From the NCBI GenBank assembly GCA_019096065.1, contig JAGUCH010000001.1:310001-374000 (forward strand): a stretch of DNA of 64,000 nucleotides. The letters run 5' to 3'. The stretch comes from Paracyclopina nana. Lineage: Eukaryota; Arthropoda; Copepoda; Cyclopoida; Cyclopettidae. The position numbers and the translations under genes are program-made. The stretch's first letter is position 1. Each line of letters opens with the position of its first letter. Shown here piece by piece: positions 1 through 64,000 of this stretch. The notes below the pieces were generated by a model that searched no databases, was not told the origin of the DNA, and worked only from the letters and a program-made list of their open reading frames with translations.

Positions 1-540
1 ATGTCGACTCGTCAAGAATTGTTTGCATTTTGGCAACTTTTCCTTGGCACTCAGCTTGAGTTTCCTCAATTTGCTTTTGTAAATAACTCATCTCCAAATC
101 ATTGCCATTAATGAGGATTTGTAATTGAGCAAGTTTGGCTTCTTCTTCCATTCGCTGTTTAGAAGCCATTTCCTCAAAGAGTTTAATTTTCTCAGCATTC
201 TCAGCTGATGCTTTGGACAGCTGACGCTGATTTTCATCTACTTGCAGTACTAACTTGTCAATGTCCACTTTCTGTGAAGTTCAAAAATTAGTGAAATTCA
301 AGCAGCCAGACATGAGGTGACTACCATTTTGGCTTCTTGCATTTTCAATGCATTGATTTGCTCATTTAGCTCCTTGTTGGCTTTCTTGACGATGCCAATC
401 TCAGCTTCTGTGTACTCAGCCAAGGAATCAATGCCATTTTGCAACTTGACATCCAGATTGGTGATCCTGTCAGCCTCCAAAGCTAAGCTGAGGCCACAAA
501 GTAAAAAAGGCAGTATGCTAATGTCCAGAAGCTTGGCCAT
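1..540 (-). CDS. secreted coiled-coil protein, partial at window edge
   Basis: Exon 1 is 540..325 (72 codons) and exon 2 is 271..<1, joined by a 53-bp GT-AG intron in phase 0; the gene runs off the window. The protein starts with a hydrophobic signal peptide (MAKLLDISILPFLLCGLSLA, then LEAD). The rest is rich in Glu, Lys, Gln and Leu with heptad-like spacing and no Pro, for example ITNLDVKLQNGIDSLAEY in exon 1 and the run around KLFEEMASKQRMEEEAKLAQ in exon 2, so a long secreted coiled coil is likely. The ATG at 540 is chosen because the signal peptide begins there. I do not recognise the family. A second small secreted-protein gene lies just upstream on the same strand. Splicing is read from the sequence; function is unknown. 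Confidence 0.72.
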
Positions 541-627
541 GACGAAAAAGTAACCATAGCCAAGTTGGGTAAAACAAAGCTCAGCAGCTGTCGCTGATGG
601 GGACTTCCAAGAAGTGAGAAACTGGAT

Positions 628-633
628 TTTATT
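628..633 (-). terminator. poly(A) signal AATAAA of the Cys-rich secreted-protein gene
   Basis: TTTATT on the plus strand reads AATAAA on the minus strand, 25 bases after the stop codon at 660..658. It lies about 90 bp upstream of the start of the next minus-strand gene, so the two genes are tightly packed but separately terminated. Confidence 0.6.
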
Positions 634-657
634 AGCTTAGAGTGTAGTAGTACAAAA

Positions 658-1111
658 TCAGTCATCAACTTGGCAATCGAGAGTGTCTTTGTCAATCCGG
701 AATTGTTGATTTTCGCAACCTTTGGGCTCGCAAGCAAAGCTTACTGTGACATTAGCCACAGCCACTGTCATAGAAGAGTTGAAAGAGCAGAAGAGGCATC
801 CGGAATAGCTCAAATCCTCCTGAAAGGTATGCTTTTTTTCTATGAAATCACTATAAATAAAGTAATTAAGTTACATATGATGTTTGGTTAGTGCATGGAC
901 AGTCCAAGGTTCTATTTTCATTGTCACCATTCTTGAGTAGGTCATTGCAAGGAGTTGGCAGGAATCCTCGATGTTTCCTGGAGCAAGGCCATTCTGACAG
1001 CTCAATGGCCTTTTTGCACTCATTCCTCACCACTCTGAGGCATTTTGGCCCTTTTTGGGCCTCACAGATTGCCAAAATGACAACAAGAGTCAAACAAAGG
1101 TGTGAATACAT
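658..1111 (-). CDS. small cysteine-rich secreted glycoprotein
   Basis: Two exons, 1111..875 and 819..658, joined in phase 0 by a 55-bp GT-AG intron (gtaact ... tttcag), give 132 residues. Residues 1-18 form a signal peptide (MYSHLCLTLVVILAICEA). The mature part has 11 cysteines (in PKCL, NECK, WPCS, TPCN, LDCPC, SGCLFC, FACE, KGCE and LDCQ) and four N-glycosylation sequons (NRT, NQT, NSS, NVT), so an extracellular disulphide-bonded protein is likely. The odd cysteine number leaves one unpaired or points to a dimer. I do not recognise the family. A TATA-like CATAAAAG lies about 35 bp upstream and AATAAA follows the stop. It is a tandem neighbour of the secreted coiled-coil gene, with no detectable sequence similarity between them. 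Confidence 0.75.
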
Positions 1112-1145
1112 TTTATGAATGCACCAAAAGCATTATCTCAGGACC

Positions 1146-1153
1146 CTTTTATG
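1146..1153 (-). promoter_or_regulatory. TATA-like box
   Basis: The minus strand reads CATAAAAG about 35-42 bp before the ATG at 1111. This spacing predicts transcription starting only some 5-10 bases before the start codon, so a very short leader. Confidence 0.45.
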
Positions 1154-1333
1154 CCCTTATCCAAAGCACAGTGGGTAAAAAGGTCATCCAAAAGTAACAA
1201 ACATAAGTACCTTGAAAAGAAAAAACTATTAAAAAATGTTAGTCCATCTTCGATAGTTTAGATTTTGGCAATTTTTTGATAGTCAAGCTATGATGTGAAT
1301 TAATGAAGGCAGGAAATGCTCATATTGAATGTT

Positions 1334-1339
1334 TTTATT
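1334..1339 (-). terminator. poly(A) signal overlapping the zinc-finger stop codon
   Basis: The TAA stop (1340..1338) shares its last two bases with AATAAA (1339..1334). If used, the mRNA would have a 3' UTR of only about 15-30 bases. No other AATAAA was noticed in the next 100 bases, where the nearest similar run is weak. Confidence 0.5.
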
Positions 1340-2747
1340 AGCTATGCTTGACATTCATGTGGATTTTGAGGTAGAAATGACTGGCAAACTTTTTGTCACA
1401 CCTGTCACACCTGAAGCCTTGCAGATGCTGCCCTATCACATGATTGCTCAAGCTTTGCTTGGTACTGAAGCCTTTTTGGCAGTGCTCACACCTGAAGGTC
1501 CTCACTCCCTTGTGCACAGTCTGGATGTGGTCCTTCATGTAGTACTGGCTGCTCAAGAGCTTGCCACAAATGTTGCACTTGCAGCTTTTCCCAGGCCTGG
1601 TTTTCCTGTGCTTCAGCTGGTAATGCCTGCTTAGGTACTTTTCCTGCCTGAAGTAGCAGTCACACTTGTCACATTTCACCCTGAACTTGCCCCCATGAAC
1701 ATTTTCCCTGTGTACTTGCAAATACTTCTCAGAGCTGAAGTGCTTCTCACAATAGTGGCAGTATTCCTTGTGGATCACAAGCACATGAGCATCGATGTAC
1801 TCACTCCTGGTGAAGCCTTTGTGGCAAATGGGACACTTGTGGGGGCCTTCAATGTGGTGCAATTTCTCTATGTGCTGATTCAGGCCTACAGGGGAGCTGG
1901 AGTGGTACATAGTGGGGCAAAAGGGGCAGAAAAAGGTGTCCAAGTTGTGGACAACCTTGTAGTGGTTGACTAGGACAGCTTTGGCGCCAAAAGGGGTGTG
2001 ACAAAGGAAGCAGGCATAATTGGCACTGTTCAAGGCTTCTTCTGGCTTTTGCAGGGCTGAAATGGCTTCTTCTGAGAGGGGGTCATGCTCTAGTTGGTCT
2101 TCATGGTGGGTGGTGGCTCTGACAGGTTGGAAGAAAGAGGTGTACTTGTCTTGGACATCTGGAGTGAGCTTTGCTTGTTTCAACCTAGAAGGTTGGCACT
2201 TGTCTTGAGCTCCTGAAGGTTGAACTGTTTGCCTTTGGATCACATTTGAGGGCTGAATATGTACGACTTTTTGCTCATCCCTTTGCTCCAGAGTGACAAG
2301 CATTCCTTTCTGAGCTGCTTTCTTCAATTCCAGAGCTGCATTGAGTTTGCTCTGCAAATTGGCTCTTTTTTTCAAGATATTCTGGGCATTGGTAGTGACA
2401 ATGACTTCAGGATCAGGCATGTTGCCTTGAACACTGACAATTTTCAATTGAAGCTCCTCTCCTTGATCCTCTTCAAGGATCTCAACATCATCTTGTTCTC
2501 CACTCTCTTCAACATCAATCCTCTCAAGATCTTCATGGTGGTCTTCTTTGGCTCTACACTCTTGATGACTTCTGTCATCTTCATCATGTAGAATCTCAAG
2601 ATCTTCAAAGCTTGTCTCACTAGGCTTTTTGGCTGATATGACTTCAACGACTTCAACTTCTTCTTCATCATCATCAAGGATGTCAATAGTTTCAATGGCA
2701 ATTTCAGGCGGCTCAGGCGAATCTGGAGGACGAATCGAGTCTTCCAT
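1338..2747 (-). CDS. C2H2 zinc-finger protein with eight fingers
   Basis: One uninterrupted exon codes for 469 residues. Residues 1-100 are very acidic (IDILDDDEEEVEVVEV, and EDQGEE further on) and could serve as a transcriptional or SUMO-interacting region. Residues 120-145 are basic and helical. Eight C2H2 fingers fill residues 246-468, starting CFLC, CPFC, CPIC, CHYC, CDKC, CNIC, CEHC and CDRC, each closed by H-x3/4-H. Finger 2 has a longer loop, and linkers between fingers are short or atypical rather than TGEKP. The protein ends one residue after the last finger. It is probably a nuclear DNA-binding factor; target and orthologue are unknown. It is divergent from fax, with 638 bp between the two start codons. 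The intron-free structure could reflect an ancient retrocopy, but the frame is intact. Confidence 0.88.
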   Translation of the reverse strand: MEDSIRPPDSPEPPEIAIETIDILDDDEEEVEVVEVISAKKPSETSFEDLEILHDEDDRSHQECRAKEDHHEDLERIDVEESGEQDDVEILEEDQGEELQLKIVSVQGNMPDPEVIVTTNAQNILKKRANLQSKLNAALELKKAAQKGMLVTLEQRDEQKVVHIQPSNVIQRQTVQPSGAQDKCQPSRLKQAKLTPDVQDKYTSFFQPVRATTHHEDQLEHDPLSEEAISALQKPEEALNSANYACFLCHTPFGAKAVLVNHYKVVHNLDTFFCPFCPTMYHSSSPVGLNQHIEKLHHIEGPHKCPICHKGFTRSEYIDAHVLVIHKEYCHYCEKHFSSEKYLQVHRENVHGGKFRVKCDKCDCYFRQEKYLSRHYQLKHRKTRPGKSCKCNICGKLLSSQYYMKDHIQTVHKGVRTFRCEHCQKGFSTKQSLSNHVIGQHLQGFRCDRCDKKFASHFYLKIHMNVKHS

Positions 2748-3385
2748 CTTTTCTTTACAGAGTCAGTACAAAAATTTCCAGCTTGTTTTGACGCTGCTCC
2801 AGGCAACGCGGGCAGGCGACAGCTGACGCAACTCGAGCCTGGCCTCTGATTGGCTCAAAAATCAGCTGACATAAAATTTAAAAATTCAAAAACAAGCGGC
2901 TAAACTCACATGCTAATTCCCGTTCAAATCAAGAGTCTTATTTCATAACTTGTTATCAAGGAATAATAAGACAAAACAATTCATATATTTATAATACTCT
3001 TACTCTTTCATAACTTGTGCTTAATATTATTTTTGAAGTTTACAGTAACTTTCAAAATAAATGAATTAATCTGTATTTATCAAATAATACTTTTACTTTT
3101 TAATAATTTTAATAATCAATCCTTTATTAAAAAAGGGTTATTTAAGGATCTTCATCAATATTTTGACAGGTTGTCCATAATTGAGAATCTTTATGGAAAT
3201 TGTTTACTCAATACACTGGAAAAATCTTTACTCAGTGCTTAATCAACAATTGCTCTCTATATAAAGAAGTAGCTTTCCCTTATTAAACCAAGGAGACCAT
3301 GTGAGCTCAAAAAAGAGAAAGCCAAAGGCGGCATCAGCTGACTAATTCCACAACAGCTGAAAGCATCATTTGAAGAAGAGCCAAA
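2748..3385. promoter_or_regulatory. divergent intergenic region between zinc-finger gene and fax
   Basis: This 638-bp AT-rich stretch separates two divergent start codons. It holds a good TATA box for the plus-strand gene (TATATAAAG at 3258-3266, 120 bp before the fax ATG). It also holds several CAGCTGA palindrome-type motifs, near 2818, 2868, 3337 and 3353. No open frame with coding character was seen. Confidence 0.5.
3258..3266 (+). promoter_or_regulatory. TATA box of fax homologue
   Basis: TATATAAAG lies about 120 bp upstream of the ATG at 3386 in an AT-rich context. It predicts a start near 3290 and a 5' UTR of about 95 bases. Confidence 0.5.
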
Positions 3386-6300
3386 ATGGACTCAACATCA
3401 TCATCAGTGGGCAAAATGCTTGGCATTGGCCTTGCAGCTGTGGCTGTCACCTCAGCTGGGGTCGCAGTGACTCAGCACTTTTTGGCCCAGGCAAAATGGA
3501 AGGCTCTCCGGAAAGCCTGGTCAGAGGCTGGCCCGGATGTGGTTGTACTGCACCAATTTCGCCGGCCTCCAAATTCACTGAGTATGTCTCCATTTCCTGC
3601 CAAGCTGGAGACTTTCCTGAGGATGGCCCAAATCAAGTATGTCTGTGACTATGACTGCCCCAGGCACGCCCTCACTGGCAAAAGCCCCTGGATGACCCTG
3701 AATGGCGTGGACTATCCGGATTCCCAACTGTGCCTGGAATTCCTCATGAAAAAGCACAACAAAGACCTTAGGTAGTTATTCTGCAAAAAATATCTGTTTT
3801 TTCAAGAGGGAGAATTCTATTGCTAGGACTCGAACCTCAGGCCTCTTGCATGTGAGCCCTGAGCCTAAATCTTTGCGCCAATGAGATGAATCATTGACTT
3901 TTAGTGCCCGCTCAAGTAAACTTAGACTTGCCTTGGACATCTAGATGAGTAATTTTTTCATTCTTTTTTAGCGCCCATTTGGGACCTAAGGAGAAGAGCA
4001 GCGCGCGCGCGCTCCGCGCGCTCCTCGAAGATCACTTGTACTGGATTCTCATGTTTGACCGCTACGTGGACAATCAGGGCAAGCATTTGACCCAATACTG
4101 GCCCGGAATGAGTGCGCTCGATGTCCGGATGGCAGTTCGAAAAATGAGTCAGCAAGTCTGGCACCAAGGCACTGGGCGCCACAACAAGGTAACTATTTAT
4201 ACCTAAAACATCCAATTTAGAAAAATTCAAACCTTTTGGCAGGGAAAATTAAAATTCAGAATGAAAAATTAGGCAAATTGGTTGTTCGAAAAACGCTCTC
4301 TTGAGTAATTCTTTCGGGTGAGTAATTTAAAATTCGGTGGCAATTCAAAATTCGGGAGAAGCTCAAATTTCGGGAAAAATTCAATTTTCTGGAGGAACTT
4401 TAATTCGGTAGCAATTTAAATTTTGGGAGCAATTCAAATTTCGGGAGCAATTCAAATTTCGGGAGCAGTTCAAATTTCGGGAGCAATTCAAATTTCGGGA
4501 GCAATTCAAATTTCGGGAGCAATTCAAATTTCGGGAGCAATTCAAATTTCGGGAGCAATTCAAATTTCGGGAGCAATTCAAATTTCGGGAGCAATTCAAA
4601 TTTCGGGAGCAATTCAAATTTCGGGAGCAAATCAAATTTCGGGAGCAATTCAAATTTCGGGAGCAATTCAAATTTCGGGTGCAATTCAAATTTCGGGTGC
4701 AATTCAAATTTCGGGAGCAATTCAAATTTCTGGTGTAATTCAAATTTCGGGAGTAACTCAAATTTCTGGTGTAATTCAAATTTCGGGAGTAACTCAAATT
4801 TCGGACGCAATTCAAATTTCGGGAGCAATTCTAATTTCGGGAGAAACTCAAATTTCGGGAGAAACTGGAATTTCGGGAAATTTTTTTCAAAATTGATGCT
4901 TACATGGAAACTTTAACAACGTTGCTGATGTATGTTTCTCTCAAATGTTTTAAAGGGCGATGTGCATCGGATGGGCGTGGAAGATTTGCAGAGTGTGTCC
5001 AACTTTTTGGGTGCCAAGCTCTATTTGATGGGCGGCGAAAATCCCACTGAATTGGACGCTGTCTTGTTTGCATTTATGTCTGTCATCCTCTACACATTCC
5101 CAGAGGACTCTGTCTTCAAAATTGTCATCGAAAAGAGACTGGGAAATCTGCTCCAGCACACCTATATGCGCGGTATATATAACGTTACTGGGACATAGAA
5201 TTGCACACCCGGGCTATTGGGACCCGAATGAACACGATCTATTTTAAGGCCCTTAGGCCTAGAAATTTCAACTTTTTAAATTTTTTTCATAAAATATAGG
5301 CCTTCAGGCCCCTCTGGGCCAAATTTCATAAAAATCCAAGGCCTTCATTTTTTTCATGTTTTATTGGGACATGAGCATGTGCAAATTGCTATTGGGACAT
5401 CAATCCACATGCACTGTTGGGACAAAAATGTGCAAATTGCTATTGGGACATATATGAACATGCACTATTGGGACCAAAATGTGCAAATTGCTAGTGGGAC
5501 ATCAATCCACATGCACTATTGAGACCAACATTATAAAATGCTATTGGGACTGAAATGAACATGCACTATTGTGACTAAAATTAACACTTTGGGCCAGTGG
5601 CCAGTAGACTTTGGGCCAGTAGACTTTGGGCCAGTAGACTTTGGGCCAGTAGACTTTGGGCCAGTAGACTTTGGGCCAGTAGACTTTGGTGCCAGTAGAC
5701 TTTGGGCCAGTAGACTTTGGGCCAGTAGACTTTGGGCCAGTAGACTTTGGGCCAGTAGACTTTGGGCCAGTAGACTTTGGGCCAGTAGACTTTGGGCCAG
5801 TAGACTTTGGGCCAGTAGACTTTGGGCCAGTAGACTTTGGGCCAGTAGACTTTGGGTAAATAAGTTTAAAGTAGGTTAATATCACTGAACTGTGAATTTG
5901 TGTTCTAATAGAAAGAGTGCTTTTCTCCCAATAGAAAGAGTGCTTTTGTCCCAATAAAAAGTGTGCTTTTGTCCCAATAAAAAGGTGTGCTTTTGTCCCA
6001 ATAAAAAGTGTGCTTTTGTCCCAATAAAAAGTGTGCTTTTGTCCCAATAAGAAAAGCTATAGAAATTAAGGAGGAGCCATAAATAGCCAATCATTTAATT
6101 ACCTCAACAAATCCCCACAATATGGGGTAAAACGATTTACTTTGCCTCACACTAGAAGTCAAGCTGCCTCAAATTATCAGCCACCACTGACATTTTGACT
6201 CAAATTTGACCCTATCAAGAATTCCGAGTTTCCTTAGCAGTTTATAAGTAGAATTACGCGATGCGCAAGTTTTCGCTCTTGCAAACCAATCATGAGTCAA

Positions 6301-9300
6301 AAGTTTGACTTTGCCTCACATTTTTGGTCCAATTGCCTCAAATTATCAGTCACTAATGACATTTTGACTCAAAATTGGCCTTATCAGGAATTTCGCGTTT
6401 TCTTAGCAGTACATTAGTAGAATTACGCGATGCGCAAGTTTTCGCTCTTGCAAACCAATGATGAGTCAAAAGTTTGACTTTGCCTCACATATAGAATCCT
6501 TTTGCCTCAAATTATTAGCCACTACTGACATTATGACTCAAAAATGACCCTGACAGGAGTTTCGAGTTTTCGTAGCTGTACACAAGAAGGAATACACGAT
6601 GCGCAAGGTTTAGGACTTGCAAACCAATCATGAGTCAAAAGTTTGACTTTGCCTCACATTTAGAATCCAATTGCCTCAAAATATCAGCCACTACTGACAT
6701 TTTGACTCAAAATTGACCTTATCAGGGATTTCGCGTTTTCTTAGCAGTACATTAGCAGAATTACGCGATGCGCAAGATTTGGCTCTAACAAAATAAGAAT
6801 GTGTCTAAAGTATGATTTTGCCTCACATTTTGAGTAGAATTGCCTCAAAATATCAGCCACTACTGACATGTTGACTCAAAATTGACCTTAACAAGGATTT
6901 CGCGTTTTCTTAGCAGTACATTAGCAGAATTACGCGATGCGCAAGTTTTCGGTCTAGAAAACCAATCATGAGTCAAAAGTTTGACTTTGCCTCACATTTA
7001 GAATCCAATTGCCTCAAAATATCAGCCACTACTGACATTTTGACTCAAAATTGACCTTATCAGGGATTTCGCGTTTTCTTAGCAGTACATTAGCAGAATT
7101 ACGCGATCCGCAAGATTTGGCTCTAACAAAATCAGAATGTGTCAAAAGTATGACTTTGCCTCACATTTTGGGTCCAATTGCCTCAAATTATTAGCCACTA
7201 CTGACATTTGGACTCAAAATTGACCTTATCAGAGATTTCCCGCTTTCTTAGCAGTACATTAGTAGAATTACGCGATGCGCAAGTTTTCGTTCTTGCAAAA
7301 CAATCATGAGTCAAAAGTTTGACTTTGCCTCACATTTAGAATCCTATTGCCTCAAATTATCAGTCACTACTGACATTTTGACTCAAAATTGACATTATCA
7401 GGGATTTCGCGTTTTCTTAGCAGTACATTAGTAGAATTACGTGATGCGCAAGATTTGGCTCTTGCAAACCAATCATGAGTCAAAAGTATGACTTTGCCTC
7501 ACATTTTGGGTCCAATTGCCTCAAATTATCAGCCACAACTGACATTTTGACTCAAAATTGACCTTAACAAGGATTTCGCGTTTTCTTAGCAGTACATTAG
7601 CAGAATTACGCGATGCGCAAGTTTTCGGTCTTGAAAACCAATCATGAGTCAAAAGTTTGACTTTGCCTCACATTTAGAATCCAATTGCCTCAAAATATCA
7701 GCCACTACTGACATTTTGACTCAAAATTGACCTTGCGTTTTCTTAGCAGTACATTAGCAGAATTACGCGATGCGCAAGATTTGGCTCTAACAAAATCAGA
7801 ATGTGTCAAAAGTATGACTTTGCCTCACATTTTGAGTAGAATTGCCTCAAAATATCAGCCACTACTGACATGTTGACTCAAAATTGACCTTAACAAGGAT
7901 TTCGCGTTTTCTTAGCAGTACATTAGCAGAATTACGCGATGCGCAAGTTTTCGGTCTAGAAAACCAATCATGAGTCAAAAGTTTGACTTTGCCTCACATT
8001 TAGAATCCAATTGCCTCAAAATATCAGCCACTACTGACATTTTGACTCAAAATTGACCTTATCAGGGATTTCGCGTTTTCTTAGCAGTACATTAGCAGAA
8101 TTACGCGATCCGCAAGATTTGGCTCTAACAAAATCAGAATGTGTCAAAAGTATGACTTTGCCTCACATTTTGGGTCCAATTGCCTCAAAATATCAGCCAC
8201 TACTGACATTTTCACTCAAAATTGACCTTATCCGGAATTTCTCGTTTTCTTAGCAGCACATTAGTAGAATTACGCGATGCGAAAGATTTGCCTCTAGCAT
8301 AAATCAGAATGTGTCAAAAGTGTGACTTTGCCTCACATTTTGGGTCCAATTGCCTCAAATTATCAGCAACTACTCACATTTTGACTCAAAATTGACCTTA
8401 TCAGGAATTTCGCGTTTTCTTAGCAGCACATTAATGGAATTCCGCGATGCGCAAGTTTTGGCTCTTGCAAACCAATCATGAGTCAAAAGTTAGAATCCTA
8501 TTGCCTCAAACTATCAGCCACAACCAACAGTTTGACTCAAGACCTTTCGTGTTCTCTTATGAGTTACGTGATGTGCAAGCTTTTGCTCTAGTTTTTTTAA
8601 GTTTGAGTTGGTTGCTTGGCCAAGTAGAAAAATGCACACTCTTTGTTGAGACATTCCTTCAAAGAGCCTTTTTGCCTCAAGTGTACTTGACATTATGTTA
8701 AAAGATGGTCCAAAATGGTCCCTGAGTCATAAAATGAGTCATAGATGGTCAAAGTCTTCAATTTGCATCTTTTAGACAAACTTGACTCAAGTACCAGAAA
8801 CATTTCTGAAGTTTGAGTTGCTAGCTTGGACAAGTAGAAAATGCACACTCCTTGTTGGGACATTACTTTGGTTGCTTGGCCAAGTAGGAAATTGCACACT
8901 CTTTGTTGGGACATTCCTTCAAAGAGCCTTTTTGCCTCAAGTAGACTTGACATATTGTTAAAAGGTGGTCCAAAATGGTCCCTGAGTCATAAAATGAGTC
9001 ATAGATGGTCAAAGTCTTCAATTTGCATCATTTAGACAAACTTGACTCATGTACCAGAAACATTTCTGAAGTTTGAGTTGCTAGCTTGGACAAGTAGGAA
9101 AATGCACACCCTTTATTGGGACATTCCTTCAAAGAGCCTTTTTGCCTCAAGTGTACTTGACATTATGTTAAAAGATGGTCCAAAATGGTCCCTGAGTCAT
9201 AAAATGAGTCATAGATGGTCAAAGTCTTCAATTTGAGTCATTTAGGCAAACTTGACTAATGTACCAGAATCATTTCTGAAATTTGAGTAGCTAGCTTGGA

Positions 9301-12300
9301 CAAGTAGGAAAATGCACACTCTTTATTGGGACATTCCTTCAAAGAGCCTTTTTGCCTCAAGTAGACTTGACATATTGTTAAAAGATGGTCCAAAATGGTC
9401 CCTGAGTCATAAAATGAGTCATAGATGGTCAAAGTCTTTAATTTGAGTCATTTAGGCAAACTTGAGTCATGTACCAGAATCATTTCTGAAGTTTGAGTTT
9501 CTAGCTTGGCCAAGTAGAAAAATGCACACTCTTTGTTGGGACATTCCTTCAAAGAGCCTTTTTGCCTCAAGTGTACTTGACATTATGTTAAAAGATGGTC
9601 CAAAATGGTCCCTGAGTCATAAAATGAGTCATAGATGGTCAAAGTCTTTAATTTGAGTCATTTAGGCAAACTTGAGTCATGTACCAGAATCATTTCTGAA
9701 GTTTGAGTTTCTAGCTTGGCCAAGTAGAAAAATGCACACTCTTTGTTGGGACATTCATTCAAAGAGCCTTTTTGCCTCAAGTGTACTTGACATTATGTTA
9801 AAAGATGGTCCAAAATGGTCCCAGAGTCATTAAATGAGTCATAGATGGTCAAAGTCTTCAATTTGAGCTATAGGCAAACTTGACTCAAGTACCAGAATCA
9901 TTTCTGAAGTTTGAGTTTCTAGCCTGGTCAAGTAGAAAAATGCACACTCTTTGTTGGGACATTCCTTCAAAGAGCCTTTTTGCCTCAAGTGTACTTGACA
10001 TTATGTTAAAAGATGGTCCAAAATGGTCCCTGAGTCATAAAATGAGTCATAGATGGTCAAAGTCTTCAATTTGCATCATTTAGACAAACTTGACTCAAGT
10101 ACCAGAAACATTTCTGAAGTTTGAGTTGCTAGCTTGGACAAGTAGAAAATGCACACTCCTTGTTGGGACATTACTTTGGTTGCTTGGCCAAGTAGGAAAT
10201 TGCACACTCTTTGTTGGGACATTCCTTCAAAGAGCCTTTTTGCCTCAAGTAGACTTGACATATTGTTAAAAGGTGGTCCAAAATGGTCCCTGAGTCATAA
10301 AATGAGTCATAGATGGTCAAAGTCTTCAATTTGCATCATTTAGACAAACTTGACTCATGTACCAGAAACATTTCTGAAGTTTGAGTTGCTAGCTTGGACA
10401 AGTAGGAAAATGCACACCCTTTATTGGGACATTCCTTCAAAGAGCCTTTTTGCCTCAAGTGTACTTGACATTATGTTAAAAGATGGTCCAAAATGGTCCC
10501 TGAGTCATAAAATGAGTCAAAGATGGTCAAAGTCTTCAATTTGAGTCATTTAGGCAAACTTGACTAATGTACCAGAATCATTTCTGAAATTTGAGTAGCT
10601 AGCTTGGACAAGTAGAAAAATGCACACTCTTTATTGGGACATTCCTTCAAAGAGCCTTTTTGCCTCGAGTGGACTTGACATAATGTTAAAAGATGGTCCA
10701 AAATGGTCCCAGAGTCATTAAATGAGTCATAGATGGTCAAAGTCTTCAATTTGAGCTATAGGCAAACTTGACTCAAGTACCAGAATCATTTCTGAAGTTT
10801 GAGTTTCTAGCCTGGTCAAGTAGAAAAATGCACACTCTTTGTTGGGACATTCCTTCAAAGAGCCTTTTTGCCTCAAGTGTACTTGACATTATGTTAAAAG
10901 ATGGTCCAAAATGGTCCCTGAGTCATAAAATGAGTCATAGATGGTCAAAGTCTTCAATTTGAGTCATTTAGGCAAACTTGACTAATGTACCAGAATCATT
11001 TCTGAAATTTGAGTAGCTAGCTTGGACAAGTAGAAAAATGCACACTCTTTATTGGGACATTCCTTCAAAGAGCCTTTTTGCCTCGAGTGGACTTGACATA
11101 ATGTTAAAAGATGGTCCAAAATGGTCCCAGAGTCATTAAATGAGTCATAGATGGTCAAAGTCTTCAATTTGAGCTATAGGCAAACTTGACTCAAGTACCA
11201 GAATCATTTCTGAAGTTTGAGTTTCTAGCCTGGTCAAGTAGAAAAATGCACACTCTTTGTTGAGACATTCTTTCAAAGAGCCTTTTTGCCTCAAGTAGAC
11301 TTGACATTATGTTAAAAGATGGTCCAAAATGGTCCCTGAGTCATAAAATGAGTCATAGATGGTCAAAGTCTTCAATTTGCATCATTTAGACAAACTTGAC
11401 TCATGTACCAGAAACATTTCTGAAGTTTGAGTTGCTAGCTTGGACAAGTAGGAAAATGCACACCCTTTATTGGGACATTCCTTCAAAGAGCCTTTTTGCC
11501 TCAAGTGTACTTGACATTATGTTAAAAGATGGTCCAAAATGGTCCCTGAGTCATAAAATGAGTCAAAGATGGTCAAAGTCTTCAATTTGAGTCATTTAGG
11601 CAAACTTGACTAATGTACCAGAATCATTTCTGAAATTTGAGTAGCTAGCTTGGACAAGTAGAAAAATGCACACTCTTTATTGGGACATTCCTTCAAAGAG
11701 CCTTTTTGCCTCGAGTGGACTTGACATAATGTTAAAAGATGGTCCAAAATGGTCCCAGAGTCATTAAATGAGTCATAGATGGTCAAAGTCTTCAATTTGA
11801 GCTATAGGCAAACTTGACTCAAGTACCAGAATCATTTCTGAAGTTTGAGTTTCTAGCCTGGTCAAGTAGAAAAATGCACACTCTTTGTTGAGACATTCTT
11901 TCAAAGAGCCTTTTTGCCTGAAGTAGACTTGACATATTGTTAAAAGATGGTCCAAAATGGTCCCTGAGTCATAAAATGAGTCATAGATGGTCAAAGTCTT
12001 TAATTTGAGTCATTTAGGCAAACTTGAGTCATGTACCAGAATCATTTCTGAAGTTTGAGTTTCTAGCTTGGCCAAGTAGAAAAATGCACACTCTTTGTTG
12101 GGACATTCATTCAAAGAGCCTTTTTGCCTCAAGTGTACTTGACATTATGTTAAAAGATGGTCCAAAATGGTCCCAGAGTCATTAAATGAGTCATAGATGG
12201 TCAAAGTCTTCAATTTGAGCTATAGGCAAACTTGACTCAAGTACCAGAATCATTTCTGAAGTTTGAGTTTCTAGCCTGGTCAAGTAGAAAAATGCACACT

Positions 12301-13872
12301 CTTTGTTGGGACATTCCTTCAAAGAGCCTTTTTGCCTCAAGTGTACTTGACATTATGTTAAAAGATGGTCCAAAATGGTCCCTGAGTCATAAAATGAGTC
12401 ATAGATGGTCAAAGTCTTCAATTTGCATCATTTAGACAAACTTGACTCATGTACCAGAAACATTTCTGAAGTTTGAGTTGCTAGCTTGGACAAGTAGGAA
12501 AATGCACACCCTTTATTGGGACATTCCTTCAAAGAGCCTTTTTGCCTCAAGTGTACTTGACATTATGTTAAAAGATGGTCCAAAATGGTCCCTGAGTCAT
12601 AAAATGAGTCATAGATGGTCAAAGTCTTTAATTTGAGTCATTTAGGCAAACTTGACTCAAGTACCAGAAACATTTCTAGCTTGGCCAAGTAGAAAAATGC
12701 ACACTCTTTGTTGGGACATTCCTTCAAAAAGCCTTTTTGCCTCAAGTGGACTTGACATTATGTTCAAAGATAATCCAAAATGGTCCCTTAGTCAAAAAAT
12801 GAGTCACAAAAAGTTACTGAGCATAATTTGTGTCAGTTCTGCTATGTCCGCTGTATGGCTTGAGTAACTTGTTCAAGGCAAATAATGCACACTCCTTGTT
12901 GGGACATTTTAAAAATTCCAGTTATTCTAAAGCTTCAAGACTTTTTAATTAATAAACCTATGTTTTAGTGAGCTTATTTGTCCCTTTTTATCCTTAATAC
13001 TTAATTTGACTTAATTTCATGAGTCTACATTAAGTCCTAATAATTCATGTTTATTTTCAAAAATGCACATGCTTTATTGGGACAAATGCACACGTTTTAT
13101 TGGGAAAGGTTGCGTGATAATCAAAAATTAAAAATAGAGCATGTGCATTTTTTGCAATTTTCATGACACTATTGGGACATTTTAGTTTTAGGTTTAAATT
13201 AATCAGGGGGGTCCAAATAACCAGAAAAACACGTTTTTAGAAAATGTCCCAATAGCCCGTCCCAATAGCCCAAGATCGCATTTTTTATGTAGCGCTATTA
13301 GGACGCCATGTCCCAGTAACCGTCATATGAGGAACACCAAGAGGATCAAGGCCAAATTCTACCCAGACTGGGAGCAAATTGTGGGCAACGCCTCCATGTC
13401 CAGCGTCCAGGATTTCCCGGAATTCCCTGATGAAGAAGTCAAGAGCAAACCGGTTAGCTCTCCAGCTGCTAAACCTAAAAATTCACCTGCCAAGCCCAAA
13501 CTACCACCAATAGCTAAAGAGCCTTTGAAAAAGCCAGCTGAACCGGTTGTTGCATCAGCTGAAAATAATGAGAAAGCAGCTGACTTGGGTAAACCGGCTG
13601 AGACATCAGCTGTCAATGGACAAACTACTACTGGTAAACTGGAAAATGACAACAAACAGCTGCAACCTGTTAATCCTGTTGGGCAAACTGTCAACAGTTC
13701 AGTGGCGCCACCTGTGGCAAAACCTGGCATAAGTGGGAAGCCTACCGTAAGTCAAGTAGCGCCACCTCAGCCAAAAGTGGGCGGAGCTTCAAACACTTTT
13801 GGGCCACAGAAGCCAAACAGCAGCAGTTTCAATGCACAAGCTCAGAAGAAGCTCAAAGCACTCTTTAAATGA
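3386..13872 (+). CDS. fax: failed axon connections (FAX) homologue, interrupted by an 8.2-kb satellite block
   Basis: Exons are 3386..3771, 3972..4188 and 4956..5168, with the rest of the protein at 13330..13872. Introns 1 and 2 are GT-AG with correct phase. Joined at ATG|AGG, the reading frame gives 452 residues. Residues 10-34 are a hydrophobic N-terminal anchor. Residues about 53-128 are a thioredoxin/GST-N-like fold with the family signature around SPFPAKLETFLRMAQIKY. Residues 130-280 are GST-C-like (HLYWILMFDRYVDN, QQVWHQGTGRH, the segment ending FYPDW). The tail is low-complexity Pro/Lys/Ala. FAX proteins act in axon development and resemble metaxins. The third gap is odd: an 8,156-bp block lies inside conserved coding sequence and no GT-AG pair at its edges keeps the frame (see mobile element 5169-13324). 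The allele may be broken, or the block may be removed unusually. Confidence 0.78.
3820..3892 (-). tRNA. tRNA-like sequence, probably a degenerate tRNA or SINE head
   Basis: The minus strand carries a perfect B-box (GGTTCGAGTCC) and, about 45 bases before it, an A-box-like TTGGCGCAAAGATTTAGGC. The acceptor and anticodon stems do not pair convincingly. It lies in fax intron 1 in antisense orientation. A functional tRNA is unlikely; a tRNA-derived repeat fits better. Confidence 0.35.
4400..4880. repeat. 18-bp tandem array in fax intron 2
   Basis: About 25 copies of an 18-bp unit (CAAATTTCGGGAGCAATT) with point variants near the right end (TCTGGTGTAATT, GGGAGTAACT). The unit is a multiple of 3 and stop-free in several frames, so it yields long spurious reading frames on both strands. 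Confidence 0.95.
5205..5585. repeat. left subterminal TTGGGAC motif cluster
   Basis: About nine spaced copies of TATTGGGACAT and variants (TGTTGGGAC, TAGTGGGAC), alternating with the phrases gtgcaaattgc and catgcacta. The core equals the inner part of the terminal inverted repeat (ACTGGGACAT), a pattern typical of subterminal transposase-binding sites. Confidence 0.7.
5590..5858. repeat. 15-bp tandem array
   Basis: About 18 copies of GGGCCAGTAGACTTT with almost no divergence. One copy near 5687 has a single inserted T that shifts the apparent reading frame. Near-identity suggests recent expansion. Confidence 0.95.
5905..6058. repeat. 23-bp tandem array carrying GTCCCAATA
   Basis: About seven copies of a 23-bp unit (GTCCCAATAAAAAGTGTGC plus four T). 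GTCCCAATA is the reverse complement of the subterminal TATTGGGAC motif, so this array is an inverted cluster of the same signal. Confidence 0.9.
6120..8570. repeat. about 170-bp satellite array
   Basis: About 14 copies of a unit near 170 bp, recognised by recurring TTTGCCTCACATTT, GCCACTACTGACATTTTGA, TTCGCGTTTTCTTAGCAGT and GAATTACGCGATGCGCAAG. A higher-order period near 1 kb is visible: the variant with GAATGTGTCAAAAGTATGA and TTTTGAGTAGAATTGCC occurs near 6800 and again near 7800. No genes. Confidence 0.93.
8600..12870. repeat. about 210-bp satellite array
   Basis: About 20 copies of a 210-bp unit containing TTGGGACATTCCTTCAAAG, AAAATGGTCCCTGAGTCAT and GGTCAAAGTCTTCAATTTG. Higher-order duplications are clear: the stretch 8841-9236 recurs at 10149-10544, and the variant unit at 10564-10749 recurs at 10982-11167 and 11610-11795. 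Each unit holds one TTGGGACATT, again the terminal motif. Because 210 is divisible by three, each unit leaves the same roughly 64-residue open frame; this is not coding evidence. Confidence 0.94.
13060..13324. repeat. right subterminal TTGGGAC/GTCCCAA cluster
   Basis: TTATTGGGACAAATGC, TTTATTGGGAAAG, CTATTGGGACATTTTAG and then inverted copies (GTCCCAATAGCCCGTCCCAATAGCCC) precede the right terminal repeat. The left side has the matching GGGCTATTGGGACCC, which supports a single element with paired ends. Confidence 0.7.
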
Positions 13873-13931
13873 AAAAAAAACTAAGCAAAACCACTAAATC
13901 ATTGCATTTGTTGCTGCATATTATTGTACAT

Positions 13932-13937
13932 AATAAA
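13932..13937 (+). terminator. poly(A) signal of fax
   Basis: AATAAA lies 60 bases after the TGA stop at 13870-13872, in an AT-rich 3' UTR. Confidence 0.65.
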
Positions 13938-14701
13938 AATATTCATTTATGCTAAAAAAAGCAACTGAAGTTTTCTTGGCAAAAAAGCTCACATAACTCA
14001 GAGTTGAGGGGCTTTTTCAGAGAGTTGCAAAAAGTGCCAAAATCAGTTTATGCAAGAAGAGTTCCACTTATACTACAGCTTGCTCCATAACTCAAAAACA
14101 GATTTCATATTTCCACTTTAAAACATACACTAAGTCACTTGAGATTTGCTCCTAAAATGAAAATCAACTCAGCATATTTTGTTTCTTCAAAACAAACAGC
14201 TGAAAAATCTTTTTAAAAAAATTGAAAAGCTCTTAGAGAATGTCAAAATTAATCATTTTTGTAAAAATGGTCTTCACAAGCCAATCATTTTTTGAAATTA
14301 CTTTTTAAATATGTTTTTTTAGATTTAATAAAAAACTTAAATTACAAAACCCAGAAAATATATACTTAAACAAAAGTTGTCAAAAAGTTATGAACAATTT
14401 CGATAAATTCGGTATCTAACCTTTTTTTTAAAAACCACTTGACCAAAGTCAAATATTTATTTTTGCTTAACTATTTTTTTAAATAGAAATTCGTCAAATC
14501 AAAGAACTTGCGCTCGCGCCGCTGAGAGTGAAAAAAAAGGCTGAGAAAGCGCGCGTCGTTTTTTGTTTTCAAGAACTTTGAGCGCGCGCGCGCGCGCGTA
14601 TTTGAACTGAGAAGATCTTCTCAGTCAAGTCAGTTTTCCGCGAAATCCACCCAAAACAACAGCAGCTTTTTAAAAGCAAATGTAAACAAAAAAGGCTTTA
14701 A
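13938..14701. other. intergenic region and transporter A promoter area
   Basis: AT-rich spacer with no coding frame. A pure alternating GC run (AGCGCGCGCGCGCGCGCG, about 14581-14598) lies about 105 bp before the transporter start codon, preceded by GCGCTCGCGCCGC near 14512. This CpG-rich patch is unlike its AT-rich surroundings and may mark the promoter or form Z-DNA. Confidence 0.5.
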
Positions 14702-17700
14702 ATGAGTTCAGTGCGGAGAAAATCCTGGCCTTCAGTGCCCAAAAAGTCCATATTGAAAAATGCCCCACCCGACAAGGGTAAAAGTGCCCCACCGGAAAGC
14801 AAAATCTCTGCAGAGGGCGGAGAAATCAGCCCAGTTAAAATTAACAATAACAATCATGAGGTCATTCAAGTGGTGCAAGAAGAAGTGAGTGCAAATAGCG
14901 CAAGAACTGCTAGAAAGCGCCGAATTGCTGGCATTTTTCAACACTATTACCCCGAGGGTGGCTGGGGCTATGCAGTGCTCATTTGTGCCTTTTTCAGCCA
15001 GTTTTTGGGCCAAGGCCTTCAATGGGGCATGCTTGCCCTCATGCCCTTCATTTCCAGAAAATTTCAAGCCAGTCAAACTGAGACAGGTAAGCTATTCAAT
15101 CTTTTTTTAAATCCCAAAACTTTTGCCCTTTATTTCACAAATTCTAAGGCTGAGACAGGAAAGGTGATTTAAACAGGTTTTTTTTAAAAAAGAACATATT
15201 TTGCCCAGGTTTGCTTTTCACAAATTGTCAAGTTTAAACAGGAAAGCTGGTTAAAAAAAAATTTTGTTTTAAAAAAATCTTTTGCCCAGGATTGCTTTTC
15301 ACAAATTATCAAGTTTCAACAAGAAAGCTGGTTTAAAAAGTTTTTTTTTGTTTAAAAAAAATCTTTTGCCCAGGCTTGCTTTTCACAAATTGTCAAGATG
15401 TTCTTCTCACCTCAGCAATGTTTACTCAGTTTTCAAAAAGAAGGGGGGAAGTTTTAAAAGAGTCAATTAGTGTTGCAAGAAGCTGAGTGCTATGTTTACA
15501 AATCTCAAGTTTTGTCCCTTTAAAAACTAGGAGGTAACTACTGAGTGTTTGCCCAATGCTCTTGGCCAATTACTTGAAATTGACAAGCAAGACCTTTTTT
15601 TTTTTTTTGGCTCTTCCTGAATTGAAGAACACACACACCTGTCCATGTCTCTTTACATAGAGACATAAAATCCCCACTTTTTTCATGTTTCCTCATGGAA
15701 GGTAAAAATCTTCTTCTTTGACTGCTTAAATGGCCTGAAATTACTCTGACGTTAGGTAAATGTCAGAAAACGTTTCCTCATTTTCAGGCAAATCCATGCA
15801 TTTCTCAGGAAATTTCATAAAATAAAAGTTGATGCTAACTAAAAGAGACACAACTTTTATTAGTGTCTTTTTCATTTATTTGCATAGCTTCAAACCATAA
15901 AATAACACTCTAAATATATATGAAAATGGCGATCTTGGTAATTGTAGTAGTAGATTTGTTTTGAAACTCGTAAAATTGATTGCCTTGATTCCCACAGTGC
16001 AGACCTTGCTTAATATGTCTCGATTTATCTGCTTTGAGTGTAGGGTTCTTGAGATAATAGCCCCAATTTAGTCATAGCCAAGTAGCCAATTCTTGTTGTT
16101 GTTGTGCTGGACTTTTTGGCATCATCAAAAAGGCAACTTTTTCTCACATGGACCAACTCAGAGCTTCAACTCTTGACTTTTGACACTAAGAGGGGCAATT
16201 AAGTCATAATAGTTGTCATAAATTAAGTCTACGCGCGCTTTTTTGCACTTTTTTCCACAGATTTCTGCTCATCCAAACTGAGATTCTTTAAGAATACTTC
16301 CTTAAGTATGAAAATAATCTTCTCTTTTTGGGTCAATTTTGATATAAAACTCTAATTGTATATACTTCAAGCAATGCATTTGCAATGCACTTAAAAAAGT
16401 TTTCTAAATCTAAAAAAATGAATTTAGATATAATCAGGCTCTATTTTTTGAAGCTTTAGTGGTCTAGTTCATTATTGACCATTCTTTTCTGTACTAGGGC
16501 ATTACACCAGCTCATTTGAATAATGCACAAGTGCTATTCTAAAAGTTTCTTTTTGAAATTCTGCTGCTGTGGTAATAAAGGCGCCATTTTATTGCCCATG
16601 AACATTCAATTTTCCAATACACTAATTATGCAAGAACTAGCATTAATTTTGATTTATTTGCCTATGCTAAAAAAAAATTTTTTGTAACTTTGAATTATTG
16701 GATTATTTGAGCTGAGGGAAAAGAAGGTGAAGGGCGGATTTGGTTTGCATTATTGGAGTATTTCATTGTCAAATGAATAGCATGATTTTATGCACATTCA
16801 CTATTTTTGGGTGTGGGCTTCTAGAAAAGAGTTGTACTTTTGCTATAAAGCATGACTGCTATGACTTCATCACAAAGTTGAGATAAGAAATCATCTGGAA
16901 TTAGCATAAGCTTTTTTTACTTCATACTTATCCTATTCAATAACCTATTTTTAAAGTAAGCTTAGAATATAACTTCAAAAAGTACTTTATTTTGTTATGT
17001 TTTGGCATTTTTTATGGCTTTAATTTTCAGTGCATTAGGTTTTGCATATTAATGGCAGTTGATGACATGAGTTGAAGGCTTTTGAGCAAATAGGGCATAA
17101 AAAGGTTTTCCTCATGTAAAATAAAGTTTGAAAACGTGCTTGTCTCCCCTGCTGAGAGCTCATGAATTGATAGCAATCTACAGACATGGCCAGAAGCACG
17201 AGCAAGAATTGATTTTTACTCTTGCTAAATGCTCAGCACTGCTAATGCTGCATTGTCCATCAATGGTCAGTGCTGCTACATCAATGTTAGGCGTGCAAAC
17301 TCAATTTGGCCTCTAAACACCTGCTAAACTGCATTTCTCAGCAACCTTTGCTAAATATAAATTGGAGGCAATTAAAAAGTGAGCATTTACTATTATTGGC
17401 CTTTTGTGCTATTTTCACTCCTTCTCATGGTTTTTGAGCTTTAAAATAATTCCTAATCTTATTTTTTCATGCCCTAAAATGCATTTAAATTGAATTATGA
17501 AGTGGTCAATTAATTAATCAGGAGTTTTTTGTATTGTTAGTGTTGCAGATTTTACTTTGTAATATAAAACCACATGGAATTGATAATTTCAAATTCGCGG
17601 TTTACTCAGAGTGCATCACGTTTTCAGGAAAAATGAAGAAAATATGAAATGAAGACAATTAATAAAGGCACAACTTTTATAAATGCATATTTTCAATATT

Positions 17701-20700
17701 TCCAGCAGAATTGCCAGGAAATGGAGGAGTGAATATTTTGCACAATGGACTCAAAATGCAAAAATAGAAGACATTCTGAGAACCCGTTGAGTTTCATTAG
17801 CAATATCTCATGCTCTGTGAAGATGCTACTCTGCTGATTTATGGTGTTTTTCTTTTAACAGCAAAAGCTATGAATTATTGAGCACTTTTCCGGAGTCAAT
17901 TGCTTTAGACATGCCATCTCTCCATATTTATGGGCCCTTTTTTCTCTGAGTGTGGCCTTATTGAAATCCACGTGCTAACCAGTCCATTATTTGGAGCTTA
18001 AAGCCACAAAAACCTGACTTGTTCCATTCTTTTTATATGGCATTTTTTAGGGCTTTTTCAGGTCAACTTTAATCTGATCTCTGACTCAGTTTACACATGG
18101 TGCAATAAAAAATTGAAGCTCTTGAACCTGAGCAAATTCAAATCCTTTTTTTATGTGATTTTTTTTTCTTTTCTCATGATGAAGAAAAATTGCTCAGCTC
18201 AATTTTGTTAGATTAAAATCAGTTTTGGCATGACCAAGAAGACCTTTTTTCCCCACTTTTGGAGCTCTTTTGGATCTGGTACCATTTTTAGTGGGTCAGC
18301 CTTTAGAGGCAGAGAGTAAATTATCACTGTTAGATAAGAAGGCAATTTTGCCTCATTTTTCACACTAATCTATTGGAAATGTCCAACCAGAAAGGAAGAT
18401 GAGATAAAATTCCTTTTGTTAAAGGCACAAAACTTGGAGCCATATGGCAAAATTTCCTGAATATTATTCTCCAAAATATGAAAGTTGCTTTGAATATCAC
18501 TTCCAAAAATTTTTGGGGATATTTGATAGTCTTCTTCATCCACCAACTTTTGACCACTGTTTTCAAATGGAGGAAAAAATGTCTGTACCACAACATCTGT
18601 TAGCATGTAATGTAGGAATTTTGGAAATGTGCCCATTTTTGAGGGGGCCAAAGAATGAGATGCTCTTTCCCAGTGGTAAATGCAGTTTTTGGACACTTGA
18701 ACAAATGAGTGGCGCTACTCTTGCTAAATTGCAAAAACTTTTGTTTTCAAAACTGTTTTCAGGCCAAAATTACCCCTCATAACAAAGTGTGGCTTTTATA
18801 GAGCTTTTGAATGCAGGGGGAGCGTTAACTGAAAAAGGAACATTGCTCTTAGGTGTTCCTTTTTGAAGTAACGCACCCCCATGCTGAAAAGATCTCAAAA
18901 AGCCATGATTTGTTTTGTGGGACAATCTAAAAATTCATGTAAAACTTGAAACATTACTCTGAATGAACTTTTAAGTAATTTTAATTTATTTGTTTATTTG
19001 TAAGGCATAATGCATAATTTTTGCAATTTTAGCTGTTTAGTGGCGCTACTCTGCTTTTGTATCAAGTTGCACTTTTTGAAGTGGCGCTACTTTGCTCGGT
19101 TTTTTTAACTTTATTAATTTGATATCTTTGAGAAGATCATAATTGCACTTTTTCTGCAATGCAGTGGCGCTTCTTGGATAATGGAAACATGAATTTTTTT
19201 TGAAAAGGTCAAATTGATAATATTGGTATGACAGGAGATAAAACGTGATTTATGGGAGTCAAAGCTCGTTTCAGCAAGTATGTAATGGAAAATGGCTTTA
19301 AATTGAGCATATCTCGCCAGAAGAAAAAAAAGTGCTACCAGACGGGATTTCTCTCTGATAACCTCATTTCATGGTGCATTACGCCTAATTATTAATGACA
19401 ATGCGGAATTTTGCAAACAAAAGTAGCCAATCTCATTTATTATTTAAATAATGTGATGTTCATCTGTAACAAAGCAGGAGGATATTTGACGTACTTTTTT
19501 TTAATCAACATTCAAATTGTTCAATGGTGGAAACAAAATATGGCATTGGAAATCAAGTGTAATGGCTTTTTTTGGTGATTTCTTCATATTTCAGAGAAAA
19601 AAGTGAGATTTATGTAAAAGAAATATAGCAGCTATTCTCATTATCGATACTTAAATATCATTATTAACTAAAATAACTGAGACCAATTATGTTTATGAAT
19701 TCATGGTAGAATTAAAACTTATTGTGAATTTCTTAAATGCAATCTTTTGAAACGTGGTTAATGCAAAATCACCCAAATCATTGTCGCACTTTTGACTGGA
19801 CAAACCAATTGTTCAAAGCTGTACCCAAACACAAGAGATGGAAATGCAAGAAATTGGCTTTTTTTGATGATTTGTTCAGATTATCTCCATGAAAAAGTGA
19901 TTTCTTTGGCAAAAACTTAATGCTACAAACCTGTAAAGCTATTTAGCGCTCACTTAAGACAGTGGTACAAGAATGCTGAGTTTTTGCTGAGATTGGCCTC
20001 CGGATTTGTCTGCTTTACTTTTTTTTCATTTCATGATGATCTTCTACCACCAAAAAAAGGGAATTTGGCCTAAAGCAGAGATTTCAACTCCTGGCTAACT
20101 TTACAATGATAGATGAATGAAAATGACCCCGCGGCTTCTTTCTAACGCTTTTTATCATCTCTTTCACTGTTGAAATGCCTCGGTCATCCCTACACTGAAG
20201 GGGTGGCAAAAAAAGCCAAATATTTGTCTGGTAGCACTTTTTCCCCTCCTAATATCATGACCACTGATATATTCCCAAAAAGTGTTGCTTTTAGTGCATT
20301 AAGCAAGAAGTGCCACTAACCACATCTGGTAGCACTTTTCCTGGTTAATTGGAAAATAAACTTTTTTTCAAGCTCAAATATTTGTCTGGTAGCCCTTTTT
20401 CCACTTCCAATATTATTTACATATTACTCATATTTTTGCAAAAAAGTGTTGCTTTTACATTTATCAAGAACTGCCACTTGCCACATCTGGTAGCACTTTT
20501 ATTTAGTTTTTGGTTTTAGCTATTATTTTATTATATTTGACTGAAATATTTGTCTGGTAGCACTGTTTATTTATTTGACCCGAAAAATTTCTTATTAGCC
20601 AAGAAAAGAAAAGTTATAACATCTGGTAGCACTTTTCCTGCTATTCAAAAACACCAACATTTTCAAAATCAACAGTGCTACCAGATGCACTTTTTGATAT

Positions 20701-23700
20701 CATTAAATAATAAAAATAAACCTTAAATTGTATAATGAGTGTGCTTAATGTTATGCATAGCTAAAATTGCCACAAGGGAGAGAAGTGCACTTTTGAGCCA
20801 AAAAGTTGCAAAAAACGCCACTTCTAGGCGATACGCAGCTAGCTTGCTACTTATATTTGAAATGATGGCGAGATGAAACATGTGTGTAAAAAATGATCCA
20901 TGGAAATCAGTTTGACATGGCCAAATAAGCAGCGAAGGGGGAAATTTGCTTAAGGCCAATTCATATCAGAATGTCATCATTTCATTGGGGGCGGGCGCGC
21001 GAAGCTCCAGCGCGCCCCACCTAAACTGATGACTTTTCTAATGGGTGAAAAGTTTTTTTCAAATTGCCCTAAAGCAAAGTGCAATTACAGGCAAATCATT
21101 TGTCTATGCTCAAGCCCATACTATTTCATTAATCACACACCTCTAAAAAGGCTCTAAACCAACACTTTTTAAGTAAATAAATAATTTTTAAAAGCATTTT
21201 TAGAATTATTGGCAAATCGTGGCTTTTGAGAGCTTTTCGATTTAGGGTGCGTTAACTGAAAAAGGAACGTTGCTCATAGGTGTTCCTTTTTGAGGTAACG
21301 CACCCCCATCCTGAAAAGAACTCATTAAGCCATGATTTTATTTGTGGAGAACTGAAATAGTTGTGAATTTTTTGTGCTGGGATCGAGCCAAGAGTCGAGC
21401 TGTTGTTAATAGGCCTTAATTTTGTGCATCCCTTTCTACCTTGCAGCTACTTTGTGTACATAATTGAGCTCTGCTTCTTTTCAAAGGTAAACAAAGATCA
21501 GCTGACCTGCACATGATGAATTACTCAGCTAATTTAGTCTTTTCTGCACAAATAGTTTTCAAAATTCTATATAGTGACCTTCAGTGTGCATTATGAGTTT
21601 CTTCCATTGTGAACTAATCTTATTATTATTTCATAAAGATTGCCATAATTTGCCACCCACTTCAAAAATTAAGCTACACCCTCAAAAAGCCAATTTCACA
21701 GTGTTGACCCTAGTTGCACACTAGGGTAATTTTGGCATTTTTTAAAAATAAAAGGTAAAACTACAATATTAACAAGTTTATTAAAAAATTCATATTTTTT
21801 AAAATTTAACCCACTGTGGTGAGACCACCATGAACTCTAATGTAAATAGCCACAGAGTATGACCCCATTTTTGGCCAGGCCAAAAAAAAATTAGATTGCT
21901 TTAAATGAGGCTCATTTCATTAACTTTGTTTATCTGAGCATTCGCGGATTAAGAAAGGAGAAACCGGCTGAAATGGTCAATTTATGTGGGCTAGCCATAT
22001 TTAGGCCTTCTCTATATTCCTTATTGAAGGTCATCATCAAAGTTTTTCAGTTGCATCTGTTCGCTATTCTCGTTTCATTTAAAAAATGTCAACGGTTTTT
22101 TTTTGTCAGCTGACGCCCGCGCTGGCTGGCTTCCGTACCGGCCCGCCTAAATGCACTTTTTTAAATAAGGATAAATATTTTGCATAAGCCTACAAAAGCA
22201 GTTTTGAAAAGGGGCTTTTTTAGTATTTTTTAATGCATTTGTTGTTGAAATATGTCAAATTTGAAATTTAGTCAGCTGACGCCCATACAAATAAATATTT
22301 AGTAAAATCATACAAAAGCAGTTTTTGAAATTAGTCAGCATAAATAAATATCTAGTAAAAGCATACCAAAGCACTTTTGAGCATTTTTGACAATTTACTG
22401 TTGAAATGGGTTAAATTTAGGTCAGCTGATGCCCTTATTGGTTTTGTTAGGCGTTTTGTCAAGTGCCTGAATAACAGAAAAGCCCTTAATTTTTGAATTT
22501 GAATAAAAGCTGCTATTAGGCTTTTTTGCTCATTTACAAACCTCATTTGTCCCCTGTCAGCAGTCATTAGTGATTTTTTAGTCAATTTTCCCCACTGGCA
22601 GTTTTTGAGTGAATTAATGTGCTTTGGCGGTCTTTAAACCATTTGAATCCCATTTACATGACAAATGATGTGAAGAAGAGCTTACCACTTATAATTATAT
22701 TAACCAAAAAAGAGCATCATTTTCAAACATTTGAAGTCCTTAAAAAAAGACACACTTTTTTAAAAAACATTTAAGGATGGGAATTTTCCGGGAATTTTCC
22801 CCATAGTGGAAAAGTCATTCTGGTACCCCCAAAAAAGTGTGTGTTGACATGCAGCCATTTGTCACTCAAAAAGTGCCGCTTTTAGTGAAGATGGTAAAAA
22901 AGGAGGGCTAGGGTTGACTTGGAGTCAGTTAAAGCCTACCCTAGCTAGAATTGATTTCTTGCAGTTGGGTCACGCGCCATCAGATATTCATCTCACTCTT
23001 AGAGCCATTTTCAGCCAAGTTGAAAAAACTGCGAAAATTGCCAAAGGTCAATTTTAAATGTTGTTGTTTTTTATTGCAAAAATTGCCAAAGGTCAATTTT
23101 AAATGGGTTTTTTAAAGGCAAAAGTTTCCAAAAAAGCACATTTACCTGTTTGTCTTTTTAAAGAAATAAATCAAACTTAAAAAAAAACTTTGCCAGAATA
23201 ACTTTTTTGGGAGAAAAACTTCATTTAAAAAATATAGCATAAAAAACTTGTTTTAAAGAAAATTCTCATTTTTGGCTGATAAAGTCATGCGAGCCAAAAG
23301 GCGAAATAATCCACTGTGGAATGCATGAAAACAAGCGCTACTTTCAATTTTTTGCGTCAAAAATGACAGCTGATTATTAAGTTGGCTGGAAAGAGAAAAA
23401 GTAGCATTTTTGTCAACTTGGCGGTGGGTTCACTACATACGGCAGTGAAGCGAAAATCCTTGTATTTTGCTGAGATTTGGAGTGCGCTCGCATCTACCGT
23501 ACAATAATGGATTTTTTCGTCACATGTGAAGAAATAATGCTCATTATTGTACAGTTGGCAACTTGAGAGTTCTTCTTCAATTAAAAAAAGACTTGACCAG
23601 GATTCGAACCTGTGTCTGCTGAGTGAAAGGTCTGCACACTGCCACTACGCCACCAGATCACATCAAATGATAAGATCTGATGAGTGATTTAAAAATGCAT

Positions 23701-26700
23701 GAAAAAGCGCCATCTATTGAAATGATACCGCATTTAGCAGTGATTGTTGACTGCTGAGTTCTTGTGTTGCTATCCCTGGATATGTAATATCAGAACACAC
23801 TCATTTCAAGTACATTCTGGCTTTCTAAAAATATTGCATTGCCTTTTATTAAAGTCTTCCAAATCAATCCTATTGAAGACCATTAAAACACATCAGAAAC
23901 ATTCTCAATCAATTTTAAGCCAAACTTGTTATTTTGGTGCTTTTTGGAAAAATTCTGGCTAAATAGTACATATCCCTCTAAATATCTGGTTACCCTGCAA
24001 GTGCTGAGCTCTTGCTCGAGATGCGCGTGCGCGATTGACCGCAGAGCTTGACCTGCAAACGAGCTATCTTTTTTAAGGCTAATTTCTAAGTTAAATTGAT
24101 CATTTTTTTAGCATCTAAAAATACTATTGGGACTTTAAACCGTCACGAAGCTGACAAAAATGTCAATACTGTCCAGATGACTCGTCCATATAGGGTTTTT
24201 CGCTCATTCGTAGTAAAATTCCAGATCACTCGTGGCTTCGCCACACGGTGATCTTTCATTTGACTACTCATGAGCGAAAAACCCTATATGGACTCGTCAT
24301 CAGGACAGTATTGTTACATTTTTCCTGTCAGAAAATATTTTTTATGCAAAAAAAGAGGCTGACATTTGAAAATTCCAAGCTTTATATGTTTTTAAACAGA
24401 AAATTCCCATTCTCAAGGGGTCAAAGAAAATTATAAATGACCTTTGGACACTGCAAACATTTTTTTGATGGTGGCAATTTCCTCCTTTCATCTCGCGAAA
24501 AAAAAGAGGAGCAGAAGATAAAATAAACACCGGAAACATTGGCGCTTTTTCCAGATTTTATCCTTCTTCTGCACAGTGGATTATTTTATGTTTGGCCCAT
24601 TTTCGAGGTATTTGCAAAAATGCCAAAAAACGGCGATTTTCATGAAATTGCGATGCGCGTCCAAAACGCAAAATGTCCACTGTGCAAAATTGGCTCAACT
24701 TGAGAAATCTCTAAAATTGGCAATTTTCCGCGAAATTTAAATGCTTCTTTAAAAAATTTCGATCTCAGATAAAATGTTCCCATTGTAGTAATCTCAAGTC
24801 AGTAGAAGAACCAGAGTTGACAGCTCCACATGCCATTTTGATAATACACTTTTGCACCACTGAGCACAGTGGATTATTCTGCCTTTTTGACGCGCATAAA
24901 AATGTGAATAATTTTAGTTTTTCAATATACTCAAAAAATAATTTTAAATGTATTTGGAGTTGGCTCATGGCATGTTGTTATGATGGGCGAAATAATCCAC
25001 TGTGCACTACTACTCCTGCTAAGCTACTCTAAATCTTGATTGGATGTTTTGTATTGCCCCATTAATTGGCATCAGGTTTTCTCGATATGTGCACCATTGC
25101 TAAACTTCCTCATAATTTATGAGAGCCAAGGCAATAACAGTGCTGATCAAATATTCACACATGTTTGGTTTTATTTACATTTTCTGCTTATTTAGGTGAA
25201 AATTAGCATAATTTAATAAGTAAAATGGGAAAAACAATATTTTACAATTTGGACTAATTTCAAATTTGGATGAGTTGTTTTGGCGGAAATCAGAATGTTC
25301 ATGCTTAATTCTCTAGTTTTAACAACATATGTGACCCGTTTTTATGAACTGGCGCATTAAATATAAAAAATGTGATTAACTCAATTGGAAATCAGTTTTG
25401 AAATTGAAAGATTTTTTCATATGAAATATGCGTGCTGAAGTTACTAAGTGCAGGAATCAAAACATATTTCGATTAACCGATTCAGTGAATTGGTGCGGAA
25501 AAATTAAGGCTAACTGTTGCTTAAACACCGCTCTATTTATACAAGTAAAGAAAAATCCTTGCTATGTATCCTGCATTACGGTAAATGAAAAAAAATATTA
25601 TTTCATTGTACTTTTCTAATTGAGCATATTTTAAAAGTAAAATGCCGCCTATTAAAGGAATAACCTCAAAAAAACAATATTCCACAATTTGAAAAATTCC
25701 AACTTTTACCAAGTTGTTTTGGTGGAAATCAGTGTGTCCATGCTTATTAATCTAGTTTTAACAGCAAAAATGGCACGATGATAATATTTAAAGTACGTCA
25801 AATAACAGCTAACTTTGTTAATCAATTTGAAAAAGGCTGAAATGACATTCGAAGAAACAAAACGATTGATCTTTGTTAGCCATTTTTTGCCTTTCTCACC
25901 GCGTGACGTTGCTTTACTTTTCAATAATCATTCCGCGTTCCTCGCCTTAATGAACTTGATCACGTGTCAAAGTGGCATTTTTCCCTAATTGATGGCTATA
26001 TTTTTTTGAAGCCCTTATGTATCAAATGGTCCAGTGGGTGATCCTGCTCTTTAAATAAAGACAATTGTCCGTCAATCTGTCATGCGCAAAAATGTGCTCA
26101 CTTTGTCAGTTTTTTGGGCGGCTTATGAATAATTCCATCGGTGGCCAAACATCTGGTAGCTCCGGCGTGACCGGTCATCTCAAATCAACAAGTATGCCGA
26201 GGACCGTTAAATAACATCTACAACTACTGCAAAACTTTGCTAAGACTGAAAGAACTTTGCATGCTTGGCATTATAATATTGAGTAGAACTCTGAGTACTG
26301 ATGTGGAGTAGAACTTGAAACACTGAGGAAAACTCGGAGTGCTCAGCACCACTCTGGATGCTGAGTTAAATTCTGAATACTGATCCATACTCAAAATACA
26401 GAGTAGAATACAAAGCAATGAGCGCAACTATGAATACTGAGCAAAGCACTGAATACTGAGCAGAACTCGGAGAACTGAGTCGAACTCAAAATGCTGAGTC
26501 AAACTCAAAATGCTGAGTCAAACTCAAAATGCTGAGTCAAACTCAAAATGCTGAGTCAAACTCAAAATGCTGAGTCAAACTCAAAATGCTGAGTCAAACT
26601 CAAAATGCTGAGTCAAACTCAAAATGCTGAGTCAAACTCAAAATGCTGAGTCAAACTCAAAATGCTGAGTCAAACTCATAACGCTGAGTCAAACTCAAAA

Positions 26701-29700
26701 TGCTGAGTCAAAATCAAAATGCTGAGTCAAACTCAAAATGCTGAGTCAAACTCAAAATGCTGAGTCAAACTCAAAATGCTGAGTCAAACTCGGAATACTG
26801 AGTAGAACTCTGAATACTGAGCACAACTCTGAACACTGCGGAGAACTCTCAATATTGAGTAAACTTTTGAAAACTGAGCATCACTCTGAAATCTGAGTAG
26901 AACTCTGAATACTGAGCACAACTCTGTTGAAAACTGAGTGTCACTCTGAATACTGAGCACAACTCTGTTGAAAACTGAGTATCACTCTGAATACTGAGCA
27001 CAACTCTGTTGAAAACTGAGTATCACTCTGAATACTGAGCACATCTCTGTTGAAAACTGAGTATCACTCTGAATACTGAGCACAACTCTGTTGAAAACTG
27101 AGTATCACTCTGAATACTGAGCACAACTCTGAAAACTATGTAGAACTCTGAGCACTGCGTAGAACGGTCAGTACTGAGTAAACTTTTGAATACTGAGCAT
27201 CACTCTGAAATCTAAGGATAACTCTGAAAACTGCGTATAACTCTTAATACTGAGCACAACTCTGAAAACTCAGTAGAAGTCTCAATACTGAGCTCTCATT
27301 ACTTATCAAACTTTTCAAAACTGAGCATTACTCGGAATGCTAAGTAGGACTTAAAACCTACTTGCAATTAGCAAAACAATAGAAGAAGTCTAAACATTGT
27401 AGATCTTCCTGAGCGCCCCGCGCTGAATGCATGGAAACTGGCGAAAACGTAGAGCAGAGTAAAAAAGCAGCGACTTGATGCCCATAGGGGACCTCCTAAA
27501 AGGCACACAATGCCCACAATTTGGCACACACAGCCCACACTACACACACGGCACACACATGGCACACAATTACTAAAAGGCACACACAAGTCTAAAACTC
27601 ATACTTAGGGATGGAAATTCACCGTTTTTTTGTTGGTTCCCAAAATTAAGCCTGTTTTCCAGTTCTCAAGTCCAAAACTCATACTTAGAGAAGAAAATTC
27701 ACCGTTTTTTTGTTGGTTCCCAAAATTAAGCCTGTTTTCCAGTTCTCACACAAAAAAACTGAGATGCTGAGTCATCTTTCGCCCAGTCTCAGCACTTTTT
27801 CAAATTTCCAGCTGCTTTAGTTATTCCATCCCTTCTATTAGAGCTTGGCACACACAGCACACAATTTGGCACACACGGCACACACAAGTCCAAAACTCAT
27901 ACTTAGAGAAGAAAATTCACCGTTTTTTTGTTGGTTCCCAAAATTAAGCCTGTTTTCCAGAGATGCTGAGTCATCTTTCGCCCAGTCTCAGCACTTTTTC
28001 AAATTTCCAGTTACTTTAGTGAAAGAATCTAATCTATTAGAGCTTGGCACACACAGCACACAATTTGGCACACACGGCACACAATTTGGCACACACGGCA
28101 CACACAAGTCCAAAACTCATACTTAGAGAAGAAAATTCACCGTTTTTTTGTTGGTTCCCAAAATTAAGCCTGTTTTCCAGTTCTCACACAAAAAAACTGA
28201 GATGCTGAGTCATCTTTCGCCCAGTCTCAGCACTTTTTCAAATTTCCAGCTGCTTTAGTTATTCCATCCCTTCTATTAGAGCTTGGCACACACAGCACAC
28301 AATTTGGCACACACGGCACACACAAGTCCAAAACTCATACTTAGAGAAGAAAATTCACCGTTTTTTTGTTGGTTCCCAAAATTAAGCCTGTTTTCCAGAG
28401 ATGCTGAGTCATCTTTCGCCCAGTCTCAGCACTTTTTCAAATTTCCAGTTACTTTAGTGAAAGAATCTAATCTATTAGAGCTTGGCACACACAGCACACA
28501 ATTTGGCACACACGGCACACAATTTGGCACACACGGCACACACAAGTCCAAAACTCATACTTAGAGAAGAAAATTCACCGTTTTTTTGTTGGTTCCCAAA
28601 ATTAAGCCTGTTTTCCAGTTCTCACACAAAAAAACTGAGATGCTGAGTCATCTTTCGCCCAGTCTCAGCACTTTTTCAAATTTCCAGCTGCTTTAGTTAT
28701 TCCATCCCTTCTATTAGAGCTTGGCACACACAGCACACAATTTGGCACACACGGCACACACAAGTCCAAAACGCATACTTAGAGAAGGAAATTCGCCGTT
28801 TATTTGTTGGTTCCCAAAATTAAGCCTGTTTTCCAGTTCTCACACAAAAAACTGAGATGCTGAGTCATCTTTCGCCCAGTCTCAGCACTTTTTCAAATTT
28901 CCAGTTACTTTAGTGAAAGAATCTAATATATTAGAGCTTGGCACACACAGCACACAATTTGGCACACACGGCACACACAAGTCCAAAACGCATACTTAGA
29001 GAAGGAAATTCTCCGTTTTTTTGTTGGTTCCCAAAATTAAGCCTGTTTTCCAGTTCTCACACAAAAACTTGACTTGCTGAGTCATCTTTCGCCCAGTCTC
29101 AGCACTTTTTCAAATTTCCAGTTACTTTAGTGGAAGAATCTAATCTATTAGAGCTTGGCACACACAGCACACAATTTGGCACACACGGCACACAATTTGG
29201 CACACACGGCACACACAAGTCCAAAATGCATACTTAGAGAAGGAAATTCACCGTTTTTTTGATGGTTTCCAAAATTAAGCCTGTTTTCCAGTTCTCACAC
29301 AAAAAACTGAGTCATCTTTCGCCCAGTCTCAGCACTTTTTCAAATTTCCAGTTACTTTAGTGGAAGAATCTAATCTATTAGAGCTTGGCACACACAGCAC
29401 ACAATTTGGCACACACGGCACACACAAGTCTAAAAAGCATACTTAGAGAAGGAAATTCACCGTTTTTTTGATGGTTCCCATAGGGGCGTGACTAAATTGG
29501 GCAAGCAAGGGCAAGCAGAGGCAAGCAAGGGCAAGCAAGGGCAATCAAGGGCAAGCAAGGGCAAGCAAGGGCAAGCAGGGGCAAGCAAAGTGGCCAAGGA
29601 GGAATGCTTGTCAAATTAGCCTTTCATTAGTACTATCGCGTAACACAGATAACTTGACCCTGGGGCAAGCAGACACTTGGGCTGACTTTTGACCCAAATT

Positions 29701-32700
29701 GCTCTGTCAGTCGTCTGAGACAAAGCCAAAGAAGGTTCTGAAGGTTGAAAAGGCCAGCCTTAGCATTGGATTTGAAAAAGTGCTGAGACTGGGCGAAAGA
29801 TGACTCAGCATCTCAGTTTTTTGTGTGAGAACTGGAAAACAGGCTTAATTTTGGGAGCCAACAAAAAAACGGAGAATTTCCTTCTCTAAGTATGCGTTTA
29901 AGACTTGTGTGTGCCGTGTGTGCCAAATTGTGTGCTGTGTGTGCCAAGCTCTAATAGAACGGATGGAATAACTAAAGCAGCTGGAAATTTGAAAAAGTGC
30001 TGAGACTGGGAGAAAGGTGACTCAGCATCTCAGTTTTTTGTGTGAGAACTGGAAAACAGGCTTAATTTTGGGAGCCAACAAAAAAACGGAGAATTTCCTT
30101 CTCTAAGTATGCGTTTAAGACTTGTGTGTGCCGTGTGTGCCAAATTGTGTGCTGTGTGTGCCAAATTGTGAGCTGTGTGTGCCAAGCTCAAATAGATTAG
30201 ATTCTTCCACTAAAGTAACGGGAAATTTGAAAAAGTGCTGAGACTGGGCGAAAGATGACTCAGCATCGCAGTTTTTTGTGTGAGAACTGGAAAACAGGCT
30301 TAATTTTGGGAACCAACAAAAAAACGGAGAATTTCCTTCTCTAAGTATGCATTTTGGACTTGTGTGTGCCGTGTGTGCCAAATTGTGTGCTGTGTGTGCC
30401 AAGCTCTAATAGAACGGATGGAATAACTAAAGCAGCTGGAAATTTGAAAAAGTGCTGAGACTGGGAGAAAGGTGACTCAGCATCTCAGTTTTTTGTGTGA
30501 GAACTGGAAAACAGGCTTAATTTTGGGAACCAACAAAAAAACGGTGAATTTCCATCCCTAAGTATGAGTTTTAGACTTGTGTGTGCCGTGTGTGCCAAAT
30601 TGTGTGCCGTGTGTGCCAAATTGTGTGCTGTGTGTGCCAAGCTCTAATATATTAGATTCTTCCACTAAAGTAACTGGAAATTTGAAAAAGTGCTGAGACT
30701 GGGCGAAAGATGACTCAGCAAGTCAAGTTTTTGTGTGAGAACTGGAAAACAGGCTTAATTTTGGGAACCAACAAAAAAACGGAGAATTTCCTTCTCTAAG
30801 TATGCATTTTGGACTTGTGTGTGCCGTGTGTGCCAAATTGTGTGCTGTGTGTGCCAAGCTCTAATAGAACGGATGGAATAACTAAAGCAGCTGGAAATTT
30901 GAAAAAGTGCTGAGACTGGGAGAAAGGTGACTCAGCATCTCAGTTTTTTGTGTGAGAACTGGAAAACAGGCTTAATTTTGGGAACCAACAAAAAAACGGT
31001 GAATTTCCATCCCTAAGTATGAGTTTTAGACTTGTGTGTGCCGTGTGTGCCAAATTGTGTGCCGTGTGTGCCAAATTGTGTGCTGTGTGTGCCAAGCTCT
31101 AATATATTAGATTCTTCCACTAAAGTAACTGGAAATTTGAAAAAGTGCTGAGACTGGGCGAAAGATGACTCAGCAAGTCAAGTTTTTGTGTGAGAACTGG
31201 AAAACAGGCTTAATTTTGGGAACCAACAAAAAAACGGAGAATTTCCTTCTCTAAGTATGCATTTTGGACTTGTGTGTGCCGTGTGTGCCAAATTGTGTGC
31301 TGTGTGTGCCAAGCTCTAATAGAACGGATGGAATAACTAAAGCAGCTGGAAATTTGAAAAAGTGCTGAGACTGGGAGAAAGGTGACTCAGCATCTCAGTT
31401 TTTTGTGTGAGAACTGGAAAACAGGCTTAATTTTGGGAACCAACAAAAAAACGGTGAATTTCCATCCCTAAGTATGAGTTTTAGACTTGTGTGTGCCGTG
31501 TGTGCCAAATTGTGTGCCGTGTGTGCCAAATTGTGTGCTGTGTGTGCCAAGCTCTAATATATTAGATTCTTCCACTAAAGTAACTGGAAATTTGAAAAAG
31601 TGCTGAGACTGGGCGAAAGATGACTCAGCAAGTCAAGTTTTTGTGTGAGAACTGGAAAACAGGCTTAATTTTGGGAACCATCAAAAAAACGGTGAATTTC
31701 CTTCTCTAAGTATGCGTTTTGGACTTGTGTGTGCCGTGTGTGCCAAATTGTGTGCCGTGTGTGCCAAGCTCTAATAGATTAGATTATTCCACTAAAGTAA
31801 CTGGAAATTTGAAAAAGTGCTGAGACTGGGCGAAAGATGACTCAGCATCTCAGTTTTTTGTGTGAGAACTGGAAAACAGGCTTAATTTTGGGAACCAACA
31901 AAAAAACGGTGAATTTCCATCCCTAAGTATGAGTTTTAGACTTGTGTGTGCCTTTTAGTAATTGTGTGCCATGTGTGTGCCGTGTGTGTAGTGTGGGCCG
32001 TGTGGGCCAAATTGTGGGTATTGTGTGCCTTTTAGTACGTGCGGCCCATAGAGCATTTGCCCCCATTGTCAAAGTGGGATGGGGGCAAAATCCGTGTGGG
32101 TTTTGATAAATGATACCTTGGACCTACTGGCAAAGAATTCGCGATGAGTAGAGGAGCTAGTCACTCCACTACTAACGCGACGTGACATTGCGACTACTAC
32201 ATAATGCCCCGTTCATCTACTTAAAATGCTCATCATAAATAAAAATAAAAAAGTATCGCTTTTGCAACTTTGAACAAATGCAAATTCTATGCTTTTTTCT
32301 ACTAATAATATTATTGGTTGCATTGAAAAAGTTTTTTTCAAAATAGTCCATTTGTAGTGGAATAGCGGCAAAAAGGACAAATTTAATTGAAGTTTTCCCC
32401 CCCAAAAAAAGTTATTCTGACAAAGATTTTTTAAGTTTGATTTTTTTTCTTTAAAAAAAGTTTTTTAAGCTAGATTTTTTAAATGAAGTTTTCCCCCCCA
32501 AGAAAAAAGTATTCTGACAAAGTTTTTTTAAGTTTGATTTTTTTCTTTAAAACAAGTTTTTTTAAGCTAGATTTTTAAATTGAAGTTTTCCCCCCAAAAA
32601 AAGTTATTCTGGCAAAGTTTTTTAAGTTTGATTTATTTCTTTTAAAAAAGATTTTCTTCATTAAAAATTTAAAATGGGTTTTAGTTTATTTTTAAAAAAT

Positions 32701-35700
32701 AAGGTTTTTCTTGAAGATAATAGAGTTTTCACCTTTGTAGATGAACACCTCATAAAGTGACTTTAATTTGAGGATCAACCTACATCCAAATTAAAACCAC
32801 AACAACGCCAAAAAAAAGAGAGTTGCTTATTTAAAAGCCAATTCCAGGATTAATTTTGAGTTAATTGTTTGTGAAAATGCATTGCCCCATCTAAAAATGC
32901 GCAATCTCAGTATGCAAATGTGCATTCAAGTACGTTTTTTCGCCTCTCAAGATTTCCCACAATGATATGAGAAATGTGGCAGAAATGCCAGAAAAATGTC
33001 AGTTTATGAACGCTGGTGAGAGACTTGAGGTGCCAAAAATGATGAAAAGATTATGCCCATTTTTTGTACTAATGGCCTTTTTTAGTGCACACTTTTCACT
33101 ATAGGTGGCGCTCTCAGTATCACAGTTTATTTCACCAAAGCTGGCTAAAGCGCCACCTATACTCGATTTTGGAAACTATCTTTTTTTCATGTAACTTTTT
33201 TTTAATTACATATCTGGTAGCCTTGATACTGGTTAAGAGTCAATTTTTGGCTTCTGTAGTCATAATTTCAAAAATCAGCCCAAAATTTTTTGGTTCAAAA
33301 AACTAAACTTTTAGCTCAAAAAATAACTTTTTTTTTTTTTGGGAGCAAACAAAAAACTTTACATTTTGCCAAAAAGACTTGATTTTTAGCTTTTAGCTTC
33401 TTTAAAAACTTATTTTAAGCTTCTGAAAACATTATTAATTTTTTAGCTTCTTAAAACTTATATTTAAGCTTCAATAAGAACTTATTTTTTTAGCTTCTAA
33501 AAACTTAATTTTCAAATTCTAAAACTCCATAGATTTCTTATCAAGAATTTAAAATTCAATAACTAAACTCAATTCAAATATTTTCATTTTTGACATAAAC
33601 AGCTTATATTTCAGCTTTTAAAAACTTAAGATTAAATAATTTGAGTTGTTGGCCCCTAAAACACTAAATTTATAACCTTAAGATTCCTTAAATTCTTCTA
33701 AAAACACTACTAAGTCCATTCAAGAAATTTCATGCTAAAAATTAGCTTATAAACAAACTATTGCATGAAAGACTAAAGAAACCCAAGTAGAATTTAAATA
33801 TCATAATTATGCAATAAGAATAATGAAAGTTTAAGAGCTGATAGGAAGGTTTTCAAATTGAGTTGTGCCAAGATTAGGCTTTATTAGACATTTAGGGTTG
33901 ATAAGTAGGACTGAATCACGCACACTGATCTAAGTGATCTAGATCTAGATCAGCAAGCCTTTTAATGAAGATAAACCTTTTACTTTATGGTCTCCCCTTG
34001 ATATGTGAGAGATGCTTGTTTTAATTAAGGCTGCCTCTCAGCCCCACATTTGAGATAAGCAATAATTAGGCATGCCATTTAGCAGGAAATGGGCTGCAAA
34101 AAGTTACACACATTTTCTGCTGGAATGTCTTAATTGGTCACACATTTGGCTCCCTTATTTTGGAGACAGAGAGAGAAAAAAAGAGAAAATGCCACTTCTA
34201 AATTAGAGCATTCTTCAGTAAATTGTGAATCACGTACTCACCCTCAGCTTTACTTTTTTGCCAAGCAGCAAAAAAGTAAAGCCAAGTCAAGCACAAACAA
34301 ATCCCTTCTATTCACAAGACTTTGCATGAATTTGCCTTTTCAAACACATTTTCTGGTAGCTCTGCTTTCCTGAAGGCATTATCCAAAAGAGAAGCACTCA
34401 AGGCAGATGAGTCCTTTCCATGTAATACATCACTTTCAATTTCAAGTCATTTTTCTATTTTATCAATATTGTTCCTTTTTGGGAGAAAATAGGATGCTAT
34501 TTTGGGCTTTTGATAATAACTCTGGTTTCCTGAAGGCGTTATCCAAAAGAGAACCATTCATAGTGATTGAATCCTTTTCAAGTAATGCTTCAACTTCTAT
34601 TTTTAAAGTATTTTTTTGAGTTGTCCATCTTTAATGGAGAAAGTCAGCTACTCTGGCAACTCTGGTTTGTTGAAGGCGTTATCCAAAAGAGAACCACTCA
34701 TAGTGATTGAATAATTTTCAAGAAATGCTTCAACTTCTATTTTTTAGAAAGTATTTTTTAACTAGTCCATCTTTAATGGAAAAAGTCAACTATTCTGGCA
34801 ACTCTGGTTTGTTGAAGGCGTTATCCAAAAGAGAACCATTCATAGTGATTAAATCCTTTTCAAGTAATGCTTCAACTTTTATTTTTTAGAAAGTATTTTT
34901 TAACTAGTCCATCTTTAATTGAATAAACTAAACTATTCTGGCAACTCTGGTTTGTAGAAGGCGTTATCCAAAAAGGATGCAGTGTAATTAGATGGTTCCT
35001 GTTTGGCTAGGGCAACTCTGGAGCTCAATTTCATTTTCTGGCAACTCTGACACATAAAAAGGTGCTATCCAGAAAGGAGCCTCTGCAATTAGACTGCTCT
35101 AGCTTGGCTAGTGCACATGCTATACTATATTTTGATGAGTGCCCATCACAAACTCATTTTGTGGTTTCTTGATGCATAGCTTTACACAGATAGGCTTTAT
35201 TTACAGATAGCAGCATTCCTGAGGCTCAACAAAAAAAGGCATGATTATTGTTTGGCTATGCTTTTGTGGCCAAGGGGGAAAAAAGGGACTGAAACATCAT
35301 AATGAAGGATGGCATTGTAGTACACCACTATAGAATGATGATGTACAACTACTTGAATGCATAATTTTTCACCACATTACTACTATATTCTTTTTCTGGC
35401 CTTGAGCAACCCAATTGGATTGAAATCTTCACTATTTTCCAGATTGGCTCACACCCCTTTCAATGGCTGTGTCTTGCCTAGTCTCACCACTCATAGTTGG
35501 CATTTGTCGAAGAAAATCCACCAGATTGACAGCTGTGTTGGGTGGACTTGTCATTGCACTGGGCTGCTTATTTACCTCATTTGCCAGCCAATTTCACCAG
35601 CTCTACCTCAGCTATGGCCTCACAATAGGTGACCAATTCAACACTGAATGGCTTCCTTCCAATTTTCTCGAGTGCCAGCCATCTTTTCAGGAATTGGAGT

Positions 35701-37414
35701 GGCCTTGACCAAAGATCCAGCCACCCTGATGGTGGGCCAATATTTCAAGAGGAAACGAAACGCCATGGAGATCATCCTGGTGGCCAGCAATGGACTTGGC
35801 CTTAGCGCAATGTCAGCCTTCATTTTGATTTCAATAAGGTAATGCTGTCGATACTTATTATTAATTAATTAACGTTGCTGTCAACAGCTCGATTGGCTGG
35901 AGGCTGGGCCTGGCATCGGTGGCTGGAGTGGTATCGATCCTATTTGTATTGGGTACTTTCTATCGGTCAGCCTCGCTGTACCACCCCCAGAGAAGGGCCA
36001 TCCTTCATCTCAAGAGTCAGAAGAGGAAAATTAAGAGCAAAGATAAAGAGAAGAACAAGGCTCATGATGATACGCCACCCTTATTTGACATCACCACATT
36101 AAAGAGTAGGACTGTGCAAATTATGCTGGCCTCCACAACCGTTGCTGCGCTTGGCCTCAACACTCCATTGCTCTTCATGGTAATTTGATGCAAAATAGAC
36201 TACTTTGTATTTTTTAATGCCATTTCTGGCCAACAACTGCACAGGCACAACAAGCTCATCAGGATGGCATTCGAGGCAAGTCCTTCTTGTGGCTGCAGGC
36301 GTATCTGGGTCTGGGATGGGCACTCGGCTGCATTTTCTTTGGATGTCTTTGCGTACATACCTCACATGAGTGTCGCATCTCAAAGCAATATTTGTGCCAA
36401 GCGGCTCTCTTTTTGTGTGGAATCACCATAATGGCATTCACTGCCGTTGAGGGATACAAAGGATATGTGGTTTTTGTCTGGGCTTATGGAATCTTCCTGG
36501 GCGGCTACCAGTACACGTTAAAGATGTACATCTATGAAAAGGTCAGGGCAAGAAACTTTGCTAGGGCCTGGGGATTTGCTCAATCCTCCATGTCGATACC
36601 AACTCTGATCAGCATTCCATTACTTAGTAAGCCCTGTAACCCATTCGCATGGATTTCACATCATGGTTGTTGTTGTTTTTTGTTTGCAGATAGTTTGAAG
36701 CCTGAGCCTGGCAGCAGGGGTAGCTATGCTCTCAGTGCGACATTTGTGATCCTTGCTAGCCTTGTTATGGCCATGATTGATGCCCACAAGAAAAGTATGA
36801 AAAAGAGACGCAAGAATTGTAGGCAAATGAGGATGCAGCAACAGCAGATGATGGATCATCGATCATCCACTTTTGCACCCGATGACCCAACCAACAGCAG
36901 CAGCATTAGCCAACTGCAGGACTGCCCACCACACCCTTCAAAGATTTCAGATTTGGTGCGACAATACTCATTTTCTGACCAGGATGACATTCTGCCTCCA
37001 GTCTCGCTGCTCAGCCACCAAAGATCATTCATCTATGACGACTGTGTCGACATTAATCCGGATGAGTTGAGCATTTACTCCGAAGAGGGCATTGATGACA
37101 TGGACATGCCCAACGACATCCTGTTTAACGACCTGGACTTTTTGGACAACATCACCTCGTGCAACAAGGTGGAGAATTGCCTCATGCTCAGCGAATATGA
37201 GCAGAATTTGATCAAGGAGACGGAAGGTCCAATGGGGTTGACTGGTGGCAATCGAAGGGCCCGCAAGTGGTCACTGTTTCGACAGCCAACCCTGCAAACC
37301 ATCCACTCAGTGTCTGAGGACACTGTTTCAGATGAAAAAGCTTTATTCAATGGCAGTGGAGGAAGAAGCATCACTGCAGTCATAGAGGAGCACAGTTGCA
37401 GCAGCAATGCCTAG
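14702..37414 (+). CDS. SLC16-type monocarboxylate transporter A, complete
   Basis: Six exons: 14702..15086, 35443..35628, 35691..35838, 35888..36179, 36245..36626 and 36690..37414. All junctions are GT-AG with matching phases (1,1,2,0,1), giving 705 residues. The family motif of TM1 is at residues 84-90 (PEGGWGY) and the TM5 motif follows residue 205 (GQYFKRKRNAMEI, then GLGLSAMSAF). About 12 membrane segments span residues 88-495, and a 200-residue cytosolic tail carries an acidic SFSDQDD block near 558 and SCNKVENCLML near 621. The family carries lactate-like monocarboxylates or related solutes with protons across the plasma membrane; the substrate here is unknown. Intron 1 is 20.4 kb and repeat-rich, while the others are 49-65 bp. 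A convergent paralogue lies at 53.7-56.1 kb. Confidence 0.9.
15090..15410. repeat. short tandem duplication in transporter A intron 1
   Basis: Three to four diverged copies of a unit near 75-100 bp with TTTTGCCCAGG.TTGCTTTTCACAAATT and a GAAAGCTGGTTTAAAAA phrase. It begins right at the splice donor of exon 1 and seems to include copied exon-edge sequence (GAGACAGG). Confidence 0.65.
15411..18788. other. intron 1 of transporter A, no feature seen
   Basis: AT-rich intron sequence with many homopolymer runs. Open frames here are short, lack splice support and show no family motif. Confidence 0.6.
18789..18907. mobile_element. palindromic MITE, family 1, copy 1
   Basis: A roughly 118-bp foldback: GTGGCTTTTATAGAGC on the left and GCCATGATTTG on the right, with the inner arms GTTAACTGAAAAAGGAAC and GTTCCTTTTTGAAGTAACGC around a short loop. 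Three further copies lie in this window (21219, 39124 and 39515). Confidence 0.8.
18908..20190. other. intron sequence with scattered GTGGCGCTAC motifs
   Basis: AT-rich intron. AGTGGCGCTACT-like phrases recur at about 18709, 19040 and 19080, and an inverted GCTACCAGACGGG lies at 19336. No gene or clean element was seen. Confidence 0.4.
20191..20700. repeat. diverged array with CATCTGGTAGCACTTTT
   Basis: About seven copies of (A/G)TCTGGTAGCACTTTT spaced 60-100 bases, joined by AAATATTTGTC and AAGTGCCACTAACCAC phrases. The last copy is inverted (GTGCTACCAGATGCAC). Single copies of CATCTGGTAGC also occur near 26150 and 33220. Confidence 0.7.
20701..21218. other. intron sequence with a GC-rich patch
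   Basis: The stretch near 20987-21020 (GGGGGCGGGCGCGCGAAG and AGCGCGCCCCACC) is sharply GC-rich inside AT-rich DNA. No coding support. Confidence 0.4.
21219..21337. mobile_element. palindromic MITE, family 1, copy 2
   Basis: Left end AAATCGTGGCTTTTGAG and right end reading AAATCATGGCTTAATGAG on the other strand. The inner arms are GTTAACTGAAAAAGGAAC and GTTCCTTTTTGAGGTAACGC. It is about 119 bp, the same size as copy 1. Confidence 0.82.
22105..22440. repeat. three diverged copies of a GTCAGCTGACGCCC unit
   Basis: GTCAGCTGACGCCC occurs near 22107 and 22270, and GTCAGCTGATGCCC near 22422. The phrases ATACAAAAGCAGTTTTTGAA and AAATAAATATTTAGTAAAA recur between them. No gene seen. Confidence 0.6.
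22441..23589. other. intron sequence with small duplications
   Basis: The phrase AAATTGCCAAAGGTCAATTTT is directly duplicated near 23035 and 23080. A stretch near 23160-23240 is an inverted relative of the array at 32390-32670 (CTTTGCCAGAATAACTTTT). Nothing coding was seen. Confidence 0.45.
23590..23659 (-). tRNA. tRNA-like sequence or tRNA pseudogene (Glu-like)
   Basis: The minus strand reads a 70-base cloverleaf-like sequence. Acceptor GATCTGG pairs with TCAAGTC at 6 of 7 positions including wobbles, the D-arm is GCGT/GTGC with A-box TGGCGTAGTGG, and the T-arm has the perfect B-box GGTTCGAATCC. The anticodon region (CCTTTCACTC) looks like a tRNA-Glu TTC loop, but the anticodon stem does not pair. 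It lies antisense in transporter A intron 1. Confidence 0.45.
24151..24331. mobile_element. 181-bp near-perfect palindrome (foldback MITE)
   Basis: The arms begin CTGACAAAAATGTCAATACTG on the left strand and, read inward from the right, CTGACAGGAAAAATGT, then CAATACTGTCC. Both continue through GACTCGTCCATATAGGG-type sequence to GGGTTTTTCGCTCAT. The centre is a smaller hairpin, GATCACTCGTGGC-TTCG-CCACACGGTGATC. Arms are about 80 bases with few mismatches. Confidence 0.88.
24571..24685. mobile_element. MITE-like element with GCACAGTGGA ends, copy 1
   Basis: GCACAGTGGATTATTTT on the left and TCCACTGTGC on the right, about 115 bp apart in inverted orientation. It shares its terminal sequence with the element at 24863-25004. 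Confidence 0.55.
24863..25004. mobile_element. MITE-like element with GCACAGTGGATTATT ends, copy 2
   Basis: Left end GCACAGTGGATTATTCTGCC and right end, inverted, GCACAGTGGATTATTTCGCC: about 18 of 20 bases match. A lone copy of the same end (GGCGAAATAATCCACTGTGG) is at 23300-23319. Confidence 0.7.
25005..26225. other. intron sequence, nothing specific seen
   Basis: AT-rich intron with a weakly duplicated phrase (GGCGGAAATCAGAATGTTCATGC near 25282 and GGTGGAAATCAGTGTGTCC near 25720) that suggests an old duplication of about 440 bp. No gene. Confidence 0.4.
26226..27360. repeat. CTGAGT tandem arrays (19-bp and about 44-bp units)
   Basis: 26480-26795 has about 17 copies of the 19-bp unit GAGTCAAACTCAAAATGCT, nearly identical. 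26900-27130 has about five copies of a longer unit (GTTGAAAACTGAGTATCACTC, then TGAATACTGAGCACAACTCT). The flanks are diverged ACTCTGAATACTGAGC repeats, as if the arrays grew out of one older repeat. Confidence 0.93.
27480..32051. mobile_element. 4.56-kb giant foldback element with 8-bp direct repeats
   Basis: The direct repeat GCCCATAG (27480-27487 and 32044-32051) flanks an inverted repeat whose ends read CTAAAAGGCACACAATGCCC on the left and CTAAAAGGCACACAATACCC from the right. Each arm is a tandem array of a unit near 220 bp with TTGGCACACACGGCACAC, TTCACCGTTTTTTTGTTGG, AAGCCTGTTTTCCAG and GCTGAGTCATCTTTCGCCC. The left arm (27488-29478) runs on the plus strand and the right arm (29770-32043) on the minus strand. 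Dimer periods differ (438 bp left, about 460 bp right), so the arms expanded independently. An 8-bp duplication is what hAT- or P-type transposition leaves. No transposase frame was seen. It lies in transporter A intron 1. Confidence 0.8.
29479..29769. repeat. spacer of the giant foldback, with 10-bp GGCAAGCAAG array
   Basis: The spacer opens with CCCATAGGGGCGTGACTA, where AGGGGCGTGACTA resembles the CAGGGGCGT-type termini common in hAT elements. About nine copies of GGGCAAGCAA follow (29500-29590), and then unique sequence until the inverted arm starts. It could be the remnant of the original element core. Confidence 0.6.
32052..32389. other. intron sequence right of the foldback
   Basis: Mostly unique sequence with no gene. 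TGGACCTACTGGCAAAGAATTC and CTACTAACGCGACGTGACATTG are the only GC-balanced patches. Confidence 0.35.
32390..32670. repeat. about 95-bp tandem array, three copies
   Basis: Three copies of a unit with GAAGTTTTCCCCCC, AAAAAAGTTATTCTGACAAAG and TTTTTTAAGTTTGATTT. An inverted relative lies near 23160-23240. Confidence 0.8.
33101..33166. repeat. short inverted repeat ATAGGTGGCGCT
   Basis: ATAGGTGGCGCT and its partner AGCGCCACCTAT stand 35 bases apart. It may be a small MITE remnant or a transcribed hairpin. Confidence 0.5.
33300..33640. repeat. diverged TTTAGCTTCTAAAAACTTA repeats
   Basis: About eight loosely spaced copies of TTAGCTTCTAAAAACTTAT, 25-45 bases apart, in an AT-rich region. Old array. 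Confidence 0.6.
34355..35110. repeat. about 142-bp tandem array, six copies
   Basis: Units start CAACTCTGGTTTGTTGAAGG and contain CGTTATCCAAAAGAGAACC and AATGCTTCAACTTCTATTTT. Copies begin near 34368, 34517, 34659, 34798, 34941 and 35042. Outer copies are more diverged. It ends about 330 bp before exon 2 of transporter A. Confidence 0.85.
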
Positions 37415-37417
37415 TTT

Positions 37418-37448
37418 AATAAAGTGCTGTCAGGCTGAAGGAAATAAA
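37418..37448 (+). terminator. two poly(A) signals of transporter A
   Basis: AATAAA at 37418-37423 begins three bases after the TAG stop, and a second AATAAA is at 37443-37448. The 3' UTR is thus probably very short. Confidence 0.65.
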
Positions 37449-39120
37449 TTTGCAGTGGAAACAAACAGGTCCATAATTCCTTAGATGAGACATTTATGAG
37501 CCTTGCTAAACAAGCCAATAGTTTGACAAGTGAAGCTTTGCAGCTGGTGAGGTGTCAACAAATATCTGGAATCTCCAACTTCAGTGAGATTTTTTCATGT
37601 GAAAAGGCCATAAATCTGCTTGCATATATTTACTGAGACTCTGATGATATTTATGAAGTAACATGAGAGATGGTGAAAGACTTGATGAAAACTCAGATCT
37701 GTTATTGCAGCCAATTTTTTTAAAGAAGGAAATCTCATCCATGATGAGCATGAGTTGGCCAAACAGATTCTGGGGGGAAATTGGGCTAATTATTTGACTA
37801 CTACTGCCTGCTGCTGTGGAGGAAGAAGAAAAATGGGCAATTACTTGAAGTGACTTTGCCAAATTTTCGCGCGCGCATAAAAAAGATTCCCCCTTGACAC
37901 TTTTATTGGCTTTTGTCTTTATGGCAATGACTGGCTGAAAAAGCACTTATTTGTTTCCCATCAACAAAGGCAATTATTATGAGAGGCTTCAAGATTGGAA
38001 ACAAAATTGAAATTCCAAAACAAAAACAAATATCCTAGTTTAAAAGCTTTTTTTCTTTTTCAAAAAAGTGCCAATATGTCAAAGTCAAGGTAAAAATGCA
38101 ACTAAATACCCTCATCATCTGAAATCATCATAATGATGCCCAATTATTCCTCAGGGGGCCACTTTAGAGAGAGGGGCACAGTGGAATAGTTTAGTAGACC
38201 CTAGCTTAGCTGAAAACTGAATTCTGCCCGGGATTTTCCACGCTGTGAACATCAACAAGTGCTGGCCATGAATTTGGCAGACAATAAAACCCAGAAAGGT
38301 TACTACTACTACATTTGAAATTTTCTCTCTGTTACTTGCTCATGAGATGTTTGGGTGGTCAAATATATGCAAATTTTCAGATCCTATTTCAGAACCTGAC
38401 TACCAAAATTGCACACAAGTGATTTTCTCCATTTTCAAGCACGTACAAATCTCATTTGAAAACATTGCAGGGAGTGCTCAAAACTTTTCCACCTTGGAAT
38501 ATCTAGCCAATTAGGCTCTCATATTTAGTGCTTGGATTTATTTATTTTTTATGTTGAACAAAAATGGGTTTTAAATGTAAAAAGTTTATTTTAGGCTAAC
38601 ATTTGGAAATAATTAATTATTATTTTATGTTTTTTATCATCTCTCAATCATAGTCTTGCTGAAAAAGCCAGAATTTGTCAAAGTTGACAACTCTTTCAAG
38701 GGATGAGTGCAAAAAAGGGCATTTTTTGTCATTTGGCACTTTTTTAAAAAAATCTAAAGTCTGCTCCACCAAAAATTAAACTGCATTTTCAAACACTTTT
38801 TTGCACTTGACTGCAGCTCCAGAAAATTCAAACTTCAGAAAATTGGCCTTTCCCACCTCTTTTATGTAGTTCAATTAATTTTGCATCAGACTCTAGGATG
38901 GCTATTTGCTTTTATGCTTTTTTAAGTGTGGATGTGAGCACCTGGCAAAAACCTGACAGTTGAGCCCAGTGCATAATAGTAAACATGCCTATAGAAAATG
39001 TGGCTGCTACCAAGGAGACTACATAAACAGACAATTACCCCTTCTATACAGATTTTGAAAGCATTTTCATGTAGCCACAAATTTGCCTCCATTTTCATAA
39101 AATGCCCACCCAACACAACA
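37449..39120. other. intergenic, no gene seen
   Basis: AT-rich spacer. A 121-codon open frame on the minus strand (37946..37581) has no homology that I recognise and no splice partner. GCGCGCGCAT near 37869 is a small CpG patch. Confidence 0.5.
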
Positions 39121-39123
39121 AAC

Positions 39124-39240
39124 ATGGCTTTTTGAGAGCTTTTTGATGCAGGGGGCGTTAACTGAAAAAGGAACAGTGCTTTTAGTAGTTCCTTTTTGAA
39201 TTAACGCGCCCCCATGCTGAAAAGATAACAAAAAGCCAAG
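39124..39240. mobile_element. palindromic MITE, family 1, copy 3
   Basis: ATGGCTTTTTGAGAGC on the left, CAAAAAGCCAAGATTTG on the right, with inner arms GGGGGCGTTAACTGAAAA and TTTTGAATTAACGCGCCCCC. This copy is the most symmetric one. Confidence 0.83.
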
Positions 39241-39514
39241 ATTTGTTCTGGGATCACTTTTGCCTTTCAACAATAAAAATAATTTTTCAAAAAATACTTT
39301 TAAAACTTGTTGTTCTCCATCAAAATTATGTGTAAACTGTGAAACTACACTATTTTCCTGGCCCTTTTTATTTTGTGTTATTTTAGGAGTAAGATTGCCA
39401 TAAATTGACAATATCTATTTATGTCTTTCGCAGTAATATAAAACCAGGCTCAATATTTTGATCGATTTTTATTGTTTTGAATGAATGATCATGTGCCCAA
39501 AAATTATAATTTTT

Positions 39515-39605
39515 GAAGGTGGGGGGGCGTTAACTGAAAAAGGAACTTTGCTTCCGTTTTGAGTTAACGCTCCTCCATGCTGAAAAGATCCCAAAAAACA
39601 TTGTT
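39515..39605. mobile_element. palindromic MITE, family 1, copy 4 (left end degraded)
   Basis: GGGGGGCGTTAACTGAAAAAG and GTTTTGAGTTAACGCTCC, then CATGCTGAAAAGATCCC. The loop is shortened and the outer left arm is no longer recognisable. It lies 275 bp from copy 3. Confidence 0.72.
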
Positions 39606-40304
39606 TGATTTTAGAATACATTCTTGTGTACTACAATTCAGTTTTTTAAAAGTATCTTAACAATCATGAAATGGAGCTTTTCCACTCAAATCATGCAAAC
39701 TTTAAGCCCCAATTTCACTCTAAAATCCTCTTTAAAAAAGGCAATTACACTTAATTTTATAAGATGGGTACATTAGCGAGATTCTCTCTTTTTGGGGGGT
39801 CGGTTTGTAGACAAGTAGATGTCTGTGGATGTCCTAAAGCTGAAATAATGAGAGAAGATGCACTGAGGTCAAATGACAAGAGCAGAAAAAGGTCATGAAG
39901 GAAATTAGGAATTGCGGTTTTCACTTGCGCGGTGGTCTAACCCTTTTTTCACCTTCATTTTTATGTCTTCTTGAAATAGACCTCACTCATCCTCAGGTAA
40001 AAGAAAAACTCCATTTAAATGTATGACAAAGTCTATTTGTTTTTTGAGCAAATTAAAATAGCTGAAGCCAATTCTGAAACTGTAAACTAAGGTGGTCCAA
40101 AAATATTATTATTATTATTACTATTACCTTGGGCTCTTGCCACTATTAGAGTAGCTAAAGTGCAAATTGCTGGCATTTTGTAATGAGAACGTTTCACAGC
40201 TAGGCTCAGCTCATCTGACTTGAATACATAAAAAATGCAATATTCTGTGAATTGATTTTGCACCTCACTTTGATTGTGCAAAGCACCTTTTTTCATTCAT
40301 GAAG

Positions 40305-40725
40305 CCAATTCTCATTTGCACCTTTTTTTAAAGATTTTAATTTTAACATTTTTTTAAATTAGCTACTTTTAGTATTTGCTTAGAAAAGTAAATTTGCACC
40401 TGATTCCCAAATGCTAAATTCATTTGCACCTGAGTGGCATTTAAAATTATTTTGCACCTTACTTTCCATTAAAAAAGACAATTGCACCTGTGTTCTTGTA
40501 TGTTTAGCTTTAGAACACCTTACTTTGCTAGCTTCTCTAGGAATACTCATTTACACCTTATGTTGCACCTTAATTTCTTAGCTTTGCACTCGACTCATCA
40601 TCATAAATATAGTACACTTTAACTTCATTTGCACCTGACTTCCCAGAACTGAGAACATTCACACCTTTAATTGTTTCACTAAGCACACCTGCACCTTCCA
40701 AAGTGACAATTTACACCTTAGTTTG
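40305..40725. repeat. irregular TTTGCACCTGACTT repeats
   Basis: At least 14 copies of TTGCACCT or TTACACCT, spaced about 20-50 bases, many followed by GA(C/T)T or TACTTT. Unit boundaries are blurred. No coding frame. Confidence 0.65.
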
Positions 40726-43700
40726 ATTGAATCTTAGGTTGGTACATGAACTGAGCCTTGAAGGTAATTGTATGGGTCAACCTCTTCAATTACAAGACAT
40801 TAGACAAAAGTTACATAATTTTATAGTTGCTACCGGCAAACTTGGCTGTAGTAAAAAAGCTCTTTTCTTTTTGCAGCCCTCATTTTTTTTTGCTTGCCTT
40901 TTTTGCTAGATATAAGAAGGCAAAGAAAGTCTCATGTTTAACTGTCAATTAAAGTTGCACTTGGCCATTTGCTCACCCTAAAAAAAAACGAAAAAAAAAC
41001 CCCTAGGATTTACTTGAAGCAAATAAAAAAAATCACTATTTTCCTTTGAAAAGATCAATAATATGAGCCATATGAAACAAATACAAACTTGGAAAATCTT
41101 GAAATTGCTGCTTAATAGCCATGCTTACCTTACATAATAGCCAAATAATCAACAACTGGAAGAAAATGAGATTAATCTTCTAAATTACAAACTTATTAGG
41201 GCAAGCTCCTGTAAGCTGAATTCCCATTAGTTGTGAACTATCAACTTTTCAGACAGTTCAGCAAAGTTGAGCAGCAATTTCACTGACAAGTTCTATGATA
41301 TGATAGCTCAAAGATGTTTAAAAAAACTTGGCTGTTTGACCACAAAAGCAATATTTGACTCATTTTCCTGGCTTGTTAATTTCCTAAAATATTGCTTTAT
41401 GTCATCTATGTAAAAGGTGCCTTCAAAAGAAATTTCTAACTGCGCAACATGAGATGATTTGGTTTGATAAAAAAAGGATTTTATTTCGTAAAATACGCTT
41501 TAAATGAAATGATCATTCAGAAAATAATGTGAAATCTTGGGAATATGTACTATCATGATATGATCGTTTTGCCAATTGTGAAAACAGGAAATGTTGTTTC
41601 TTCGCAAACATCGTGATGTTGTGCAGCATTAAATCACAAGTTTGCGTTACTTGTCGTGCACAATCATAATTACGTGCCTTTATGAAGCCACACAAAATTG
41701 GACATCAATCAACAGTCAGCATGTAAAGCTCAGTAATGTGGCAACTCTCATCTACTTTACATAGATTAATGTTCACTATCGAAAGCAGCAAAGCTATGCT
41801 ATGCTTATGGAGAAATGAGCGCTTTTTTCAATTAGAACAATGCACTAAGTGGAGAGATTGGACAGATTTCAAATTGTGTTTTGCCATGGGGAGCCACACG
41901 CAAATATTTGCGTGCAAAATTTAAATGGGGCATTAATCACAGGCATCAGGTCAGCAGAAAATGCCAGAAGAGAGATTTATGCACCTTTAGTGGGCTCACC
42001 TGGTAAATTTGAGATTTCATCAAGGCTTCTTTTGTTTTGTGCAAAATGCCCATTAAAATCGCATTCGAAACCCATTAATGAAGCGTTTAATCTGAGGACA
42101 TGAATCGATGGTGAGGAAGTGAGAGAAGCCAGCATCTTGGCTGTTACATGCTGAAAGTTGAATGGTGGCCAATTTTGTCTTCTGTGGTAAAGGAACCTAA
42201 TTATGATTGCTAACATCAAGCAACCACTATTTGCGATTCACTACTGCTCAACATCAAGGTTTTTGTGCGTAATTTACATTTATCATCGTATTCTGCATAT
42301 CATTTTTAATACTGCCGCAAATAACAATAAGTCTGTCTGCATAATGTTTATAATTGACGCATATATGGTGATTATGTATTTTCTATTTTATCGATACGCC
42401 TGACTAATAATTTTGAAAAAAAAATCATCCAATGTTGTCCAGATGGAAATTAGTAGTGAAGGCAACCTTTACATTTCTGCCTTTTTCAATAATTGAGGAA
42501 ACATCTTTGCCTTCAAAAAGATGTCAGGAAATCACTAGCTGTCCCCTAAATAATTGCTTTTACAATGTGATCATCGAAGAAACTTTTCTCATGGTAAAAG
42601 TTTCCACCTGATCCTTAATAGGGTTGATTTTTCAAAGCTCCCATTTGACATCTCAACTTTGCATCCATTAATCTAATTGCAGCTGTCACTTTTGATATAA
42701 ATGAATGCATTCCAATAGCTTTATTTTTGCCTAAACAATATTTAATGAACTTGAGGTATGCAATCTCTTGAATTCCACCTGGATGTAATTTATAAGTCCC
42801 ACATTTTTGAGGTGAGTATGGCAAAAATCTCCAGGCAGCTTCAGTCAATAAATTCACTGAGAATAATCTATGATCCCACTGAGAAAAAGGGAAAATATCT
42901 CAACAGAAGGAAAGTTATCTTTTGAAAAAGTTAGAGCTCTGAAAACACAAGTGCAGTTAAAGAGATTTGCCAATTTAAAAATGCACTGCTTGACTATATA
43001 TATGCCCCATTTCCAAACCCATTAAAAAGTACTCGAAGCCTGGGGCATCAGCTGATCCCTTTTTTGTACTTGCACTATTTTGCCCAAACTTGAGGGTGAC
43101 CCCATTAATTCTCCATTATGTAAAGCACGTTTTAACTATTTATCTTTTATACTTACCTTTGTCGGTTTGACCCCTTAAAATAAATAACCCAAGTAAACAA
43201 CTTAAGTATCTTATTTAAAATAAATATTCTACAACCATTTTAACATGAAAAATGCAATTTTCCATGACATTTCAATTTTTGGCAATTTGAAGTTTGTTTT
43301 TTGTTTCTGTTGGTCTTCATCAGTCTCAGAGATTTATAGAGTAACATTCCTCAAGGAGAAAACTTGCATAATGAATTAATGGGTTTGACATTTGGCATGA
43401 AAATGCCTTACAAGGTAGCCTTTCTTGTTGTCCCATTAGACAAATGACACACCAAGTTGTTACCAGATGGTTAGGATGAAAAAGGGCCAGAGTGGCTACA
43501 AATTGGCCAATTAAACAAAGTGGACATGGCCATAAGAAAAAAAAAATCCACAGGCAAATATGGATTGTTGGTCAACCAGTCAACTTTTTTTGAGGCCACA
43601 AGTTGTGAGAAATTGCAGGAAAAAAAAACTTTTTGGCTTGCCAGTCAGTCAATCACTGTGATGGCCTCATTGAAAACCTCCATCATCGTTGTTGCAAAGC

Positions 43701-43936
43701 TTGTTGATGATTTATTATGGCTATTTTGCATAATGAAGAAAAGTGCTGACCTTTGAAAAAGAGTCGTGGTGAGATGAATGATCAGGTTTCAACCCCCAGC
43801 AAAGTACTACTAATAGCCTGTTCTCATACAAGCAAAAAAGTCAAGTTAAGCATCGATCAATGCACGACAGCTGTGGAAAGTAACGCTTGTTAAATGTACA
43901 AAAGAACTTTGGAAATCTTCATTGATTTGTTGCCAA
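40726..43936. other. intergenic, no gene seen
   Basis: Short open frames of 60-84 codons exist on both strands, but none shows a domain, signal peptide plus splice site, or codon bias that I would defend. Confidence 0.5.
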
Positions 43937-44422
43937 TTCACTTCTGGTGAATTTTGTGCAGAGTCTAGTTTCTTTTTGAATAAGAGTTGCTAATCGAGAT
44001 TTGTTACAACCAGGACTCAGTTGTAATACGGTGTGTTTTCCTTTTTTCTTCGACTATTCCTTTTAAGGAATCATCCAATTACCAGATGACAATAAAAGTT
44101 CACATGCAAAAAATGTGACAATGCGCTGCGTGGCTAAACTTTTTGCTGGTGAACAAATATGGCGATGCCACCTTTTACGCAATGCTTTTTTAAGCCTTAA
44201 AAAAACAGGGCATCCCTTTCTCTCTCTGAGGGGATGGATGACCAAATTTTAGACACCTACTGATTCCTTTCATAGGATGCCATGTTTTTTTGCAGCGCTT
44301 ACATTCATGATTAAGGAAGTGACGACAATTAACAACTGAGTCCTCATTGTGACAAATCGAGATTTGTTGCTTACTTGAGAAAATAAACTAGACTCTGCAC
44401 AAATTTCACTCAGAGTGAACAT
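43937..44422. mobile_element. about 480-bp DNA element with long imperfect TIRs
   Basis: The left arm reads TTTTGTGCAGAGTCTAGTTT, then AATCGAGATTTGTTACAA and AGGACTCAGTTGT. Read from the right, it is ATTTGTGCAGAGTCTAGTTT, then AATCTCGATTTGTCACAA and AGGACTCAGTTGT. Matching arms span about 85 bases. Outer bases also match loosely (TTCACTTCTGGTGAA and TTCACTCTGAGTGAA). No transposase. Confidence 0.75.
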
Positions 44423-45917
44423 CGAACAAATCTTAAAAGTTTTTCAAAGTCTTTTTTTTTACATCTATTTTAAAGTTGGTGTCGTTTAAAATTGTAGCTG
44501 CACTTATCTAAGCTCATTTTGCATCATTAATGATGAAAAGTTCTCAGTTCAAATCGGGAATAATTAATCATGGAAACTAGACAGCAATGATGCTCAATTA
44601 TAAATCAAAGTTACATGGTTAAAATCTGCAGCGTATTGTGATTTTCAAAGGCCTTTTGTTTGGTCATTCGTGTTGTCAAGGTTGTTGGCTTGATGCCCTT
44701 CATTTCATTCATGCCCCAAAAAATCGTGATTTTTGACTCCATTATGAAAATGCTTACTCATGTATAAAGTATGCTTGCTGCAAGGCGACAAAAATGTGTG
44801 CTGTGAGAAAATATATTTGTGATATTTGTGCTTGCTTTAAGTGCCTCTCTTTTGTAGTGGCTTTGACTACATCTGAACATGATTAATCACAATACACCAG
44901 TAATTTCTGTGATGTTGTCTCATGCAAATGCAAGAATAATACTTTTTTTCTCAGTGCTTTACTCAGTTTTGACTGTAATTACACTTACCTAGTTTTTTTA
45001 TCTCAGTCTAAACTTCTTTTCAAAAACTTAAGCAATTTTCATTTAAGAGCCTGATTCAACTGATTTATCTTACTTAATTTCAACTTGAAATAGGTTAATA
45101 AACTCTCAGCTAATTCTCAGTTGAGTCTCAGCTTGTTCACTCTTAGGTTCAATCTCAGCAAATTCTCAAGTGCCTTTTTCAGCTGAGTCAAAATTAGCTC
45201 TCAAAAGAGTCTCATTGAAGCCCAAGATAAATTTCAGCCAGTCAACAAGTCAAGCTCAGTTGGTTCTCAGTATTTTTACAGCTCAGTCTAACTTAGCTCT
45301 CAGCTTAATCTCATAAAACTCTCAGTTGAGTGTCAGCAAGTTATAGATTCAGTTTTCAGTGTAAATTCTTTGTATTTTTGGCTTCTGGAATTTCAGTAAG
45401 TTCTTAATACTTATACAAAGTTTTTGCTATTAGTGTTTAGCTCATATTCAGCTGATTCTCAGTCATTTTTCAGCTAGGTCTAAAAACTTGTACTCATCTT
45501 AACATTGGCCTAAAATGACTCTTATGTAATAAAAAGTACTTTTAGCAAAAAACACAATTTTAAGTGAGGTTCATTAGCCTCAGAGTGAAAAGCCTCAAAA
45601 TATATTTTTTAAAGTTTTTTTTCCAAGTTCCTTCAAGCTGAGCAAAGTGGACCAATTAAAGAAAAAAAGTTTGATTTCTATCCACACTAAAAGGTGACTG
45701 ACTAGATCTGAAAGTGAAACTTGGCACGTGAGCCAATTACCATTCATCTCACATATCACAGAAAATTCTTGAGCCAGACTCTCTAAGCAAAAAAAGCCAT
45801 CTATAAAGCTTTTAAAAAATAGTCTTCTCTCTCACCAAAAAAGAGGAGAGAGAGTCTCTACTTAATTTTTACAATACCTTGGTTCTCCCTTCATTTGAAG
45901 CATAGCTTTCAAGCAAG
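44423..45917. other. intergenic, diverged CTCAG repeats near the receptor promoter
   Basis: Between about 45100 and 45480 many CTCAGCT and CTCAGTT words recur without a fixed period, an old form of the CTGAG arrays seen elsewhere. GAGGAGAGAGAGTCTC at 45844 precedes the 7TM gene. No clear TATA box. Confidence 0.45.
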
Positions 45918-48521
45918 ATGGACCTTCCTCCAATCAATGAAAGTTTAACCGGTTCAGTAATTTTAGAGAGGCTCAAAAGTTCCTACAACTTGAACCAGGA
46001 AAGGTTCATCTTTTGCCTGTTTGCCTTTGGCCTCATTGAGACCATTGGCAATGGCTGCCTCTCTTCACTCATCTTCTATGAAAAGTATGGCATGGACCCC
46101 CAAAAGAGAACTGTCAACAACCAAATGTTGTCCAAACTTTGCTTTGCTTTCTTGCTCAGCAATGTCACAACTTGCCCCCTCATTGTGCTCAGGTGCATTT
46201 TTGGCCCCTTAGGTAAGATCTAATTAAGCACACAAAGTTTTTTGTCGTTGCTAAACAAACACAAGCTAAGAATAGCAGTAATGTAATTTGAGACCTAGCT
46301 TCATATTTGGCTGATTTAGCTGAGACGAGATTAAGACAGTTGAGATTTGAGTCTTTGATGAGATTAGTATGATGCTTGGAAGAGACGATGATGAGAATCA
46401 GGTGATCCTTAGCTGAGAGTTGGCTGAGATTAAGCTGAGACTCGGCTGATACCTAGCTGATACTCAGCTGAGACTCAGCTGATAACTAGCTCAGACTCAG
46501 ATGCTAGATGATAATTAGCTAAGACGCAGCTAAGACGCAGCTGTGACGCAGCTGTGACGCAGCTGATAATTAGCTGAGACTCAGCTGATATTTTGCTGAG
46601 CAATAACTGAGATTTTGCTGAGAAATAACTGAGATTTTGCTGAGAAATAACTGAGATTTTTTCTGAGAAATAACTGAGATTTTGCTGAGAAATAACTGAG
46701 ACTTTGCTAAAAAATACCTAACATTCAGCTGAGACGCAGCAGATATTTTGCTAAGAAATAGCTGAGATTCAGCTGAGAATTACAGTACTGAGACATGTCT
46801 GAGACACATCCTACACTCAGCTGGATTGACTGAGATTCAAATTGCAAGAGACTGAGACACAGCTACAAGTGGCCTGAAAAAATTTGATACTCAACTGAGA
46901 TCCTCAAGTTATAAACTGAGACAATTAAATTAACCTAGACACTTGATTGATTGGCTGACTTATTTTAAAATTTGCTGTTGAACTTCAGGAGTACTTCCTT
47001 CACTGTGGACTGTTTACTTCATCTCTGGACTTTTGGCCTACCTGTCCCTCACTGTGTCTGAAATGGCAGTCATGAAATGCCTGTATCTTTTCCAATGGCC
47101 TAGAATGGCTCTGTTGGATGACAACTTTGTGGCCAGCATGCTCAACAGAGTCAACCTGATGGTCACTTTTGCAGCCATCTTTATTCGAATCTACATGCAA
47201 GAATTCAAAATCAACAACCACTTCCACATGATGATTGGAGTGAATCAGCCAGTGGAAGTCAACCTGACCGTCATGCCTCACTATGAAGTGGCTAAAATGG
47301 CTCATTTCTGGTAAATGAAACCAAAAATACTACCCCTAAAAAATCTGTTGATACTCAAAGTCTGGACTTGGCAGAGATTTTTGACAAAGTCTTTTGACTG
47401 AGACCATTGCATGAGACTCTACTAGGACTCATGACTGAGACTCGCTTCTAAAACACACCACTGAGACTCAGAACTGAGACTCTTTGCTGAGACTTGCTGC
47501 TGCGACTCACTAATGAGACTCACTACTGAGACTCACTACTGAGACTGACTACTGAGACTCACTACTGAGACTCACTACTGAGACTGACTACTGAGACTCA
47601 CTACTGAGACTCACTACTGAGACTCACTACTGAGACTCACTACTGAGACTCACTACTGAGACTCACTACTGAGACTCACTACTGAGACTCACTACTGAGA
47701 CTCTCTACTGAGATTTACTACTGAGACCATCAACACTCTCAGATGAGACCCTTAGCACTCTCAGCTGAGACTCTCAACTAAGACACTCTTACCTGAGACA
47801 CTCTACTGAGACTTGCTCCTGAGACTCACTACTGAGACTTGCTACTGAGACTCGTAAATGAGAGTCTTACCTTACACTGCACTGGTAACCAAGCATGGCA
47901 CTGATAGTCAAAACTGAAACTGACAGCTGAGAATTTTAACATATTGTCAAAACTGAGACAGGCAACTGAGTCTAGTAATTGTGAATTGCAACTGAGACGG
48001 TCAACTGAGGATTCTAATTGATATTCTCAACTGGGGCAACCGATTGAGACTCTCAGCATCAACATGAGACTCACGATTCAGTCCCGCAGCTGAGACTCGA
48101 AACTGAGACCCACAGCATTTAACACTTCAATTCTACTTTCAGCTCGACCAACTTGGTGTACTTTGTCAGTGGCTGCATGTTCACAATTGGCACTTTGGCA
48201 GTGGCCGCGAAGAAAATTGCCACCAAACTAAGGGATCACAGCCAGTCCTCAGCTGAGGCCTACAACAACAGAGCCAAAAATGAGAACATTGTCAGCTTTG
48301 CTGGCCTCCTCTTCTTTGGCAGCCTCTCAGTGGCCATGACCATTCATTTGGTGCTGATTCAAAAGGGGCTGATCCAGTATGAAAGTGTGGGCCTCAAAGT
48401 CAACACTTACCTCTCTTTCTTCTACTTTCCATCCATTGTTGTCCCACTGTGCTACTTTGCCATCAAGCCCAAAGCCTTGTCCACTTCAATGGGACTGGTT
48501 ATGACCTCCCAGATCAGTTAG
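45918..48521 (+). CDS. divergent rhodopsin-like 7-transmembrane receptor
   Basis: Three exons, 45918..46212, 46989..47310 and 48143..48521, joined by GT-AG introns in phases 1 and 2, give 331 residues. Seven hydrophobic segments lie at about residues 29-52, 68-95, 102-128, 147-168, 207-229, 253-278 and 291-312. GPCR-like marks are GN in TM1 (IETIGNG), a basic second loop after TM3, KKIATKLRDHSQ after TM5, and PLCYF at the end of TM7, which resembles NPxxY-F. The DRY motif is not evident. N-terminal NES and loop NLT are possible glycosylation sites. It is probably a plasma-membrane receptor; the ligand is unknown and a non-GPCR 7TM protein cannot be excluded. The last 24 codons, stop and 3' UTR also form the unit of a downstream minisatellite. 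Confidence 0.72.
46300..46910. repeat. diverged CTGAGA repeats in 7TM intron 1
   Basis: Dense GCTGAGACTCAGCTGATA-type words. A better-kept core of about five copies of GAGAAATAACTGAGATTTTGCT lies near 46600-46700. The intron is non-coding. Confidence 0.8.
47390..48115. repeat. 13-bp CTACTGAGACTCA array in 7TM intron 2
   Basis: The core 47505-47710 has about 15 copies of the 13-bp unit GAGACTCACTACT, nearly identical. Diverged CTGAGACT words fill the rest of the intron almost to the acceptor site. Confidence 0.92.
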
Positions 48522-50320
48522 TCAGTTAGTGGCCATTTTGTGCCCAAAAGAGCCAAAATAAAAATGCCCCACACTGTGCTACTTTGCTATCAAGCCCAAA
48601 GCCTTGTCCACTTCAGTGGGACTGGTTATGCCCTCCCATATCAGTTAGTCAATTAGTGGCCATTTTCTGCCCAAAAGAGCCAAAATAAAAATGCCCCACA
48701 CTGTGCTACTTTGCCATCAAGCCCAAAGCCTTGTCCACTTCAGTGGGACTGGTTATGCCCTCCCAGTTCAGTTAGTCAATTAGTGGCCATTTTATGCCCA
48801 AAAGAGCCAAAATAAAAATGCCCCACACTGTGCTACTTTGCCATCAAGCCCAAAGCCTTGTCCACTTCAGTGGGACTGGTTATGCCCTCCCAGTTCAGTT
48901 AGTCAATTAGTGGCCATTTTATGCCCAAAAGAGCCAAAATAAAATGCCCCACACTGTGCTACTTTGCTATCAAGCCCAAAGCCTTGTCCACTTCAGTGGG
49001 ACTGGTTATGCCCTCCCATATCAGTTAGTCAATTAGTGGCCATTTTCTGCCCAAAAGAGCCAAAATAAAAATGCCCCACACTGTGCTACTTTGCCATCAA
49101 GCCCAAAGCCTTGTCCACTTCAATGGGACTGGTTATGCCCTCCCAGATCAGTTAGTCAGTTAGTGGCCATTTTGTGCCCAAAAGAGCCAAAATAAAAATG
49201 CCCCACACTGTGCTACTTTGCTATCAAGCCCAAAGCCTTGTCCACTTCAGTGGGACTGGTTATGCCCTCCCAGATCAGTTAGTCAGTTAGTGGCCATTTT
49301 GTGCCCAAAAGAGCCAAAATAAAAATGCCCCACACTGTGCTACTTTGCTATCAAGCCCAAAGCCTTGTCCACTTCAATGGGACTGGTTATGCCCTCCCAG
49401 ATCAGTTAGTCAGTTAGTGGCCATTTTGTGCCCAAAAGAGCCAAAATAAAAATGCCCCACACTGTGCTACTTTGCTATCAAGCCCAAAGCCTTGTCCACT
49501 TCAGTGGGACTGGTTATGCCCTCCCATATCAGTTAGTCAATTAGTGGCCATTTTATGCCCAAAAGAGCCAAAATAAAATGCCCCACACTGTGCTACTTTG
49601 CTATCAAGCCCAAAGCCTTGTCCACTTCAGTGGGACTGGTTATGCCCTCCCATATCAGTTAGTCAATTAGTGGCCATTTTCTGCCCAAAAGAGCCAAAAT
49701 AAAAATGCCCCACACTGTGCTACTTTGCCATCAAGCCCAAAGCCTTGTCCACTTCAATGGGACTGGTTATGCCCTCCCAGATCAGTTAGTCAGTTAGTGG
49801 CCATTTTGTGCCCAAAAGAGCCAAAATAAAAATGCCCCACACTGTGCTACTTTGCTATCAAGCCCAAAGCCTTGTCCACTTCAATGGGACTGGTTATGCC
49901 CTCCCAGATCAGTTAGTCAGTTAGTGGCCATTTTGTGCCCAAAAGAGCCAAAATAAAAATGCCCCACACTGTGCTACTTTGCTATCAAGCCCAAAGCCTT
50001 GTCCACTTCAGTGGGACTGGTTATGCCCTCCCAGTTCAGTTAGTCAATTAGTGGCCATTTTATGCCCAAAAGAGCCAAAATAAAAATGCCCCACACTGTG
50101 CTACTTTGCCATCAAGCCCAAAGCCTTGTCCACTTCAGTGGGACTGGTTATGCCCTCCCAGTTCAGTTTGACAGAAAATGGCCATTTTCTGCCCAAAAGA
50201 GCCAAAAATGCCCCACACTGTGCTACTTTGCCATCAAGCCCAAAGCCTTGTCCACTTCAGTGGGACTGGTTATGCCCTCACAGTTGAGTTAGTCAGTAAG
50301 TGGCCATTTTCTGCCCGAAA
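48440..50320 (+). repeat. about 126-bp minisatellite derived from the 7TM gene 3' end
   Basis: Copy 1 is the gene itself: it starts at CACTGTGCTACTTTGCC (codons for LCYFA), runs through the stop and ends after the poly(A) signal (CCAAAATAAAAATGCCCC). Fourteen more copies follow, starting near 48571, 48689, 48815, 48940 and onward at about 126-bp steps to about 50216. Each keeps the coding remnant, the stop and AATAAA. Copies differ by a few bases in sets (CAGATCAGTTAGTCAGTTAG, CATATCAGTTAGTCAATTAG, CAGTTCAGTTAGTCAATTAG), which shows multi-copy duplication steps. Confidence 0.95.
48557..48562 (+). terminator. first poly(A) signal of the 7TM gene
   Basis: AATAAA lies 36 bases after the TAG stop. 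It is repeated with every unit of the downstream minisatellite, giving some 14 successive candidate signals. Confidence 0.6.
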
Positions 50321-51029
50321 AAGCCATAAAGGCCCACTTGGACTCCCACTGGGAAGTTGAAGTTTAATCATGTAGAAAATAAAAAGGTTTTTTTCAGGCT
50401 GCTGGATTAATGGGCTTGCTTATCAGTTGCAACTAATTCTGTGAAGTTTGGTGTGTGTTGAATGCAAAACAGCTGATTAATCTTGCTGGACATTTGTCTT
50501 CATTTGGCACTTGTTTTTCTGGTGATGATCGATGCTATTCTTACCCATTGTTACCCTATCATTTCCTTTCAGCCTCTCTTTTGTTGAACTCGTTTTGCAG
50601 AGCCAGGCCAAAACTGTTTCGCAGACTATTATAATTGCTCCTTTTCACCTCTGCATACATACGTATAATGTGAGATGATGATGCATGGCATTTTCTCAAT
50701 GGAAAGTTTCATCCTCTGTTTCTAAGGTACCAAAGTCCTTTTTTCAACAAAAAAGTGCTGGTCAATTTGGAATGAATCATTTTTTTAAGTGTACTCATTA
50801 AGAAGGGGAGAAATTGGGTAAATACAATTAATGCCCTGCCAAATTTTCATTATGCATGAGCCAATACTCTACCTCAGTTAGGAACATATCTGTTAAATTT
50901 TGAGTAACCCTACTGAAAAACATATTTGAGTCGATGTATATTGCGTCTATCTCAGTTGAGTTGAAATCTGTTGAGTAGGTCTCAGTAGATTTGAACGCAG
51001 TTGAGTTCTTTTCAGTTACTTACATAGAT
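50321..51029. other. intergenic, nothing specific seen
   Basis: AT-rich unique sequence; diverged CTCAGT words begin near 50875 and lead into the next array. Confidence 0.5.
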
Positions 51030-51600
51030 ACCTATCAGTAAATTTGATCTCAGTAAAGTCTCTCTCAGTTGAGTCGTTCTCAATTGAGTCAATCTCAGTT
51101 CAGTCGATCTCAGTTCAGTCGATCTCAGCTGAGATGATCTCAGTTGAGTTGATTTCAGTTGAGTCAATCTCAGTTGAGTCGATCTCAGTTGAATTGATCT
51201 CAGTTGAGTCGATCTCAGTTGAGTCGATCTCAGTTGAGTCGATCTCAGTTGAGTTGATCTCAGTTGAGTTGATCTCAGCTGAGCTGATCTCATTTGAGTT
51301 GATCTCAGTTGAGTTGATCTCAGTTGAGTTGATCTCAGTTGAGTTGATCTCAGTTGAGTCGATCTCAGTTGAGTTGATCTCATTTGAGCTGATCTCAGTT
51401 GAGTCGATCTCAGTTGAGTTGATCTCAGTTGAGTCGGTCTCAATCGAGTTGATCTCAGTCGAGTTGATCTCAGTTGAGTTGATCTCAGTCGAGTTGATCT
51501 CAGTTGAGTTGATCTCAGTTGAGTCGATCTCAGTTAAGCTGACCTCAGTTGAGCTGCTCTCAGTCTTTGGGATTTTGATAAGTATCTCAATTAAGTCTTC
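51030..51600. repeat. 15-bp GATCTCAGTTGAGTT array
   Basis: About 34 copies of a 15-bp unit with a palindromic core (CTCAGTTGAG). Variation is limited to GAGTT/GAGTC/GAGCT and a few CATTTGAG copies. Open in several frames on both strands only because the unit is five codons long. Confidence 0.95.
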
Positions 51601-52079
51601 GTCAATTTAGGCTTAGTCTTTCAAAGTTGAGTTTTAGATTAGTGATGACCAATTTTGCATACTTTTGCAATAGTCTGGCCAGAGATACGTGGGGTATCAC
51701 AAACGAGTTGTGGGCCCAGGAATGAATAAGTCGTGTCCAATTACTGTGAAATCGTCGGCATTTCTGACTGATAAACGAAGTGACGATGAGACAACATGAC
51801 AGCAAAGACAATTGTAATTCTACGTGAGTTTGCAATTGAAATGGCTTTTAATCAATGCCATTGAATTCCAAGATATTTCCAGCCTCCTTCAGCTGATTTA
51901 ATGTACTTGTTATTGTTGTGGCCAAGACATTTTGCGAAGTTGTAGCAGTTGTGTGGTGGCGATCTTATCCACAGATTTGTGAGTGCTCTTTTCCCACACT
52001 CATTTAGGCCAAAATCTGAACATCTCAAGCACAACGAAAAGAATATTTCAGTAACTTCTACTAGCGAGGCTAAGGTTCA
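51601..52079. other. intergenic, nothing specific seen
   Basis: Unique sequence between two CTGAG arrays. Frames of 60-77 codons on the minus strand have no recognisable features. Confidence 0.5.
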
Positions 52080-52970
52080 ACAATTGAGACTAAAACTGTT
52101 AGTAGCCTGAGACTTTACTGAGACTCAATCAAGACTCTAATGATACTGAAGAGACTCTACTGAGACTCTGCTGAGACTCTATTGAGACCATGATAAGACT
52201 CTACTGAAAGTCTAGTGAGACTCTACTGAGACTCTACTGAGACTCTACTGAGACTCTACTGAGACTCTACAAAGACTCAACTGAGACTGCTGAGACTCAA
52301 CTGAGACTCAACTGAGACTCCTCTGAGACTCTACTGAGATTCTACTGAGACTGTACTGAAACTCAAATGAAACTACTGAGACTCTGCTGAGACTCTACTG
52401 AGACTCTACTGAGACTCTACTGAGACTCTACTGAGACTCTACTGAGACTCTACTGAGACTACTGAGACTCTACTGAGACTCTACTGAGACTCTACTGAGA
52501 CTCTACTGAGACTCTACTGAGACTCTACTGAGACTCTACTGAGACTCTACTGAGACTCTACTGAGACTCTACTGAGACTCTACTGAGACTCTACTGAGAC
52601 TCTACTGAGACTCTACTGAGACTACTGAGACTCTGAGATTTTACTGAGACACTACTGAGACTACAGAGACTCTACTGAGACTACTGAAACCCTACTGAGA
52701 CACCAAATAGATTGAGAGTTTCCTCATACTTCTGAGACCTTCATATGTGGCACTACTGAGGCTCTTCTCAGGCTCTACCTAAATTCTATTGAGACAACCA
52801 GAACCCTAATGATAATCTACCAAAACCCTAATGATACTCTACCAGAACCCTACAAAGACTCAACCAAAACCCTACTGAGGCTCTACTGAAACCAGACTGA
52901 GACTCTAAATAGACTGACATTTTACTGTGGAGGCTCAACTGAGACTCTGTTGATGCTGAGACTCAACTGA
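52080..52970. repeat. 11-bp GAGACTCTACT array
   Basis: The core 52200-52660 holds about 40 copies of the 11-bp unit GAGACTCTACT, interrupted by a few deletions to GAGACTACT. The flanks are diverged CTACTGAGACT and CTACCAGAACCCT words. Confidence 0.94.
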
Positions 52971-53578
52971 GATTGAGCCATTTTGATATGACGCTCTGCT
53001 GAGCAGGAGGGAAGGAGAAATTACTTAGCTTGGCAAATGCAGAAAAGAGACTTGTTCATCTTCTTCTTGCTCAACAATGATGATAACCTCAAAAAAGATC
53101 ACACTAGGTGGCCACCACCGCAGCAAAAAATGGGGGGCCTACTTGGCATTAATTCATACTGAAAATAATTGAGCCAGTCATGTGCAATACACAGCTTTGA
53201 AATTAAAGTCACGAGCAGGTGAACCTTATAATAATGCTCTGGCCTTCTATTTAGCATGCTTATTGTGGGGAAAAGGCCTGGGGGCTTGATTAGGGCTTCT
53301 TTTCTTCTGGAAAAGTCTTTTGTTCCAGTTCATGCCATTATCATTATTATCTTTAGATCATGAGTTGGGGTTTAGTATTTTGGCAAAGCCATTTGAATAA
53401 ATTCAAGTAGCTTTTCATGACACCTACTGCTTTAAAAGGGTTCATGATGTAGGCTGTAAGATTTCCCACAGTGGATAACTTATGCAAATTTTGGCCTCAC
53501 TACCAAAGCTTCTTCCACTAGTGGTGGTGGTGGCCTTGGCTCTAATTGAAACTGACTTTTTTTGCTCAAATAAGAAGC
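52971..53578. other. intergenic between the 7TM gene and transporter B
   Basis: Unique sequence with a short GGTGGTGGTGG run at 53521. No gene. Transporter B ends in the following stretch. Confidence 0.5.
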
Positions 53579-53584
53579 TTTATT
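53579..53584 (-). terminator. poly(A) signal of transporter B
   Basis: TTTATT on the plus strand gives AATAAA on the minus strand, about 170 bases after the TGA stop at 53756..53754. Confidence 0.55.
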
Positions 53585-53753
53585 TTAGAACATGATCACA
53601 GATTTTGGCAAAATACTTCAACAACAGTGATGATAAATTATTAAATTAACAAAGAGCAGAGCCCCCAAAAAGTGGTTTTGGTGTTTCACAGCCTTCAGTA
53701 GAAAGTAGTAGTAAATCAAAAGCTAGTAGTAGTAGAGTAGGATAAGTGATAAA

Positions 53754-56108
53754 TCAAACTGATGCTTCCTCAATGACAGTAATGGCCCTCTTGGGTTGAC
53801 CTCTGTTTGACAGAGATCCCCTTTGATGATGGTTGCTGTGGTGTCTGAATCGCCAAGGAAATCGAGGCATCTCAGCTTTCTTGGCAGAGCTGCTGCCTGT
53901 TGCTGCTGACCTGGTGTCCAAGCCACCAACACCGATAGTAACTGAGACTTGCTCCTCATCCTCTGAGTTGATGGTTTGCAGGGTTGGCTGCCTGAACAGT
54001 GACCACTTGCGGGCCCTGCGATTGCCACCAGTGGGCCCCACTGGGCCTTCGGTTTCTTTGATGAGATTCTGCTCATATTCACTGAGCATAAGGCAATTTT
54101 CCACCTTGTTGCACGATGTGATGTTGTCCAAATAGTCCATGTCGTCAAACAGGATGTTGTCAGGCAAGTCCATGTCTGCGATCCCCTCTTCGGAGTAGAT
54201 GGTGAGCTCGTTCTTCTTCAAGTCAATCACGTCGTCATAGATGAATGATCTTTGGTGGCTGAGCAGCGAGACTGGAGGCAAAATGTCATCTTGATCAGAG
54301 AATGAGTTACGTCGCTCCATCTCATTATCATGGGGGTCTGAGACCTGCTGTTGCTGCTGCAACTGCACAGGGCTCACAGCATCCAGATTGGCAATTTCCT
54401 GAATCACTACACTGCCATCGGGTGCCAGGGAGATCCTCTCAGCCAGCACCTTTTTGTTCTGCTGGCGTGCCATCTTTTTTTGCCGCAACTTTTTGCGATG
54501 CACATCAATCAGCACCATGATCAGGCTACCTAGGATCACAAATGCCGCACTGAAGTAGTACCCTGACCTGCCACCAACACTGGCATTGATGTAGCCTGGA
54601 AAATATGGAAGATGATAATGTGGCATGGCAGAGGATGATGATATGCATTTTTACTATGTTTACCTAGGATTGGAATGCCAACGGCACTTGGGAGTGCCAT
54701 GGAGAATTGAGCAAATCCCCAGGCACGAGCAAAGTTTCTCGCTCTGACTTTTTCATAGATGTACATCTTGAGCGTGTAGTGGTAGCCGCCATTAAAAAGG
54801 CCATAAATCCACACAAACACGACATAGCCATTGAAACCCTCAACAGCGGTGAAGGCTAGAATGGAGACACCAGCCATGAATAGAGCCGCTTGGCACAAGT
54901 ATTGCTTTGAGATTCGGCACTCTGTCGAGTTGTTGACAACAATACTTCCAAAAAGGATGCAGCCAAGGACCCAGGAGATGCCAAGATACGCCTGCAGCAA
55001 TAACAGGCTTTTGCCCCATATCCCCTCTTGAATGGCTTGTTGTGCCTGCATTAAAAGACAATTTCGCACCAAATAATAATATTACGCTCAGCAGCAAAAT
55101 CCCTTACAATGTAGAAAATTGGAGCATTGAGGCCCACCGAGCCGACTCCCACAGAGAGGAGTAGAATTTGCACAGTTCTACTTTTGAGCGTGGTGAAGTC
55201 AAAGAAGGGTGGAGTGTCATCTTGAATCTTGTTTTTCTCTTTGTCTTTGCTCTTGATTTTCCGCTTCTGACTCTTGAGGTGTAGGATGGCCCTTCGCTGT
55301 GGATGGTAGAGTGAGGCAGACCGGTAGAAGGTGCCCAGGACAAATGTCAAAAAAACCACTCCAGTCACCGCCTGGAGGCCCAGGCGCCAGCCAATCGAGC
55401 TGAAATATAAAAGAAAAATCAGTGATTTGCATAGGGTCATGAGGCAAAGTAAGGCAGCCTCTTCCATTCAGCTGATAATAATTTATGCGTGGTGAATCTA
55501 AGTGGGCATTTATCTTGTGCAATTTACCTGATTGCCGTCTTAATGAAGACTGACATGGTGGCTATGCCCAGTCCACTGCCGGACACCAGGAAAATCTCCA
55601 CCAACTCTCTTTTCCTCTTGAAATATTGACCCACCATCAGGGTTGCGGGGTCCCTGGTCATGGCTACGCCCACACCTAATTTGCCAAAATGCCGAAGAGT
55701 TATGTAGGCTGTCACTTTAACCCGGCCACGTTTTAATGATGTCAGTTATAATGCCAATTTCTAAATGCATCATCAATGGTTGCTGCCAAGAATTTCTCGA
55801 TCAAGTGTTTTTCACTCCTAATTTCTTATCGAGCAGGAAAAAGCCTTTGAGGCGTACATGCCACATACTTCAAGCCAATTTTGAGCAATGGTACAAAGGA
55901 TCTAGTTTTACTATACTAGTACCTATCATGATTCCGTAGCTGAAGAATAGCTGGTGAAATTGACTAGCAAAGGAGGTGAATAGGCAACCGAGAGCAGTGA
56001 CCAGTCCACCCATCACAGCTGTGAGACGAGTTGATTTGCGACGACAAAACCCAATGATGATTGGAGATATAAACAGAGACACTGACATCGACATGGCTCC
56101 AAGCCAAC
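53754..56108 (-). CDS. SLC16-type monocarboxylate transporter B, exons 2-6 (first exon outside window)
   Basis: Exons on the minus strand: 56108..55923, 55675..55528, 55399..55108, 55045..54664 and 54595..53754. The first four are 186, 148, 292 and 382 bp, exactly the lengths and phases of exons 2-5 of transporter A, so exon structure proves paralogy. The protein part carries CRRKSTRLTA, the TM5 motif GQYFKRKRELVEI, the segment ITRDPATLMV-like before it, and a tail closely matching A (SFSDQDDILPPVSLLSHQRS, SCNKVENCLML, GGNRRARKWSLFRQP). It adds a short polyglutamine (QLQQQQQV). The last exon is 117 bp longer than in A. The TM1 exon with the GGWG motif was not found up to 64000, so intron 1 must exceed 7.8 kb or the exon is lost. 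Role as for A. Confidence 0.88.
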
Positions 56109-57249
56109 CTGCAAAGCACAAAGACGATGAAAAATTAGATCATTACGAGAGTAGAAACACAGTTCTACACCTAGTTATTGAAACTAGAGCCTTGGGCCCA
56201 TTGCTCTAATTTGGCTTGAGCAATGTCCCAGTCACACACCGAAGGCTTTTAACTGCTTGCAAACAAATCACTGGCGAAAATTCAAGTCTTCGCAATTCAT
56301 TAAGCGTCTCTCAATATCACTTTGGCCACAATCAATTTTATGACACACCTAGGCTACTTTCAGCTGCTTTTTTATGGGAATAATCATTTGGTCACTAATG
56401 CAATGCCGGATATACCTGCTGTGCCATTAGGAATTTTATCAGATAAATTTCAGAGATTCCTAAGTGGTTTTGTGTGAGATGATGATCACTGCATTCTAAT
56501 CTGATCATCTCACAAAGAAAATGGGCTCGTTATTGGGCCCCAAATTGAGCAACCTGGTTTCCTTGAAAAGTGCCAATTTACCATGCATTTCCAATCAATG
56601 AAAAAAGGAAGCAAACAATTGGCATTTCTAGCAATATTTTCTGTTTACTCTGTCACTTGGGCCCAAGAATCCACAATTTTATCCAATTTTCCAGCCCACA
56701 CACACAGCTCCTTTTTGATATGTATATAAGCCATTAAGATGTCAAGATTGACTCATCTTTAAGGTCAGCTGATTGAGCCCCCTTCAAAAGGCCGATCCGT
56801 CATCATCACCTCTATTTATTGGGGATTTTCGTGAGCTTCACAAAATGGGCCAATTATTTTGCTGCTTTTTTCAAAAAAGCCAACCCATAACAGCCATGGC
56901 CAATTTCCCATAATAATAATTACTTTTTTCTGGCCAGATTATTATCACTTGCTCAGATCTCTCTTTCAGGGGCCCAAAAAGGAGATATTTTTATTAAAAA
57001 AGATGGATGAGATTACGGGGTTTTTTCTCGTCTTCCTGCTGGATAATATGCACATATTAAGGGGGCTGGCTTAAGGTAAACACAATGTCAAGCCCAATAA
57101 AAAGTCATGTCAGTCAGTTAATCATGAAATGGTCAAGCATAAAACGGCTCCAGCACCAGCATAAAATTGAACCTTTTTTATACACATTTGGGCATGAATT
57201 TTAAAGCCCATTTGAGCTGTGCTACACCCAAGCCATAACTCACTTTTAT
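56109..57249. other. probable intron 1 of transporter B, no gene seen
   Basis: AT-rich sequence with no recognisable frame or element. The phrase CCAATTTATTTGC-like and GGGGCCCAAATTGA words recur loosely. The TM1 exon expected for transporter B is not here. Confidence 0.45.
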
Positions 57250-57785
57250 TATAAAGTCTTCTGGGGCCACCAGCCAAAAAGAAATGCACAGTGACTTATT
57301 TGAGAGATTAAGTCTTCTGGGGCCCCTAACAGATTTTACAGCCTGGTTTTAGTGGCGCGAAAAGTGGAAGCTTAGCATAAAAAAGAGGTCTTCTAGGGAC
57401 CTAAATCCAATCCATGCAATTGATGAAATCCACCTATCCATGGATTACCTAGGATATAAATTCTAAATTGAGGTTAACTATATTACATCAATGGCATTGA
57501 AACAGTGCAATTTGGGGCCCAAATTGAATTAGCCCTCTTGAATGGATATAGTTTGATTTTTCTAGAGAAGCTCTTAAAGTAGATAAAATGAAGGCATATT
57601 AATAATCAAAAGTATGTATTCTGGGGCCTTAACAACAAATAAAAAATAATGACCCTAAAATGCCCCATTTCTAAAATATCTTCATACAGCATAATTATAT
57701 TTTTGATAAGCTCTTAAATAACAACAGGAAGACATACTATTAACAAAAATGCGTCTTCTGGGGCCTTATTTACTTTTTTTTAAAT
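57250..57785. repeat. spaced GTCTTCTGGGGCC repeats
   Basis: GTCTTCTGGGGCC or near variants occur near 57258, 57312, 57388, 57618 and 57752, with AT-rich sequence between them. It grades into the GTCTTCATGGGACC array that follows, so both likely have one origin. Confidence 0.6.
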
Positions 57786-58440
57786 CCGATAAACATGTCT
57801 TCATGGTTAATAATGATCCAAAAGATTGTCTTTATTCGGGACCAAAGTGAAAATAAAATTCAGCAGTCCCAAAGTGAAGTGAAAAAAGTTGTTCACGGGA
57901 CCCAAGTGAACTCAAAAATTGTCTTCATGGGACCAAAGTATTCAAAAAATAATCTTAGAAATTATCTTTATGGGACCACAGTAAAATCAAAATTGTCTTC
58001 ATGGGACCGACGTGACCTAAAAATCATCTTTATGTGACCAAAGTATCCTAAAAAATTATCTTCATGGGACCAAAGTGAAATTAAAACTGTCTTCATGGGA
58101 CCAAAGTGACCGAAAAATATAGTCTTCATGTGACCAAAGTGTAATTTGAAAGTATCTCCATGGGACCAAAGTGGAATTTGAAAGTATCTCCATGGGACCA
58201 AAGTGGAATTAAAATTGTCTTCATGGGACCGACGTGACCAAAATAATCATCTTTATGTGACAAAAGTATCCTAAAAATTATCTTCCTGGGACCAAAGCGA
58301 AATTAAAATTGTCTTCATGGGACCAAAGTGTAATTTGAAATTATCTTATTGGGACCAAAGTGCAATAAGAAATTATCTTCATGTGACCAAAGTGGAATTA
58401 AAATTGTCTTCATGGGACCAAAGTGAAACAAAAAACATCT
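57786..58440. repeat. GTCTTCATGGGACCAAAGT array
   Basis: About 16 copies of a 30-45-bp unit: ATTGTCTTCATGGGACCAAAG followed by TGAAATTAAA or TGTAATTTGAA. Unit length varies by indels. A higher-order pair is visible (AATCATCTTTATGTGACC near 58022 and again near 58245). Confidence 0.9.
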
Positions 58441-58940
58441 TTAAACAGTCAAAATTCAAAAAATGAAATAAAATGTGTTCAGGGGCTCACAATTGGGAAA
58501 TTAGAGCGGATTTTCTCTGATAGTTTCAACTGTCTAAAAAAGGGGGATTTTTGCCCTTTCAAATTGCAGGGTTGAAGGTATAGTAAAACGTTAATTTAAA
58601 GCTCTTTTTTCGGCAAAATCGCCGGCTTATCTGGGAAATCATCTGATTTTAAATGCCTCATTCCCAGCCTGATCTTCTGACCTGTGTAATTTGGCGAGAA
58701 ATAAAAGAGTGGTGGAATTTTCTCTTTTTTTATTGGCCGAGCTTTCAATGACCACAACAGAGTGAAAATAGTTAACTTTCCTTGTCAACTTTCCAATTAT
58801 GCAAAAATTTCGGGGTGGGGTGAGAAAAATAGAACTGTAAAGAATGCTTTTCACCAGGACAAAAGCAGAATGAAAAATTGCAATAGTCAAAAGTGGAAAA
58901 AAACAGATTTAAAACATTTCCTTTAAAATGCTCATATAAA

Positions 58941-59158
58941 TAATATAGTTATTTATTTCGAGCTGGGGCACGTAAAGTAGGGTCATTAAATAGCTGAGCG
59001 AGGATTTTAAAATGGGAAAACTCGAGTACAGCTTTACTAGCCCGAGCCTGCGAGGGCTGTAATTGTACGAGTGTTTTTCCATTTTTAAATCCGAGGTCAG
59101 CTATTTAATGACCCAATTTTACGTGCCCCAGCTCGGAATATACAATTTTATATTCTGT
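58941..59158. mobile_element. about 215-bp palindromic foldback element
   Basis: The left arm reads CGAGCTGGGGCACGTAAA, then GGGTCATTAAATAGCTGA; from the right it is CCGAGCTGGGGCACGTAAAA, then GGGTCATTAAATAGCTGA. Arms extend about 100 bases with perhaps 15-20% mismatch, around a central AGCCCGAGCCTGCGAGGGCT hairpin. No frame inside. Confidence 0.85.
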
Positions 59159-59323
59159 AATACGATTTTTGAGTGTTTTAATGAAGTTACCGGGCTGCCC
59201 CGTGCCCTAGAAAATACTGCTCGGTTTTTAGTTGCTATGTGAATATCACTGGCTCTCATTAGCTAATATCCAGTGGGTTGGGAGCAATTAAATAGACTTT
59301 CAAAATCCATTTCTTCAGATGTG

Positions 59324-59393
59324 TTCCTATGGCACATTGGTTAGAGCGCTAGGCTCTTGATTCAGGAGTCTAGGGTTCAAACCCCAGTCATTC
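59324..59393 (+). tRNA. tRNA-like sequence
   Basis: A-box ATGGCACATTGGTTAGAGC and B-box GGTTCAAACCC are good. The middle forms an 8-bp stem with a 9-base loop (CTAGGCTC/GAGTCTAG), longer than a normal anticodon arm, and the acceptor ends do not pair. Likely a tRNA-derived pseudogene or SINE head. Confidence 0.4.
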
Positions 59394-59469
59394 CTCAACT
59401 AACTTTTTTTCTTTATCTGGCTAAAATTATGGTTAAAGTCCTATACATAGCATGCAATTATCATGATGT

Positions 59470-59512
59470 TTCCATAGCTCAGTGGTTAGAGCATTGGGCC
59501 CAGCGAACCCTT
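59470..59512 (+). tRNA. truncated tRNA-like 5' half
   Basis: TAGCTCAGTGGTTAGAGC (59475-59492) is a perfect tRNA D-arm/A-box. The homology stops after CATTGGGCCCAGCGAACCC; there is no B-box. It lies 90 bases after the previous tRNA-like sequence and just before the GAAAGCC-rich stretch. Confidence 0.45.
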
Positions 59513-60129
59513 TTTGGAATGGAAAAGCCAGTTGGAAGCTACTTAGATTTCGTTCACTTTGGCAACTTTGAAAGCCAATCCTTATTATTGTTAGCGTTAC
59601 GAAAAAGTTGTCCAAAAGCCGTTGGCTGAAAGCCACTTTCAGAACGACTTTGGAAGTTAGTGAAAGTCGTTAACTTTCTCGGTGTTGAACAACATTGTTG
59701 GATTGGCTTCCAAAGCCACTTTCTCACTAATAAAAGTCGTTCACCAAATTTCGTTGAAATTCGTTTCGAAGCCGCTGCGAGGCCGCTGCGAGGCCGCTGC
59801 GAGGCCGCTGCGAGGCCGAAAGCCAATTGGCTTCTTAATACAATGAATGTAATGAGGAGATATTCTTTTATTTCAGTCACATGGAAATAGCATAAATTTT
59901 CATATTTATTAATGGAATGGCTTTCGTTAATACTTTGTGTGGCCTTTAATTAAGGCCCACACACTAATTTGGCATTTTTATCACATTTTAACGTGGCCAA
60001 AGGCCTCTCGTTATTAATTTGCGACTAGTAATTTTTAAATAGAAAAATGGAAAGTCAAAAAAGAAAAAAGACAATCGCTAGAAATTCGAAATAGTTTCGA
60101 AAGCCAATTCGTCAGCAAAATAGATGCAA
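59513..60129. other. 3' flank of the 943-residue gene, with GAAAGCC words and an 11-bp GC repeat
   Basis: GAAAGCCA(A/G)TT-like words recur near 59498, 59570, 59630, 59818 and 60098. Four to five copies of GCCGCTGCGAG stand at 59770-59818. AATAAA on the minus strand (59910..59905) is a candidate poly(A) signal about 220 bases after the stop of the next gene. Confidence 0.5.
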
Positions 60130-63100
60130 TTACTTCTTCCTGTCATAGGGCTGACCACGCTTAGACCAGTAGGCTTGGACTTGCTCTCGCTCTCTCTGTG
60201 CCTGCTCTTCATCCTGGAGCCTTTTCATCTCCCGTACCTTCTCCATTTCTTCCAGCAACTGGCGTCGAACTGCCTTGTTGCGGAGAGCCTGTTCATCAGT
60301 TGTGGAGACGTCCTTGGCTGGAGTGTTAGTGGGCTGCAAGGAATATGTAAAAGGTAATTAATGGAAATGCATTTCATTGATATGAAGGACTTATGCCATT
60401 ATGAAATAAAAATATGCAAAGTGAAAGTCAGTTCATTGTCATTTGCTTGTGCTATAAAAGACCGCAACTTTTGCGTAAAGCATAAAAGTATAAACTTTTA
60501 TGCTTTGAGATTTTGTTAATTTTAATGACTTTGAAAGGTAATTGGGATGGGCTTACTGGAGGGATAGGTGCATCATCTTCGGCCGCTTCAACCTCTTGAA
60601 CGTCATCATCAGGAGCAGTGCTAGGACCAGCTTCGGCATTGTCCTCGTCATCGGCTGAATCATCATCGGCATCCTCTTGTTCCTCCTCGTCGTCCTCCTC
60701 CTCCTCAGTGGATGAATTGTTGGCCGATCCAGGAAGCTGCTTGTAGGGCGTGTCATTGAAGTCATCGGCATCATCCGAAGAATTGCCTTCGCCAGGGACA
60801 CGAATGTCAGCTGGAAACTCGTTGACAAGTCCATCAAGATCCTCAAGATGGTCTTTGAGGACACGCTTGTAGACATCTAGCAACTGGAAGTAAGAAATGC
60901 TTATGTAGAAAGTTGTACTTTGAAGCAATAATAAAGTGCGTGCCAAATTGATAAAGAAGGCATGTGAAAGATGTGAAAGTTTTACTTACATCCGGAACCG
61001 CCTTAACCTTGTCGAAAGTCAATTGGGTGACATCTAGGCCCTCGACTTGAGCAGCAGCCACGATTGCTTTGATGACTTCATACGGAGAGTAAGCGTGTTG
61101 GCAGCCCTTATCGAAGCGGTCAAAGTGCTCCTCTTCAGGAATGGTTCGAATTTTGGCATCAAAGCCCCGAACAAAAGCATTAACGACCTCCTGGCGGCTC
61201 AACAATCTGGTCTTATAGACAGAGCGCTCTTCAACGACAGCAATGTCAGGAGTTGCATGCTATAAAGTGTCGAAAGTAAGTTCGCGCTCAAATGAAAGTT
61301 AGGCAGATAGCTTACATGGTTGTACAAGAAGTACTTGCTGTCCAATGCAAGCATCCGATCAACTCCTACATCCGGGTTGGCAACGTTGTCGAAAGTCCAC
61401 TCGATCATTTTCGTTCTCCAATTCGTGAAACGAGTCGTAATGACTTTCTTGATCTTTTTGAAGTCCTCAATTTTGACCTCCTCGCCAACGCTAAGCATTT
61501 CGCGCATATAGGGAGCAACATCAGACGTGATGATCTTCTCCAATGTCTCAGGGACATAGCGTTTGTAAAACTGGACTTGCTTCGGACTACAAACAAAGTT
61601 GCACAGTTGCTACTACCTTCCAAAGATAAATGAATATAGCACTTACTTGTTAGGCTGAGCCCAGATGGTGTGGGCCATAGCAGACTTGGTGAAAAGGCCG
61701 TCGGTAACTCCAAGTGCAATTCTTACATTGATGCTCTTGTCTTCATTGGCGTGGAGCTTGTCCTTGATCAGGTCAACGATCCTCTCCTGCACGAAGTGAG
61801 AAGCCAACAGCGTGTCGAAGCCAGGGCCCATCCAATGGGAGGGCAAGAATCGGCCAAGAATGCCAATAGAACGAGCCTTCTTCTCCGCTGCACGATCTTT
61901 GTTAGACGCGATTGCTTTTCGGATTCGCGCTTGCTCAATGCTAAAGCTTGCAATCGAGTCCTCTAAGTTTTCGGTCTTTTTCAAAATTTTCTACAATGAA
62001 AGCCAGTTCGCAGCTTGTTGAATTTGCAAGTAAAGAAATGAAACTTACTGAAGCCACTCCTTTGCGAGCTTGGGTGTCCCGGATTGCCTTACATTCAGCC
62101 TTGACGGTTTCCTTGATGTCTTCTTTGACATCCTCGAGCATCAATGGCAGAACCTCAGCCATGACTTCTCTGACAGAGTCCTTAACAGCGTCCTTAAAGG
62201 CGTTGGAAGTCGCTTGGACAATGGCGTAGTCAGTCAGCATCGTCCTGAACTTGGCATCAAGCTGCTCCTCGGTCATGACAACAGCATCGGAGTAAATTGC
62301 TCCTTCGAAAGCCTGCAACGGGTTTCAATGTACTTAAAGGTCATTTTACTAATCTGATCTACTTACGGATGGCGGAAGACCCACGATGACTTCAGGGCAG
62401 GTAGCGCCTTGACCACTTGTGCTGGCTTGCAAAGTTGGATCGAGTGGAGCCAGATGTGGCACTTGCGTGCCAAGTGGCTTTGTTGATGCCGGTTCAGCCG
62501 CCGTCTTCTGCTTTTTTGGAGTGATGTGCTCCGACAAAATTGTGAGGCTGTCGTCCGAATCGCTAGTGGCAGCAATTTTGCGCTTAGAGCCAGAGTCCTC
62601 CTTGGCCTTTTCCTGGGCCTTAGCCAACATCTTTTGGGCCTTAGCTTTGGCTGCATTCTGCCTCTCGGACTCGCGAAGAGCATCTCGCAAAGCTTTTCGA
62701 GTGAGCTTTGACTCAATCTCCTCCGAAGCGGCCTCTTCAGGCGTCTTCTGGATCAAGGCCTTGCCTTTCCCCTTCCCCTTGCCTTTGACTGGCGTTTTAG
62801 GGGACTTTGAGAACAGAGGGTTCTGCGTCAATTGGCCAGATTTTCTTGGCTTGAATCCCTGAAAAGACATGAAAGTCAGTTCGCATGGCGTTTAATTGAA
62901 AAGTCAAGGGATATTTACCTTAGTGCGACTGGTTCCTGGACTAGGTGCCCCAGCCTCAGATCCGCTAGACAATGGCGTTTTGGAGCCCTTCTTGATGGTT
63001 GCTCGATTGAGCATGGCGTCGAAGTTGCCTTCTTCCTCCGAGTCGTCCGATCCAGTTGTTATTGGCATTTGTTGCTCGCCAGACTTCTTCCTGGTGGAAG

Positions 63101-63642
63101 TTTCGTTCCACAAATGGGTGGTGATCAGACCAGTGATGGCATCACGCTCGTTGAAGGTGTACTTCACCATCATCTTCTCCATGAAGTTTTGGATGAGCCT
63201 CATCTTGAGCGCACCCCGCTGCGGAAACGTCAAGTTTTTCATGCGGCCGTTGAAGTCAGCCAACAGGCTTTCAATCCGTGTGCGCGGCAGCCCTGCAAAA
63301 GAAGAATAAAATTCAACATCGGATTGACTTTTAAATAATGTAAGCAGAAATCTTACCCTTCTCAAGTCGGCAGAAGATGGACAAAGCTTTACGGGGTTCG
63401 CCTTCATCCATAAGGCAGTTGGTTGACTTAACCCGCTTGTTCATGGACAGCTTCACACGAGGGTCGAACCCAAAAGCATCGGCAAGCGACTTTCCATCGG
63501 CGAATTCAAAATCGCAAGGCAAGTCGAAGCATGGCTTCTCCATGCTGAGGCCGAAAACCACAACCCGGTCATACTCGGTGGTTGGCTCGTCAGGAGGCGT
63601 AATGGCAGCCTCGAACTTCTTTTTCGGGCTTGGAGTCTTCAT
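60130..63642 (-). CDS. nine-exon gene for a 943-residue charged protein of unknown function
   Basis: Exons: 63642..63357, 63292..62919, 62858..62367, 62312..62049, 61990..61647, 61586..61316, 61259..60990, 60883..60557 and 60333..60130. All junctions are GT-AG and phases agree (1,0,0,0,2,0,0,0). Introns are 54-64 bp except the last two (106 and 223). Residues about 175-215 are Lys/Ser/Glu-rich, with a basic KGKGKGKGK run near 245 and a KRK motif, so nuclear location is plausible. Residues 400-780 look folded and helical (PSHWMGPGFDTLLASHF, YKRYVPETLEKII, TNWRTKMIEWTFD). An acidic stretch (EEEEDDEEEQEDADDD) and a charged C-terminal coiled coil follow (QALRNKAVRRQLLEEMEKV). I do not recognise the family. 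Codon use is balanced and richer in GC than its surroundings. It sits on the same strand between transporter B exon 2 and its missing exon 1. Confidence 0.8.
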
Positions 63643-64000
63643 GGCTGAGACTCGATTCGGGAAATCCGGTTTTTCAGCGAAATATTTTTTGGCGCAATCG
63701 AACGTCCTTTCAGGTGTAAGGTTGCCGAACGACTGACTGGGCTGTTTAGCTGGGGCAGCACTGATTTTCCGGTAAAATGTGGGCTAGTCTGGCAGGCGAG
63801 GCAGGCGGCGCTTGGGCAGCTCGGAATAATTTTTTCCGCCAAAACACCAAACCTAGCAACGACTTTTACCTGCCAAAAAAACGACTTCCAAGAAATTCGT
63901 TGCCGTAAAATTACAAAATGTCTCTTTGAATGAAATGCTGCGGCGAGTTGGCTTGTTTTATTGCAGAAATTAGATCTAGGCATTGTTTTTTAATGAAATA
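63643..64000. other. upstream region of the 943-residue gene
   Basis: GC-balanced sequence with repeated AACGACTT and ACTTCCAAGAAATTCG words like those in the 3' flank near 59640-59760. A minus-strand frame of 114 codons overlaps the presumed promoter and has no recognisable features. No TATA box was obvious. Confidence 0.4.

Follow-up and report, generated by a model that had tools for sequence, protein, structure and literature searches.

A transposon-like block with inverted ends and satellite arrays in the coding sequence of fax

In the window (the whole stretch of DNA analysed here, 64 kb), an 8.2-kb block splits a coding sequence that is open on either side of it. The locus thus raises the question whether the block disrupts the gene or is removed from its transcripts. 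We take the gene to be fax and its host to be an animal, on the basis of the GST_N_4 and GST_C_6 domain matches together with general knowledge. Our reading is that the block is probably a non-autonomous DNA transposon that landed in an exon of fax, its ends being inverted and its inner motifs expanded as satellites.

The interrupted gene and the architecture of the block

On the right-hand side, the fax frame stays open from 13198, within the block, as far as its stop at 13872. This open frame also fits a functional intron, which counts against reading the block as a transposon only. If the block is retained, the fax protein is probably cut at residue 281, unless weak GT-AG splicing rescues some longer product. 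In the predicted truncated protein both GST domain matches would remain, but neither the YPDW segment nor the low-complexity tail would be made. AATAAA-type signals are present within the block at 5953-6023.

Coordinates of the gene segments, the inserted block and the repeats at its borders
Feature	Position	Strand	Basis or remark
fax exon 1	3386-3771	+	open frame; GT-AG junction 3772/3971; GST_N_4 in joined product
fax exon 2	3972-4188	+	GT-AG junctions
fax exon 3, native as far as CAC ACC (H T)	4956-5162	+	GST_C_6 in joined product; homologue alignments
Left ACACC direct repeat, proposed target site duplication	5158-5162	+	run of at least 5 bp at fixed offset within 15 bp, P 0.013
Inserted element, 8,171 bp	5163-13333	.	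no transposase found
Left ATATG, earlier taken as duplication	5164-5168	+	assigned here to the element end
Left inverted-repeat core GTTACTGGGACAT	5184-5196	+	opens with a weak phase-0 GT
First in-frame stop TAG with block retained	5196-5198	+	predicted product 281 aa
51-bp tandem array with TATTGGGACAT-like motifs	5377-5581	+	
15-bp tandem array	5599-5856	+	
23-bp tandem array, motif on minus strand	5907-6050	+	arm 5996-6050 82 % complementary to 13051-13105
169-bp satellite array without motif	6139-8491	+	
About 210/418-bp satellite array (260-bp variants), motif repeated	8608-12806	+	
Short 23-bp array	13046-13107	+	inverted relative to 5907-6050
Right inverted-repeat core, ATGTCCCAGTAAC on plus strand	13308-13320	-	
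Right ATATG, earlier taken as duplication	13325-13329	+	within palindrome CATATG
Right ACACC direct repeat	13334-13338	+	
Remaining fax coding frame (KRIKAKFYPDW ... ALFK, stop)	13339-13872	+	open frame; tail start matches homologues

The preliminary description of a satellite-filled block in a fax coding segment, bounded by terminal inverted repeats, agrees with what we found: six tandem arrays and, where it had noticed a sequence and its complement near the two block ends, an exact 13-bp inverted repeat with one copy per end. The insert measures 8,176 bp when one ACACC is counted. The end motif TTRTTGGGACAT, searched with at most one mismatch, occurs 36 times, and all 36 occurrences fall inside 5185-13319 (0.98 expected). 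None of the seven ORFs of at least 80 aa lying wholly in the block reached the Pfam cut-off in the search for a transposase, and the matches under the cut-off were weak (DUF5721 at 0.028, Extensin_1 at 0.0082). Finding no transposase gene is expected of a non-autonomous element. Rfam gave no match at the gathering threshold and no tRNAs were found. Long, internally repetitive inverted repeats of the Foldback kind were not seen among the 25 longest of 249 pairs, the longest pair having 56 nt and 79 %.

The core GTTACTGGGACAT and its complement each occur once in the window; when 50-bp segments from outside the block were paired at random 100,000 times, 126 pairs had an exact inverted 13-mer in common. 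Inverted repeats as in a DNA transposon are therefore present, but they are recessed by unequal distances: the left core begins 21 bp inside its edge of the element, the right core 13 bp inside the other. When the two ends were aligned locally with gaps, they scored 30, a value that a few of 280 random pairs reached or exceeded (95 % value 25, top values 30-45); gapped similarity is thus weak alone, and we place more weight on the exact 13-mer. Ten viral contigs contained a match to a 16-mer from the inverted end, which we took as chance in a large collection. The element ends are single-copy in the 64-kb window, where neither an empty allele nor a family was seen.

Target duplication and empty site

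It had been proposed that ATATG is the target duplication and that deleting the block with one ATATG restores the frame exactly. ATATG does lie at 5164 and 13325, and the deletion does restore the frame. As a target duplication, however, ATATG is disfavoured, since ACACC (5158/13334) lies just outside it and protein homology favours ACACC. The argument from exact restoration probably used the wrong repeat, as the ATATG version leaves YMRNT in the protein, and the empty site predicted from it, TATATGAGG, is more likely to read CAGCACACCAAGAGG, judging by the homologue fit without YMRNT. A palindrome at the end of an element can thus mimic a target duplication. Neither repeat is telling alone, because about 1.3 direct 5-mer matches are expected by chance (arithmetic) in the scanned 36 x 37 grid. 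Once homology has set the offset, the chance of finding a repeat as long as ACACC (5 bp or more) is 0.013, calculated on one element copy only.

When 36 prokaryotic relatives were aligned by Smith-Waterman, 31 fitted better without YMRNT, five equally well and none worse. Because of these 31, the native junction is most likely NLLQHT|KRIKAKFYPDW, and the target duplication ACACC and not ATATG. The HT|KR flanks aligned gap-free, over four residues on each side, in 28 of the 36 relatives, and a YYP-like tail is present in 23 of them. A profile of 31 homologues gave 150.9 bits to the ACACC empty site, 141.0 to the ATATG version and 138.9 to the read-through. With a profile of 85 relatives the ACACC version scored 75.3 vs 71.5, in a sample that, like the plasmid set, is mostly a shorter subfamily with alignments that stop near HT. 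YMRNT could be native to this lineage, because the homologues are prokaryotic.

The 36-locus set includes 30 with a locus among the 41 matches listed, and five of its loci overlap with the 85-relative set. Scores from tblastn covered 31 of the 36 loci, the same number as in the 31-homologue profile, and Smith-Waterman covered all 36. The 85 relatives derive from 87 loci, seven from plasmids (7 of 11 plasmid records) and 80 from genome contigs, the latter being the best 80 loci of 268 relatives in an alignment-based scan. A first scan of the genome contigs had returned no fax relatives, and none was confirmed in viral contigs. For the profile, 86 of the 87 loci entered (L007 was left out) and one more was removed by the length limit.

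Insertion or intron

The idea of a transposon-like block splitting the fax coding sequence stood up, and a disrupted allele stays the likelier of the two outcomes put forward earlier; the other, non-canonical removal at the inverted ends, gained no positive evidence. The non-autonomous DNA transposon would have entered fax between the T and K codons of the native junction and duplicated ACACC. Recessed inverted ends would frame its tandem arrays, and in several of these arrays the end motif recurs. Its movement would depend on a transposase provided in trans that binds the TTGGGACA-type motif, and the arrays would have grown by unequal exchange or slippage. We infer that the insertion is recent, because the downstream frame is still open. 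On the whole, the block looks like an ordinary, if oversized, mobile-element insertion.

An unlikely, though still appreciable, alternative is that the element acts as a new GT-AG intron. A GT near its left inverted end, at 5184 or 5173, would then be spliced in frame to an AG in its right end (exon start 13207 or 13241), and the protein would gain 51 or 36 residues after the GST domain and ahead of the tail. The earlier case against ordinary splicing was incomplete, as in-frame GT-AG pairs such as 5184/13207 and 5173/13241 had been missed. The three AG sites it named (exons at 13293, 13302 and 13317) are indeed phase 2, but a usable AG need not be: phase-1 sites open exons at 13241 and 13256 and phase-0 sites at 13192, 13207, 13225 and 13342, with a phase-0 GT at 5184. 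Scanning GT sites at 4990-5259 and AG sites at 13100-13419 (12 GT x 22 AG), we found 69 of the 93 phase-matched pairs to be open, although chance alone predicts in-frame pairs. No GT-AG pair rebuilds the native protein, as that of an ordinary ancestral intron would; the best of the 69 scores 144.3 (empty site 150.9) and drops conserved sequence. The products of 5184/13207 (136.7) and 5173/13241 (136.9) bring no gain over the read-through.

Splice-site strength points both ways. In a leave-one-out matrix of ten window introns, used since an eight-intron in-sample matrix flattered real sites, the two sites of pair 5184/13207 together score 8.7 bits; the ten introns themselves range from 0.7 to 16.2. 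Both left-end GT donors (1.5 and -1.0), however, fall below all ten window donors, the lowest of which scores 2.3. The right end is open for 47 codons from 13198 in the fax frame and the other two frames have stops, a comparison that is biased as the start is the frame's own. Codon-adding Introners have been described, with family median lengths of 30-654 nt against the 8.2 kb of the block (PMC9860276); if spliced, the block would show introner-like intron gain by an element over 10 times longer than these reported medians. The further suggestion of a giant introner-like unit, in which the inverted-repeat core starts with a 5′ splice site (GTTACTGGG) and a right-end AG lies in an open frame, such that 8-kb insertions could become peptide-adding introns, seems to us quite unlikely.

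It is also doubtful that repeat-rich reads were misjoined in fax or that the block sits on one haplotype only. Long tandem arrays are prone to misassembly, but both junctions lie at a 5-bp repeat where homology sets the native junction, and the inverted core is present at both ends. A misjoin is not expected to give such junctions; a real heterozygous insertion would.

Precise non-canonical removal at the ends is highly improbable. GC-AG pair 5156/13332 would keep the native length, replacing one H by N, and its product (147.0) comes second to the ACACC empty site. It is, however, the best of 136 open GT-AG, GC-AG and AT-AC pairs, among which a good fit somewhere is to be expected. At the residue replaced by N, 25 of 36 homologues have Y, six have H and one has F, with four unaligned. 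The six possible cuts in the ACACC repeat read AC-GA, CA-AA, AC-AC, CC-CA, CT-AC and TA-CC. All ten introns delimited in the window read GT-AG, which leaves unusual splicing without support, although this count is partly circular, since we placed the borders visually, guided by frame, by paralogue alignment and by the expectation of GT-AG. AT-AC pair 5166/13336 (score 146.2) was rejected, its donor beginning ATGCGC, unlike the U12-type ATATCC.

Comparison with known systems

Taken as a mobile element without found coding capacity that carries several satellite arrays into a coding exon, the block is a clear case. In Drosophila virilis, the non-autonomous foldback-type transposon Tetris is described with similar inverted ends, internal tandem repeats of about 220 bp, no apparent protein-coding capacity and arrays able to grow into satellite DNA (PMC4079207). 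Its repeats are placed inside the terminal inverted repeats, and the duplications measure 8-10 bp (PMC4079207). In the fax block, by contrast, the exact inverted core spans 13 bp, no large array is an inverted copy of another and we propose a duplication of 5 bp. Galileo, of the P-element superfamily, is likewise portrayed with internally repetitive ends and structural dynamism, but also with long inverted repeats and a known transposase (PMC3573991), neither of which was found in the fax block.

Among intron-generating elements, some Introner families are reported to have inverted ends together with duplications of 3-9 bp, and some contribute codons to transcripts; they are multi-copy introns of much shorter median length (PMC9860276), whereas the fax block is a single 8.2-kb copy. 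The mostly non-canonical introns of the larvacean Fritillaria borealis, which speak in favour of removal without GT-AG and would model it, are given as 95 % outside the GT/AG rule, in contrast to the ten delimited window introns (PMC13326754). TgmR, a 13-kb CACTA element at the soybean R locus, shares with the fax block, if the latter is a DNA transposon, its great size, its location in a gene and its subterminal repeats; as described, it sits in an existing intron, whereas the fax block interrupts coding sequence (PMC4219821).

The fax gene and the probable insertion site

The + strand of the window carries a fax-type gene; once its exons are joined, the product has matches to GST_N_4 at 83 bits and to GST_C_6 at 56.7 bits. 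The native frame stops short after CAC ACC at 5162, restarts with AAG at 13339 and is not interrupted again until its stop at 13872. Its two parts are separated by 8,171 bp and, in addition, a single copy of a 5-bp repeat. The insertion noticed in the preliminary description is real, judging from the inverted ends, the inner arrays and the fax frame on either side.

Two 5-bp direct repeats, ATATG and ACACC, flank the block, and as about 1.3 chance 5-bp matches are expected in the area scanned, statistics alone cannot choose between them. Removing the block with one ATATG restores the frame, as had been described, but it leaves YMRNT in the protein, which the homologues fit better without; removal with one ACACC likewise restores the frame. 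The boundaries first proposed are therefore probably misplaced, since the homologues favour the ACACC junction. Prokaryotic relatives have a similar tail (e.g. NLVDYCQRMTSKYYPEF and NLVAYVDRLMLQYYPDF vs NLLQHT-KRIKAKFYPDW), which is YYP-like in 23 of their 36 loci, and 28 of the 36 are gap-free over four residues either side of HT|KR. The version lacking YMRNT scored higher in 29 and equal in 2 of the 31 relatives covered by tblastn, and higher in 31, equal in 5 and lower in none of all 36 loci by Smith-Waterman. A profile of 31 homologues gave 150.9 bits to the ACACC empty site, 141.0 to the ATATG version and 138.9 to the unspliced product; a profile of 85 relatives, mostly of a shorter subfamily and sharing five of the 36 loci, gave 75.3 vs 71.5 for the two junctions. 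When homology sets the offset, the probability of a direct repeat at least 5 bases long within 15 bp is 0.013. Homologue fit and this probability make NLLQHT|KRIK the most likely native site, with the caveat that all comparison homologues are prokaryotic and none is animal. On the same prokaryotic comparison ATATG most likely belongs to the ends of the element; its right copy sits within the palindrome CATATG.

Features of the window (window-relative positions)
Feature	Position	Strand	Remarks
C2H2 zinc-finger gene	1338-2762	-	six matched fingers, single open frame
fax exons	3386-3771, 3972-4188, 4956 onward	+	joined by GT-AG introns
18-bp tandem array	4320-4878		31 copies, inside fax intron 2
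ACACC repeats	5158/13334
ATATG repeats	5164/13325
Inverted core and complement	5184-5196/13308-13320
217/438-455-bp satellite	27667-29480, 29770-31952		opposite orientations, short 10-bp array between; arms of the inverted pair reach 591 nt (95%); foldback-like structure, apparently in a large intron
MFS-like transporter copies	35436-37414, 56115-53754	+, -	opposite orientation; MFS_1 matches below cut-off
127-bp tandem unit	48445-50326		14.9 copies at 96%
Several long ORFs	60452-63989	-	none of 7 submitted reached Pfam cut-off

The 127-bp unit has a coding-like start (PLCYFAIKPKALSTS), so it may be an exon end amplified as a satellite.

Ends and interior of the block

The inverted core GTTACTGGGACAT and its complement each occur once in the window. 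When 50-bp segments from outside the block were paired at random 100,000 times, 126 of the pairs had an exact inverted 13-mer in common. The gapped alignment of the two ends is by itself not exceptional (score 30, against a 95% value of 25 and top values of 30 to 45 in 280 random pairs). Allowing at most one mismatch, the related motif TTRTTGGGACAT occurs 36 times, always within the block (0.98 expected). Tandem Repeats Finder resolved arrays with units of 51, 15, 23, 169 and about 210 bp, followed by a second 23-bp array; at the same stringency the motif is present in the 51-, 23- and 210-bp arrays and was not found in the 169-bp array. The longest inverted pair in the block search was 56 nt at 79%, and none of the seven ORFs of at least 80 aa wholly inside the block reached the Pfam cut-off.

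Possible splicing of the block

Left unspliced, fax would meet TAG at 5196-5198, giving a predicted 281-residue product that would retain both GST domain matches and lose the YPDW segment and tail. AATAAA-type signals lie 3' of this TAG, at 5953-6023. That the frame is still open beyond the block points either to a recent insertion or to a degree of splicing, between which the sequence cannot decide.

Pairs below give the first base of the donor and of the exon after the acceptor. The GC-AG pair 5156/13332 yields a product of native length in which N replaces H (score 147.0); against it, the pair was picked as the best of 136 candidates, and the replaced residue is Y, H or F in all 32 homologues, out of 36, that align there. 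Regarding GT-AG pairs, the splicing puzzle had been overstated: the AG sites originally named do bear out the argument from phase, which is nevertheless incomplete, as GT 5184 is phase 0 and other AGs are phase 0 or 1, and 69 of the 93 phase-matched pairs are open. None of these rebuilds the native protein. The top pair retaining NLLQHT, 5184/13342, yields a product scoring 139.8 and has a very poor AG context (-7.3). The summed splice score of 5184/13207, 8.7, falls within that of ten delimited window introns (0.7-16.2, leave-one-out); its donor (1.5) scores under all ten window donors (lowest 2.3), and its product (136.7) shows no gain over read-through.

These ten introns (fax contributes two, and the two inverted MFS-like copies four apiece) all read as GT-AG, which is partly circular, since frame and paralogue alignment guided a placement of their borders by eye; even so, nothing points to unusual host splicing. 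The MFS-like copies, presumably monocarboxylate-transporter-like, have introns at matching places and aligned pieces 74-85% identical.

Origin and comparison with known elements

We conclude that the block is likely a DNA transposon, non-autonomous and bounded by inverted ends, that landed in the fax exon. By analogy with other families, a transposase may bind the repeated motif, and the arrays could have grown by unequal exchange.

In the literature searched, the closest description found is that of Tetris (PMC4079207). This foldback element is non-autonomous, apparently lacks coding capacity, contains internal repeats of about 220 bp and has been a source of satellite arrays. Tetris has its own repeats within its inverted repeats and duplications of 8-10 bp, whereas a 5-bp repeat is proposed for the block; given these differences in repeat placement and duplication length, we do not class the block as a member. 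Introners with inverted ends are also known, some of which add codons, but their family median lengths are 30-654 nt (PMC9860276), compared with 8,171 bp for the block.
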